Shown here piece by piece: positions 1 to 64,000 of a stretch of DNA of 64,000 nucleotides. The stretch spans positions 18,167,501 to 18,231,500 of the forward strand of contig NC_003283.11 in assembly GCF_000002985.6 (NCBI RefSeq), in the 5' to 3' direction. Source of the DNA: Caenorhabditis elegans (taxonomy: Eukaryota; Nematoda; Chromadorea; Rhabditida; Rhabditidae). Within the stretch, counting starts at the first letter, position 1; each line of letters starts with the position of its first letter. Made by a program: the position numbers and the translations under genes. The notes under the pieces are model-generated. The model saw only the letters and a list, made by a program, of their open reading frames with translations, did no database searches and was not told where the DNA came from.

Positions 1-583
1 GTATTGTAGGAGGTACACTTGTGGTACGGTAGGGTCTGTAGGAGTACTGTAGAGTCACTTCAAGGGTACTGTAGGGGTACTACAGGAGTACTGTGGAGGT
101 GTGCACGTACGTTTATTAACCAAGAACAAAACTTCAATCAAGTTTATAGGCGAAATAGAATAAAATAACGAAAAGTGCCGGAGACAGAGCAAGGATTATT
201 AGTTGAAAATTTGAGAATTCTTTCGCATTTCGGGAAGCTTTCCACGATTGAGCAATTTCCTGAAAATTCCTTTTGAGTACTGTAGTCTTAGTGTAGGATT
301 ATTGTATGGATATGGACGGGGTACTGTAGGAGTACTGTAGGAGTACTGTAGAGATACTTGAGAGGTACTGTATGGATACGGAAGGGGTGCTCTGCGGGGA
401 GAGGGTACTGCAGGGGAACTGTAGGCACACTGTAGGGATACTGTAGGAGTACTGTATGGTTACTGAACGGATACTGTAGGGGGAGAGGTTACGCTGAAGG
501 GGTACTGTATGGATACAGTAGGGGTACAGTAGGGGTTTGTGTAGGAGTACTGTAAAAATGCCGAACGACTACTGTAGACATAC
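1..583. repeat. GTACTGTAGG dispersed tandem repeat
   Basis: Two blocks (about 1-95 and 295-560) hold irregular copies of a 10-12 bp unit, consensus GTACTGTAGGGG/A. The same unit returns at 22855-23395, 30490-30765 and, as single copies, near 32700 and 34960. About 95-295 is plain AT-rich DNA with no exon I could support. The block lies directly beyond the last visible exon of the minus-strand gene at 584-866, so it is probably intronic or downstream of that gene. Confidence 0.8.
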
Positions 584-866
584 CTCGTGAATAATCTCCG
601 CCTCAGCCTCGTATTTTTCCGCGTTTTTCAAAAGCTCCCGAGCTTTTTTGTGATTTCCACTTGCTTCGGCGGTGTAGGCGTCCTGAAATTCGAACTGTAG
701 TGCACTCTTCTGACCCCCTTTCACTCACTCTTCTCGCCTGCTGAGCCAACCCGTCAAGCCAGAATTCGCGGAGGGTCGGATCCAAATCCTTCTGAAATTT
801 GCCATTTTTGGGTGGGGCTAAACACGAAAAAGCACCTACCTCATCGTAAAAAATTTTTTCAGGCAT
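584..866 (-). CDS. Unrecognised gene, first three exons (partial)
   Basis: Function unknown. Three exons fit on the minus strand with clean GT/AG junctions, all in phase 0: 866-840 (ATG, nine codons, MPEKIFYDE), 791-729 (KDLDPTLREFWLDGL...) and 694-584. The last ends at a good donor (GAG|GTATGT), so the gene runs on to the left, past the repeat block and possibly off the window. The 67 residues visible are charged and probably helical; exon 3 (DAYTAEASGNHKKARELL then KNAEKYEAEAEIIHE) looks like a coiled coil or TPR-like helix pair. No signal peptide or membrane segment is visible. The single long reading frame through 603-866 crosses two introns and is not the real product. I am fairly sure of the exons and cannot name a family. 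Confidence 0.6.
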
Positions 867-1586
867 TTAATAGCTGAAAATTTAGAATTTTTTAGAGGAA
901 AACCTTCTGAAAAGTCTCACCTTTAGAAATCAGGAAAATAAATTGGAAATAGTTTCAAATCATCATTTTTGTTGGCAATTTGGCTAAACGGGTTCACGTG
1001 AAATTTCATTGTACAAGATTTTTTCTAAATCTTCATGAAGTATGCCTGCCTGTAGGTAGACAGGCCTCTAGGCTACAAACTATAAACTACAAACAAACTA
1101 CAAAGAAAATTTATTCGTTAAAAAAATCGTTAAATTGAAATCCCAAAAAATCAATAATTTTGATCTCAAAAAGAGCACCATGAACACAAAGAAGCCGGTG
1201 ACGTCATCATTTCCAGAATTCCCATGTCATTTTGAAGATTTTCAGAATTTTCATACGAGTCGGCCAAAAACTCGTTTTCCTCTTCTCCACGTGGAGTACA
1301 CTGGACCTCCTGAAATTTTTAGGTGTTTTTATTTGTTTGTCTGTTTGTCCGGTTTTTTTCAATTCCTGGAATCTGTAGTCAGCCCCATTTTGGCAAGAAA
1401 TTCAAACTTCGGCCAATTTTTTTTAGCTGGAAATCAAACGGTCACGGTCAAATTTTTTTACGAATTTTGTAACAAAAAAAAGCCGGAAAACAAACAAATA
1501 ATTTAGTCACAACTTTTTGGACGCTAAACAATAAATCAATCAATCGGAAAACCCAATAATTTTATTCATTTTGACGAGAGTTCAAT
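867..1586. other. Intergenic stretch, no gene supported
   Basis: AT-rich spacer between two minus-strand genes. An open frame at 1135-1506 has no splice logic, low-complexity Phe-rich content and no recognisable motif, so I do not call it. A short imperfect palindrome around a TAGGTAGACAGGCCT core lies at about 1050-1075. Upstream regulatory sequence of the gene at 584-866 should lie at 867-1100, but I see no clear motif. Confidence 0.5.
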
Positions 1587-4118
1587 TTAAAGCGGGAAAA
1601 TGCGAATTCCGTACGTGTTGAGATAAATAAGAACAAAGAAACACAGACAAATAACCCAAATGCCGATCATTGTCCAGAAGAAAATTTTCACGTTTTTCTG
1701 GAAAGATTTTAATTTTACTTGATAAAAATTTCTGGAATTTCTATTAAAAACTGCTTTTTTCTTAAAATTTTCGAGAAAAAATTCTAAAATGGCGGGGGTG
1801 TAATACACAAGTACCCAATATTTTCTTTATACCTTTACCGCCCATGCTTGTGAGCAAACCGTTGGGCTGCTTTTCTGTGGAAAATTACAAATTTCAGTCA
1901 ATTTTTGGCGGGAAATTCAAATTTTCAGTCAATTTTTGGCGGGAAATTCAAATTTTCAGTCAATTTTTTAGCGGGAAATTTAAATTTTCAGTCAATTTTT
2001 ATCTGGAACTTCAAATTTTCAGTCAATTTTTATCTGGAAGTTCAAATTTTCAGTCAATTTTTGGCGGGAAATTCAAATTTTCAGTCAATTTTTGGCGGGA
2101 AATTCAAATTTTCAGTCAATTTTTTAGCGGGAAATTTAAATTTTCAGTCAATTTTTATCTGGAAGTTCAAATTTTCAGTCAATTTTTGGCGGGAAATTCA
2201 AATTTTCAGTCAATTTTTGGCGGGAAATTCAAATTTTCAGTCAATTTTTTAGCGGGAAATTTAAATTTTCAGTCAATTTTTATCTGGAAGTTCAAATTTT
2301 CAGTCAATTTTTGGCGGGAAATTCAAATTTTCAGTCAATTTTTGGCGGGAAATTCAAATTTTCAGTCAATTTTTTAGCGGGAAATTTGAATTTTCAGTCA
2401 ATTTTTTAGCGGGAAATTTAAATTTTCAGTCAATTTTTATCTGGAAGTTCAAATTTTCAGTCAATTTTTGGCGGGAAATTCAAATTTTCAGTCAATTTTT
2501 GGCGGGAAATTCAAATTTTCAGTCAATTTTTTAGCGGGAAATTTAAATTTTCAGTCAATTTTTGGCGGGAAATTCAAATTTTCAGTCAATTTTTATCTGG
2601 AACTTCAAATTTTCAGTCAATTTTTGGCGGGAAATTCAAATTTTCAGTCAATTTTTGGCGGGAAATTCAAATTTTCAGTCAATTTTTATCTGGAAGTTCA
2701 AATTTTCAGTCAATTTTTGGCGGGAAATTCAAATTTTCAGTCAATTTTTGGCGGGAAATTCAAATTTTCAGTCAATTTTTATCTGGAACTTCAAATTTTC
2801 AGTCAATTTTTATCTGGAAGTTCAAATTTTCAGTCAATTTTTGGCGGGAAATTCAAATTTTCAGTCAATTTTTGGCGGGAAATTCAAATTTTCAGTCAAT
2901 TTTTTAGCGGGAAATTTAAATTTTCAGTCAATTTTTATCTGGAAGTTCAAATTTTCAGTCAATTTTTGGCGGGAAATTCAAATTTTCAGTCAATTTTTGG
3001 CGGGAAATTCAAATTTTCAGTCAATTTTTGGCGGGAAATTCAAATTTTCAGTCAATTTTTTAGCGGGAAATTTAAATTTTCAGTCAATTTTTATCTGGAA
3101 GTTCAAATTTTCAGTCAATTTTTGGCGGGAAATTCAAATTTTCAGTCAATTTTTGGCGGGAAATTCAAATTTTCAGTCAATTTTTTAGCGGGAAATTTAA
3201 ATTTTCAGTCAATTTTTATCTGGAAGTTCAAATTTTCAGTCAATTTTTGGCGGGAAATTCAAATTTTCAGTCAATTTTTGGCGGGAAATTCAAATTTTCA
3301 GTCAATTTTTTAGCGGGAAATTTGAATTTTCAGTCAATTTTTATCTGGAACTTCAAATTTTCAGTCAATTTTTATCTGGAAGTTCAAATTTTCAGTCAAT
3401 TTTTGGCGGGAAATTCAAATTTTCAGTCAATTTTTTAGCGGGAAATTTGAATTTTCAGTCAATTTTTATCTGGAACTTCAAATTTTCAGTCAATTTTTGG
3501 CGGGAAATTCAAATTTTCAGTCAATTTTTGGCGGGAAATTCAAATTTTCAGTCAATTTTTTAGCGGGAAATTTGAATTTTCAGTCAATTTTTATCTGGAA
3601 CTTCAAATTTTCAGTCAATTTTTGGCGGGAAATTCAAATTTTCAGTCAATTTTTGGCGGGAAATTCAAATTTTCAGTCAATTTTTTAGCGGGAAATTTGA
3701 ATTTTCAGTCAATTTTTATCTGGAACTTCAAATTTTCAGTCAATTTTTGGCGGGAAATTCAAATTTTCAGTCAATTTTTGGCGGAAAATTCAAAATTTTT
3801 GTCAATTTTTGGCGGGAGTATCAACGCAAAAAAACTCACGATCTTGTTCTTCAACTTTTTGATTTTTGCCTTATTGCCTCTTGGCTTCTTGAGCGATGGA
3901 TTCGATTCGGGCAACTTCTGAACTCCATCACCACTTGTCACTTTTGCTCCATTATCCGAAATAAGTGCGTCTTGAGCAACTGTCAGCGGTGGTGGTGGTG
4001 GTGGTGGTTCGTTTCCTCCGACTGCCGGCGCATTTGGATCCAGAATCGCTAGATTTTGATACTCATTGCCGTCGGATTTCAATAAATTATTTGTTGGATC
4101 AAAGAATGGATCACCCAT
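1587..4118 (-). CDS. Small Pro-rich single-pass membrane protein
   Basis: Unrecognised. Two exons, 4118-3840 and 1697-1587, joined in phase 0 (ATC|GTGAGT donor, TTTCCAG acceptor), give 129 residues. Exon 1 is hydrophilic: MGDPFFDPTNNLLK at the start, a run of seven prolines near residue 50 (GGNEPPPPPPPLTV), and a very basic end (KKPRGNKAKIKKLKNKI). Exon 2 is one hydrophobic span (FFWTMIGIWVICLCFFVLIY) followed by about 11 residues. The layout suggests a tail-anchored or single-pass protein with a basic, Pro-rich cytoplasmic N-terminus; topology is inferred from the positive charges before the span. A longer frame starts upstream at 4247, but the ATG at 4116-4118 fits the domain best. The only intron (1698-3839) consists almost wholly of the tandem array at 1890-3800, so the mature message is under a fifth of the gene length. 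Confidence 0.65.
1890..3800. repeat. 31-bp tandem array with higher-order pattern, inside intron
   Basis: About 60 head-to-tail units share TTTTCAGTCAATTTTT followed by one of four variants: GGCGGGAAATTCAAA, TAGCGGGAAATTTAAA (or ..TTTGAA), ATCTGGAAGTTCAAA and ATCTGGAACTTCAAA. The variants recur in order, often as G-G-T-E blocks of about 125 bp, so the array grew by amplifying multimers. Because 31-32 bp is not a multiple of three, all frames stay open for long stretches, which produces false reading frames up to 281 codons. Degenerate copies occur at 31255-31365, 38570-38620, 41110-41575 and 4565-4700. Confidence 0.9.
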
Positions 4119-4983
4119 TGTTTTCAGAATGTGAGAATTCCTAGTTTTTGATTTGCCACCAAACTTTTTTGAAATTGAAATGAATAGAATTTTGAAGAAG
4201 GAGAAGGAAAAAGGATGGGGGAGAGTTTGGATTTTTTGAAAGTTCACGTATTTTCAAAATGAGAACAACAAGATTTGGGTACTTGTGTATTATATCTTCG
4301 CCATTTTAGAAATTAATCAAATTTCCATTAATTTATCCGTTTTAACTAATCGTGATACCCATTTTCTTCGTTAGGCTAAAAATGGTGTTTTCGTAATAGT
4401 ATGCCTAAAAATACAAAAAAATTCCACACGTGTTCAAAAAATTCTGCAATGGCGATAATACACAAGTACCCAAATCTTGTTATTCACTTTTTGAAAATAC
4501 GTGAACTTTCAAAAAATCCAAACTCTCCCCCTGCCCCTGCTTGTGAGCAAACCGTTGGGCTGCTTTTCAGTGTGAAATTCAAAAATACAGCCAATTTTTG
4601 GCAGGAAATTCAAATTTCCAGTCAATTTTTGGCGAGAAATTCAAATGTACAGTAAATTTTTGGAAGACAATTTGAATTTTTAGCCAATTTTTGGCTAGTT
4701 TTGATAATTAAAAAATAAAAAACGTTCACCGTCTCCTGGAGCTCACTCATTTTAGGTAAATCTCAAAAAAATTCAAATCAGAAAAATTGTAAATGTCGAT
4801 TTTTTTTAGTTTTTTGAAACTGAAAACATGTTCAAAGTTTACGTAAAACGCAAAAAATATTATAATTTTTAAAGAAATTTTAAATTTAATTGCTTCTATA
4901 AAAATCGCCGTTTTAAATAGGAAAATTTATTGGAAAAGGTCAATTTAAGTGAAGAGCTAGAGTAGATGTCGAATTCCTGTAGG
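4119..4983. other. Intergenic region with inverted repeat and satellite remnants
   Basis: Upstream of the membrane-protein gene and downstream of the Pro/Lys repeat gene. It holds an inverted repeat (about 4211-4290 against 4453-4530; core ACACAAGTACCCAAATCTTG). A direct relative lies at 1800-1880, sharing CTTGTGAGCAAACCGTTGGG. A few decayed units of the 31-bp satellite lie at 4565-4700. The rest, 4700-4983, is AT-rich and featureless. Confidence 0.6.
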
Positions 4984-7900
4984 TTACGATGTCAGATCTG
5001 GAAATTTGAAATTTTCAGATTTTTTAGATAACATATCAAAATAAACCTGACCACCGCAAAATTGCTCCCAGAGCTTGTCAAGCGCCTTGCACCTCTCTAG
5101 AACTTCCTCGGTGGGCTTGTGAGGCTCATCGAGCTTGGCAATTTCAGGCTGGGCAGGCTTATCCAATAGCTTCAAATTTTGTTCAGGCTCGACTACTGTA
5201 GGCTTGACAGGCTCACGGAGCTGTGAAGCTTTGGGCATGAACTCTACGGATTTAGCTGGCTCGGCAAGTTTTGCAGTTTTAGGCTTCGGAGCTTTCGGCT
5301 TGTCTCCGACAGTTTTACGAGGCTCCGTGGGCTTTGGGACTTCAGGCTTGACTTCTGTAGGCTGTTTTGGCTTCTGGAGCTTTGGAGCTTCTGGCTTGTT
5401 CTCAGTCGACTTGATGGATTCTGGCTTGGGTTCTGTAGGCTGTTTGGGCTTCTGGAGCTTTGGAGCTTCTGGCTTGTTCTCAGTCGACTTGATGGGTGCT
5501 GGCTTGTCCTCTGTAGGCTTTTCGGGTTCCTTGAGCTTTGGGGCTTTTGGCTTGATCTCAGTCGACTTGATGGATTCTGGCTTGGGTTCTGCAGGCTTTT
5601 CGGGCTCCTTGAGCTTTGGGGCTTTTGGCTTGATCTCAGTCGACTTGATGGATTCTGGTTTGGGTTCTGCAGGCTTTTCGGGCTCCTTGAGCTTTGGGGC
5701 TTTTGGCTTGATCTCAGTCGACTTGATGGATTCTGGCTTGGGTTCTGCAGGCTTTTCGGGCTCCTTGAGCTTTGGGGCTTTTGGCTTGATCTCAGTCGAC
5801 TTGATGGATTCTGGCTTGGGTTCTGCAGGCTTTTCGGGCTCCTTGAGCTTTGGGGCTTTTGGCTTGATCTCAGTCCACTTGATGGATTCTGGCTTGGGTT
5901 CTGCAAGCTTTTCGGGTTCCTTGAGCTTTGGGGCTTTTGGCTTGATCTCAGTCGACTTGATGGATTCTGGCTTGGGTTCTGCAGGCTTTTCGGGCTCCTT
6001 GAGCTTTGGGGCTTTTGGCTTGATCTCAGTCGACTTGATGGGTGCTGGCTTGGCCTCTGTAGGCTTTTCGGGTTCTTTGAGCTTTGGGACTTTTGGCTTG
6101 ATCTCAGTCTCTACGGATTTAGCTGGCTCGGCAAGTTTTGCAGTTTTAGGCTCCGGAGCTTTCGGCTTGTCTCCGACAGTTTTACGAGGCTCCGTGGGCT
6201 TTGGGACTTCAGGCTTGACTTCTGTAGGCTGTTTTGGCTTCTGGAGCTTTGGGGCTTTTGGCTTGATCTCAGTCGACTTGATGGATTCTGGCTTGGGTTC
6301 TGTAGGCTGTTTGGGCTTTGGAACTTCAGCCTTGGCTACTACAAGATTAACGGTCTTCACAGGCTTAGGAATTTCAGGCTCAAGAGCATCCGGGAGCTTT
6401 GGACCTGCTTCTAATGGCTTCTTGAGCTCCGCAAGCACTGAAACTTCAGTATTTGGCTTCGCGAGCTCCACCGCATTTCTGGCCATTCTCTTCTCCTTCT
6501 TCCGATTCTTCTTCTCCCGATTTTTCTCCAAATTCGACGGTACATAACTATCAGACCGGAATCCCCAAGAGGGTGTCACCACCACCTTCTTCTTCTTCTT
6601 CTGTTGCTTTCCCTTATCCTTCTCGTCTCTTTCCAGCTTCAAACTTTTCATCTCCTTATCGAAATCTGCACCCGCAAAACCGAAGACACCTGTCCAGAGA
6701 GGTTCCTGGATGATACGACGTGGCAGATTCACATGGTACCAGTGATCGAAAGCGTCGGAGCAGTTTTTACAGAGCCACGAGAGCCCGCATTGGTCCTTCT
6801 GAAAGTTGTTGATTATAAATTCAAAAATTTCGGTCAATGTTTAGGATTTCGGTCAATGTCAGCATCAAATTTGAACATTCTTTTCGAAAAAATCAAATTT
6901 TCACTATACTGTTGGGGAAAACCACTGAATGTCCAAAAATCGGTTTTAGTGCCTTAGCGCAATTCTAGTTCCTTGACACAATTCTCATGCCATGGCGCAG
7001 TTCTCGCGCCTTGGCGCAATTATTGGACCTTGACGCAATTTTCGTGCCTTGGTGCAATTTTAGTTCCTTGACGCAGTTCTCGTGCCTTGACGCAATTCTA
7101 GTGCCTTGGAGCAATTCTAGTGGCTTCACGCAATTATCGTGCCTTGGTGCAATTCTAGTGTATTGACGCAATTCTAGTACTTTGGCGCAATTCTAGTTCC
7201 TTGACGCAATTCTAGTTCCTTGACGCAATTCTAGTGTATTGACGCAATTCTAGTACTTTGGCGCTATTCCAGTACTTTGGCGCAATTCTAGTTCCTTGAC
7301 GCAATTCTAGTGTATTGACGCATATCTAGTACTTTGGCGCTATTCCAGTACTTTGGCGCAATTCTAGTTCCTTGACGCAATTCTAGTGTATTGACGCATA
7401 TCTAGTACTTTGGCGCTATTCCAGTACTTTGGCGCAATTCTAGTGGCTTGACGCAATTATCGTGCCTTGGTGCAATTCTAGTTCCTTGACGCAATTCTAG
7501 TGGCTTGACGCAATTATCGTGCCTTGGTGCAATTCTAGTTCCTTGACGCAATTCTAGTGGCTTGACGCAATTCTAGTGTATTGACGCAATTCTAGTGACT
7601 TGACGCAATTATCGTGCCTTGGCGCGATTCTAGTGTATTGACGCAATTCTAGTGACTTGACGCAATTATCGTGCCTTGGCGCGACTCTAGTGCCGTGGAG
7701 CAATTATTGGTCCTTGGCGCGATCCTAGTGCATTGGCGCAATTCTAGTGACTTGACGCAATTCTAGTTCCTTGACGCAATTCTAGTGTATTGACGCAATT
7801 CTAGTACTTTGGCGCTATTCCAGTACTTTGGCGCAATTCTAGTTCCTTGACGCAATTCTAGTGTATTGACGCATATCTAGTACTTTGGCGCTATTCCAGT

Positions 7901-9556
7901 ACATTGGCGCAATTCTAGTGGCTTGACGCAATTATCGTGCCTTGGTGCAATTCTAGTTCCTTGACGCAATTCTAGTGGCTTGACGCAATTCTAGTGTATT
8001 GACGCAATTCTAGTGACTTGACGCAATTATCGTGCCTTGGTGCAATTCTAGTGTATTGACGCAATTCTAGTACTTTGGCGCAATTCTAGTTCCTTGACGC
8101 AATTCTAGTTCCTTGACGCAATTCTAGTGTATTGACGCAATTCTAGTACTTTGGCGCTATTCCAGTACTTTGGCGCAATTCTAGTTCCTTGACGCAATTC
8201 TAGTGTATTGACGCATATCTAGTACTTTGGCGCTATTCCAGTACATTGGCGCAATTCTAGTGGCTTGACGCAATTATCGTGCCTTGGTGCAATTCTAGTT
8301 CCTTGACGCAATTCTAGTGGCTTGACGCAATTATCGTGCCTTGGCGCGACTCTAGTGCCGTGGAGCAATGATTGGTCCTTGGCGCGATCCTAGTGCATTG
8401 GCGCAATTCTAGTGACTTGACGCAATTATCGTGCCTTGGCGCGATTCTAGTGTATTGACGCAATTCTAGTGACTTGACGCAATTCTCGTGCCTTGGCGCG
8501 ACTCTAGTGCCGTGGAGCAATGATTGGTCCTTGGCGCGATCCTAGTGCATTGGCGCAATTCTAGTGACTTGACGCAATTATCGTGCCTTGGCGCGATTCT
8601 AGTGTATTGACGCAATTCTAGTGACTTGACGCAATTATCGTGCCTTGGCGCGATTCTAGTGTATTGACGCAATTCTAGTTCCTTGACGCAATTCTAGTGG
8701 CTTGACGCAATTCTAGTTCCTTGACGCAATTATCGTGCCTTGGCGCGGTTCTAGTGTATTGACGCAATTCTAGTGACTTGACGCAATTATCGTGCCTTGG
8801 CGCGACTCTAGTGTATTGACGCAATTCTAGTGACTTGACGCAGTTATCGTGCCTTGGCGCGACTCTAGTGCCGTGGAGCAATTATTGGTCCTTGGCGCGA
8901 TCCTAGTGTATTGACGCAATTCTAGTGACTTGACGCAATTATCGTGCCTTGGCGCAATTCTAGTGTATTGACGCAATTCTGGTGACTTGACGCAATTATC
9001 GTGCCTTGGCGCGACTCTAGTGCCGTGGAGCAATTATTGGTCCTTGGCGCGATCCTAGTGCATTGGCGCAATTCTAGTGACTTGACGCAATTATCGTGCC
9101 TTGGCGCAATTCTAGTGTATTGACGCAATTCTGGTGACTTGACGCAATTATCGTGCCTTGGCGCGACTCTAGTGCCGTGGAGCAATTATTGGTCCTTGGC
9201 GCGATCCTAGTGCATTGGCGCAATTCTAGTGGCTTGACGCAAATGTAGTGCAATTTCTCTTACCTCATAATTATCAATCAACAATTTCACGTTCTTCGTA
9301 GACGCAATTTGAGCCCATCGCCCACATTTCGATAGATTGGAAAACTGAAAACATTCGTTTTTCTCGTGTCGGTTCGAGTTGGGCTTGCGAGCTGGTCTGC
9401 AATAATTAGTAGTACTTTTCAACCGGAAAAACTCTCTACTTACGTTCCAGGCGCGGAAAGTTGACGGCACGTGGCGACTGCAACGTCGTTGCTCTCGAGC
9501 ACTGTTCTGGAGCACGTCTTTTGAAATAGAAGGATTTCAGAAACTTCACACGACAT
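4984..9556 (-). CDS. Cys-rich N-terminus plus long Pro/Lys/Glu repeat protein
   Basis: Unrecognised 686-residue protein from three exons: 9556-9444, 9396-9264 and 6798-4984; phases 2 and 0 agree. The N-terminal ~120 residues carry Cys spaced like a zinc-binding module (ECFQFSNLSKCGRW, then about 20 residues, then QCGLSWLCKNC) followed by a conserved-looking Trp/His stretch (FDHWYHVNLP). Next come a basic linker (KGKQQKKKKKVV, REKKNRKKEKR) and about 350 residues of a 26-residue repeat, consensus KPAEPKPESIKSTEIKPKAP then KLKEPE, in roughly ten copies plus edge variants. A short unique tail follows (CKALDKLWEQFCGGQVYFDM). The repeat is likely extended and disordered; nuclear or cytoplasmic binding is only a guess. 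The start is the first ATG in frame with exon 1; an acceptor-like TTTTCAG lies just upstream. Long frames on the opposite strand through the repeat are shadows. Confidence 0.7.
5240..6330 (-). repeat. In-frame coding tandem repeat, about 78 bp unit
   Basis: Within the last exon of the gene at 4984-9556. The central units (about 5510-6060) are almost identical at DNA level and 78 bp long. Outer units are shortened and diverged, and a larger block (TVGDKPKAP...KTAKLAEPAKSVE) is duplicated at both ends (5240-5380 and 6105-6230), so whole segments were copied as well as single units. Unit length is a multiple of three, so copy-number change keeps the frame. Confidence 0.8.
6950..9245. repeat. 19-bp minisatellite filling intron 2
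   Basis: More than 100 copies of a unit close to CTTGACGCAATTCTAGTG with variants (TTGGCGCAATTC, TTGACGCAATTATCGTGC, CCGTGGAGCAATTATTGG). Longer-period blocks of about 150 bp recur (for example 8314-8520, 8466-8672, 8922-9185), again a higher-order structure. Short extensions lie at 10030-10105, and an inverted-orientation block sits in the F-box gene intron (10780-11130). False frames with the pattern LELRQYTRIAPRHDNCVK come from this unit. Confidence 0.9.
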
Positions 9557-10109
9557 TGCAATTTTAGTCACCGCTGAAAATTTGGAGTTGATGCACTGGA
9601 ATTGCGCCAAGGTGCCAGAAATGCGCCAGCACTGTACTTTGGCTAACTTTTCGGTGTCGTCTATACGCACACGTTTCTGGTACTATATGCTCGATATTTG
9701 CATCAAGTTTGCGTCAGCATACTGACTGGTGCATTTCTCGATAGAGTAGGCCTCGGCAAAATTTTAGTGTTTGTGCAACGCCGTTGATTTGACGCGATTC
9801 TAGTGCATTGTCGCAAATGCTCGCTGGCTGTCTCAATATTGATGTGAGCAAATATGAGCAAAATGAGCTCCAAAACGGTGGACAAAGAATCCGCCCGCGT
9901 AGTCCTCTCGGAGAAGAAAATAGCGAGTGAAAGGAAGAGGCGCAGACAACAAGTTCAACAACAACAACGGTAGACAACATTCTCAATGGGGCGTGTTTGC
10001 ATTGAAATTATGCTAAAAGACAGCCAGCGAACCCGTGGTAGCGCAATTCTAGTGCCTTGACGCAATTCTAGTGTTTCGGCGCAATTCTGGTGACTTGACG
10101 CATTTTTCA
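9557..10109. other. Spacer between F-box gene and Pro/Lys repeat gene
   Basis: Putative upstream region of the Pro/Lys repeat gene and 3' flank of the F-box gene. It contains scattered units of the CTTGACGCAATTCTAGTG satellite (9590-9625, 9785-9815, 10040-10105) and otherwise unique sequence. Frames at 9703-9885 and 9714-9986 show no splice signals or recognisable content. Confidence 0.5.
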
Positions 10110-11232
10110 TCACCTACTATAAGGCTTGTATTTGAACCGACAGTCGTCTCCTTTCATCTCCAAAATCATGACAGGAATCAAATTTTTCGAGGATATCTCA
10201 ATGGCAACTCGTTCCAACTGTTCTAGTTTTTCCATATCGCACAGCATCGGTACCAAAGTTTCTTGGAGCATACAACTATCCTTCAACATAACCCATTTCT
10301 TCACCATAATTTTGCTCGTATCCATAATGCTAATGAGTTGATTGTAGAATTCTTTGGACGGGTCAACATCCCATTCAATAGCACCAATCGTTATCGAATC
10401 TCCGCAGAGCAAGGACTTGAAGATTGAAAGTGCACATTGTAATGGGTCCTTGATTGACACCATTTTTGTCAGACATTCTGATCGGTCCCATGTGGATTCG
10501 GATCTGAAATTTGAAAATTTCAGCTAGAATTTTAGAATTTCATATTTAAAAAACCTACTTATGAATCATAGTTCCTTCGATGCAAGTGGTGAACTCCAAT
10601 CTCAAAAACTGCTCAATTCCGGTGTAGATCATAATCAACGCATTTGAGTTTCGGTATCCAAATCTGACACGTGGCACGTAGAATTGACCGGTGTTCACAA
10701 GAGCCCGCTCCGAGCGGGATGTGCTTTTCAGAGTGTCTGAAAAATTGAAGACTCTTATGTCAAGACGCTGAAATCGCGTCAAGGAACTAGAAAAACGTCA
10801 AGGAAATAAGATTTCGTACGGGCACTAGAATTGCGTCGAGACACTAGAAACGCGCCAAGGCACTAGAATTGCGTCAGGAAACTAGAGTTGCGTCAAGGCA
10901 CTAAAATCGCGTCAAGGCACTAGAACGGCGCCAGGACACTAAAAATGCGCCGAGGAACTAGAATTGCGTCAGGGCACTAGAATTGCGTCAAAGCACTAGA
11001 ATTGCGTCAGGGCACTAGAAATGCTTGAGGGCACTGGAATGACGGCAAGGCACTGACATTACGCCAGAACGCTAGAACTGCTCACAGCACTAGAATTGCG
11101 TCAAAGCACTAGAAATGCGCCGAGGAACCGGACGCATTTTCAGAGCAGAGTCACTCACCTTGTCATAAAATCCAGCTTAGTCGCAACTTTTTTCTTTATT
11201 TCTTCAGAAAGATCCGTCCATTCGACAGGCAT
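10110..11232 (-). CDS. F-box protein, FBXA/FTH-type family
   Basis: Exon 1 (11232-11159) reads MPVEWTDLSEEIKKKVATKL then DFMT, the start of a nematode F-box, which binds Skp1 and gives substrate specificity in SCF ubiquitin ligases. Exon 2 continues with the F-box second half (STSRSERALVNTGQFYVPRV). Exon 3 (10503-10110) carries a C-terminal region (DPSKEFYNQLISIMDTSKI, later LEQLERVAIEISSKN) of the kind seen after the F-box in the large worm families that recruit targets. The obvious exon 2 acceptor at 10736 does not keep frame with exon 1. A second AG 13 bp downstream (exon 10723-10559) does, and yields 210 residues, but drops four residues (DTLK) normal for an F-box. So either that site is used or a 1-base frameshift has occurred. 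Intron 1 holds the inverted satellite block. F-box identity is fairly secure; function in this allele is uncertain. Confidence 0.65.
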
Positions 11233-12500
11233 TTTTGGTGATGTTATAAATCAAATAATAATCAAAATCGAATAAAATTTATGCTTACAAATAAATAAAG
11301 CCACGTAAAATTGCCAAAATGTCAGAAAAACATTTGAAAAATTAAAAAAAAAAAACATTAAATTTTCACGCGAAGTAGTTTTTCTGTTTTTTTTTCAAAT
11401 AATTTTTCAATAAAATTTGAAGTTTTCTGAACTTTTTTTAAAATTAATTTTTTTTAAATTAAAACAATATTTTCTCTCTATTTTCTCGCACGGGCTGTTG
11501 AGGCATAGTTAGTACATTTATTCATTAAAAAAAAAGAACATGGTAGAAGACCTTTTTGGTTCAATTAAACAAATCTGTGGGTTTTATTCAGATATTTTTA
11601 ATTTTGTCAAGATTTCCTGACAGTATTACCGGTACAGAGAGTGTAGATAGTTAGAGAGTGACAGACATTCGGGACCCAAAGGGGCGGGGCGCGGGAAGAG
11701 ACGATTTGTGTCGATTTCCGAAATTTTTCTCATTGTCAGCATTCCGTAAATCGACACAAATCGCCTCTTCCCGCGCCCCAACCCTTTGGGTCCTGAATGT
11801 CTGTCACTCTCTAACTATCTACACTCTCTGTACCGGTAATACTGGATTTCACTGATCTCTTTTTGGTTTTTCCAATCATCTAGCATGCTTTAAGCACAAT
11901 TTCCTGTAAGCATATTGATGCTAGTACGTTAAATAAATTAATTCGACACATTTGAACAAACAATTTTTATGTCAATTTTCTCAAAAAAAAAATTGGAAAA
12001 AATCTAAATTTTCAATTTCGATTCTGAAGAAATTTTGTGAAATCAGTAGTATGTGTTCCATATCATTTCAAAAGAATGAAGTAAACTTTGCGTGTTTCAG
12101 TAGAAAATAGTATGCAAACTGTTATGTTTCAAAGAAAAAACATTATTTTGTTGAATAAATATCAAAAACATTTCCATAATTTTTACTTTTAGAAAACGTC
12201 CTTAAAATTCTTGTAACTAATCAGGTTCTACAGTTACGTCAGTTTTGACTAGAGGTACTCTATGCACATCTATAGGTGCCTTACAAATGCCTGATAATAG
12301 TGACGTCATAGAATTCAAACTACAAGGTCAGAGTACACCGCCAAAAGAAAAGGAGACACATCTTATCGATTGGTTTTCCCACTTTTCGGGCGGCCCGCGC
12401 ACAACAACACCTGCCCCGCGAAAAAGAGCGCATCCATCAAGAATCAATACATTCCTTCTTCTTTTCTAAACCATCTATCATATTATTATTCTTCTCCAAA
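11233..12500. other. Intergenic region, AT-rich, with one perfect-ended palindrome
   Basis: Upstream of the minus-strand F-box gene and of the plus-strand membrane gene, so it should contain both promoters. It is mostly poly-A/T tracts. The only structured element is the hairpin at 11621-11848. A frame at 12245-12469 just ahead of the next gene has no coding support. Upstream of the ATG at 12501 there is TTCTTCTTTTC pyrimidine-rich sequence but no clear trans-splice site. Confidence 0.5.
11621..11848. mobile_element. Palindromic element (MITE-like), 228 bp
   Basis: The ends are exact inverted repeats starting CAGTATTACCGGTACAGAGA and the arms match with few mismatches to the centre, including GTAGATAGTTAGAGAGTGAC and CGATTTGTGTCGATTT. 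The unpaired loop is about 30 bp (CCGAAATTTTTCTCATTGTC region). No coding capacity. A foldback with CAG...CTG ends fits a non-autonomous DNA transposon; the family is not identified. Confidence 0.75.
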
Positions 12501-13789
12501 ATGCTATTCATTGAGCCAAGTTTTAAAAAGCTCAACGCAGAAGTGTCTGGAAATCCAGTTGTGCGTAAGCTGTCGACTGTAAATGCCTTGTCTCTGACAG
12601 CTTTCGGTCGTTCAATGGTTATTCTCAGAGACGTTTTTGAGTTCGATTTTCTACTGATGAATACAGTGGCTGTTACAATTGGTAAGTTTTTATTAACTTT
12701 GAAAGTTTTAGGCTTAGGATTTGGGTTAGGTTTAGGCTTTGTTTTAGGCATCGGCTTAAGCTTAGGTTTAGGCGTTGGCTTAGGCTTAGGTTTAAGCTCA
12801 GATTTAGGTTCAGGCTTAGGCATGGGATATGGCTCAGGCTTAGACTTTAGCTTAGGCTCAGACCTAGAAAGTTCAGGATTTTTTTTTCAATTGGAAGACC
12901 CTGAAAAATCCCAAAAAATGTTAGAAAAATTATTTTTAAAAATTTAAAAATATCTCGAGAATTTTGAAAATTTGAAACAACCCTTAAAGTTTCAAAAAAG
13001 GCCAAAAAAAATATTTTTTGCAAATTTTGGAGGATGCCAGAAAGTTTTGGAAAATTCTAAAAGACTTCAGGCAATTTTAGAAACAATCTGGAAGTTCTAA
13101 AAAATTTGATTAAAAAAGAGTAAAATTTCTAGAAAACTCTAAAAATTCTAGGGAATTTCAAAATACTGCCAAAATAGAAATCAATTAAAAAAAAAAAATT
13201 TTTAGGGCTCAACTTCAGGCTTAGGCTTTGGCTTAGGAATAGGCTCAGGCTTAGGCTCAGGCATACGCTCAGGCTTAAACCTGGGCTTATGAATTCTCTC
13301 AAAAAAAAATATTTTTCAGCATGGTTCTCGTTTGGTTGGATTTCCACCAAGAACTACTTCACAGTTTGGAGATTGAACAGTTTGTCACTTGTTGCCTGTG
13401 GATTTTTCACAATTATCTGCGCGAATCAATACATTTGTGATAATCACTCCTGGATTGTTTCATTTTCGACTTTTTTCTTCAGTAAGTGAATTCTAAATTT
13501 GTTCTGTAATAATTAAAAAATTTGAATTTCAGCCGCCCATGTTCGTCTGACAAATGCCACAATTTCTAGCATCGAACTTCCTGAAAAGACGAGAAGATCT
13601 CATGAACACATCAAACTTCACCGACTTTTAGTTCTGATCTTTGTATTTTACATCGGATTAATTTTGGCTATTAAAAACGGTTATCACTTGACGCTTGTGT
13701 TCGGCATTATGATTGTACTGACTGGTGTCAGGTTTGAGATGATTCCAGCTGAAGTTCAAAAGGAAAAAAGTAAGGCGAAGATGGAATAA
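12501..13789 (+). CDS. Small multi-pass membrane protein, 199 aa
   Basis: Unrecognised nematode-type membrane protein. Exons 12501-12681, 13320-13481 and 13533-13789, both introns in phase 1, give 199 residues ending KSKAKME. The N-terminal ~55 residues are soluble (SFKKLNAEVSGNPVVRKL...). Hydrophobic spans follow: one around MNTVAVTIAWFSFGW, one at SLVACGFFTIICANQYI, a short one at WIVSFSTFFF, then a polar loop (VRLTNATISSIELPEK) and a final pair (LLVLIFVFYIGLILAI and YHLTLVFGIMIVLTGV). This suggests four membrane segments. Intron 1 (12682-13319) is expanded by GGCTTAGGCT repeats; intron 2 is 51 bp. Nothing in the sequence indicates the molecule transported or sensed. Confidence 0.65.
12705..13290. 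repeat. GGCTTAGG hexamer-type repeat inside intron 1
   Basis: Two blocks (12705-12870 and 13203-13290) of degenerate 6-bp units TTAGGC/TCAGGC. TTAGGC is the nematode telomere hexamer, but the copies are interrupted by variant units (GGCTCA, GGTTTAGG), so this is an interstitial degenerate array, not a telomere. Related blocks lie at 18805-19045 and, much decayed, at 26975-27540. Confidence 0.75.
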
Positions 13790-14172
13790 GTGATAATTGA
13801 TATTTTTTGATTTTATATTCCCAGTTTAATTGCTTGTTTTATCCAATTTTCGTAAATACATTTCAACAATTTTACACATGATGCTGCTGTTAGAAATTCT
13901 TGTACAGATATCTCGAATACCGTTTATTCAAAAAAGATTTGGCTAGTTTTTCTGAATACTAGAGTTTTTTCTCTATTTTATAATCTAAAATTAATGTCGA
14001 TATACTGAATCATGAAGTTCTGGCAGGTCTTGAAACATCTGAATCAACTTTATCAAAACATCACTTTGGCGCCTCACACTTTTTGAGTCAATATGCATAA
14101 GAATAATTATCACGTTGTGGATCAGTTTTTTAAAAAGAATATTAGCATTAAAAAAAAATAAAGAGAAATAAT
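13790..14172. other. Convergent 3' spacer
   Basis: Lies between a plus-strand and a minus-strand coding end. No canonical AATAAA is obvious close to the stop at 13789. The minus-strand frame 13991-14176 has low-complexity sequence and is not supported. No repeat of known type seen. Confidence 0.4.
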
Positions 14173-14367
14173 TCACTGATTGTGAGATGCCCTCTCAATT
14201 TTGAACATCTTTTCCTTGACTTCAATGCTGAAATCCGCTCCGTCTACAAAGTATTTGATCACGGCGTTCGGGGTGTACTGTGACTGAAAGACGCGAGCAA
14301 TTTCCATAGTGTTGGGAATATCGACGTGGATGATGGCGGTTTGGAATGTGGCGGTTATGAGGAGCTT
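14173..14367 (-). CDS. Isolated terminal exon of unrecognised gene
   Basis: A single convincing coding exon: acceptor TTTCCAG, then 64 residues starting KLLITATFQTAIIHVDIPNT and ending in a TGA stop at 14173-14175. Codon use is less AT-rich than the flanks and the peptide has alternating beta-like hydrophobic residues (IIHVDIP, AVIKYFVD, FSIEVKE). I searched 14368-16000 by eye on the minus strand for upstream exons and found none that splice cleanly, so this is either the last exon of a gene with a long intron or a relic. The family is unrecognised. An expressed transcript joining it to an upstream exon would settle its status. Confidence 0.45.
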   Translation of the reverse strand, partial: KLLITATFQTAIIHVDIPNTMEIARVFQSQYTPNAVIKYFVDGADFSIEVKEKMFKIERASHNQ

Positions 14368-16008
14368 CTGGAAATTGGGACGGTATGGGTGAATAGTTTT
14401 ACTATATAGTAAAGTAGAAAAATATATTTGATTTTTTGTAAGGGTACTGTTACCATGTTGTCGTATTACATTACCATAAATAAAGATAGAGTAGCAACAT
14501 TTAAGACTTTGTATTATATAATTTTACCCAAAACGGCCTAAAACTGCACCCATCGACAAAAAATTCACTTAAAGATGGAGAAGAGTCAAGTTTTTTTTTT
14601 GCTCTCAATTACAGAAAATCGTCCCTAATGCCCGAATATATGTAGATGTGAAATACTGTTTAAAACTTAAATAAAATTTTTTTTCAATTTTTCAAAAATC
14701 AAAGAAACGGCCGAGTTAAATTTGAATTCCCGCGCAAATGTATGACGTCATTTCCGATACTTTTGCGTTTACTGGTGTTTCCTGATTTTTTCTTATATGT
14801 TTGATTTAAGACATCGTTTGTCAATTTTTCAAACACCTTTTCGAAAAATAATTATAAATAACAATTAAATTATTGATTTTCAGGCTAATTTCTTTTGAGT
14901 TATCAAGTGTTATTCACAGAGAAGTGTATGAAAATTTGACAAACGGTGCTTCAAATCAAATATTGAAAAACAAAATCGAGAAAAACCGACGAATTAAGCC
15001 AGAAAACGCGAAAATATCGAAAATGACGTCACTCATTTGCACGGGAATTCAAATTTAATTCGGCCGCTTCATTCATTTTCGAAATATTGGAAAAAAAATA
15101 ATTAAAAAAAAAAGAAACTGGAGATCTCAGCAAAACAGGGTGAAAGATGTGCGCAAGTTAGCGATAGATGTGCGACAATTAGTCGTTTTGTGCCGGCTGT
15201 GCGAAGATTAGCGAAAGGTTCACGTAAATTAGTCGTATTGCGACAATTACACAAGAATTCGCAAAAGTTTCGCGTTAATAAGTCGTTCTGTGACAATTAC
15301 ACTCGAATTAGTCCATTGTGATTGTGATTTCTTAGAGATTGGCACAAGTTCTGTTAGTTGTCGGGTAACTTTCGCATCTTTCAGTTTGCAAAATTATGAA
15401 CGCATTATACTTCAGAATTCTATCAAATCTGTCGATAACATTTTTTTTTAAATTCCTATAAACATTCTAGTGTTCCAAAGTTCCAGCGACTTCAGCAGCA
15501 AAAAACTGTCATTCGAAATTTTAATGTTTGGACTTATTTTGGAGTGGCGGGAGGTCATAGAGGCATAACTTTTTTTTTTCAAATATCTTTGGTTTGATTT
15601 GAGGAGAAGTAGTCCAAATGGCACAATGGAATGTAAAATCAAAAATTTGGTTTGTCCAAAATTGAAAAAAAGAGGAAGTACCTGTGCTGGTTAGACTCAT
15701 AGTCCTTATTTCCAAATATTAAGAAAACTTCGCACACTATTATGACTTCACTAGATTTGAAAATTTCTAGACCAATGTATTTTCAGTTGATTAAAATCAT
15801 TATGTTGCACATGCAGATAATGGATTTCTTAAAGATCATAGTGCGAAACTATTTCGTTACATCTCATCTGAATCCTGGAGCAAATCCAAATTTTTTGGCG
15901 ATAAAGGAAATATGTTTCTTCTGAAATCTCGATTCAGAATCTCGATTTATTTTGTTGTTTTGATCACTGGTGGTCGAAACCACTTCCACAACAACGGGAA
16001 TCAAGGCA
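14368..16008. other. Gene-poor region with palindrome and degenerate repeat
   Basis: Contains an imperfect palindrome at about 14705-15075 (arms share CGGCCGA, AAATTTGAATTCCCG and GACGTCATTT; centre near 14880). It also holds a degenerate minisatellite at 15140-15320 built on GTGCGACAATTAGTCGT-like units. 15330-16008 is AT-rich; open frames there (15448-15924) have no splice support. Confidence 0.5.
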
Positions 16009-17500
16009 GTAGAATGTCGCTACTCAGGTCGGATGAAGCGCGTCTATATCGAAGCCAGTGGAATCTATATAGAAATTGGCTATTCCTACTCGGGCATATA
16101 TAGATGCGACGGATATTAATATAGACGCGACTGAAGTTGATATAGATTCACAACTTCTATATAGATTCGACTAGAGGCCGCGCGCGCGAGGCAAAAAAAA
16201 TGTGTCTTTCTCTGAACCTCTCGCTTTCTACCGTGTGTTCTTCACATCACTCTTTCCTTTGAAACCGTGCCTTTCTCGAGACTCGAACTTATCCACATTG
16301 ATCATCTTCTGTTTAATAATCCATCCTGTTACCTGTTAATCCATCCGCGCACGTACGCATCTATGTTTAACTCAGACTAAAAAGCAAGATGCTGCGGCGT
16401 TCTAGACATGATTAAAGTTGCTCGTGAATATGACTTTAAAGTTATTAACATTAAGAACATATAGGGTGGAAGCTTCAGAATCTGTTCGCATCATGTGCTC
16501 GTATTACAAGAGAGACTATTTCGTAAGCCTTAATTATTCGAAGTCGAACACTGATAATTTTAATTACAACTACAACTTTACAACTTTTAAAATAAATAGT
16601 TTCGTTGCTAACAATAAGGAATTGGGTACTTTTCCGATTTCTGCCACCAAAAACATTGTGTGTCTCGTAAGGGGTTGTAAAGATATACTCAAAAAGGTTC
16701 CCACAGGATATAATCATAATAGATGATAGTACAGCAGTACGTATCTTACGTGTAGATACCCCAATAATAGATCTAATATTTGAATATATGGGTCATTGGG
16801 CTGTAAATATGTGTCTCTTTATGGGGGTAGGTGGCGATGTGTGCCAGCTAAGTGTATTGTATATCCCTACAAAATAAGAATCAGATTATGATAGTTATGA
16901 GAGAGAATACAAGGGGAAGGTGCGAGGATTCCGAAACCAACCACTATTTCTGGGAGAGAGGGAGAAAATTGACGTTTTGTGAAAATTAAAGTTATCACAA
17001 AAACATTTTTTAAAAGAGATCTCAACAAATAGTACTGAAAAGTGTAGAATTTGCTGGTGATGTTGTATGCAACACTAATAGCGAATATACTGTACCTTAT
17101 TTTCTCTATTATAATTTCTCTATTATTACTATAGTAATGCATGCAAGATTAATTTCCAATTGGTCCGTACGGGTGCAAAACTATTGGAGGCTGCGAGCTT
17201 TATTTTATCTCTAGACTAATTTTCGAAGACCCATAACTTTAGAAAAATGGTCGTTTTTTTCTATAAAAATCAAAGACGACTTCTATATAGACGCAAAAAC
17301 TTCTATATAGATGCGACAACTTCTATATAGATGCGATTTTCCGCGACGCTACGCCCTCTCGCACAACTTCTATATAGATTCCACTGAGATCAATATAGAA
17401 GAGACTTTTGTCCAACTTCTACATAGATGCCACCGAAGTTTATATAGACGGGATTTTAGGCCGACTTTGATATAGACGCGGAATCTGTTTCCTGAGTAAT
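16009..17500. mobile_element. Possible foldback element with TCTATATAGA arrays at both ends
   Basis: The left block (16030-16180) and right block (17275-17485) each carry six to eight copies of a motif close to CTTCTATATAGATGCGAC at 18-30 bp spacing. The outermost edges are roughly inverted (GTCGCTACTCAGG near 16018; CCTGAGTAATTGTCGC near 17493). A CG-rich run (CCGCGCGCGCGAGG) borders the left block. The interior, about 16190-17190, is unique, with no recognised coding region; a 102-codon frame at 16418-16726 is not supported by homology or splicing. Element identity is inference from end structure. Confidence 0.45.
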
Positions 17501-17706
17501 TGTCGCTAAATGTCGCTAAATGTCGGTAATTGTCGTGGTCCAACGATGCTCCGCTGTTTTTTTTTTTCGAAATTTTTTTTATTGATTTTATTTTCCTATT
17601 TTTTTCAAATAAATTGTTTTCTTCTTCCATATTTTCTTTTTTTTTTAAATTAAATTCAATGTAAATTTCGTGTAAATTTTTTTCTGCAGATCTGGAATAG
17701 TAGCTC

Positions 17707-17961
17707 ATGATGGACCTTCAAACATCTTCTAAATTTCTTCGTAAGTTTACTAGAGAGATTAAAATTACTTTGTTTATTACAGAAAACCAACTAGCTCATC
17801 TATTTCAATGCGAACGAGACAGTGCCGATGTTGAAAATAGTGAGGGATGTTTTTCAACTGGAAATGATCCTGCTTTCAAAGATGAACGCCTACGTTTTGA
17901 ATTTCACACCGAGCCATTCAACAGACGTTACCTTTTACGGGTCGTAAAAGTACCGCCATAA
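17707..17961 (+). CDS. Possible small two-exon gene, 70 aa
   Basis: Unrecognised. Exons 17707-17740 and 17783-17961 are separated by a 42-bp intron with good worm splice sites (CTTC|GTAAGT and TTTATTACAG), a typical Caenorhabditis minimal intron. The product begins MMDLQTSSKFLQNQLAHLFQ and ends RRYLLRVVKVPP at a TAA. It is hydrophilic with two Cys, no signal peptide and no membrane segment. It starts just after the TCTATATAGA array and ends next to GGTGGAG-type elements, so it may be a gene remnant or an internal exon. The unspliced 84-codon frame also stays open, which weakens the case for splicing. Confidence 0.35.
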   Translation: MMDLQTSSKFLRKFTREIKITLFITENQLAHLFQCERDSADVENSEGCFSTGNDPAFKDERLRFEFHTEPFNRRYLLRVVKVPP

Positions 17962-18610
17962 ACCGCCATAAATTGACGGGACTTTTCACTTTAGAACCAA
18001 ATATGGTACGCGAATTCTGAATTTGGCAGTTGCAAAAATTGGTACTTTAAAGGTGGAGTACCGAAATCTGAGCAAAAAAAAGCAACTTTTATTTGTGCCC
18101 CATTGACCGAAAATGTACTTAAAGGTGGAGTAGCGCCAGTGGGGAAATTGTTAAAACCCACTCCTATGGTCCCAAAATGACCGAATATCATGATAAAACT
18201 TTTCAAAAAATTTTTGAAATATTTTTATTTACCGTTAAAAAGTGGCAATTACTTAGTTTTTGCCACTCATAATTTTGGAAGTAGACCAAAAAAAAATTTT
18301 TTTCTCTATTTTTTATGTTTTAATTTTATTTAAATTATTTGTATACAAACATTGTAGGGGTCGAAACATACGAAATTTCTTTAAATTTCCCCAAAAGCTC
18401 GTATTTTTCAAAATTTTGGCAATTTGCCAAAACTTTGACCGGAAATTATGAAAAATCTCTAAAATTTTTTTGGAGTGTTTTATTATGATTTTCGGTCGTT
18501 TGGGATTATTATAAGTGTATTTAGACAAAATCAAAAAAAAAAATCTTGAAAATGCTGTAAAATCAATCAATAAAGATTTATTATTATTATTCAATTATTA
18601 TTATAATAAA
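17962..18610. mobile_element. GGTGGAG palindromic element, 3'-truncated
   Basis: One short end (TAAAGGTGGAGTACCGAAAT at 18047) is followed by a second element starting TTAAAGGTGGAGTAGCGCCA at 18119. The second runs through internal landmarks of this family (TATCATGATAAAACTTTTC, AAAAGTGGCAATTACT, ACATTGTAGGGGTCGAAAC) to about 18534, where it stops before the expected closing inverted end. Full-length relatives in the window: 32244-32680, 42754-43190 and 58528-58956. The ends TTAAAGG...CCTTTAA suggest TTAA target duplication, as in piggyBac-type non-autonomous elements. Confidence 0.75.
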
Positions 18611-20760
18611 TTACATCGGCGATTTTCCACACGCATATCCATTAAAATCCGCTCTATCGCATCTGAAAACATTACTCTTCATAATTATTCATAACTTATT
18701 ATTTGATTACCGTTGATCTGCCAAGCTAACATACGTAATTTCCACAGTGGCACAAATTTCCCTGGAAATGAATTAATTGTAAGCGTCTCAGTAAAATCAA
18801 TTTGGTCTAGGCTTGGGGTTAGGCTCAGGCTTAGGCTTAGGCTTGGGTTTAGGGTTAAGCCTAGGCTTAGGCTTAGGCGTAGGCTTGAGCCTAGGATTAG
18901 GTCTGGACTGAGGCTCGGACTCGGGCTTAAGCTTAGGCTCAGATTTTAACGTAGGGTTAGGGTAAGGCTTGGCGTCAGTGGCGAGCGTTAGCTGACGCTA
19001 TTTAGGCTTGGTTAGGCTTAGGCGTAGGCTTAGGCGTAAACTTAGGCTTAGGCCCTATAGCTGGGACACCTCTATTAACTACATACAATCCGCCTGCATT
19101 GTTCGGCTCCCCGGATCTCCAAATCCATCCATCAGTTCCAGTCGTTGAGCCGTCTGTCCATTCAAAAGATGTCAGTGCGGTGCATGTCGCTGTCAATCCT
19201 GATGTTAGACATGCTGACGTCCTTTCACCGCCAATCCAAAATGTTGTATCCATAGCCATTATCGTATCCACAGCATTGAATGCGGCTGGAAATGGTCGAG
19301 TTTAAAAAATAGTACTAAAAGTTCATCCAAACTCTTGTAAATTGCTCAAAACAGTAGAAAAACATATTCCGTACATGTTTCAGGTCAAACGTTTCAAGAA
19401 ATTCTACTTTTTTGGAATTTTCCTTGAGATTTGTAGATCATAAAATATTTTTTGAGACTTTCAAAACGTCAAAACATGGCCGAACATGCTGTTCGGCAGC
19501 TAAAAATTGTATTGAAAACTTGGCATACTAATCATGTAGTCCAGCTCCGCTTGATTTTGCACTCCGCTCAGGACAGCTTCCTCCGCAGCACAAGCACTTA
19601 TCGCGTTTGCACGATCTCCTAGAGCAGCATACATCTAAATTAACAGGACTTCTTGAATTTGATGCTGCAAAGTTGCCCCACCTTAATGCACCATGTCCCG
19701 CTAGGCCGTTCAAATTCTTCCCATCCCGTCGGGCATGGAACTGGAATTTCGAAAGAATTGAAGGATTTTTATTCTGGAGTAACTAACTAGGTGTCGTTGT
19801 TGTCGTGGAGGTTGTCGTGGTGGTGGTAGTGGTTGTCGAAGTTGTCGCTAAAAAATTGTCGAATTTAGGTGGTCTAATGTTCAATTCCAGCAATTTGCCA
19901 ATTTGCCGGAAATTTTTATTTTTGGCAAATTGCCGGTTTGCAGATTTGTAAAAAATTGTAAATTCCGGCAATTTGCGGATTTGCCGGAAGTTCTGTAAAT
20001 GGGAACCTCTGCCTCTGGCTGTAATGGGTGAGCGGCAACTGCCGTTCGGCAAATCGGCAAATTGTAGCTTTGCCGATTTGCCGAAAATTTTCGATTTGGC
20101 AGTTTACCGGTTTGCCGACTTGCCATTTTTCCGCAAATTCGGCAAGTCCGCAAATTGCCGGTTTCGATGATTTGACGCAAATTTTCAATTTTCGCCATTT
20201 TTATTTAAACTCGGCAAATCGGTAAATTGCCTGTTTGCTGATTTGCCGGAAGTTTTCAATTCTAGCAATTTGCGGATGCGCCGAGTTGCCGGAAATTTTC
20301 AATTTGCCATTTTTCCCCAAATTCGGCAAATCGACAATTTGCCGGTTTGCCGATTTGCCAGACATTTTCAATTCCGACATTTTGCTGATTTGCCGATTCG
20401 CCGCAAATGTTCAATTTTTGCAATTTTTCCGCAAATTCGGCAAATCGGCAAACTGCCTGTTTGACGTTTTCCCTAAAATTCTTTTTTGGCAATTTGCGGA
20501 TTTGCCGGTTTGCTGGAAGTTTTCAATTCTGGTCATTTGCGGATTTGCCGATTTGCCGGAAATTTTTAATTCCGGCAATTGTCGGTTTGCCCATTTCTCG
20601 AAAGCTTTCAATTCCTGCAGTTTGACGATTTGCAGGAAAAAAACGCGTTTGCCGCCCACCACTGGAAACCTTATGTCAAAAACTTGCGAAAAGACTTACT
20701 TTCGACTTGCTGAGTAGGGATACATGAATTGACAACAGGTATGAGAATAAGGAAAAGCAT
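18611..20760 (-). CDS. Secreted single-CTLD C-type lectin, 195 aa
   Basis: Seven exons with consistent phases: 20760-20700, 19847-19788, 19740-19682, 19634-19529, 19285-19087, 18761-18711 and 18662-18611. Exon 1 is a signal peptide (MLFLILIPVVNSCIPTQQVE), exon 2 a Thr/Ser-rich linker likely O-glycosylated, and exons 3-7 a C-type lectin-like domain. Landmarks: PCPTGWEEF, WCIK, ALGDRANAISACAAEEA, FWIGGERT, FEWTDGS, GWIWRSGEPNNAG, and the closing NGYACGKSPM. The EPN triplet in a WIWRSGEPNN context is the mannose-type calcium-site signature, but the partner WND is not present (VSLADQRC stands there), so sugar binding is doubtful. It is a paralogue of the plus-strand gene at 22060-23547 and lies head to head with it. 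Intron 1 is full of TTTGCCG repeats and intron 5 of TTAGGC-like repeats. Worm lectins of this class are often gut-expressed and infection-responsive; that is family knowledge, not shown here. Confidence 0.8.
18805..19045. repeat. GGCTTAGG degenerate repeat in lectin intron 5
   Basis: Imperfect TTAGGC-type units, as in the intron at 12705-12870. They lie between lectin exon 5 (ending 19087) and exon 6 (18761). The plus-strand paralogue has a different repeat (GTACTGTAGG) in the equivalent intron, so the two introns were filled independently. Confidence 0.75.
19860..20640. repeat. TTTGCCG/CGGCAAAT repeat array in lectin intron 1
   Basis: Degenerate array of GCAAATCGGCAAATTGCCG-like units with GGAAATTTTCAATT spacers, filling most of intron 1 of the minus-strand lectin. 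Many units are self-complementary (CAAATTTGCCG). Related arrays are at 26705-26805, 29135-29940, 43960-44110, 46135-46165, 52920-53000 and 53440-53560. Open frames rich in ICRFADLPEIFN or NLPICRKFS are artefacts of this unit. Confidence 0.85.
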
Positions 20761-22059
20761 TCTAAAATCCGAACTGTTCTCTAACGAGAGACATTATGGA
20801 GACCGATATCTGCCTGTGGTCAGTTGAACTTATCCCCCCCCCCTCCACTCGCCAGCCTCCGACCACTTTTTAGATCAAGAACGGCAGCGTCGAGACAAAA
20901 TTGAGAGATGTACAATTCGATCAACCTAGCCTTATCACTTGCCAATAAAATCCAAATCGCAATGAAGTAGAACACGGCAAGGGTATTTTGTGATTCGATT
21001 AACCTGCTTGATTGCTTTGGAAGGCACAATTGATGGAAGCAACACAAATTGATCACAGGTAAAACGGCAATACTGAAAAGCGGCCCGAAAGTCCACATAC
21101 GGCCTTTTACCCCCGCTTTTAAGCCGCAGTTGATTTTCTATTGGACCGTTTTGACCGTCTCTAGCTTTCAGACTTTTACAGGCCGTAAGCCCAAGAAATC
21201 AGATCAAAACGAACTGTAATTTTCTTATGATGTTGGGCCGGCCAGTGCATTTTTTTTGAGCCGTCGTTTGGCCTATTATCTGAAAAATTTTAAGCCAAGT
21301 ACACAGACTCACTGATTGTGAGATTTTGATTAAAAAACGTCTGCGGCAAAAAATAAACTGGATTCGATTGGCAAGTGATTCAAAAGTCCAATAAAATGCC
21401 GAAACAATTCTCATTGTCCCCAGGCTATGTACACTGCCGTTCTTCATCTCCTCCTTCTTCCAAAAGGGATTCTAATCAATGCATGTATACCCACGCAACA
21501 GATCGAGAGTAATTGACCATCTCCCATCTCTTGTAGTAATACAATTTTTAGATTTTCAGCCACTTCTACAACTACGACTCATTTTGTGGAAACTACTACT
21601 TGTAACTTTTAAAAAACTTGTTTGTGGGGGGGGGGGGGTCCTCGTTGCACCCTTACATTTTTTTTGAACTCTGGGTGCTTTCGACACGTTAAAAATGTTT
21701 TTGATCATGTACTTAAAATCTTGGAGAAATTGCCCAAGGAGCTGGCAATAGTGTGGACTTACTGAGAAACCTTCTAAAAGTCTGCCATTTCAGAGTCTGG
21801 CAGTTCTCTAAAAGTTTCACAAATTTAATGATCATGTTTCCGAGATTCAGCAGACCGCAAGTGATTTGATAAATTCAAATAACAGCAGCCTAATCGAATC
21901 AAAAACCGAGATATCTCTCTCATTTTTTCTCGCCGCCGGCATAAAACATGTGTATTCTTCCCGTTGGTGGGCTGGGTCTTAGAAGGTTCAGCAGTCCACT
22001 GTGGCAACAATGATTTTGGAGATCCGTCTTCTACTGAGATAAAAATAAGCAACATCATA
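20761..22059. promoter_or_regulatory. Divergent promoter region between two lectins
   Basis: Shared upstream region of two head-to-head lectin genes. GATA-type sites, typical of intestinal promoters bound by ELT-2-like factors, are visible next to each gene: CTTATCACTTGCCAATAAAA at about 20932 for the minus gene and CAAGTGATTTGATAAATTC at about 21847 for the plus gene. A third related block (ATTGGCAAGTGATTC, about 21368) belongs to the lectin relic at 21478-21615. C-tract and G-tract runs occur at 20835 and 21625. Regulation is inferred from motif and position only. Confidence 0.45.
21478..21615 (+). pseudogene. Relic of lectin exons 1-2
   Basis: The block at 21478-21515 (GCATGTATACCCACGCAACA) matches the end of lectin exon 1 of both neighbours, including the position of the donor (now GTAATT). 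The block after TTTTCAG at about 21567 encodes a decayed Thr linker (ATSTTTTHFVETTTCNF, then stop). The signal peptide start and all CTLD exons are missing. It lies between the two intact paralogues, so at least three copies once existed here. Confidence 0.6.
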
Positions 22060-23547
22060 ATGATTTTCCTTTTCCTTATTCCTGTTGTCAATTCATGTAT
22101 ACCTACTCAACAAGTGGAAAGTGAGTTGCTTTTTAGATTAGGTGTTTCTGAAATTGATAGGTAGATCATTTGTTGTCTGATGGTAGTTTTCCGCATTTTT
22201 GAGGCAAACAGTTCTATACCATTATCTGGGCGAGATTTTCAGTTCTGTAGGAAAAACCGGTCCCCAGGGGCGAGGAGTTCTTATAGCATCACTTGTGTTA
22301 GCACCGACCTTAAAATACCCGAAACTTCCAGCGACAACTACGACAACAACGTCCACAACCACAACGACTCCTAGTTAGTTAATCCGAATAAAAATCCTTG
22401 AACTCTTCCAAAATTCCAGTTCCATGCCCGACAGGATGGGAAGAATTCGAACGGCCTAGTGGAACATGGTGCATTAAGGTAGGCCAAAGTTTACAGTTTT
22501 CATAAAATAATCTCATAAAATTATTTCAGACGTTTGCTATTGTTGGGAGTTGGCAAGATGGACAAAATGGATGTGCGACGCATGGAGCTGTTCTCAGTGG
22601 AGTTCAGAATCAAGCGGAATTAGATTTCATGTGTGGTAAGTAGCACATAGTTCTGACCTTAAAATCTCTCTCGTTTTCAGATTCGGCGGTAGAAGGTGCA
22701 TTTTGGGTTGGTGGTCAAAGGACGGCCGCGTGTCCTGGGCCAGGATTGACCGCCACATGTACCGCGCTGACATCTTTTGAGTGGACAGACGGCTCGACGA
22801 CCGGCACCGATGGATGGATTTGGAGGCCGATAGAACCGAACAACGCAGCGTAAGACTGTAGGGAGACCGTAGGGAGACCGTTGTAGCAACGTAGGGATAC
22901 TGTAGGCATACTGTAGGGGTACTATTGGAGTACTGTAGGGGTACTGTAGGGATACTGTAGGGGTACTATTGGAGTACTGTAGGGGTACTGTAGAAGTACT
23001 TTAGGGATACTGTAGGGGTACTGTAGGGATACTGTAGGGGTACTATTGGAGTACTGTAGGGGTACTGTAGGAGTAATGTACTAATATTGTAGGGATACTG
23101 TGGAAGTACTGTTGGAGTACTGTAGGGGTACTGTAGGAGTACTGTAGGGATACTGTAGGGGTACAGTAGGGATACTGTAGGAGTACTGTTGGAGTACTGT
23201 AGGGGTACTGTAGGAGTAATGTACTAATATTGTAGGGATACTGTGGAAGTACTGTACTGATATTGTAGGGATACTGTAGGGGTACTGTAGGGGTACTATT
23301 TGAGTACTGTAGGGGTACTTTTGGGATAATGTAGGGGTACTGTAGGAGTACTGTAGGAGGACCGTAGGGGGACCGTAGGTGGACCTTACATTTTAAACTT
23401 GCAGGAGCTGTCCCGTTATTAACGCATGGACGTATAATTTGGCCGATCAAGTGTAAGCTTCAATGCCGCATAATTAATATAGTACTGATTTGCAGATGCA
23501 CAAGATCCGATTTTGATGGGTATGTGTGCGGGAAGTCTCCTATGTGA
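22060..23547 (+). CDS. Secreted single-CTLD C-type lectin, 178 aa
   Basis: Seven exons: 22060-22120, 22332-22373, 22420-22478, 22530-22635, 22681-22849, 23405-23452 and 23496-23547, with the same phases as the minus-strand paralogue. Signal peptide MIFLFLIPVVNSCIPTQQVE, a Thr linker, then a C-type lectin-like domain with PCPTGWEEFERPSGTWCIK, GSWQDGQNGCATHG, FWVGGQRTAACPGPG, FEWTDGSTTG, GWIWRPIEPNNA, SCPVINAWTYNLADQVC and DGYVCGKSPM. The EPN triplet is kept, while the WND position reads YNLAD, so classical calcium/sugar binding is uncertain. Exon 4 differs strongly from the paralogue around its first 20 residues, whereas exons 3 and 5 are nearly identical. Intron 5 (22850-23404) consists of the GTACTGTAGG array. 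Probable gut or immune lectin by family; unproven. Confidence 0.8.
22855..23395. repeat. GTACTGTAGGGGTACT array filling lectin intron 5
   Basis: About 50 head-to-tail 10-bp units with alternating variants (GGGGTACTGTAG, GGATACTGTAG, GGAGTACTATT). It begins 6 bp after the donor and ends about 10 bp before the acceptor region, so nearly the entire intron is array. A minus-strand frame (LQYPYSTPTVLLQYPY) results from the unit and is not a gene. Confidence 0.9.
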
Positions 23548-23975
23548 AAATCGTGTTCACAATAATAATTTGATAATGATTTGCTTGATGTTACGAACTG
23601 TATAAATGAACCATACAATAATTGTATTGTAAAATTGGTTTGAAAATTCTGTGACTTCAAGAATCAGAACGGAACAAAGCGCAGCTTGAACAATTTAACA
23701 AACTTGTGTTTACAAATTTCAACATTTCAAAAGTCTTATCTAACTCAAACTGAAAAGTTGATTTTTTGATCTGACTATGAGTGTGGAAATGGCCGGACAT
23801 AAACTTCGTGGCGGCAAACCCACACTTTTAAACCGCTTAACATGGGATTCTTCCCATTCGACATTACTGATAACACTCTCTTTTTCAGATATTAAGATAA
23901 GAATTGCAAATAATCCATGTATGCACGGATTGTATTTAAGTTATGACAACTGTAATCATTTCCTCAAATTGTGCT
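23548..23975. promoter_or_regulatory. Upstream region of the CTLD-CUB lectin
   Basis: Spacer between the single-CTLD lectin and the next lectin. A GATA-like site (TTTCAGATATTAAGATAAG) sits about 80 bp before the start at 23976, and TTATGACAAC about 30 bp before. No AATAAA was found in the first 100 bp after the 23547 stop. An alternative upstream frame (23777-24040) is open but lacks coding character. Confidence 0.35.
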
Positions 23976-26619
23976 ATGTGGTCTCACTCTGTTTTACTCC
24001 TCGCCGCTCTTGCCTCAGTCTTGGCCGACACTTGCCCTGATGGATTCACGATCTTAAGTACCAACAAATGTGTGAAGCTGGTCACAGAAGCCTCAAAACA
24101 CTCGGATGCTACGGCTTATTGCACATCGCTAGGAGGAAACTTGATTTCTGTTCACAGTGTTATTGACAATAACGCATATCAGAAATTAGCTGCAGTTTCA
24201 GTAACTCCGTATTGGCTGGGCATCAAATGCGCTCAGTCGGGAAGTCCGAAATCTTGTTTGTGGGATGATCAGAGTGGAGATGCGGGAAAATATAATGGAT
24301 TTGCTCCGGGTAAGGTAGCTCAACAACTATAGAGCTCAGACTTGAGCACAGTTACTCGGCAGTTTGCTACTACTGGCGCGCGCACGTTTTGCGCCTGGCG
24401 CGCGCACCAGAAGTGCAAAGGGCGCGCTCGAGGTGCGCATAGTATGCGCAGTGGACGAAAATAGATTTTTTTCAAGATTTTTGTAGAAAGTTGTTTCCTT
24501 CGACTTTCATAAAATTTAATTTATATAGAGCAGTACGTCAAGTTGGCAACAGGGGTGTGCGGCAAATAAATTTGCCGAGCTTTTCGGCAAATTTATTTTT
24601 TCAATATTTGCCGAGCACGACAAATTCGGTAAATTTGCCGTGCTTAACAAACTCGAAAAAATTTGATACTTTTTGATGTTTTTTGGAGCACCAAAACTAT
24701 GTACTGAATTCTTAACACTCATCTGGTTTCTGAATAAGCATCGTGTAGTATGTATGTCTGTTTAAGCATCAAAATAACTAAATTTTGTGTCATTTTACTA
24801 AATTTTTGGCGAAAAAATCAATGGTTTTAGCCAAAATTGGACTGTCAAATTTTTGACGTGTGCGGCAAATTCGGCAAATCTATTTTCTTGAAATTTGCCG
24901 TGCTCGGCAAATTCGGCAAATTTGCCGCACACCCCTGGTTGGTAATGTATTTTATAAAAGAAATGAAGACACAGGGAACGTGCGGTGACAAAATTTGTAC
25001 GAAATGCGCCGGGCGCGCGCAGAGATTGCCCCGAGCGCTCGTGAGATTATTACTAGCGCGCTCCATACGCGCGCCAGGAGCGAACTGTCGAGTGAGTTAC
25101 TTTTCCCCAACAAATTTCACATTCTAGAATGAATTTTTTTAAAAAACAAACTGGAAAATAAAATCTTTGAATTCTTGTAGCGCGAAAGTTAAGACCAAAG
25201 CTTTTTGTTTCAGGATTTCCTCTTCTTGAGATTGGAAGCTGCGTTTACGTGCCGACAAACAGCTCATCCGCGGGAAAATGGCTCAGCGGAGACTGTGACG
25301 CGATGATCTTGAACTTCATATGTGAAACAACACCAATCACCAATACCTGCACTTTTCAATATAATGGAAATTGCTATTATCCATCGCAGTCTGCTCTTTC
25401 CGAACAAGATGCTCAATCGGCTTGTCAGCAAGAATGTGGAAATCTAGTATCAATTCATTCAGATGAAGAAAATAATTTTGTTCAATCTTTATTCACAACA
25501 AATTCACCAACATATATTCGAATTGGAGCAAAGCACAGTAATAATCAAAACTCGAATTATTGGATTGATGGATCAAGTTGGGATTATGATAACATTGGAT
25601 ATTCAAACCCAAATCTCGGAATGTGTTGGAGTATGGCTCTCACGAATGACACTATTCCAGCTGGAAAATGGATTAGCAGCCATTGTGATACTTCTCTACC
25701 ATTTGTTTGTAAGAGAACAGTTGGAACCCAGTGTGGAGCTACTCCTGGCCCAACTCCGGCACAGTGTACTTCACCAATGTTTTTGCATAACTCTGGATCT
25801 GTAGGTTATGAGATCTTTTTTTGGTGTTTTTTTTTCAAAAAAACCGAAAAACCGAAAAATTTTTTCAAAAATGTTAAGCCTTATCCAATTTCAATCTCAT
25901 TTCAGTTCTATTCTCCCAACTGGCCAAACAGCTACCTTGGCGATCAGTACCCATGCACATACATCCTTGACACTCCAATCGGCTCCCTTGTCCAAATCCA
26001 ATTCCCAATTCTGAATCTGGATTCCCAGGCGTCAATTTCTCTTTACAATCATGTAGAGGACTCCACACCTTTTCTGGTACTTGAAGCGAATTCTGCAAGC
26101 GATCAGTGGTACACATCGACAACAAATACGATGAGAGTAGTGTTCCAACTTTGCATCTCACATTGTTTAAATGATGGTGCCAACTATAATTGGAAAGCTG
26201 AATTCAAGCCATCCACAGCTGTTACAACCCAGCCACCAATTACAGTAACCCCAAACCCGAATAACCCGTCAGGGTGTAATTCAAATATAATGGCTCCAGG
26301 ATATATATCAAGCCCGAATTATCCAAACTACTATCCAAGCAATGCGTTGTGTAGGTACCATCTTTCTACAACTGTTGGAAACCGAATTAAACTTGATTTT
26401 GGAGCAATTGACACTGATCAATGCTGTGATTATATTTACGTGCAAGATGGGGCATTTACCGGAAGTCCGTTTATTGCAAATATCAGTGGTACATATCCAG
26501 CGCACATGAAAACCTTTCAGTCGACCTCTAACTTAATGCTAGTCACTTTTAAATCATCTATTTATGATAACAAAGATTATACAGGATTCAGTGCTAATTT
26601 TTGCACGATTCAAATTTGA
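23976..26619 (+). CDS. Secreted CTLD-CTLD-CUB-CUB lectin, 544 aa
   Basis: Three exons (23976-24309, 25214-25800, 25906-26619), phases 1 and 0. Signal peptide MWSHSVLLLAALASVLADTC; I start here rather than at 23943 because the signal peptide is then compact. CTLD1 spans exon 1 and the start of exon 2: CPDGFTILSTNKCVKLV, SLGGNLISVHS, YWLGIKC, CLWDDQS, then GKWLSGDCDA and NFICE. CTLD2 follows (TFQYNGNCYYPSQSALSEQD, CGNLVSIHSDEENNFVQSLF, IRIGAKH, WIDGSSWDY, PFVCK). After a Pro linker come two CUB domains: FYSPNWPNSYLGDQYPCTYI and, after a Thr/Pro linker, GYISSPNYPNYYPSNALCRY ending YTGFSANFC. CUB2 has the FGAIDTDQCCDYIYVQDG stretch that includes the usual calcium-site acidic residues. Neither CTLD has an intact EPN/WND pair. 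The architecture matches a known nematode clec subgroup; members are secreted, commonly intestinal. A polyadenylation signal AATAAA lies at about 26651. Confidence 0.85.
24340..25100. mobile_element. GC-ended repeat block with internal hairpin in lectin intron 1
   Basis: Both borders are rich in GCGCGC (24375-24450 and 25005-25085), unlike the AT-rich flanks. Inside, 24553-24938 is a foldback: CAGGGGTGTGCGGCAAAT near one end and TTTGCCGCACACCCCTG at the other, with TTTGCCGAGC units along the arms. The same foldback is found intact at 43250-43590. It is an insertion into intron 1; family unknown to me. Confidence 0.6.
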
Positions 26620-27805
26620 TTTTTATGTTTTTATTCGTGGTGAAATTTTAAATAAATGATTACATTCATAGTAATTTATTTGCATTGCTGACTTCGAAAA
26701 AAAAACATAGAGTTTTGGCAAATTCGGCAAACGGTTTTGCCGGTTTGACAACTTTGCCAAAAATGTTCATCTTTGGTAAATTGCCGATTTGCCGTGTACT
26801 TATCTCATCTTTTTTTGCAGCCCGATTTGGCTATTGTTGTACATGTTTGTTCAGATGCGGGCTCCGTACAAAAACCATTGTCATGATTTATGACTGTTAA
26901 ATTTTGTATCTACTTTGGTCATTTATTGCTTGCAAAGATTGCCGGTAGTTTACCTTTTCAATGTTTCAAGGTTTTGCTTCTAGGCTTAGGTTTTCAGGCT
27001 CAGTATTAGGTACTCAACCTTAATCATTTGGCTTATTTAGAAAAATTTTTAGGTCTAAGTTTCGGGCTCAAATTTAGGCTTTCAGTCCGTGTTAGACTCA
27101 GTTTTCAAGCTAAGGTGGTTTATTTACCAGGTATTTTATTAGCCTCAAATATCCAGGCTTAGTTTTTACGTGAAGTTTTTTGGGTACTGCTTTTGAGGCT
27201 AGGTATTCAGGTTTTGTTTTTAGGATTGATGTTTTAGACCTAGTTTTTAAGCTTGGTTTTTTAGAATCCTCTTTCTGGTCTTAGATTTTTAGGCCTAAGA
27301 TTTCAGGCTTAGATTTTCATGAATCGGTTTTTAAGATTTTAATTTCAGTCTCAGCTTTTAGGCTAACTATCAGTCTTATCTTTCAAGATCATTTTTTCAG
27401 ATCATGGTTTCAGGTTTAGGCTTTCAGACTAATATTTCCCGTTTTAGACTTTTAAGCTTACGAATTAGAAATTTTCAAACCATAGTTGTTTTTGACCTGA
27501 GTTGTTAAGCTCATGTAAGGCTTTCAGGCTTTCTTTTAGACCTATATTATCCCAAAATTTTTATTTTAGTTTCTAAAATTTATTGGTCATAGAAAATCAA
27601 AGTAGTATTTTGAAAAAAAAAGAGTAAAAACTGCCGTTAATTTAAAAGAGCCCGCCCTAGTCATATCCAATTGTATGACTATTTACATGTGTTCGCAAAG
27701 ATATTCCATTATCCTTTTCCTGTCACAAAACCGTTTTGACATCTAGTTAAACAACAGGAATAGCAGCATAAAAAGCGCGAGCAGAGTCAGTTCGACAGAC
27801 CAAAA
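26620..27805. other. Intergenic region with decayed repeats
   Basis: Holds the polyA signal of the lectin (about 26651), a short TTTGCCG block (26705-26805) and a segment (about 26820-26895) shared with 36165-36250. A long, very degenerate GGCTTAGGTTTTCAGGCTTA-type array runs from 26975 to 27540. At 27690-27800 lies the likely promoter of the ShKT gene (GATA-like GACAAAACCG is weak; no strong motif). Confidence 0.5.
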
Positions 27806-30363
27806 ATGAATTTTCTAACCAATTTTCTCATTTCCACACTAATTTTGTGGAACGTCGTCGAATGCCAACCTGCAATCGGCGGTGAGCTCAACTGCACAAG
27901 ATACGACTCTGTTCTTGGAGATGTCGGTTTTTTTTGAATTAAAGGTGGAGTAGCGCAAGTGGGGAAATTGCTTTAAAACACGCCTATGGTACCACAATGA
28001 CCGAATATCATGATAAAAGAAATTAAAAAAATTTTCTAAATTTCATAAATTTTTTGAAAATTGAAAAAGTCTCAGTTTTGCCTAATTCCTATTTGAATTA
28101 CCGCCAAATGGATTTGTTCGATGGAGCGCGCTTGCACGTTTTTAAATTTATTTATTTTATTTTTTGTTATTTTCTACCGATTTTTTATGTTTTCGGTGTA
28201 TTTTTGCTTGAATTTTAGAGAAAAAATCAGAATAATTGCAAATTTTCGATTAAAAAGCACGCTAACAGGCGTAAAAATGAAAAAGTAACGCTTTTAAACA
28301 ATTTCGAACCTGAATTAATTAATTTCACTGATTTACGCCTGCTTTTTAATCGAAAATTTGCATTTATTGTTGGGTATCAACGTGTATTGACCCACGACGT
28401 GGCTAAGAAGATCGTACAACGTGAACGGAGTTTTGAACTAACTTATTTATTCCTTAGTTTAGTAATGTAATAAACTACTCGTCTTCTCTCCTCGTTCGGC
28501 CTTCGAATACACAACTTGGCTTTTTCTCTAAAATTCAAGCAATTAAAAATCGATGGAAATAACAAAAAATAAAATTAATAAATTTAAAAACGTGCAAGCG
28601 CGCTCCATCGAACAATTCCAATTGGCGGTAATTCAAATAGGAATTAGGCAAAAACTGGAGTTTTTTTTCAATTTTGAAAAAATCATATAAAATTTAGAAA
28701 ATTTTTTTGAATTTTTTTATCATGATATTCGGTCATTGTGGTACCATAGGCGTGTTTCACAGCTATTTCCCCACTGACACTACTCCACCTTTAAAATTTT
28801 TTTTTGAACAATTATTCCATGAGTTTCCAAATTTCAGTACGTCTACACGCCACAAGCAGTTGCCTGCGACAATGTCCGCACGGAGACCTTCTGCCGTGTT
28901 CTGTTAGGTGTTGTACCTACCGCCGGAGGCAACGGGCTCCGTCCGGTCAGGTGCTGGACCAGGGGTCCAGCGCCGTATCTTACTGAGCCAATTAATCCGG
29001 ATCTGGTTGTGGATGGCATGGCGACGTGCCCAAAAACTTGCGGATTCTGTTGCAAGACCAGTGCGTATAACTGTAGGAATGCTGATTGTAAGTTGGAAGC
29101 TTGAAAGCTCTATCAGAGCTTAATTAAATCAGGGGTGGGCGGCAAATCGGCAAACTGCCGGATTTGAAATTTTGGGCAAATCGGAAAATGGGCAAGTTGC
29201 CAGAATTAAACATTTTTGGCAAACCGGCAAATTGGCAAATTGGCGATTTGCCGAATTTGCCGAAAAAGCGGCAATTGCAGAACATTTTCGGCAAATTGTG
29301 GTTTTGCCCTTTTTTTTAAATTTCAGAATTTCAACTTCAATAGGAAAAATTGTATGCATTTAAAAAATATGCTTACATCTATTTTAAGAAGTAAAGCAAA
29401 TCTGATATCCGGCAAACAAAAAATCGGTGATTTGCAGAAAATGAAAATTTCCGGAAAATCGGCAAACTGGCAATTTGCCGAAAATGAAAATTTCCGGCAA
29501 ATCGGCAAACCGGTAGTTTGACAAATTGAAAATTTAGGCAAATTGGCAAACTGGTAATTTGTCGAAACTGACAATTTCCGGCAAATCGGCAAATTGGTAG
29601 TTTGCCGAAAATGAAAATTTCCGGCAAATTGGCAAACAGGCAATTTGCCAAAAATGAAAATTTCCGGCACATCGAAAAACTGGTAATTTGCCGAAAATGA
29701 AAATTCAGGGAAAATCGAAAATCCGGCAAATTGGTGATTTGCCAAATTTGCCGAAAATTTTCGACCCATTGTGATTTCGCACATTTTTTAATTTTGAATT
29801 TCAAAAAGGCACAGTTTTATGTGTTCTCTTTTTATACAAAATTCATCTAAACATTTCCGGCAAATCTGCTATCCGGCAAACGGCAAATCGGCAAATCGGC
29901 ATATTGCCAAAAATGAAAATTTCCGGCAAATCGACCCCTAAATGGAATGCTTACAGTCCCCCGTCTCAACTGCGCCACAATCCTACCTGCTCAGTGCAGA
30001 GATCAACGCTGGCGAACGATCATCGCAGAGGACTGCCCGTCGGCTTGCGGGTTCTGTAATCTCGGAGGTTGTGTGGACGCAATTGCCGACTGTCCCGTCG
30101 ACATATCCATCTGTAACGCTGTTGGAATGCAAGATTTTGTGAATAAAAACTGCCAACGGACATGCTCCAGATGCACGAATGCTACTACGACTACTCAAGC
30201 GTCTTGTAGCAGCAGTGGCGGTAGCACCAGCACATGCACCTCGTATAACCCGGATTCGAGTTCCTCGTGTGCTGCTTGGGCGGCAAATGGCTTTTGTATT
30301 AATATTAATTATACACAAGCACAAAAGAAATCCTACTGTGCGAGGACTTGCAAAATATGTTGA
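27806..30363 (+). CDS. Secreted four-domain ShKT protein, 257 aa
   Basis: Exons 27806-27922, 28838-29087 and 29957-30363, phases 0 and 1. Signal peptide MNFLTNFLISTLILWNVVEC is followed by four six-Cys ShKT modules. They are: CTRYDSVLGD...TCPKTCGFC (unusually long spacing, ~80 residues); CRNADFPRLNC...DCPSACGFC; CVDAIADCPVDISIC...NCQRTCSRC; and, after a Thr/Ser linker, CTSYNPDSSSSCAAW...YCARTCKIC. ShKT domains are small disulphide folds named after a sea-anemone potassium-channel toxin and are very common in nematode secreted proteins, often cuticle- or gut-associated or attached to enzymes; channel block cannot be assumed. Junctions fall inside domains 1 and 2. Intron 1 is almost wholly one palindromic element (27939-28794) and intron 2 is TTTGCCG repeat. 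AATAAA at about 30393. Confidence 0.8.
27939..28794. mobile_element. GGTGGAG palindromic element, long variant, filling ShKT intron 1
   Basis: Ends TTAAAGGTGGAGTAGCGCAA and its inverted partner TTTAA; arms pair over several hundred bp (CACGCCTATGGTACCACAAT, GGAGCGCGCTTGCACGTTTT). The centre (about 28250-28520) holds a second, shorter unpaired region with GGCGTAAAAATG and a unique loop. It occupies 856 of the intron's 915 bp. TTAA at both borders suggests a TTAA target duplication. Confidence 0.8.
29135..29940. repeat. TTTGCCG repeat array filling ShKT intron 2
   Basis: Degenerate GGCAAATCGGCAAACTGG and GAAAATGAAAATTTCCGGC units with internal inverted symmetry, from just after the donor to just before the acceptor (exon 3 starts at 29957). 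Predicted frames on both strands (MKISGKSANWQFAENEN-type) are unit artefacts. Confidence 0.85.
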
Positions 30364-31220
30364 TACCCAAAATGGACTAAGTTATTTTCTGAAATAAAGT
30401 ATCTGTTCAAGCGTTTTGCCAATCTGAAACTACTTGTCTTTGTCTGTCTTTGAAGGAATATTGGGTTGATGTTAGTGGAGAAGATATGGTCGAAGTACTG
30501 TAGGATTACTGTAGGTGGAGTGTATGGGTAGTGTAGGGGTACTGTATTAGCACTGTAGGGGTACTGTAGGAGTACTGTATTAATACTGTAGGGGCAATGT
30601 GTTAGTACTGTTGGGGCTACTGTAGAAGTACTGTAAGGATACTGTAGGGGTACCGTCGAAGTAATTCGAGGATACTGTAAGAGTACTGTAGGAGCACTGT
30701 ATTACCTAGTACTGTATCAGCACTGTGAGAGTACTTTAGAAGTACTGTAGGGATACAGTAGTTTAATCTTGGCGGGTAGATCACAACTGTTCAGAAATCT
30801 GTGTTGAGGAAATCAAATTTTTTTAAAAGAAAAACATTTGGTAGGAACTCCAAATTTTCTGAGAACAATCGTAGGGAAATGAATTGGGCGAAATATTTCA
30901 ATTTTTTGTAAAGGAATATTTTTCAGAAATTTTCCGCAGTTTTCTGAAAAATACCCGAAAATTTTTGTGATGTTTTAAAAACTTTCAGAATTCTAGAAGA
31001 AATGTATTTTTTAATAACTTGTATCAAATCTGTTGCTGTTACAATGTTGCACCACACTTCAGTTTCCAAAAGACCAAAAAAACCTTTTATTTCCATTCAA
31101 ACATGAGATAAATGATAGCAACTGTTAAGAGACCCCCTATCTCATCAATTTCCACTGGTCAACTTCATTTCATCTTTTTGTTCTGTTCGACTTCTCCTAT
31201 ATCAAAAAGAACCAGGCAAG
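30364..31220. promoter_or_regulatory. GTACTGTAGG block and conserved upstream region of paralogue A
   Basis: 30490-30765 is another GTACTGTAGG array. 31031-31220 is a conserved upstream block also present ahead of paralogues B (33884-34064) and C (41586-41790). Shared elements include GCTGTTACAATGTTGCACCA, ACACTTCAGTTT, GATAGCAACTG, CCCTATCTCATC and CTCCTATATCAAAAAGAACC just before the ATG. The TATCTCATC/GATAGCAACTG pair are GATA-type sites. The conservation of this DNA while introns diverged suggests promoter function. Confidence 0.55.
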
Positions 31221-33254
31221 ATGATGGAAGTAAGTTCAATTTCATGAATTTTTGGCTGGAAAGTTAAATTTTCAGTCAAATTTTGGCGGGAAACTTAAAT
31301 TTTCAGTCATTTTTTGGTAGGAAATTTAAATTTTCTGTTCATTTTTGGCGGGAAATTCAAATTTAGAATGACGCTGAGGGTGAAATTGCGGACATGCTCT
31401 CAATGTGCAACAAGTACCCAGATTTCGATGATGAAGAAAGAGTAAGACGTGTGGACGATGACTTTCGTGATGTCATAACAGTATTCGATGCCCCATTTGA
31501 AGGAAAATCGCCAAGTCCAGCAGTTATCGTTTTCGATGAATTGGTGGACTCTGATGGTGAGTTTTCAGTTTTTTCGCCTTAAAATGATCAGAAACTACCA
31601 AACTTTAAGATGAAACGTTTTGAAAATTTCTTCTAACAACGCTAAAGTTTTCAGCTAAAGTTTCAAATTTTGTCAATTTGTGTGTATAGCATATTTTAAT
31701 ACATACATTGTTTGATATATGTACATTTTTCGTCGGTAAAATTGAAGATTTTAGCTAAAAAATACGTTTTTTTTTCAAAACATTGAACCATCATAACTTT
31801 TTTGGGTCAAACCTCAGATTTCGGTAGTCATTTTTCAGGATCAAGCAAGTATCTTAACTTTAAAATGGAACAATCATATGAAAAAGTGGATGAAATTCCG
31901 GAGAAGATAGATGCTGAACGAATTCGTGTAAAACATTCTCCGTTTTTTCCTTAAACCTCTTTCTAGTTACAGTACGCTATTCATCTGGGCTCTCACTCGC
32001 AAAAAAATGTGCTCCAAATCTTTCAATCTGCTTATTCCGATGGTTATACTGAAGAAGACAAAAATGGAAAAGTTCCAGTCGGGGGTAAAGTCAAGTGTGC
32101 TGAAACTGAAACTGGTTTCAGAACCAAGATCAATTGCGAAAACGTCGTAACGGCGGTCAATGAATATATGGATTCGAATAGGGAAAAGTTTGGAGAACTG
32201 AGAATAGAGACCTTGAATAAGGCGGAGAGGTTAGCTATTTATCAAAGGTGGAGTAGCGCCAGTGGGGAAATTGTAAAAAAACCACACATTTGGTCCCAAA
32301 ATGACCAAATATCATGATAAAACTTTTCAAAAATTTTTTGAAAATTTTTTATTAACTGTCAAAAAGTGGCAATTACTCAGTTTTTGCCACTCATAATTTT
32401 GGAAGTCGACCAAAAAAAATGTTTTTTTCGAGATTTTTTATGTTTTAATTTTGTTTAAATGATTTGTGTTAAGACATTGTAGGGGTCGAAACATGCGACA
32501 TTTCCTTAAATTTCCTTAAAAAGCTCGTATTTTTCAAAATTTTGGCAATTTGGCAAAACTTTGACCGGAAATTATGAAAAATTTAGAATTTTTGGAGTGG
32601 TTTTTTATGATATTCGGTTGTTTTGGATCATTATAAGTGCATTTAGACAAAATCCCCACTGGCGCTTCTCCACCTTTAAAGAAACATTTGTTGCGGATTA
32701 GGATACTGTAGGGCTACTATAGTTTTAAAAAAAGTTTTGGTTTTTTGAAGTTTTTTTGAGTTGGCTTAACTGTAGCACTGCTGGGCTACTGTAAAATTAA
32801 TGTAGTTATCATACAAGGGACACTTAAATATGGTGTACCAAAATTGGACACTTTGTTTATTCAAAACTAAAATGTCACAAATCTCCCGACTTTTGTAATG
32901 AAACTTTCTCAAAAAACTCAAAAAAATTAAAGGCGGTTCAAAGTTTTGAAAAAAAGGCTTTTAACTTCTTCTGAAAAAATTTCCACGATCACAAAAATCG
33001 ACAGTTTTGAGTCATTTTGAATCAAAGTCTCAGATTTCGGTGCTCCACCTTTCATTCGTCATTTTTTGTGTGCAAGTGCGTATTTGAATTACATATAAAC
33101 TTCAAATCTTAATCAGTGAATTTTTCATTAACCTATTCCAGTCATACTTGAAATACGATTTTATTCCAGAAATCTCGACGGCTACATTTATTTCAGTTTT
33201 CTAAAGCAGAAACCTTGTAGAAATTTGTTCATTCGAATTCCGCCTTTGGAGTAA
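31221..33254 (+). CDS. Unrecognised paralogous family, copy A, 209 aa
   Basis: Exons 31221-31229 (only MME), 31367-31556, 31839-31927, 31973-32229 and 33170-33254; phases all agree. The product starts MMENDAEGEIADMLSMCNKY and includes VITVFDAPFEG, PAVIVFDELV, HLGSHSQKNVLQIFQSAYSD, GYTEEDKNGKVP, VKCAETETGFRTKINCENV, LDGYIYFSFLKQK and ends FIRIPPLE. No signal peptide, no membrane span; alternating alpha/beta look; two conserved Cys. Family unknown to me. Copy C has a further last exon (EGACTKEVVHEAIKEILF...); in A its remnant is present at about 33318-33375, but the AG acceptor is gone. A in-frame TAA right after PPLE (GAGTAA, overlapping the former donor) gives a shorter C-terminus. Intron 4 contains a palindromic element starting 14 bp after the donor. 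Real expression is plausible because the frame is intact. Confidence 0.6.
32244..32680. mobile_element. GGTGGAG palindromic element in copy A intron 4
   Basis: Starts AAAGGTGGAGTAGCGCCAGT 14 bp after the exon 4 donor and ends CCCCACTGGCGCTTCTCCAC followed by CTTTAAA. Internal landmarks (CATGATAAAACTTTTC, CATTGTAGGGGTCGAAACAT, GGAAATTATGAAAAATTTAG) match the copies at 18119, 42754 and 58528. No coding capacity. Confidence 0.85.
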
Positions 33255-34064
33255 GTTGAAACACGTAAGAAAACTAAAAATTAAACTTTGAATAAACTTT
33301 TGAACTTTTGAATGCACAAAAGATGTCGTTCAAGGCTCTTAAGGAAATTATCTTTTATTCTTACTGTTAAATATTCCCACTTGGTGTGACTATCTTTATT
33401 TTATTTAAATTTAATATTAAATGAAAATACTTTTAAAGCGTTTTTTTAATCATTGACTCACCAAATTGAATTTGAATTTAAAAATTAAAAAAAATTGGTA
33501 TGAAAATTTAATTAAGATAGATATCCACTATTCATTTCGTAAATGCGACAGGGAAAAAGAAAAATTTGCCGTTTGATTTTAACACTATGTAACCAATGGA
33601 TTTTCGGATTTTAAATAGTTAATATAAAATCAGGAAACGTTTTTTGGAAATTTTTCACATTGATATTTGATATCAGGAGTATTTATTCTTTAAATAGGTT
33701 TCGTACTAAACTTTTAATTTTTTGATTAAACAAAAAACTTACCTGTCGGAACATTTTTTCAGAAATTTTTTGCAATTTCCTGAAAAATGCCCAAAAATTT
33801 TTGGGATGTTTTAAAAACTCTCAGAATTCTAGAATTAAAAAAAAACAATTTTTATACAAAAACGGAACTTTGGAACCTCAATGTTGCTGTTACAATGTAA
33901 CACCACACTTCAGTTTTTAAAAATCAAAAAACTTTTCATTTTCACTTCCATTCAGACACGAGAAAAAGATAGCAACTGACCCTATCTCATCCCCCACCAA
34001 ACTCCACTTCATTTCATTTTTTTTTCTGTTCCTCGTCTCCTATATCGAAAAAGAACCAGGGAAG
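33255..34064. promoter_or_regulatory. 3' flank of copy A and conserved upstream block of copy B
   Basis: 33318-33375 is the decayed last exon of copy A (TGCACAAAAGATGTCGTTCA, ending TATTCTTACTGTTAA). 33884-34064 is the conserved promoter-like block described upstream of copy A, with GATAGCAACTGACCCTATCT and CTCCTATATCGAAAAAGAAC. Between them is AT-rich DNA with nothing recognisable. Confidence 0.5.
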
Positions 34065-35905
34065 ATGATGGAAGTAAGTTCAGTTTTTAATATTAACCGA
34101 CCAAACTTAGGATTTTAAATGGGATTTTTACAGGCTCGAAGAAAAATTTTGTGTGTTTTCAGTTGAAAAAAAGTAAACTTAAATCGATTTTCAAAAAAGG
34201 TTCCTCAGTTTTCGCTATTTTCAATATCCCGTGGCACTGACCAAATGCAATGTTGCACTGACCAAATGCAATGTTGCACTGACCAAATGCAATGTTGCAC
34301 TGACCAAATGCAATGTTGCACTGACCAAATGCAATTTCAGATTGGCGCTCAAGGTGATATCGCGGATATGCTCACAATGTGCAACAACTTCCCGGGCTTC
34401 GAAGCTCCGATGAGATATATGATTGAAAATTCCCACGATGTTGTAACAGTATTCGATGGAAGCCCAGCAGTTATTGTTTTGGATGAATTGGTGAAAGCTG
34501 ATGGTTATTTTTCGAAAAAGTAATTTACAAATTCAAAAATTGGAACTTTTTCAGAATCCAGTTATCTCCCGTTCAAAATGAAAAAATCTTATAAAAAAGT
34601 GGACGAAATCGCGGCAAAGATGGCTTCTGAAGAGATTCATGTAAAACATTTTCAGCTAATTTTCATAAGCTTCTCTCAAATTTCAGTTCACAATTCATCT
34701 GAGCTCTCACTCGCAAAAAAATGTGATCCAAATCTTTCAATCTGCTTATTCTGATGGCTATACCGAGGAGGATAAAAAGGGAAAAATTCCAGAAGGGGGT
34801 AGAGTCAAGTGTGCTGGAACTGAAACTGGTGCCAGAAGCAATGTCAAATGTGAGGAAGTTGCCAAGGAGGTCAATGAGTATATCGATTCGAATAAGGACA
34901 AGTTCGGAGACTTGAAAGTGGAGAGTTTGGGAAAAGCGGACAGGTAAGGCTAGGGTCGGTGGGGGTACTGTAGGATTACTGTAGTTGTTGGGTTGAGGTC
35001 AGTGAGAAAGTAGGGTAGATGCTGAGACTACGGAATGTCAAAAAACATTATTAAAAACTATTTCTATGGTGATAAAGTGACTAAATATCAAATTGCAAAA
35101 TTTCAACAATATTTGGAATTTTTCTCATTTAAGGTCAAAAAATCCAAATTTTTTGGAAAACGTTTATCAAAGAAAAATTTTTGCTTCCACTTTTTTAATC
35201 TAATTGTATTTTAAAAATTCATACTTTGACATTTTAAGGGTTCAAACATACCTTACTTCTTACCATTAGATTTCTCCAAAAATTACCTTTTTTTAAAATA
35301 AATTCCGAATCACAGGAGTTTTATTTTTCGAGCAATTACTGTCGGTAGTTTGAATTCCTATAATGTTAAAATATGAATATTTTAAACATGATATGTACTA
35401 AAACTACTGGCCGAAAAATTGCATTAATTAAACAAAATACTCAATTAAAGGACAAAATTTATTTGGGATTTTAGTTATTCAATTTTTTCCAAAACTTTGA
35501 ATCACCATAATTTTTTTGGACACATTTTCAGATCGTTATGGTAGTTTTGGGCCATATTTGGCTCAAAAATTTAGTCTCAAAATTTGAAACACCCCAAAAA
35601 CAGTAGGACCTTTAAGTTTCGTCAGTGCACTTTCAAATTCAAACGTTTTTTCCAAAGAATTCCGTCACAATTTAATCAATCATTCAAAAATCTCGGCAGT
35701 GCGAATTTTAAGTATATTCAGTGAATTTTCAAATTTGGTCAGTGCAACTTCAATTTTGAATGATGAATTTTCCATCAGATGTTCCATTTTCCAGACATAT
35801 CAGTCATACTTGAATTTTTTTTAGAAATCTCGACGGCTATATTTCAGTTTCATGAAGCAGAAGCCTCGTAGAAACTTGTTCATTCGAGTTCCACCTTTGG
35901 AGTGA
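34065..35905 (+). CDS. Unrecognised paralogous family, copy B, C-terminally truncated
   Basis: Exons 34065-34073, 34341-34503, 34555-34640, 34687-34943 and 35825-35905 (conserved exon region). The first four exons are intact and close to copies A and C (MMEIGAQGDIADMLTMCNNF; DVVTVFDGSPAVIVLDELV; HSQKNVIQIFQSAYSDGYTE; KCAGTETGARSNVKCEEV). In exon 5 a 4-bp deletion relative to A and C changes GGC-TAC-ACC-TAT-TTC to GGC-TAT-ATT-TCA, so the frame ends at TGA 35853-35855 after LDGYISVS, losing the conserved KQK...NLFIRVPPLE tail. The downstream DNA is still well preserved, so the deletion is recent. Predicted product 181 residues. The former last exon (35950-35995) also lacks an acceptor. Function unknown; possibly a young pseudogene. 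Confidence 0.55.
34233..34336. repeat. 21-bp tandem repeat in copy B intron 1
   Basis: Five units of 21 bp (GCACTGACCAAATGCAATGTT). The last unit runs straight into the exon 2 acceptor (CCAAATGCAATTTCAG), so the acceptor appears to be a modified repeat copy. Copies A and C have the unrelated 31-bp TTTTCAG satellite in this intron. Confidence 0.9.
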
Positions 35906-37994
35906 GTACTTAAGAAATTAAATTTGAATAATTATATAACTACATGTACAAAAGAGGTCGTTCACGAGGCTGTAAGGAGATTCTGTTCTATTCTTATTGC
36001 TAATTGTTTCCCACTCGGTGTGACTATCTCTATTTTTTGACATTTATTGGAGTCTGCATATTAATTTAATGAAAATACTTTGTTTTTAACTTTTTTTTCT
36101 GATTTTTGAAAATGTAAATGCCAACTATGGCACACCAAATTGGGTATAAATCTAAAAAACCGAAAGTCATGACAATGGACTTTCGACGTAACAAGCTGAA
36201 CAAACATGTACAGCAAAAACCGAATAGGATCGCAGAAATTAAAGAATGAGATGCATAAGCACAGATAGAAGGTTTTTCAATCACCTGTTATCAAAACGGA
36301 GCAGCTTTCCGAATTCTATAGACTTTCAAAACTGTCAAGAACGTTTCTGAAGTTATTTTTGACTTTAGAATTATATTTCTAACATTTTTCAAATTTCTGA
36401 AGCGTGTCTACTGTTTTTCGAATTATTACAGTCTATTCAAGAGTGTCACGAACTTTTCAGAATTTTCCAGATCTTATCCAAAAATTCCGGGTGTTCTAGA
36501 AGTTTCTAAAAATAAAAAAGGAATATTTAATGTCTACAAAAATATGTAGCTTTGGACTTTTTTGAACTACATCGACATAAAAGAAGAGTTCAGAAAGAGT
36601 TTTTAACCCACTAGTATGGGAGAAAATTATTTGTACAAACAAATATTACTCTGTCTCAATTTTGAGGTTGGCAAACTGGTAATACGCCCAGGCACCCATT
36701 CTCATTCAAAAACTTATGTTATTAACTTTTCAGAGATATCTTAAAGGTGGAGTACCAAAATCTGGGAAATATTTTTAAATGGCTCTAAATTTGCCCCTGA
36801 TTCCGAATATCTAAGTGAAAAAATTCAAAAAAATTTCCCTGATTTTATATTTGAGCTTAAAATCGCGATTTTCATGTGTGCACCCACGAGCTTTTCAAAT
36901 GGGCGCCAAAACAAATTATCATTGGAGCGCGTTTGCCTGATTTAAACGTCTCCTATATGTTTTATTTTTTCAGTTTTTCAGCTATTTTCATTAATTTTTC
37001 TGCTAATAAAATGTTCAATTGGAGTGAAAGAATATATTTTTCAAAAAAAAAATCCGATAATATACGACAAAAATGAATGAAAATAGCTGAAAACTGAATA
37101 AAGTGAAAATATATGGAGAAAATTAAATGAGGCAAACGCGCTCCAAGGATAATTTGTTTCGGTGCGCATTTGAAAAAGCTCATGGTTGCACAAATGAAAT
37201 TCGCGATTTCAAGCTCAAATAAAAAATCAGGGAAATTTTTTTGAATCATGATAAAAAAATTCAAAAAAATTTTGCTAGATTTTATGTATATGATTTTTTG
37301 AAAATTGAAAAAAATCTCAGTTTTCCCATAATTCCTATTTGAATTTCTGCCAATTGAACTTGTTCGTTGGAGCGCGCTTGCATTATTTTCGTTAATTTTA
37401 TTTATTTATTTTCATTATTTCACTGATTTTCTTCATTCTTTTGGGGTTTTTAATCGGAAAATGAAAGAAATAAACAAGAAAAAAAGTAACTGAAAATGCC
37501 TAAATCTCTGAAATTATGTAATCCGACGATGACGAGCCTGTATTTAGTATTATTCAGAGAAAAAAAATTTAAAAAAGAATAACGAAAATAATGCAAGCGC
37601 GCTCCAACGAACAATTTCAAATGGCGGAAATTCAAATAGGAATTATTGGAAAACTGAGATTTTTTGCAATTTTCAAAAAATCATATAAAATTTAGAAAAC
37701 TTTTTTGAATTTTTTTTATCATGGTATTCGGTCATTGTGGTACCATAGGCATGTTTTAAAGCAATTTCCTCACAGGGTGTAGTCCACCTTTAAAAATATT
37801 TCCCCAGATTTCGGTACCCACTTTTAAACCTCATCTTTTTCAGTAAGCTCTCATCTTCTGTTAAGTTTCAGCAAAAACCCCCCGGCGATCTTGCTCCCAT
37901 TCCCATCCCACCCACACATTTTATGATGATTCGATTTCTTCATTCGGTCCGATAAAAGTCGGCGCTAGCGCTGACATTTTCACACATCATCTCA
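35906..37994. other. Nested palindromic elements between copy B and NTF2-like gene
   Basis: 35950-35995 is the relic last exon of copy B. 36165-36250 is a segment shared (inverted) with 26820-26895. 36300-36740 is AT-rich and unassigned. 36742-37837 is a nested pair of palindromic elements. 37840-37994 is the probable promoter of the next gene, with a GATA-type GTCCGATAAAAGTCG at about 37948. Confidence 0.55.
36742..37837. mobile_element. Palindromic element with a second one inserted near its right end
   Basis: The outer element opens TTAAAGGTGGAGTACCAAAA and closes with the inverted partner near 37800-37837 (CCCCAGATTTCGGTACCCAC). Its body (about 36850-37215) pairs GAGCTTTTCAAATG and GGAGCGCGTTTGCCTGATTT with their complements. 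The inner element, about 37248-37797, is a foldback of the type filling the ShKT intron (GGAGCGCGCTTGCATTATTT; TATTCGGTCATTGTGGTACC; closing CCACCTTTAAAA). The insertion order is therefore readable. Confidence 0.7.
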
Positions 37995-38496
37995 ATGCGT
38001 CTTCAGTGTGCTGCCTTCGTTCTTCTTCTTGGCTGTGGCATGTCAAACCTACTCCACAGCCATGCCTGAAAGAACCAGACCCCCTCCCTACCCTAATAAT
38101 GATAACCCGCACGGGGTCTACAAGTTTCTGACCAAATTATTGAACATGAAATCTGAAGCCAATCTTCGCGGCATGATTGATATTGAGTTTTACTACCATA
38201 CGTGCGAAGCAAAAAAGTACTTCAGGAGTAAGTAGAAATATTGGTTATGTAACTAATTATCATTTTCTTCAATTCCAGATGAAGTCATCAATTATCTTGT
38301 CAACTTAAAATCAAACGTTACTATCGAAATGACAAGATATTGGACTGAAGGTGCCGATGTGGTGAATCATCTTTTCTTTTGCAATATTCATGGAATTGGA
38401 ATTCCAAACCTTCATGGAGTTTTGTTCCAAGTGAAAAGTTACCGCTATTATTCTGGTTTTCTGCTTTCGACTGCAAGTCAATCTTTTTGTGGATAA
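37995..38496 (+). CDS. Single-domain NTF2-like secreted protein, possible frameshift at 5' end
   Basis: Exon 1 to 38227 and exon 2 38279-38496 (phase 1). The body matches the modules of the large gene at 49740-54799: a helical half (YKFLTKLLNMKSEANLRGMI, YHTCEAKKYFRS) then, after the intron at the same position, a sheet half (NEVINYLVNLKSNVTIEMTR, VNHLFFCNIHG, FLLSTASQSFCG). This is the layout of nematode NTF2-like domain proteins. The ATG at 37995 opens a good signal peptide (MRLQCAAFVLLLGCGMS) but that frame stops at a TGA 25 codons on; the body frame is open from before 38008 (LPSFFFLAVACQTYSTAMPE, also signal-like) but lacks an upstream ATG. Either one base has been gained or lost in the leader, or translation starts at the ATG of MPERTRPPPYP without a leader. 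AATAAA at about 38506. Confidence 0.55.
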
Positions 38497-39681
38497 TGAA
38501 CAGAAATAAAGTTTTTAAGAGCATTTTGTTAATGAACACTCGAGTACTCAAAAATTTGTTTTTTTTATTTTGGCGGAAAATTCAAATTTTCAGTTGGTTT
38601 CCGGCTGGAAATTTCATCTAATCTCTTTATCTGTATCCAATAATTTGTAATATCCATGACACATTCATTTTACAGCCATTCAATTTCATGTCGGTAACAA
38701 ATCCAAAAAAAAAATTTACAGACAATTGTTAGAAAAACCAAGAAGAAATCAATAAAATTCAGTACTATAGTAATAGGGTGATCGATAAGTTTTTTCGTTT
38801 TTTCTCAGTTTTTATTTTTTCTCAAATATTATGTTTTGATTACATAGTAGTTAGTGAGTAGTGAAAAATTTATAAATACCAACCAATTCCGACAACTTTC
38901 AGAAAATTTTAGATTTTTCTCTAGAAGGGGCGATAAATCTGTTGTTATCAAAGATTTCTTAAAACGACCAACTACAAAAATGTGTAAAAATAATTGGTTA
39001 TCATTTTTGTAGTGATAAACTTTTTGATAGATTTGCTAGAAATCGAGATATTCAGACAAACGTCCAATTTTCAGAACTCTGAAAAGTTCGAGTTGGCAGG
39101 CTTCTTCGATGAGTAACTTTTAAACGGTGAAAGATACCAAAAAGTTGTCAACATATAGTTTGTTCATTTAAAAATGCTTAACATTTTTGTAGTTGTTCAT
39201 GAATAGAAATATTTCCACAGTCCAAGGTCTCCCCCAGACCACTCTGAAGAGAAAATTGTAATTTTTGCAACTAATTTTCGGTACTTTTTAAAATTTTAAG
39301 ATATCAAGAAGTGCTTTCCGTGACCTGATATTTTTAATCTGCGTTATACAAAAGTGTTCCAACTGTATGAAACACTAACATTTCCATTCAAACCTAAAAC
39401 CAAAAAAATCGAAAAAATTATTTTTTCTTCTCGACCACTCGAAGGCAGATGGTGCAGTCTGGAAGTTGTCGGAATTGGTTGGTATTTACGCCAGAACAGA
39501 TGTTCTACTATGTACTTCCAGAAAATGCACTAAAAAATATACGAACTGTGCTCGTTTCTGACTATGAGACTTGTATTCATTTTCATAAATCTCAAACACT
39601 CTTCGGTCTGTTATTTTTAAATAAACATTATAAAAGCAAGTCACAAAAAAATAGAATTTAATAGCAAAAATAGTGAAACAT
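38497..39681. other. Region without supported gene
   Basis: Short satellite remnant at 38570-38620 (TTTTGGCGGAAAATTCAAAT). 38630-39440 is AT-rich unique sequence. A frame at 39449-39661 (MVQSGSCRNWLVFTPEQMFY) is moderately protein-like, but has no splice partner I could find and ends in a poly-Lys/Ser tail before an AATAAA-like AAATAAAC at 39620; I leave it uncalled. Confidence 0.4.
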
Positions 39682-41585
39682 TTAGCAGTAAGAATAGAAC
39701 AGAATTTCCTTAATAGCCTCGTGAACAACCTCTTTTGTGCATGCACCTCTGAAAATTAAAACATTATTTCAATATTTTTTTTAGTACTCACTCCAAAGGT
39801 GGAACTCGAATGAACAAGTTTCTACGAGACTTCTGCTTCATAAAACTGAAATAGGTGTAGCCGTCGAGATTTCTGGAATAAGAACAATGTTTCAAGGTTA
39901 AATGTAGGGCTTGTATGAGAAGCAGGCATAGTTTCAGGGTCTGACGCCTGCCTCTAACCTGTTCGTGCACTATGGTAAGAAGTCCAAGGCTTCGTGTTCA
40001 GCAGTGCGAAAAGTGGTTCTTTCGCCGCGGCCAACACTTTTCGGGTTCCGTGCCGCACTGTACAGAAGGCTCGTGGCGCAAAACGCTGTCGCGGAAGACG
40101 TTTCCGCGCCTGCGCTCTAGTTGAATGAATGATTGGAGTGGGGCGGAATTTATTGGAAAACTGACTTCAAAGCCACAAGTAGCAGCTTGATATTTCTTCA
40201 AAAAAACTAAAATTCAATTTTCTAGAGCAGTTCTACAGTCTTACAGAACCCCTAAAGTACTAGGAGAATTTCCAAAATATTGGGAATTTGTTGACCCTAA
40301 ATTAAAAAAAAAACCAAAAATTGTTGAAATTTAAAAATTGACAATTTTAGCACCATGGTTTTTAATAATTTTTTGACATTCCGTAGTAGTTATAGTATTA
40401 GCTGGTCATGCTCATGTCAGTTCAACCAGTAGACTAACCCTATTTTCCCACTAACCCTAAACCTACAACTACAGTAACCCTACAGTACCCCTACCCTAGG
40501 GCTCACCTCTCCGCTTTCCCAAAACTCTCCAAACTTGTCCTTGGCCGAATCGATACGTTCATTGACCTCCTTGGCAACCTCCTCACAATTGACCTTGCTT
40601 CTGGCACCAGTTTCAGTTCCAGCACACTTGACTTTACCCCCTTCTGGAATTTTTCCCTTTTTATCCTTTTCTGTATAACCATTGGAATAAGCAGATTGGA
40701 AGATTTCGATCACATTTTTCTGCGAATGAGAACACAGATGAATTGTGAACTGAAATTAGGGAGAAGCTGATGAAGATTGACTAAAAAATGTTTGTACATG
40801 AATTTCTTCAGTAACCATCTTTGCCGCAATTTCGTCTACTTTTCCATATGATTGCTCCATTTTGAACGAGAGATACTTGGATGCTAAAAATAATTCAAGT
40901 TTTTGAATCTAGAGAATATCTGCAAAAATCACTATCAGACTTCACCAATTCATCAAAAACAATAACTGCTGGGCTTCCATCAAAGACGGTTACAACATCG
41001 TGAGGGTTTGTAATCACATATCTCTCCATATCATCATCTTCGAATTTTGGGTATTTGTTGCACATTGAGAGCATATCCGCAATTTCACCTTCAGCGTCAC
41101 TCTGTAATTATTTGCCATGCAGAATACCAACTGAAAATTTGAATTTCCGGCAGAAAAAGAAAAATCGACTGAAAATTTGGATTTTTCACCAAAAATAGAC
41201 TGGAAATTTAAAATTCTCGTAGAAAATCGGTTTTTTTAGAACTGAAATTTGGAATTTAGCGCCAAAAATTGACTGAAAATTTGAATTTCTTGTTAAAGAT
41301 ACTGAATTTCAACCTAAAAATTGACTGAAAATCAGAAATTTTAGTTTATATTTGTCTGAAATTTCAAGTTTCCCGCCAAACATTGACTTAAAATTGAATT
41401 TCCTGCCAAAAATTCGTAGGAAATTTGAAATTCCTGTGGAAAATGACAGAAATTTTGAATTTCCTGTTAAAAATTGACTGAAAATTTGAATTTTCCGCCA
41501 AAAAATTGTTGCAAAATCAAAATTTCTTGCCGAAAATTTTCTGAAATTTTTAATTTCCAGCAAAAAAAGAACTTACTTCCATCAT
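39682..41585 (-). pseudogene. Unrecognised paralogous family, copy C, frame-disrupted
   Basis: Exons 41585-41577 (MME), 41101-40933, 40883-40798, 40749-40507, 39872-39792 and 39748-39682. This copy alone has an intact final exon with acceptor (TTTTCAG|A, encoding GACTKEVVHEAIKEILFYSY then C and TAA). However, exon 4 is 243 bp against 257 bp in A and B: 14 bp covering the LKVES region are missing, so exon 5 is read out of frame and stops early. Read without exon 5 the frame ends shortly past the donor at GEVSPRVGVL. Exons 1-3 encode a normal N-terminal half (DAEGEIADMLSMCNKYPKFE; DVVTVFDGSPAVIVFDELVK). Intron 4 (39873-40506) contains a GC-rich block (about 39990-40140). Copy C is inverted relative to A and B. 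Confidence 0.6.
41110..41575. repeat. Degenerate 31-bp satellite in copy C intron 1
   Basis: About 14 diverged units of the AAAAATTGACTGAAAATTTG form, which is the minus-strand view of the array at 1890-3800. Read along the gene, the units carry TTTTCAG-like acceptors. Copy A has about three units in the same intron (31255-31365). Confidence 0.8.
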
Positions 41586-41895
41586 CTTGGCTGATTTTTT
41601 TTTGATTTCGACGAGGAAAAGACGAGGAACAGAAAAAAGAAACGAAATAAAGTTCGCGAGTAGAAATTGATGTGGGATGAGATAGGGTCAGTTGTTATCT
41701 ATGTTTCTTATGTCTGAATGAGAGTGAAAAATAAAAGGTTTTTGATCTGTTTACATCTAAAGTTTGGTGTAACATTATAGAAATGATATTGAAGTTCAGA
41801 ATGTTCCAAGGTCAAACTAAATTCAAGACAGCTTTCAAAATGTTTTAAATAATATTTTAATTAGCTCAGAGCACAGTTGTTGTATATATAAAACA

Positions 41896-42497
41896 TTTAA
41901 AGGAGGACTAACGGTTCGGACGATTTTGAACGTATAGACCTAAAATTGGCTCACATGAACAAATTTCATAATGAAACTGCTCAAAAAATTTTCAAAATTT
42001 TTTTATGGCGGCTCAAAATTTCGAAAAAATTACACTGATGTTAGCTAAAATCTCGAATTTTGCCAATTTTTCTGTGTCACACCTGTCCGCAGTTGACTTT
42101 TTTGGAATTATCATCCTTTATTGCATATTTGGATAATTCATCTTATTCAATTTTGTTGATTAAGGTACATTTAAAGCCGATAGGTAACCAATTTTGATGA
42201 TTTTTGGTCACCTATCGGCTTTAAATCAACCTTAGTCGACGAAATTGAATGAGCTAAACTACCAAAATATGCAATAAAGGATGATAATTCCAAAAAGTCA
42301 ACTTCGGACAGGTGTGACACGGAAAAATAGCCAAAATTCGAGATTAAGCTAGAATCAGTGTAATTTTTTCGAATTTTTAAACCGCCATTGAAACTTTTTG
42401 AAAAATTATTGAGCAGTTCTATTACGAAATTCGTTCATTTGAGCCCATTTTAAGTATATACGTTCAAAATCGTCCGAACCGTTAGTCCTCCTTTAAA
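41896..42497. mobile_element. TTTAAAGGAGGACTAACGG palindromic element, 602 bp
   Basis: Ends TTTAAAGGAGGACTAACGGT and its complement, arms matching nearly to the centre (about 42200), where AAGCCGATAGGTAACC and GGTCACCTATCGGCTT face each other. No coding capacity. A broken relative is at 45305-45690 and a related foldback with the same centre type (AAGGTACATTTAAG) at 57185-57650. TTTAAA at the ends is consistent with palindromic worm repeats using that target. Confidence 0.8.
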
Positions 42498-42753
42498 AAA
42501 TGGCCGAAGTCGCTGAAGACATCATTAGAAGGTGATTCACCCACACTGCTAGGCACTAGCGCGCCAACGACAATTGAACATGGAAGGTCTGCAACGTATT
42601 GCATAATGATATTTTCAATGTTTAATAACATATTCTGTCCTTAAGAATATGAGGAATAAAATCTATGCTGCTAAACTTTTTTTGAATGATTGCATCAAAT
42701 TTTATAGACGTAAGTATCGGTCCCCATATTAATTATTTTCCATAAATTCTACT

Positions 42754-43190
42754 TTAACGGTGGAGTAGCGCCAGTGGGGATTTTGCCTAAATGCACTTAT
42801 AATAATCCAAAACAACCGAATATCATAAAAAAACACTACAAAAAATTTTAGATTTTTCATAATTTCTGGCCATAGTTTTGCCAAATTGCCAGAATTTTGA
42901 AAAATACTAGGTTTTGAGGAAATTTAAGGAAATGTAGCATGTTTTGACCCCTACAATTATTTAATACAAATATTTTACACAAAATTAAAACATAAAAAAT
43001 GTAGAGAAAATTTTTTTTTGGTCGACTTCCAAAATTATGAGTGGCAAAAATTGAGTGATTGCCATTTTTTGACAGTAAATAAAAAATTTTCAAAAATTTT
43101 TTGAAAAATTTTATCATGATATTTAGTCATTTTAGGACCAAAAGAGTGGCTTTTAATAATTTCCCCACTGGCGCTACTCCAACCTTTGAA
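42754..43190. mobile_element. GGTGGAG palindromic element
   Basis: Starts TTAACGGTGGAGTAGCGCCA and ends TTCCCCACTGGCGCTACTCC. Internal sequence is the reverse complement of the copy at 32244-32680, so it lies in the opposite orientation. Confidence 0.85.
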
Positions 43191-43217
43191 GCGGTGAAAA
43201 ATTGTTTCCATTTCAGC

Positions 43218-43612
43218 ACGTCACCAAAGAGACTGGTCAGGATTTGGACCAGGGGCGTGCGGCAAATTTGCCGAATTTGCCGTGCTCGGCAAATATTGGA
43301 AAAATAGATTTGCCGAATTGGCCGAGCTCGGCAAATTTTGAAAATTGCCGCACACGTCAAAAAATTTGACAGTACAATTTTGACCCAAACTGATGATTTT
43401 TTCGCCAAAAATTTAGTAAAATGAGTTATTTTGATGTTTAAGTAGACACACTACACGGAACTTATTCAGAAACCAGATATTTGTTAAGCATTCAGTAGTT
43501 TTGGCGCTCCAAAAAACATTAAAAAAATACCAAATTTTTCCGAGTTTGTTAAGCACGGCAAATTTTGAGATTTGCCGCACACCCCTGGTCCAAATCCTGA
43601 CCAGTCTCTTTC
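43218..43612. mobile_element. Foldback with TTTGCCGCACACCCCTGG ends
   Basis: AGAGACTGGTCAGGATTTGG at the left is exactly complemented by CCAAATCCTGACCAGTCTCT at the right. Inside, GTGTGCGGCAAAT arms enclose a loop resembling the one at 24553-24938. The extra perfectly paired outer 20 bp are missing from the other copy, so here flanking or outer-element sequence is also inverted. Confidence 0.75.
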
Positions 43613-43633
43613 CAATCTTTTTCGCTACATATA

Positions 43634-45223
43634 ATGCATGATAACTCAGAAATTACTGGTGCTCTATTGGGTTTTGCCTTTTTCAACTTCTTCGCCTTTT
43701 TCATATTGGCTTTTTGGATTCTATTGCTTCAACAATTCACCATTGATAGTGAGATTGCAATTTATTGTTCCGCAGTTGTTTGGAGCATTAATATCGTCAG
43801 TGAGTTGTTAATTGGAAACCTTTGGTGTTTTACATTTTATGCTAGATTTATGGGATTATTCAAGTAATGTGGTGAAATTTAAAAAAAAAAAGGTAGATTT
43901 CAATACACATTTTGCTATATGTATTCAAATAACCTCAAAAACATGTATTTCAATCAGGGGTGGGGGTTTGCCAATTTTTCTGAAACTTTTAATTCCGGCA
44001 AATTTACGGTTTGCCGATTTTTCTGAAACTTTTAATTCCGGCAAATTTACGGTTTGCCGATTTTCCAGAAGTTTTAAACTCCTGTCGATTGCCGGTTTGC
44101 CAATTTGCCGGAGTGGGGAAGATGTGAAAAACTACTTCTATAGTGCCAAAATGACCAAATATCATGATAAAAATTTTCAAAAAATTTTTGAAATTTTTTT
44201 TACTTACTGTTATTACGAAACCATGAGTTCATGAGAATGCCTACTTTGTGGCGCGAAAGTAGCGGCAGCGGAGAGAACGTGCGGTGACGAGAGATTTAGG
44301 TGCCTTCGCTACGAGATATTCCCGCGCCAAAACGGTAGGCATTCTCATGATCTCATGGTCTCTTAATAATAGGTGTGAAGTTTTTGCCACTCATAATTTT
44401 GGAAGTCGACCAAAAAATTTTTTTTCCTTCCTTTTTTATACTTTAGCTTTGGTTTAATGATTTGTATTAAAACATTGTAGGGGTCGGAACAGCGGCATTG
44501 GTCTGAATTTCCTCGAAAACTCATAGTTTTCAAAATTCTGGCAATTTGCCAAAACTTTATCTAAGCCCGTTTTTCAGGTCCACCAATCATTGAGAGACTA
44601 TTCCGTTGCGACAAAAATTGGAAAGCACTTTTCGCATGCGGATTGAGCACGATCGTTTCTGCTTGTACCATCGGCTCATCTCCATTATACGAATGTAGTC
44701 TCATCGCCTTTGCTCTCTTTTTAGGTTGGTTTTCAGTAGCATTTTCCAGAGTCATGTTAAATTTCAGCTGTTCATTTTGGAATTGGATATTTGTTGCTTA
44801 AAACTCCTCAAACCATCGAAAATAGCACGATTTAGATCCTTGATTTGTTTAGAATGATCATGAGCCTGATCGTTACCCAAATGGGGTTTGCGATGCGAAA
44901 CGATGTTTCCTTCGTCGCTGACAAAATATCTTTTTGGTATCTAAGGGTATTTTTCTTTGTACATTACATTTTTATGTGCGCGTTCACCTACTTCATTGGG
45001 TTGGCAAATCTATATCCACTAGAAGGTTTGTTTAGGCAATATACATAGAACAATAGAGAGAATTACAGATTCTTTGGAAAATCGAGAGATCACCCAATTC
45101 TTAGAATATGTGCCCGAGGCTCGAGACAAATCGATCGACTTCTTCACGCTAAAATTCGAAGAATTGAGTAAAGCTCTCAACCATTGCAAAAAGCTCAGAA
45201 AGGAGTTGGAGGAAATGGTCTGA
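43634..45223 (+). pseudogene. Multi-pass membrane protein gene with one in-frame stop
   Basis: Unrecognised. Exons 43634-43799, 44578-44724, 44768-45025 and 45069-45223, all phase-1 junctions, read 241 codons, interrupted once by TAG at 44833-44835 (…TIENSTI*ILDLFRMIMSL…). Hydrophobic spans: LGFAFFNFFAFFILAFWILL, IAIYCSAVVWSINIV, ALFACGLSTIVSACTIG, CSLIAFALFLAVHFGIGYLL and YLRVFFFVHYIFMCAFTYFI. The C-terminal ~50 residues form a charged helix (FEELSKALNHCKKLRKELEE). Apart from the TAG, frame, splice sites and codon use are intact, so it is either a young pseudogene or a segregating nonsense allele, or a truncated ~121-residue protein is made. No family recognised. Intron 1 (43800-44577) contains TTTGCCG repeat and two nested elements. 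Confidence 0.55.
44110..44560. mobile_element. Old GGTGGAG-type element carrying a nested hairpin
   Basis: Landmarks of the 32244-32680 family are recognisable (GACCAAATATCATGATAAAA; TTTTTGCCACTCATAATTTT; ACATTGTAGGGGTCGGAACA), but both terminal GGTGGAG ends are lost. It is interrupted at 44219-44368 by a short hairpin whose ends are ACCATGAG...CTCATGGT with GAGAATGCCTAC arms. The hairpin must be younger than the host element. Confidence 0.65.
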
Positions 45224-46133
45224 ATTAATTAATTGTACTTTTTTTTGTTGATAAATGTTCATAAGATTTATTGATTACCATGTTTTTTTTTCAATAAAAT
45301 ACTTTAAAGGAGGACGAACGGTTTGGACGATTTTGAACGTATTATATATACCCAAAATAAGGCTGCCGCCGCGCCGGCCTCACGGCATCCCTTACGCCGC
45401 ACGGATAGCGCGGCGCGGAACCTTGAACGTGTCGGCCGCTTCCAAATAACTTTGCACTACGTTGCGCACACACCAAGCTACTCATTTCACGGCAAGCTGC
45501 GGAACCCGAACGTGTCGGCTGCTTCCGAATAACCACCTCTCGCACTTCTGTGCACACACACCGCGGCGTCGGCGTGCTCAAATAAACAAATTACGTAGTG
45601 AAACTTCTCAGTAACGTTACAAAAGTTTTTTATCGCCGCTCAAAATTTCGAAAAATTGTACTGATTTTAGCTAAAATGCCAAATTTTGCCCGATCAATAA
45701 TCTCAATGCAAAAATTGCCAGGAAGACCAACCGAAACGACAGCACATCATCGCCAGGACCAGAACGACCAACTCTGCAGCTTGATTATTTTTTCTCATAT
45801 TGCTGCCAACAACAGAAACGTGTTTGACCTTTCATGACAAAATCATTAATTTTTGTTTATTCTCTTTAAGATTTAAAAATTCTCACGTGACATCGACCTC
45901 CCCCCTCAGCCATGTCTCCATCAATCAATCGCTAAATCAGTACTCGATTCAAGTTCCACACCTGAAGTCTCGCTGTCTGCTCCATCAACTCCTAGTGCTC
46001 GTCGTTTGATTTTGATCCGTTCGTGCTCCAAGCTTAACAATGTAAGCATTAAATTTTCTCTTGCTCAGGATTCGGAAGGGAGCTAGGCCAGGCAGCTTTT
46101 CACTTTTTTCGATGTGTTTCACACAAACGAATA
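45224..46133. other. Spacer with broken palindrome and GC-rich repeat
   Basis: AATAAA at about 45294 follows the membrane gene. 45305-45690 is a copy of the TTTAAAGGAGGAC palindrome split by a GC-rich block (45360-45590) with GCCGCCGCGCCGGCCTCACG and GTGTCGGCCGCTTCC motifs. The same GC-rich unit occurs in the inverted-repeat arms (47570-48060 and 49040-49530). 45700-46133 has no recognised feature. Confidence 0.55.
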
Positions 46134-48261
46134 AGACGGCAAATTGCCGATTTGCCGAACGACAGGTCATACTTGACTAACTTGACCTACCTTTTGTGAA
46201 CATTCTTTCACAAGCATTGTAGTAATATGAATCACTCATCAGGGCACCCATTGCGGTTGCAGATCTGGATCGAACTGCTTCCAATAGCGAATCCAGGAAA
46301 ACTAGCAATACTTGTCTTTTCTGATCAACTTGACCGACGCTTTTTTGACAGTGAAACTGCTTCGCATGAATCAGAAGTCCACCATTCCCGGCCACCGCTA
46401 CACCGAATCGAATATCAATTGGTACAGAACGCAGCCCGGTCACAGTGATGTCGACCAGATAATACTCAGGTAATTCTATGACTTCAATGACATCGAACTC
46501 CACTTCCCTGTCGGCTGGTCGGTTGACAAGACGTTGAATTATTTCTTCTGAAAAATAAGAAACTATTCATTAGTTCCATAACCAATCTGAATTACCCTTT
46601 GAGAATGTTCTATCGCACGCTTCAAAGATATACTTGTCATATATCAGATCGCCAATTGCGGATGGAGATCTTGAATGAATTGCTTCCAATAGTTGATCCA
46701 GGAAATCATTAATCACACTTTTTGTCTGAGTGACCTGACTGACTGCGTTTTGGCAGTTGAATTGTTTTGCATGAGTCAAGAGAGCACTGTTCCCTTTGAC
46801 CTTTACATCAAATGCAATATCAATTTGTACAGATCGGAGTCCGGTCACAGTGATGTCGACCAAATAATATATCTCATTAATTTCTACAATACGTTTGACA
46901 TCAAAATCAAAAGTTCTGTCGGCTGGTCGGTTGACAAGGCGTTGGACGATTTCGTCTAAAGAATAAAAAACCACTCATCAGTCTCATAACAAATCTGAAT
47001 TACCTTTTGAGAATTTTCTTTCGCACGCTACAAAGATATATTTGTCATCTATGAATGCGCTAATTGTGGTGGCATCTCTTGATCGAATTGCTATCAATAG
47101 TGAATCCAGGAAAATGTTTATTACACTCTTTCTCTGATCAACCTGACTGACGGCGTTTTGGCAGTTAAATTGTTTCGCATTAGTCAAGAGAGCACTATTT
47201 CCCAAAATCTCTACATCAAAGGCAATATCAATTGGTACAGATCGGAGCCCGGTTACAGTGATGAGGACGGTAAAATGTCCCGCATTTTGTTTATAAGCTG
47301 TAACAATGAACTCGACATTTCTGTCTGCTGGGAGGTTGACAATACGTTCGATGATTTCGTCTGAAATATAGGAGAATGTTCAAAAGTTATATAGATACAA
47401 GGTGGATCATGATTTTGTGAGATCGTCATTCGCTAGGAATTCTCGATAGTTTACTCGTGCAATCCGAATTAAGATCGTATTCCTTGTAAAAACTAACTTT
47501 GGATAATGGCAAACATGTTTGGAACACGACTTATGTTAAAATTTACGAGACAACATTTTGTGCCTAAAACTAGGGCTCCCGCAAAGGCGCCTCCGCCGGC
47601 CTCAGCTGTCGCCGCGCCGGCCTCACGGCGTCATCCACGCCGCATGTACAATGAGGTGCGTAACCGCGAACGTCAGAACTGGTCAATTTTCTTTTAATTC
47701 AATCAGAAACTCAGAAAAATCCAAATTACGAGCAGTATGTAGTCTACTGGTAAACTAGCCTTTTCTTTCGAAATTTATACGCTCGGGCTGGAAAGAGCCT
47801 CTCATAATGGGCAGAAGCCCTGGCAAGAGGAACTTTTGACAACTTGTAAAGTAAGGGCGCTATAAGGTCATAAGCTGAATGTACCCTAATGTATAGTGCG
47901 ACGCGGAACCCCGAACGTGTCGGCCGCTTCAAATAACTACCTCTCGCACATCATTTCACGCACACTGCGGCGCGCGGCTTCAGCGCGCGGCTTCGGCGCA
48001 AGGCCGGCGGGCGTGAAGCCTGCGTGAGGCCCGCATTTCGCGCCTCACTCAGCTGGGAGCCCTACCTAAAACTGAGTTTTATAACAACACATGGTGTCAT
48101 TCTGTACCATTACAGGTTGATCTAAAAAAAATGAGAGAATGTTTTAAATCATGCAAAATTTGTTAAGAATTCTGACTCTGAATTTCCGCAAATCCTGGAA
48201 AATCTAAGTAGATCAAATCGAAAAGGGACACTCTGGCATTAAATGTAACATAAAGCATGTA
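46134..48261. repeat. Left copy of large inverted duplication
   Basis: 46835-48261 pairs with 48839-50265 (coordinates sum to 97100). 46134-46845 pairs with 52231-52942 (sum 99076). The two series overlap for 11 bp (46835-46845, ACCGGACTCCG on the minus strand), so the left copy is a continuous 2.13-kb block whose right-hand counterpart is split by 1,976 extra bp. Translations of the paired frames are identical wherever compared, so divergence is very low. Confidence 0.9.
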
Positions 48262-48838
48262 TTTGTCCAAGGGTTACTCTAACTGTGTCCCCAGTTGCAC
48301 TAAATAATTTCACCTAAGCTAAGTGTATAGAAATCTGTGTAAAAACCCAGGGTTGTAAGCCTGAAGGCTCAAAAAATGCAAGTCGCCAAAAGTCGTAAGA
48401 AAGTTGATTTGACAAGGATCTATAGTAGTTTAACAGCGGGATACGGTTTATGTTAAAGTAAATGGAAGGAACTTAATTGAACTATCAATTCAATTCAAAT
48501 CATTCAACGAGTCCGCATTATTCTGACTTTTACAGTGCTCTTTTATTTCACTTACCCTTTGAAAACTTTCTCTCGCATGCTTTGAATACATATGAATCAG
48601 AAATCAGGGCGCCAATGGCAGATGCTGATCTTGATCGCATTGCTGCCAACAGCGAGTCCAGGAAATCAAACAGATTTTTGGTCTTATCTACCAGATTGGG
48701 GTTGTTTTGACAGTTCAATTGTTGTGCAAAAGCCAAGAGTGTACTATTCCCTGTCACATCTACAACAAATCTCATATCAACTGGAACAGAGCGGAGTCCG
48801 GTGACAGTGATGTCGACGAAGTAATACACCTTTGTTTC
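46191..48838 (-). pseudogene. NTF2-like multi-domain gene, inverted partial copy with chimeric exon
   Basis: Exons on the minus strand: a 5'-truncated exon (about 48838-48556), then 47360-47004, 46955-46596 and 46547-46191, all phase 1. Each encodes a sheet half then a helical half of an NTF2-like domain (VDITVTGLRSVP...; FLDSLLAAMRSRSASAI, then ACERKFSKG). The third exon is 360 bp: its first part equals the right copy's exon 50145-50501 and its second part equals exon 52124-52480, fused in frame. The first exon lacks its beginning exactly where the inverted arm starts (48839). After 46191 there is a donor but no further exon; the arm ends at 46134, and read-through meets TAG within five codons. 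With neither a start nor an end it is most likely non-functional, unless it draws on unseen exons. Confidence 0.7.
48262..48838. other. Unique spacer at the centre of the inverted duplication
   Basis: A 577-bp segment between the inner arms. It contains the 3' part of one NTF2-like exon (minus strand, 48556 to about 48838; NNPNLVDKTKNLF, ISDSYVFKACERKFSKG) and part of its downstream intron. That exon resembles the second half of exon 50145-50501. It is the only part of the palindrome with no counterpart on the right. Confidence 0.75.
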
Positions 48839-50265
48839 TACATGCTTTATGTTACATTTAATGCCAGAGTGTCCCTTTTCGATTTGATCTACTTAGATTT
48901 TCCAGGATTTGCGGAAATTCAGAGTCAGAATTCTTAACAAATTTTGCATGATTTAAAACATTCTCTCATTTTTTTTAGATCAACCTGTAATGGTACAGAA
49001 TGACACCATGTGTTGTTATAAAACTCAGTTTTAGGTAGGGCTCCCAGCTGAGTGAGGCGCGAAATGCGGGCCTCACGCCGGCTTCACGCCCGCCGGCCTT
49101 GCGCCGAAGCCGCGCGCTGAAGCCGCGCGCCGCAGTGTGCGTGAAATGATGTGCGAGAGGTAGTTATTTGAAGCGGCCGACACGTTCGGGGTTCCGCGTC
49201 GCACTATACATTAGGGTACATTCAGCTTATGACCTTATAGCGCCCTTACTTTACAAGTTGTCAAAAGTTCCTCTTGCCAGGGCTTCTGCCCATTATGAGA
49301 GGCTCTTTCCAGCCCGAGCGTATAAATTTCGAAAGAAAAGGCTAGTTTACCAGTAGACTACATACTGCTCGTAATTTGGATTTTTCTGAGTTTCTGATTG
49401 AATTAAAAGAAAATTGACCAGTTCTGACGTTCGCGGTTACGCACCTCATTGTACATGCGGCGTGGATGACGCCGTGAGGCCGGCGCGGCGACAGCTGAGG
49501 CCGGCGGAGGCGCCTTTGCGGGAGCCCTAGTTTTAGGCACAAAATGTTGTCTCGTAAATTTTAACATAAGTCGTGTTCCAAACATGTTTGCCATTATCCA
49601 AAGTTAGTTTTTACAAGGAATACGATCTTAATTCGGATTGCACGAGTAAACTATCGAGAATTCCTAGCGAATGACGATCTCACAAAATCATGATCCACCT
49701 TGTATCTATATAACTTTTGAACATTCTCCTATATTTCAGACGAAATCATCGAACGTATTGTCAACCTCCCAGCAGACAGAAATGTCGAGTTCATTGTTAC
49801 AGCTTATAAACAAAATGCGGGACATTTTACCGTCCTCATCACTGTAACCGGGCTCCGATCTGTACCAATTGATATTGCCTTTGATGTAGAGATTTTGGGA
49901 AATAGTGCTCTCTTGACTAATGCGAAACAATTTAACTGCCAAAACGCCGTCAGTCAGGTTGATCAGAGAAAGAGTGTAATAAACATTTTCCTGGATTCAC
50001 TATTGATAGCAATTCGATCAAGAGATGCCACCACAATTAGCGCATTCATAGATGACAAATATATCTTTGTAGCGTGCGAAAGAAAATTCTCAAAAGGTAA
50101 TTCAGATTTGTTATGAGACTGATGAGTGGTTTTTTATTCTTTAGACGAAATCGTCCAACGCCTTGTCAACCGACCAGCCGACAGAACTTTTGATTTTGAT
50201 GTCAAACGTATTGTAGAAATTAATGAGATATATTATTTGGTCGACATCACTGTGACCGGACTCCG
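48839..50265. repeat. Right inner arm of inverted duplication
   Basis: Exact reverse complement of 46835-48261 as far as I compared. It includes a GC-rich dispersed repeat (49040-49140 and 49430-49530; GCGCGCGGCTTC / GCCGGCGCGGCG) and the first NTF2-like exon of the plus-strand gene. Frames such as 49168-49356, present in both arms, derive from the repeat and are not genes. Confidence 0.9.
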
Positions 50266-53200
50266 TTCTGTTCCAATTGATATCAGATTCGCTGTAGGTG
50301 TGAAAGAGAATACTATACTTCTGGTTCAAGCACAACAATTGCATTGTCCTAACAACCCTAATCTGGTAGATAAGACCAAAAATCTGTTTGTTTTCCTGGA
50401 CTCGTTGTTGGCAGCAATGCGATCAAGATCAGCATCTGCCCTTTGCGACCTGATGACGGACTCGTATATCTTTGAAGCTTGTGAAAGAAACGTCTCAAAG
50501 GGTGAGCGATCATAATTATGTTGGTCATACAGCTAGATTAACACTATGACAAATACATGATTCATGTCACATGTGGTGTCAGAGTGTTTTGATGCCTCAT
50601 CATTTTGATCTACGTAGATCACGCAGACTGTTCACCATATTTCGCATAAGAGTGCTGACGTCACTTTATTTTGGAAAACAATTCCCGCCTTTTTTTTGTA
50701 GATCAGAATTTAATGGGTCAGCCTGGCACCACGTGTTGTTATAACACTCAGTTTTAGTCCAAAATTTGAAATCTGAAGAACCGTATATCTTCTATTAATA
50801 TGGCCTCCCTATTAGACTTGCACTCCCTAATAGTATTGCAAACGGGAAGGCCATCGAAAAATAGTATTGCAGCCATATTAATAGAAGAAATACGGTAGCT
50901 TATCCAGCTTCCTTTAATCATCCAGCTGCTCCACATTATTTAAATGTTACTGATTTTCTAAACCTAGTATACCAAAATTTAAGGTCTTATACAGTGCGTC
51001 CAACTTCTATAGGACCCCCCTCAATTTTGGTGGTTTGAGACTTCCTGAACATTTTTGTGGAAAACTGCCAATGCCATTTGATTTTAAATGTCAAAAAACA
51101 TATACCCGTATAATTTCATGATGATAGCTCAAAAACTACGCGCGCCCGGGCTGAAAGTCAAAAAAACGGCTGAAATTTTAAAAACTTATCAAATTATTTT
51201 TTTGAGATGATTACATAAAAATTATCTTAACATCTCAATTGCTCATAACAAACTAAAATATGTCACGCGAAAGTGCTGGGAAGCAAACGGGACCGTCCTG
51301 TACCACTTTTCAGTGCTTCTGAGCCCAGTACTTTGCTCCCAGTAGTCCTAATATCACAAAAAGTTTGGAAAATGTTAGTGTATATCCAAAGATTGTTCCT
51401 GTGAAATTTTGTCTAATTTGGAGCATTTTCAGATGTTTTATGGCAAAAATAGTTTGTAAGCCAAATTTTTTGGTTAAAAATGCCTCAGCTACCTGTGTCA
51501 TTGAATTATTTTTGCCATAAAACATCTGAAAATACTCCAAATTAGACGAAATTTCACAGGAACAATCTTTGGATGTACACTAACATTTTCCAAACTTTTT
51601 GTGATATTAGGACTACTGGAAGCAAAGTACTGGACTCTCAAGCTCAAAAATGAGGTACAGAACGGTCCCGGTTGCTTCCCAGCACTTTCGCGTGACATAT
51701 TTTAGTTTGTTATGAGCAATTGAGATGTTTAGATCATTTTTATGTAAACATCTCAAAAAAATAATTTGATAAGTTTTTAAAATTTCAGTGCTTTTTTCGA
51801 TAAAATTTCAAAAAACTGGGGGTCTTATAGAAGTTGGACGGCCGTTTTTTTGACTTTCAGCCCGGGCGCGCGTAGTTTTTGAGCTATCATCATGAAATTA
51901 TACGGGTATATGTTTTTTGACATTTAAAATCGAATGGCATTGGCAGTTTTTCACGAAAATGTTCAGTAAATCTCAAACCACCAGAACTGAGGGGGGTCCT
52001 ATAGAAGTTGGACGCACTGTTCTAAATAAGTAGCTCATTTCTTATGCAATCTGTCACGTCTTTGCGTCCACAAAATCCTGACCAACCCTGTATGCCCCGA
52101 ATGATTATTCTCCTATATTTTAGATAAAATCATTGAACGTATTGTCAACCTACCAGCAGACAGAAATGTTGAGTTCAATATCACAGCCTATAAAGAAAAT
52201 GCGGGACATTTTACCGTCCTCATCACTGTAACCGGACTCCGATCTGTACAAATTGATATTGCATTTGATGTAAAGGTCAAAGGGAACAGTGCTCTCTTGA
52301 CTCATGCAAAACAATTCAACTGCCAAAACGCAGTCAGTCAGGTCACTCAGACAAAAAGTGTGATTAATGATTTCCTGGATCAACTATTGGAAGCAATTCA
52401 TTCAAGATCTCCATCCGCAATTGGCGATCTGATATATGACAAGTATATCTTTGAAGCGTGCGATAGAACATTCTCAAAGGGTAATTCAGATTGGTTATGG
52501 AACTAATGAATAGTTTCTTATTTTTCAGAAGAAATAATTCAACGTCTTGTCAACCGACCAGCCGACAGGGAAGTGGAGTTCGATGTCATTGAAGTCATAG
52601 AATTACCTGAGTATTATCTGGTCGACATCACTGTGACCGGGCTGCGTTCTGTACCAATTGATATTCGATTCGGTGTAGCGGTGGCCGGGAATGGTGGACT
52701 TCTGATTCATGCGAAGCAGTTTCACTGTCAAAAAAGCGTCGGTCAAGTTGATCAGAAAAGACAAGTATTGCTAGTTTTCCTGGATTCGCTATTGGAAGCA
52801 GTTCGATCCAGATCTGCAACCGCAATGGGTGCCCTGATGAGTGATTCATATTACTACAATGCTTGTGAAAGAATGTTCACAAAAGGTAGGTCAAGTTAGT
52901 CAAGTATGACCTGTCGTTCGGCAAATCGGCAATTTGCCGTCTGCCGATTTGCCGGAACATTTAATTTTTGCTAACTTGCCGATTTGCCGTTTGTCGGATA
53001 TCAGATTTGCCGGAAATTTTTAGAGATATTTTTCATGAGACGGAAACTGTGCCTTTTTGAAACTCTTTTTTCCGTTTTCTTCTGATATTTCTTATAATTT
53101 GCTTACTTTTTAAAGCACAGAGCGGTTTTTACTACGTGGCCGTAAAATAGGAAAACTCGGCCACCTTCACAATATGGATACGGAACATTTTCTCAAAAAT

Positions 53201-54799
53201 CGCTACGGTGGAACTATAGAACCCCTTTTCGAGAACATTCTCGTCAAGTTTCAGAAACATCCCACGTCAAAAATCCCAGATAAATTATTGGCCGAGTTTT
53301 TGATTTTTCTAGGCCACGTAGTAAAAGCCGCTCTGTGAAAGTAGCTGTAGGAAAATTCATAGGATGCTTACAATGTTGCCGATTGAAATTGAAACTCTGA
53401 AATTTCCAAAAAAAAATGTGCAAAACCACAATATGCCAAAAATTTTCGGCACTCGCCGTTTTTTTCTGCAAATTCGGCAAATCGGCAACTGGTCGGTTTG
53501 CCGATTTGCTGGAAAATTGCAATTCCGGCAATTTGCCATTTGCAAAAAATCGTTTGCCGCCCACTCCTGATGTGATCCAGGGATGTGCGACAAATCTCGA
53601 AATTTGCCGTTCTTAACAAACTCCGAAAAATGGTATATTTTTGGAGCACCAAAACTACTAAGTTCTTATTATCGAAAAAAGACGATGGCACAAATTTCTC
53701 ATAATTTATTTTTGATCTACCTGTTGAACTTGACTCCGCCCCCAATCTTATTGCCGTTGTTTTTTTTTGTGGCCGCCTAGTCAACAAGGTAGATCAAAAA
53801 TAAATTATGAGAAAATTGTGTGATCGTATTTTTTTGATAATAACGCACATCTGGTTTCTGAGTAAATTCGGTGTGGTGTGCCTGCTGCTTAAACATCAAA
53901 AGAACTCAGTTTTGTGTCGTGATGTTTGGATGTCCCATCAATGGTTTGATCTACAAAAAATGCGCGAATTTTTGTACTAACCATGCATCTCTTCTCCCGC
54001 ATTTTTGGTAGATCTACGTAGATCGAACCGAAATGGGACACTCTGACACCACGTGATTTTACTAAATTATTGAGGTTCATAGTTTTGGCCAAATTTGCAA
54101 TTCGGCAAATTTTCCACACATCGCTAATGTGACTAATGAATATTTTTCCCTACTTCAGAACAAATCATCGAACGTATGGTCCAGCTACCAGCCCACAGAA
54201 ATGTCGATTTCAATATCACATCTGTAAAAGATAAAGGGGAACATTTTGTGGTGGACATCACTGTGACCGGAGTTCGCTCTTATCCAATTGCCATTGCCTT
54301 CAAGGTAGCTGTGATGGGGAATAGTGCACTCTTGATCCACGCAAAACAATTCAACTGCCACCGTAAACCATTCATTGAGCCATTGAGCCATTTTGATGAG
54401 AAAAAGGATGTAATAACCGAATTTCTGGACAATTTTCTGATCGCAGTTCGTCACCGTTTTGCACGATCCCTGGGTAACATTATAACTGACATTTTTGTCT
54501 ACAAATCGTGCGAAGGAAATGTTTCAAAGGGTAAGTCAAAGGCAAAGGGTTTTGTAACTAATCTCGTAGCTAACGCATTTATTTCAGAAGATTTCATCAA
54601 ACATATTATGAGCTTGCTGAAAACCCAAAGGGTTGACTTTGATATCCAATCTGTTCAAGAGACGCAGGATAATTATATGGTCACAATTAAAGTCACTGGA
54701 TTGTATGCAGAACCTGTGGATATTCTTTTTGAAGTTACAAAGTATATGCGTGGAACCGTAGTTATGCTTACTGAAGCAACACAACTTCACTGTTCTTAA
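49740..54799 (+). CDS. NTF2-like tandem-domain gene, at least six exons, 5' end not found
   Basis: Exons 49740-50096, 50145-50501, 52124-52480, 52529-52885 (each 357 bp), 54159-54530 (372) and 54588-54799 (last), all phase-1 introns. Each exon starts with the sheet half of one module (DEIIERIVNLPADRNVEF, DITVTGLRSVPIDI, ALLTHAKQFNCQ) and ends with the helical half of the next (FLDSLLIAIRSRDATT, YIFVACERKFSKG). Thus five complete helix-plus-sheet modules follow an initial half module, and the gene closes with a lone sheet half (LTEATQLHCS). In the one-domain gene at 37995-38496 the intron falls at the same point. This helix/sheet order is that of nematode NTF2-like domains; molecular function is unknown. 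No start or signal peptide is visible upstream in the arm, and the expected first helical half is present only on the other strand (48556-48838). The intron before 54159 is 1.27 kb of elements. AATAAA at about 54815. Confidence 0.65.
50266..52230. other. Segment present only in the right copy
   Basis: Covers the second part of exon 50145-50501, the intron with a small hairpin (50772-50897; CCGTATATCTTCTATTAAT and complement), a 1.03-kb foldback (50993-52021), and the first part of exon 52124-52480. Its ends are the 11-bp matches ACCGGACTCCG at 50255 and 52231. Removing it gives exactly the structure of the left copy. Confidence 0.8.
50993..52021. mobile_element. 1.03-kb foldback, mariner/Tc-like ends
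   Basis: Ends CAGTGCGTCCAACTTCTATA (left) and the complement TATAGAAGTTGGACGCACTG (right). Arms pair almost throughout (ACTACGCGCGCCCGGGCTGA; TGTCACGCGAAAGTGCTGGG); the centre is near 51505. TA precedes the left end; TT follows the right end, so one target base may have mutated. No transposase frame. A longer relative is at 62184-63599. Confidence 0.75.
52231..52942. repeat. Right outer arm of inverted duplication
   Basis: Reverse complement of 46134-46845. It contains the second part of exon 52124-52480, exon 52529-52885 and about 55 bp of following intron. Homology to the left copy ends in a TTTGCCGTCT motif of the TTTGCCG repeat, so a repeat unit lies at the breakpoint. Confidence 0.9.
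52943..54158. mobile_element. Intron made of several foldbacks
   Basis: TTTGCCG repeat (52920-53000 and 53440-53560); a hairpin at about 53117-53340 with CACAGAGCGG...TACTACGTGGCC arms; a hairpin at about 53697-53822 (CTCATAATTTATTTTTGATC and complement); and flanking GTGTGCGGCAAAT-type pieces (53580-53640 and 54060-54125). All lie in the intron before exon 54159-54530 and lack coding capacity. Confidence 0.65.
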
Positions 54800-55402
54800 A
54801 ATTTACATACAAAAATAAAGTTTATTAAAAATTAAACTGTCATTTCTTCTATAATTACCATTAGGCCTTTCATGAAAACGAGGTGTAAAGAGGGCCCACC
54901 ACACCCGCACTATCACATTCTGTCTACTGTGGCCGACTCTGCGCGGGACCTCGCGCCACTATACCTGTGGCGAGAGTGTGGAAGGCCTAGTCGTGGAAGG
55001 CCTAGTTACCATAGGCTTGCCAGCACACGAAACAGAACAGCCTGAATTGAAAAACCCGTGGTTTTCGTGACTCACGTGCCCATTCAAGCAAGTTGACTAG
55101 AATAGCGATAAAAATAAAAAGCTCTAATTTTGCAGATTTTTCGAATAGACAAGGGATTTGAGAATAGTAAAAACGTGAACCAGAGTGTAAAAAAGTGTTA
55201 AAAATTAGAAAAAAAATGGCTAAAAAGTTTTTTTACCCTCTGGATAACCTCATAAAACTTTATTCATTTCGTTAATTAAGACAAATACAAATGCAGAGAA
55301 GATAAGAAAAAATAGACGGTATTTAGCTGACACCCCGCAGGTCAGTTTTTTTGTTTTTTTGGTTTTTAGTGTTTTTTGGAAAAAAATCTTTTTGTAATTA
55401 AA
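54800..55402. other. Convergent 3' spacer
   Basis: AATAAA at about 54815 ends the NTF2-like gene. 54860-55020 contains a GC-richer dispersed repeat with two copies of GTGGAAGGCCTAG and GGGACCTCGCGCCACTATAC. The remainder is AT-rich. No gene supported. Confidence 0.5.
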
Positions 55403-56909
55403 TTACGTGTTTGAACAATTCAAACAAATCACCACAAATAGAATAGAATATTGGATGAGATTATTAAAGTTTAAGACTAATTCTTTTTCTGAGTATTTAG
55501 AGGAGAGTATAAAAATTTTAAGAGTTGTTGTTATCCGATAAATCCTGGAGTCTTTTACAAACTTTCCGAGTGACGAGTCTGAAAATTCATCAACTAATAG
55601 TTTTGCTTAACTAACTGAGTTACCGGAAAGTCAGATAATGTAGTGTTAGAGCTGAATGTATTTTTAACGGTCACTTGGTCAGCTCCCAAATTTGATGATT
55701 GACAACATTTACCTGTGACTTCAAAACTTTCCTGTATTAAGCTTTTGTCAATTGGCTAAAATTAGGATCATTATAAGATTGAGGTAAAAAAGTAAACGGA
55801 GGGCACTTACATATTCATCGGAGAACGCCAGAATATATGTGAATAATTTCGTCGTGCCATAAAAATCGTGAAGTTCACCATTCACTAAATTTTCCAGCAT
55901 TACAAGTTGATCATCAGCATAAACATTTTGTAATGAATTATCGATGGGTAATGTCTGAAACAGCAGAAATATTTGTGTGAAGGTTTGTGTGGCTGTAAAT
56001 GGGTATCTCGGTAATCGAAAACAAAATCCGAAATCGAAAACCTCGAAAACATGCACGGTTAGATATTTTTTTTAGTTAATTTTCTGAAAGAGCATAGTTG
56101 AAAACATTTTTCGGTGCAATTTTAAAAAATTTGAGGGTATAGTTTTTCAGAAAAATTAAATTTTGTCAATATTTTTTTATTCCGAATTTTTGAATTTCAC
56201 TTGGAATTTTGTAAAATAAGTTATTTGTTACGGATTTTTTTAAATATTAAAAACAACATTACAAAATAAACATTTCAAACTAGGAATTTCACAAGTTAGA
56301 AGTGAACAATTTATTTGAAACAGCTAATCAGGTTCTTAAGTTACGCCAGTTTTGGCCGAAGGTACTCTGAAAAAAAAAGATGTTCTGAAAACTTACTTTT
56401 TCAAATACACACTTGTCATGATCATTCATTGCATTCAATTTTAATGTCTTGAATATATCAGAACGACAGCTGACCACTACCGAAAGTGCGTTTGGCATTG
56501 ATGAAATACTCCGTAAAGTTAGTGTAAAATCGTTCACGATCAGAGAAGACGGTCTCAAATCAAGAATCCGTTTGAGATGTTTCAAAAAGGTTACGTCTGT
56601 CTTATTCAAACTGGATTCCTCACTAATTGTGATTGAAAGATGAGAAAGCACACGCATTGATGACAGAACACTTTCTAAATCATCTGAGCACAACTCTATG
56701 TAATTCTTGTTTTTGATAAACTCCTCTTGTCCATCATGCACTCGCTGACATCCCTCTGGGTGATTTTTGTAGATTACTTTGATCGGGGAGAGTTTTGTCG
56801 TACTGAACAACAAGAACTCAACCGATACTTGATCGGCGTCTTCCTTTGTGTCAATTTCGACAATTGGAGAATTTTTGAGTCGTTTCATTAGAAACTTAGA
56901 TAATGACAT
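55403..56909 (-). CDS. F-box-associated (FTH/DUF38-like) protein lacking an F-box, 283 aa
   Basis: Exons 56909-56397, 55954-55811, 55731-55713 (a 19-bp micro-exon) and 55578-55403; frames close exactly at a TAA. Exon 1 (MSLSKFLMKRLKNSPIVEID; KNHPEGCQRVHDGQEEFIKN; DDLESVLSSMRVLSHLSITI; LKRILDLRPSSLIVND) has the typical order of the C-terminal half of nematode FBXA proteins. Exon 2 continues it (VMLENLVNGELHDFYGT). No F-box precedes it: an in-frame stop lies just upstream of the ATG, and no F-box exon is seen up to 57100. It may have lost the F-box or the first exons may lie farther away. If made, it would be a substrate-binding part without Skp1 contact. The last two exons are the least certain part. 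Paralogue at 59534-61780. Confidence 0.55.
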
Positions 56910-59533
56910 TTTTGTGAACTAGGACCAACCGACTGCAGATTAAACGGCTGAAAGTTAGATATTTGAAAAAGGAGATTCTTCAAGCAATGATAACCATTAT
57001 GGAGTAACAGAAAAGAACAGTTAGGAAAAGAAACGAATGAGCAATGAAAAAAAACAGGGACACTTAGCAAGAACATGGAACGAATGAAAGAAAAATGAGG
57101 AAAATCGGGTTATATGTATACACAGCCTTCTTGCTCATGCTAAAGGTGATGCAGTCAAATATTTTGTTCGCTTTATTTGATTTGAAAATTGTCGGAAAAA
57201 AACCGAATTTTATAATGAGCCATCTTGTAAACTTCTCAAAAAAAGTTATGAAGGCTCGAAAAATGTCCTGAAACTAGTTAAAAATTTGAAATTTGACTGA
57301 CTTGTCAAGCGGCTGGAAACTAACCTTTTCAAAATCACCGTCTAATTTTGGGTATATGTAGTAGTTGATTCTCTTGCGTTTTCACCTTGAATAAGGTACA
57401 TTTAAGGTTGATGGACCAAATGTTACCAAATCTGGTGGCCCATCGATCTTAAATGTACTCGAATCAAATTGAAGATGAATCTATACCCAAAATTTGACGG
57501 TGATTTCAAAAAAAAAAATTTTCAGACGCTGCGACATTGATAAATTGGTCAAATGTGAACTTTTAACTATGTCATTTTCTGAGACGCCATAACTATTTTG
57601 TGAGAAGTTTTCAAGAAGTTTCATTATGAAATTCGGTGTTTTCAGACAATTTAAAGTCTAATAAATCAATATAAAAGTTGACTTTGGGAGGTATGCAGTA
57701 ATTTATTAAGGCTTTCGAAATAACTTTTAAAGTGAAACAATAAAAAAAGGTGACACTTTGTTCTTATTTATACATTTTTCATGACGTCACTACATTTCAA
57801 CACATTTCCCAACTATGGGTGGTAAACCGGACGTCCGGTTTCCGTATTACAGATTTTTTTTTACATTTTGACAGTTTTCGTCTTACTTTAAATTGACTAG
57901 TTTTTGTTCAAAATTAGTGAAACTGGAACCTAAAATGAAAATTCGCAACATATGAAAAATTGAACTATCTAATTAAATTAATTATAATTTAAGGATTAAT
58001 TCCAAAAAATCCGATGTTTTATTGAGAAAAAAACAATTTTTTCGAAAAAATACAGCACTTGTCTTTAGAAAATATTGAAAAATCTAGACACGGACAGCAA
58101 AAAAAAGAGTGATAACAGCCGTAGTCCTATGTTTTCTATCAAACTTTCTCACAACCAAATTTTCTTATCATACATATGCATGATTATACAGAACAATTTA
58201 TCAAAAATATGTAAAGGGACAGTATTGGATAATTTTTTTCCTTAACAAGGGAAGTCGAAAAACTGAACCCCGGACTTAGCTGCCCCGGTCCAGGTTCAGC
58301 AAAGTTATGACGTTTTTAAAGTGGCTAGACCACCTTTTTAAAAAAATTTCAAACATTTCAAAAAAAAACGTTTTTCTGAAAAGTGTTTTTCGACTTTCCT
58401 GTTAAGTGTTTTCAAATATTTTGACACGTTTTAAGCATAATGTTTGTTAGCGATTTTTTGCAATTTTGCCAAAAGAATTAATTTAACACATTTGGACAAT
58501 GTACTCGAACATTAAAAAAAAAAGAAATTAAAGGTGGAGTAGCGCCAGTGGGGAAATTGTTAAGAACCCCTGCTTTGGTCCATAATGGCCAAATATCATG
58601 ATAAAACTTTTCAAAAATCTTTTGAATTTTTTTATTAACTGTCAAAAAGTGGCAATTACTCAATTTTTGCACTCATAATTTTGGAAGTCGACCAAAAAAA
58701 ATTTTTTTTTCGACATTTTTATGTTTTAATTTTATTTAAATTATTTGTATTAAAACATTGTAGATCGAAACATGCGACATTTCTTTAAATTTTCTCAAAA
58801 GCTCGTATATTTTAAAATTTTACCAATTTGCCAAAACTTTGACCGGAAATTATGAAAAACCTAAAAATGTTTCGGAGTGTGTTATTATGATACTTGGCTA
58901 CTTTGAATTATTCATAATTCAAAGTAGAATCCCCATTGGTGCTACTCCACCTTTAAGAAGGTTTTTATCCGACCGAGTTTAATCAAAGTTTGTAAAATAA
59001 ATAACGTATTATAAATATAAATGAAATCTATGATTGAATTTAACAGCTTTGAAATTAAACTTGTCAAAATCAAATTTCAAATAAAGCAAACTTCTGTTAT
59101 ATCTCAGAAAAAAACATATAGTTTTGTTTTGACAGAATTTCGAGAAGAAGGGTTCCTGAACTCCCTAGTTCGCAAACTAAATTGCTTGTTGTTTTTTTAT
59201 TTAAAAAAAACTCAATTGATGAACCTGATGAATGAATGAATGAATGAAAAAAACATGAATGAATAAAAAGAATTGGGTCAAAAACTGCTTTGGCAAAATC
59301 AAATTTTACAAAAAAGAATGGGAATGATTAATTCAAAATGAATTTGTAAATGAGAAAGCAGGAAGCGTCGTGAGTGTAACAATTGAGTTGAACCGGTCTG
59401 TTGGATGATATGCTGTTGAATTCTTGAGAATCAATAAATTCTCAGAGAAAGACCTTGCTCTGGAATGTCCGAAACCGGTTCCTGCAATGAAACATTTTAC
59501 AGAGGTATGCCACTCTCTCAAGGTTCTTACAAG
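56910..59533. other. Gene-free region with foldback elements
   Basis: 57185-57650 is a foldback centred near 57430 (AAGGTACATTTAAG facing CTTAAATGTACTCG). 57800-58480 is AT-rich with poly-A/T runs. 58528-58956 is a GGTGGAG palindromic element. 59230-59270 has GAATGAATGAATG short repeats. Frames at 59021-59239 and 59333-59521 show no splicing or family signal. Confidence 0.6.
58528..58956. mobile_element. GGTGGAG palindromic element
   Basis: Opens TTAAAGGTGGAGTAGCGCCA and closes GGTGCTACTCCACCTTTAA. Internal landmarks match 32244-32680 in the same orientation. Near its right end a short inverted AATTCAAAGTA pair is specific to this copy. Confidence 0.85.
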
Positions 59534-61780
59534 TCAATTAGTGGAAGAAAGCAAAGCCTTGAAGGTGAATTGAAATGCGTGAGCATCGCGATCACCAAGT
59601 TGACGGTACTCCACTTCAACATTGTGCCGTTTTCTTTGATACTCCCAACGCGTGGTCACTTCTCCGTTGTCTCCTTCAGTCCTGGCTGCGGGGTTGCGGT
59701 CAAAAATTGCATGCAAGGCTTCTTCGGTTACTTCATTGATAAAGTTACACTTGATAACAAAATCCTTCTTACTACAAGCTCCAAGGATTGCCTGAAATTA
59801 ATTAATTGAAATTCTAAAACTGAATCAGCTTTGCGACTAATAAAAATCTCTTAGAAATCTAAGGCTTGTATTTTTGCTGAGATCTCAAAACTGTTTCTCA
59901 GAAAAAAGTTTTTAGAACATTTTAAATTTGTAAAGAATTTTTGCAATTTAGAACTACAATTCTTCAAATAATTTTCTGTATAACGAAGCATTCACCACTA
60001 GTCAGATAAAAATTGAATTCAAAAAAATAAAAAGTTATTATTTCAAACTTTTTTTTCATCAAAAGGTTAAAAAAGAATTGGAGGAATTTTTTTTCAAAAA
60101 TACAATACAAAAATTATATAAATTTGAATGATCGTTGCGGCCTCATCAATATTTCTGGATTTTCCCCGTTTTTTTCGAGAATTTATTGAAATTTTAATGA
60201 CAAATCCTCCATTGGCAAAACTTTTTCAAAATACTTCTAGCTAAACTCGTACAGAGATTACGTCAACTTTGGATTGTGCTAGGGTTTTGGAAAATGTGAT
60301 TTTATATTTCATATAATATAAGTAATGATTTTTTCATCTTTCTCAACAAAATCATAAACTTCAGAGTTGGGTTCAAATAACAAAATGTATGTTTTTCAAA
60401 AGTAAGAAAACTTTTCCGCACTTAAAGTGTATTAGTATTATTAACGAACCACTTTCAAAAGAATGAGCTCCTCCTTTGAAATATTCTCCTTTGCAATAAT
60501 GCATTTCTTCAGATGGAGAAAACGTGTAACGTCCGCAGAAACCGTACAACCTCCAATAGTAACAAACTTGAGTTTTCCCCACTTAGGTGACTCGATCAGA
60601 CGAGAGATATTCATCACATCCGTGGATCTTATGTTGAGGTTAAGTTCATTGAGAGCATCAGAGCTCAGCGCATTCATTGTGTCAATTACAATAGGAAGTA
60701 GTTGACCGTCGAAAGTGCACGATAGATTGTTGACTTTGAGTGGAACCGATGTGATGCAGTCCCTGATTCTTTGATAAAGCATAAAGTTCCACACCCCCCC
60801 TTCGGTATCGTTAAAGGAGATCGATAGAAGTGATAATACATCAGGAAAAGTTAGCATCTATTCTAAATGCCTGATGAATAGACTTAAATAATCCTCATCC
60901 GGATAAGATTCCTCATCTCCTCCGCAAAATGCAAACGTGCTTCCATTTCCAGCTTTAGTGTATGCCAAGCTGTGCACTATTGGATGACCTTGTTTGTAAA
61001 CTGTGCAATTCATTGAAATGGATGTTCTATCATTAGCAAGCAAAATTCCTACGATTTTAGAATTTTCCAGCTTGTTCATCGCCAAAGAAGCAATTTGTCT
61101 ATCACTAAAAAAAATATTTTTTTTCGTCAATGACAGAGTGGGTTAGCAAAACCGTCAGGTTTTAAATTCCTTATTGTAATTTCAGAAAATTGTGACATAC
61201 TCACTATTTAAGACGTTTTTTTTAAATTTATTTCACGATTAAATATAGTTTTGAATGTGAAATAGAGAAAACTTTTTTGGCTTAAAAAAAACCCGCAATG
61301 ACCGGATATAAATGTGCATTCAAAAAATTCTAGATTATTCTATTGTATCCCCTTATAATGTTTTAATACAAATACTTTAAACAAAAATAAAAAAAAACAA
61401 AAAAATGTCGAAAAAATTTTTTTTGGCCGACTTCCAAAATTATGAGTGGTAAAAACTGAGTAAATGCCACTTTTTGACTGTAAATAAAAAAATTTCAAAA
61501 GTTTTTACCATGATATTTGGTCATTTTGGGACAAAAGAAGTCGTTTTTAACAATTTCCCCACTGGCGCTACTCCACCTTTAAGTCAACCAGGGGTATCTC
61601 CAAAAAGTGAGAGGGAAGTTAAATTTTTTTAAAAATAAATATTGTTTTTTCGGCCATTGCGGTGTTTTTTTTCTGACAAGTGAAGCGATTTTTTTTTCAA
61701 AACCTAAAATTGAACATACATTTTCTGACCCGACATTGTTTCCGTGTGTGCTTGAACAACTTCGAAAAGGTCTAGTGTAC
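59534..61780 (-). pseudogene. F-box-associated (FTH/DUF38-like) gene with in-frame stop
   Basis: Exons 61780-61720 (TLDLFEVVQAHTETMSGQK), 61104-60453 and 59791-59534, phases 2 and 0; an earlier first exon is not found. Exon 2 parallels the neighbour at 55403-56909 (LAMNKLENSKIVGILL; IRDCITSVPLKVNNLS; DVMNISRLIESPKWGKLKFV; LHLKKCIIAKENISKEELIL). Exon 3 continues the domain (AILGACSKKDFVIKCNFINE; EALHAIFDRNP; EVEYRQLGDRD). A TAG at 60858-60860 (FIRHLE*MLTFPDV) interrupts an otherwise open 217-codon exon; no intron can remove it with GT/AG ends. Expected role, if intact, is target binding in an SCF ubiquitin ligase. Probably a young pseudogene or a null allele. Confidence 0.55.
61310..61582. mobile_element. 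GGTGGAG palindromic element, truncated, in intron
   Basis: The right two-thirds of the family in reverse orientation, ending CCCCACTGGCGCTACTCCAC plus CTTTAA at 61582. The left end is missing. Lies in the intron between exons 61720-61780 and 60453-61104 of the F-box-associated gene. Confidence 0.8.
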
Positions 61781-63714
61781 CTGTAATGACAATATGTTAA
61801 CACACGCTTTTTGAGAATCATGGCAAGTTATATTAAGAATTGACTGTTATAAAGTATATCAAAGCGACTCTGCAACCTACACAGCGTTAATCAAGCTAAA
61901 ATCTGATATTACACCTAACAAAATTGTAAATAGATTTCCAAGCTTATAAGATTTCTGACTCATTTTCCTATTTTAAATTCTCAAAATATTTCACGTTTTA
62001 AGTTTGTGTTTCACTATTTTAAGCACAGCTCACAAGGAAAGTGTTTCAGCTCACTTTTGGACTACCAAATGAAACTGATGCAGTTTGAAAGAGGAACACA
62101 ACTAGAAAAAGCCGATGCTATGTTCCTGAAAATTGCTCACAGTGATAATTTTTAAAAACTTTTATGATTTGTAGACTATTCGTACAGTGCACGCAAGTTC
62201 TATAGGACACCCCCTAAATTTGCGGCTGTGGGTCTTCCCATAAGTTTTCAAGAAAAACTGTTGTTGTAAATGAATTCAGCATGCCAAATAACCTATAGAC
62301 CATTGATTTCACCGATATTGCTCAAAAACTATGAGCATAAGAGCAGAATTTTGAAAAAATGGCCGCGCAACTTCTATGGGACACCCCCAGAATTTCGATA
62401 AATTCAGCGAAAAATTGAAATTTTTTCAGATTTCTTCTAAAGTGACTTTGGTTTTTTTATGCATAAAATTGTGCTTTAAGTTGATGTTTATTATATTTAG
62501 TTAAACTTTCGTTGGTTGAAACATCAATTTGCTCCGTGGCTCAAGCTTTTGGTAGGTTAAGCTCATAACTTGGCTCATTTTTGAAGAAGCCTGTCTTGAG
62601 TCGACACACTGTTTTTAAACATTTAAAAACGGCTTCTCATAAATTTTGAGTTAATTCCGTCCAATTTGCAGAGATTGATGGACATTTGAATGCACCCATT
62701 TCTTCCCAGTTCTGTGATCTTACTCAATCAGAAGCTTAAACCTGAGCTCAGCGTTAACCAATTTTAATTTTTCTTATACTGGAATATTACTGATAGTCTA
62801 ATATTTCCAATTAAAAATAGTATTACCGCATTACCTGGTTTTGGCTGAATGTTTTCAATTGGAACTGAAATGTCTTCAAAACACTGAGAATTTTGCACTG
62901 CGAAGTTCAATTAAAACTTTAGTGACTTTTTTTCAACTTTAGAATAATTTGTCAATCAGAAAACAACGGTGCATATGAACTATTAGACTATCAGTAATAT
63001 TCCAGTATGAGAAACATTAAAATTGGTTAACGCTGAGCTCAGGTTTAAGCTTCTGATTGAGTAAGATCACAGAACTGGGAAGAAATGGGTGCATTCAAAT
63101 GTCCATAAATTTCTGCAAATTGGACGGAATTGACTCAAAATTTATGAGAAGCCGTTTTTAAATGTTTAAAAACAGTGTGTCGACTCAAGACAGGCTTCTT
63201 CAAAAATGAGCCAAATTATGAGCTTAACCTATCAAAAGCTTGAGCCACGGAGCAAATTAATGTTTCAATCAACGAAACTTTAATCAAAAATAATAGACAT
63301 CAACTCAAAGCACAATTTTATGCATAAAAACCACACGTCATTTTAGAAGAAATCTGAAAAAATTTCAATTTTTAATTGAAATTATCGAAATTCTGGGGGT
63401 GTCCTATAGAAGTTGCGCGGCCATTTTTTCGAAATTCTGCTCTTATGCTCATAGTTTTTGAGTAATATCGATGAAATCCATGGTCTATAAGTTATTTGGC
63501 ATGCTGAATTTATTTACAACAACAGTTTTTCATGAAAACTTATGGGAAAACCCACAGCCGCAAATTTAAGGGGTGTCCTATAGAACTTGCGCGCACTGTA
63601 GGTGGACAAGTGTTCTAGAAACTTTTTGCAAAATTTTATTATTTTGGGGAAAAATTCTGAAAATCCCTAAATTTCCAAAAAACTTCCAGAATATTTGTCT
63701 CCTTTGGCATTGTT
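61781..63714. other. Region dominated by one large foldback
   Basis: 61781-62180 has no clear feature; the first exon of the F-box-associated gene should lie here but was not found. 62184-63599 is a foldback. 63600-63714 is 3' flank of the right-edge gene, with poly-A-rich AAATAATAATAAATG. Confidence 0.55.
62184..63599. mobile_element. 1.4-kb foldback, mariner/Tc-like ends with TA duplication
   Basis: Ends CAGTGCACGCAAGTTCTATA and complement TATAGAACTTGCGCGCACTG, each bordered by TA. Arms are nearly identical over about 650 bp each (GGCCGCGCAACTTCTATGGG; GAGCCACGGAGCAAATT; ACTCAATCAGAAGCTTAAAC); the centre is near 62890. No transposase frame. Related in ends to 50993-52021. Confidence 0.85.
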
Positions 63715-64000
63715 TTAAAAAAATAATAATAAATGTTCAAAATTATTATTTGTAACAATTTTACGGGCTTCTGAAGTAGTGAAAAATGCACTGTTAGAAA
63801 TTTTAGATCGAAGATTTTCTAGTTTAAAGCGCCCTTCCGCCGCTAAATTCATTGTAGGGATTTTTATCAAATGTCCGTTTTCAAATGGCATTGCTTTTAT
63901 TTTTAAGTGAAATACCTTCCTGGGCACTTTCAACTGTTGCAATTATCGCCATATTGTGAAGATCAGGATGAATGTGCGTTTTAAAATTTTTCTTTATGTA
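63715..64000 (-). CDS. 3' end of unrecognised gene (partial)
   Basis: Minus-strand exons: one entering from the window edge (64000-63916) and a last exon 63842-63715, split by a 73-bp intron (GAAG|GTATTT ... GAATTTAG). The joined C-terminus reads YIKKNFKTHIHPDLHNMAII then ATVESAQEAAEGRFKLENLR and SKISNSAFFTTSEARKIVTN, ending in a Leu/Phe tail and TAA. The frame is open with no stop to the edge. HIHPDLH is reminiscent of the J-domain HPD loop, but too little is visible to claim it. Most of the gene lies outside the window. Confidence 0.5.

What the first reader, a model, noticed from the sequence alone, without database searches (positions are those of the whole stretch)
46134..52942. Near-perfect inverted duplication with an asymmetric 1,976-bp difference
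Two nested pairs of arms (46835-48261/48839-50265 and 46134-46845/52231-52942) share one left block. The left copy is the right copy minus 50266-52241, with the breakpoint at an 11-bp direct match inside two homologous exons. This is the signature of a deletion between tandem paralogous exons after (or during) inverted duplication, and identical arms imply recent origin or ongoing gene conversion.
Basis: seen in the sequence. Interest (0 to 1): 0.75.

Follow-up and report, generated by a model that had tools for sequence, protein, structure and literature searches.

The report
Recent inverted duplication splitting worm gene
A worm gene built of repeated exons appears to have been recently copied backwards next to itself, so that one copy kept its upstream neighbour and the other its downstream end, which makes a clear but ordinary kind of DNA copying accident readable step by step.

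Summary
The reverse complement of 46134-48261 equals 48839-50265 plus 52242-52942 with one mismatch in 2128 bases; the left copy lacks 1976 bp, at an 11-bp match between two homologous exons. The genome's sizes fit the C. elegans N2 reference (chromosome V, about 18.21 Mb; species recalled, named by no call).

New here: the two inner and two outer joints can be polarised. The spacer holds part of an exon of the same tandem-exon gene. The intron crossing the left inner joint (48261/48262) is a paralogue of the R2-R3 intron; across the right inner joint (48838/48839) that homology is at background. The right outer joint lies in a repeat that continues past it; the left one does not. So one ancestral gene seems to have been split: the left copy kept the 5' neighbour, the right copy the 3' end. 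The left tract (46134-48838) carries all three new joints, including the deletion, which spans a 1-kb foldback Tc3-like element.

Best reading: one recent template-switching event (MMBIR/FoSTeS type). The kind is known in C. elegans; this is an unusually readable new member. Cloning artefact, a separate later deletion, and gene conversion are not excluded.

The parts
46134..48261 (-). Left arm (2128 bp), inverted copy lacking 1976 bp
   Evidence: 1 mismatch in 2128 against the right copy
48839..50265 (+). Right arm, first part (1427 bp)
52242..52942 (+). Right arm, second part (701 bp; 712 bp if the 11 shared bases are counted)
50266..52241 (+). 1976-bp segment present in the right copy only: second part of exon R2, intron with foldback element, first part of exon R3
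50255..50265 (+). 11-bp match at the deletion breakpoint, copy in R2 (other copy 52231-52241 in R3)
48262..48838 (.). Single-copy spacer (577 bp)
   Evidence: own-genome search lists it complete only here; 4 further matches are partial, to exons of this locus
48556..48838 (-). Truncated exon Sp with GT donor; identical to R2 at 39 of 47 and 197 of 239 sites in the two exon parts; cut at the joint 48838/48839
48261..48262 (.). Inner left joint, read as ancestral
   Evidence: 55-nt stretch across it matches the R2-R3 intron 41/55; 0 of 1000 control stretches as good
48838..48839 (.). Inner right joint, read as new; 4-nt (TGTA) microhomology inferred by comparison with R2 (2 nt with R4)
46133..46134 (.). 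Outer left joint, read as new
   Evidence: no window hit spans it
52942..52943 (.). Outer right joint, read as ancestral
   Evidence: 11 of 14 other repeat hits in the window span it
49740..50096 (+). Exon R1 (no Met in frame)
50145..50501 (+). Exon R2
52124..52480 (+). Exon R3
52529..52885 (+). Exon R4
54159..54530 (+). Exon D1, outside the duplication
54588..54799 (+). Terminal exon D2 with stop, followed by AATAAA
47004..47360 (-). Exon L1 (= R1)
46596..46955 (-). Hybrid exon L23 (first part R2, second part R3), open in frame
46191..46547 (-). Exon L4 (= R4)
50991..52020 (.). Foldback Tc3-like non-autonomous element (name recalled), inside the missing segment
   Evidence: 180-bp inverted ends 96% identical, predicted single-strand DNA hairpin -500.6 kcal/mol, no shuffle control at this length, dispersed relatives

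Best explanation
An ancestral gene on the + strand with tandem exons in the order Sp, R1, R2, R3, R4, D1, D2 was rearranged by a replicative template-switching event. Read from right to left, synthesis copied R4 to R1 and reached 48839 in the intron before R1. It then switched strand, by a few bases of microhomology, into exon Sp and copied Sp's 3' part, the intron and R1 to R4 in the other direction. On the way it slipped from R2 to R3 at 11 shared bases, skipping the foldback element. It finally switched into the left flank at 46133. The new tract is 46134-48838. Upstream exons and the 5' part of Sp were lost. Shown: the arms, the deletion and its direction, the truncated exon. Supported by tests within this one genome: which inner and outer joints are ancestral. 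Inferred: the single event, the strand order, the 4-nt microhomology, and that the gene lost its original 5' end.
For: Arms and breakpoint. Hybrid nature of L23. The Sp-to-L1 intron aligns with the R2-to-R3 intron over 238 columns at 68.5% (pairwise E 9e-29, mostly a dispersed repeat) across joint 48261/48262, and again before the acceptor (59 columns, 71%). The 55 nt across this joint that lie outside the repeat match 41/55; 1000 control stretches from the window have mean 26.8, maximum 36; the stretch across 48838/48839 scores 27. The 18 nt upstream match 14/18 at 48261/48262 and 6/18 at 48838/48839; 1 of 200,000 random 18-mers reaches 14. 11 of 14 other repeat hits span the right outer joint, none the left one. 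R4's donor has the D1 acceptor downstream; D2 ends in TAA and AATAAA follows. TGTA shared with R2 at 48838/48839; 0.5% of random sites do as well. Foldback element in the missing segment. A paralogous gene 1.8 Mb away begins with a Met exon that runs into a half repeat; no such exon was recognised in this locus.
Against: No second strain, species or read set could be examined. The microhomology at 48838/48839 rests on R2 standing in for the lost part of Sp; with R4 as stand-in it is 2 nt. The outer left partner is unknown, so its microhomology cannot be read. The outer-joint test uses a repeat of simple composition whose hits reach only 15-32 bases into the arm. The own-genome DNA search with the stretch across 48261/48262 did not list the R2-R3 intron among its 40 matches. 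The deletion could be later than the duplication. R4 and D1 have no close exon partner.
Confidence: 0.55

Rival explanations
1. Inverted duplication first, as a symmetric or nearly symmetric structure, and later a separate slippage or recombination deletion between R2 and R3 in the left copy, helped by the foldback element.
For: The 11-bp direct match flanks a 1-kb foldback element; deletions between short repeats around palindromes are established (recalled). Nothing in the sequence times the deletion.
Against: Needs an additional event; the left tract already carries two other new joints.
Confidence: 0.25
2. An older inverted duplication whose arms are kept identical by ongoing gene conversion, as proposed for other C. 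elegans inverted repeats (PMC1803023). This can be combined with any of the other readings, so it is not exclusive of them.
For: One mismatch in 2128 bp; gene conversion between adjacent inverted worm genes is documented (PMC3966223 section 4.3; PMC1803023 parts 1-3 of 4).
Against: No positive sign of conversion between the arms was seen, though no dedicated test was possible with one genome; recent origin is simpler.
Confidence: 0.15
3. Fold-back of a broken end in Sp of a minus-strand gene, copying through D2, followed by loss of the left D1-D2.
For: Single-copy spacer next to the arms, as in the human fold-back class (PMC3907307 passages).
Against: Needs loss of the left 3' end and a further joint right of D2. 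Beyond the arms only four inverted matches of 66-83% identity were found between 39001-46133 and 52943-60000; the longest is a dispersed repeat.
Confidence: 0.12
4. Cloning or assembly artefact of the clone-based reference.
For: Long near-perfect inverted repeats are unstable in cloning hosts; the reference was clone-built (both recalled).
Against: One arm mismatch and a precise asymmetric deletion are not typical of a mis-join (judgement); the sizes fit a finished reference (recalled).
Confidence: 0.08

Closest known systems
C. elegans hsp-16 inverted repeat and F44E5.4/F44E5.5 inverted pair (PMC1803023)
   Same: Adjacent inverted gene copies, near-identical arms, short single-copy spacer.
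   Different: Those pairs hold whole genes and have counterparts in C. remanei and C. briggsae (for hsp-16 degenerate in C. briggsae); here the copies are partial, asymmetric, and no other species was examined.
Young partial and chimeric gene duplicates of C. elegans, the newest often adjacent and inverted (Katju and Lynch, as told in passages of PMC2728529 and PMC3449122)
   Same: Adjacent, inverted, partial, with almost no divergence.
   Different: Here the joints can be polarised from within one genome and the gene appears split between the copies.
MMBIR / FoSTeS complex rearrangements (PMC2621351, passages)
   Same: Inverted duplication with deletion, short shared sequence at joints, and the second inverted switch that would restore a viable chromosome.
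   Different: Single locus in one strain; not observed as it happened; microhomology at two of three joints inferred or unreadable.
Human fold-back inverted duplications with disomic spacer (PMC3907307, passages)
   Same: Single-copy spacer; short inverted microhomology expected at the spacer edge.
   Different: Spacer 577 bp against 766-70,466 bp there; interstitial here, not next to a terminal deletion; the outer flank rule is not met.

Membership tests
Young inverted partial gene duplicates of C. elegans | Very low divergence between copies | tested here: met
   1 mismatch in 2128
Young inverted partial gene duplicates of C. elegans | Adjacent and inverted | tested here: met
   577-bp spacer
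Young inverted partial gene duplicates of C. elegans | Copies differ in exon content (partial or chimeric) | tested here: met
   Left: Sp, L1, hybrid L23, L4; right: R1-R4, D1, D2
MMBIR / FoSTeS rearrangement | Complex: inverted duplication mixed with deletion | tested here: met
MMBIR / FoSTeS rearrangement | Microhomology of a few bp at joints | tested here: inconclusive
   11 bp at the deletion; 4 bp at 48838/48839 inferred through R2, 2 bp through R4; outer left joint unreadable
MMBIR / FoSTeS rearrangement | All joints made in one event | not testable with these tools
   Needs other isolates
Fold-back inverted duplication | Single-copy spacer between arms | tested here: met
Fold-back inverted duplication | Copy next to the spacer keeps its ancestral outer flank | tested here: not met
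   Left outer joint 46133/46134 looks new, right outer joint ancestral
Actively maintained inverted repeat (PMC1803023) | Structure shared with other Caenorhabditis species while sequence diverges | not testable with these tools
   No relatives of this genome are held

The most novel reading that the evidence does not exclude
One single nascent tract of about 2.7 kb carries three template switches (strand swap into an exon, skip across a foldback transposon relic between two tandem exons, strand swap into the flank). It split a working tandem-exon gene within N2's recent past, so that the intact gene still segregates in other C. elegans isolates and the locus is a datable natural record of a multi-switch replication accident triggered by a transposon palindrome.
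Probability: 0.4. Interest if true: 0.5.

Novelty: new member of a known kind. Interest (0 to 1): 0.36.

Why it matters
As a rule an inverted duplication is hard to polarise without an outgroup (my judgement). Here a tandem-exon array supplies an internal outgroup (the R2-R3 intron and the exon pairs), so ancestral and new joints can be told apart within one genome. That makes a specific, cheap prediction: other C. elegans isolates may carry an unsplit gene. It also puts a foldback transposon relic inside the segment that was skipped, a concrete case for testing how such palindromes promote deletions in animals.

Tried and rejected
Naming the gene family: Pfam gave nothing above its cut-offs for the 11 exons or frames and the one predicted protein that I scanned. 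A PDB sequence search with one exon, R4, gave none. One protein search, with the frame 54140-54799, found only the window's own product, to which the database's precomputed table assigns PF26530; my own Pfam scan of that protein did not show it. AlphaFold2 on R4 with 10 aligned repeats gave mean pLDDT 57.4 (helix, four strands, two helices), too weak for a fold search, so none was run. An NTF2-like fold is a guess from memory and is not claimed.

My first grouping of exons into an alternating A-B array was wrong in part: R4 is not a close partner of R2. The pairs are R1 with R3 and R2 with Sp; notebook entry 1 carries the older wording.

Fold-back of a broken end in Sp as the main route was dropped because the outer joints point the other way. 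Residual palindromy beyond the arms was looked for; there are four matches of 66-83% identity, and the longest (42754-43187 against 58530-58956) is a dispersed repeat. The other three were not followed.

Whether the lost 5' part of the gene sits elsewhere: searching the genome with the first exon of the paralogous gene found only that gene itself at E up to 1; a diverged exon could be missed.

Literature: eight searches of the held open-access library. None of the titles and abstract beginnings listed mentions this locus; the lists show at most 20 of up to 212 papers, and I had no gene name to search with. Seven papers were opened: PMC3966223 (outline, section 4.3), PMC1803023 (parts 1-3 of 4), and passages only of PMC2728529, PMC3213143, PMC3907307, PMC2621351 and PMC3449122. 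Supplementary files could not be read.

Full report
Where it is. The window is bases 18,167,501-18,231,500 of contig 5 of a genome of 100,286,401 bases in 7 contigs; contigs 5 and 1 are 20,924,180 and 15,072,434 bases long. From memory these are the sizes of the C. elegans N2 reference, chromosomes V and I. No call names the species. The locus is then chromosome V at about 18.214-18.220 Mb.

The observation. Left and right arms were compared base by base. The reverse complement of 46134-48261 equals 48839-50265 followed by 52242-52942, with one mismatch in 2128 (48021/49079). The breakpoint sits on 11 shared bases, and 1976 bp are missing on the left. Another direct match between the same two exons, 15 bp, was not used. 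The own-genome search lists the 577-bp spacer complete only here. At a mutation rate of 2.3e-9 per site and generation (recalled), one difference corresponds to about 1e5 generations, with a 95% range of 2.6e3 to 5.7e5. Gene conversion would make the duplication older than that.

The gene. The locus holds tandem exons, all open in frame: R1-R4 (357 bp each), D1 (372 bp) and terminal D2 on the + strand; L1, hybrid L23 and L4 on the - strand; and a truncated exon Sp on the - strand inside the spacer. Their splice sites put the introns in phase 1 (my reading). D2 ends in TAA at 54799 and AATAAA follows. A diverged paralogous gene at 16.418-16.420 Mb on the same contig has, as I read it, a first exon with a Met and a hydrophobic leader followed by the second half of a repeat, two full repeats, and a terminal half repeat with a stop. 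By that model both copies here lack a first exon; no annotation was available to check this. R1 has no Met in frame. R1 and R3 differ with dN/dS 0.33, R2 and Sp with 0.40, which suggests protein constraint before the rearrangement.

Direction of the 1976-bp difference. Exons were compared separately before and after the breakpoint. R1 is closest to R3 in both parts (0.92 and 0.80), R2 to Sp in both parts (39 of 47 and 197 of 239 sites). L23 changes partner: identical to R2 before and to R3 after. R4 and D1 have no close partner. The left copy is therefore the derived one for this difference.

Which joints are old: inner pair. If the gene once read Sp, R1, R2, R3, R4, D1, D2, then Sp-R1 and R2-R3 look like two copies of one two-exon unit. 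The intron of the first unit, read across joint 48261/48262, aligns with the intron of the second over 238 columns (68.5%, pairwise E 9e-29), and again over 59 columns before the acceptor. Most of the long stretch is a dispersed repeat: of 38 other genome matches listed, 36 begin 22 nt or more inside the arm and 2 begin nearer to the joint (40 of 42 candidates scored; the R2-R3 intron itself is not in that list). So I tested the 55 nt largely outside the repeat: 32 on the spacer side, 23 on the arm side. They match 41 of 55; 1000 control stretches from the window outside the locus reach a mean of 26.8 and a maximum of 36. The stretch across 48838/48839 scores 27, which is background. Joint 48261/48262 is thus read as ancestral and 48838/48839 as new; the latter also cuts exon Sp.

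Which joints are old: outer pair. The right one lies in a repeat whose other copies in the window run across it (11 of 14 other hits with at least 11 bases on each side), and R4's splice donor has the D1 acceptor downstream. The left one is spanned by none; its only hits are itself and the right arm. The repeat hits reach 15-32 bases into the arm, so this test is weaker than the inner one. The 3' neighbour stayed with the right copy, the 5' neighbour with the left copy.

Mechanism. All three new joints (46133/46134, the 1976-bp deletion, 48838/48839) lie on the left tract. The simplest account is one nascent tract with three template switches, the second inverted switch restoring chromosome orientation, a possibility that the MMBIR paper names (PMC2621351, passages). 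At 48838/48839 the arm ends in TGTA, and R2 has TGTA just before the place where Sp is cut; 0.5% of random sites match R2 this well. With R4 in place of R2 only 2 nt are shared. This is inferred, since Sp's own 5' part is lost. The missing segment contains a 1030-bp foldback element. Its ends match dispersed copies, among them four inverted pairs spanning about 2.34 kb at 76% identity, which fits Tc3 (a capped list; name and length of Tc3 recalled). A long hairpin between short direct matches is a plausible cause of the skip, but neither cause nor timing is shown.

What it does now. Neither copy looks able to make the original protein: by the paralogue's model the right copy lacks a start and the left copy lacks both ends. 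Transcription was not examined. Read-through RNA would form a long hairpin. C. elegans directs ERGO-1 class siRNAs to about 80 poorly conserved, often duplicated genes (PMC3213143, passages); whether this locus is among them is unknown to me.

Compared with what is known. Adjacent inverted, near-identical gene copies with short spacers are a described C. elegans class (PMC1803023, parts 1-3 of 4 read; PMC3966223 section 4.3). Young worm duplicates are often partial or chimeric, and the newest often adjacent and inverted (PMC2728529 and PMC3449122, passages). The single-copy spacer resembles human fold-back duplications (PMC3907307, passages), but the fold-back rule for the outer flank is not met. 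This is a new member of a known kind. What seems uncommon is that the exon array lets the event be read without an outgroup.

Noticed in passing
1882-3817: Tandem array of a 31-bp unit, 62 copies, 90% matches, with higher-order periods of 125 and 156 bp.
   Followed up: no
5341-6317: Tandem array of a 78-bp unit (multiple of three), 94% matches over 5341-6109; perhaps a repetitive coding stretch, which is a guess.
   Followed up: no
6947-9251 and 10772-11119: Arrays of a 19-bp based unit in opposite orientations, the first about 2.3 kb long.
   Followed up: no
about 50354-50425 in R2 and the matching part of Sp (48556-48838): R2 and Sp are 95%, 96% and 91% identical in three overlapping 60-column windows against 75-86% in the other six scored, possibly an older gene-conversion tract between the two exons.
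   Followed up: partly
47571-48064 and its copy in the right arm: A dispersed element with terminal TAGGGCTCCC motifs inside both arms; many partial genome copies. The only arm mismatch lies in it.
   Followed up: no
42754-43187: Member of an abundant dispersed repeat: 39 further near-full-length copies at 87-90% identity among the 40 of 1359 candidates that were scored.
   Followed up: partly
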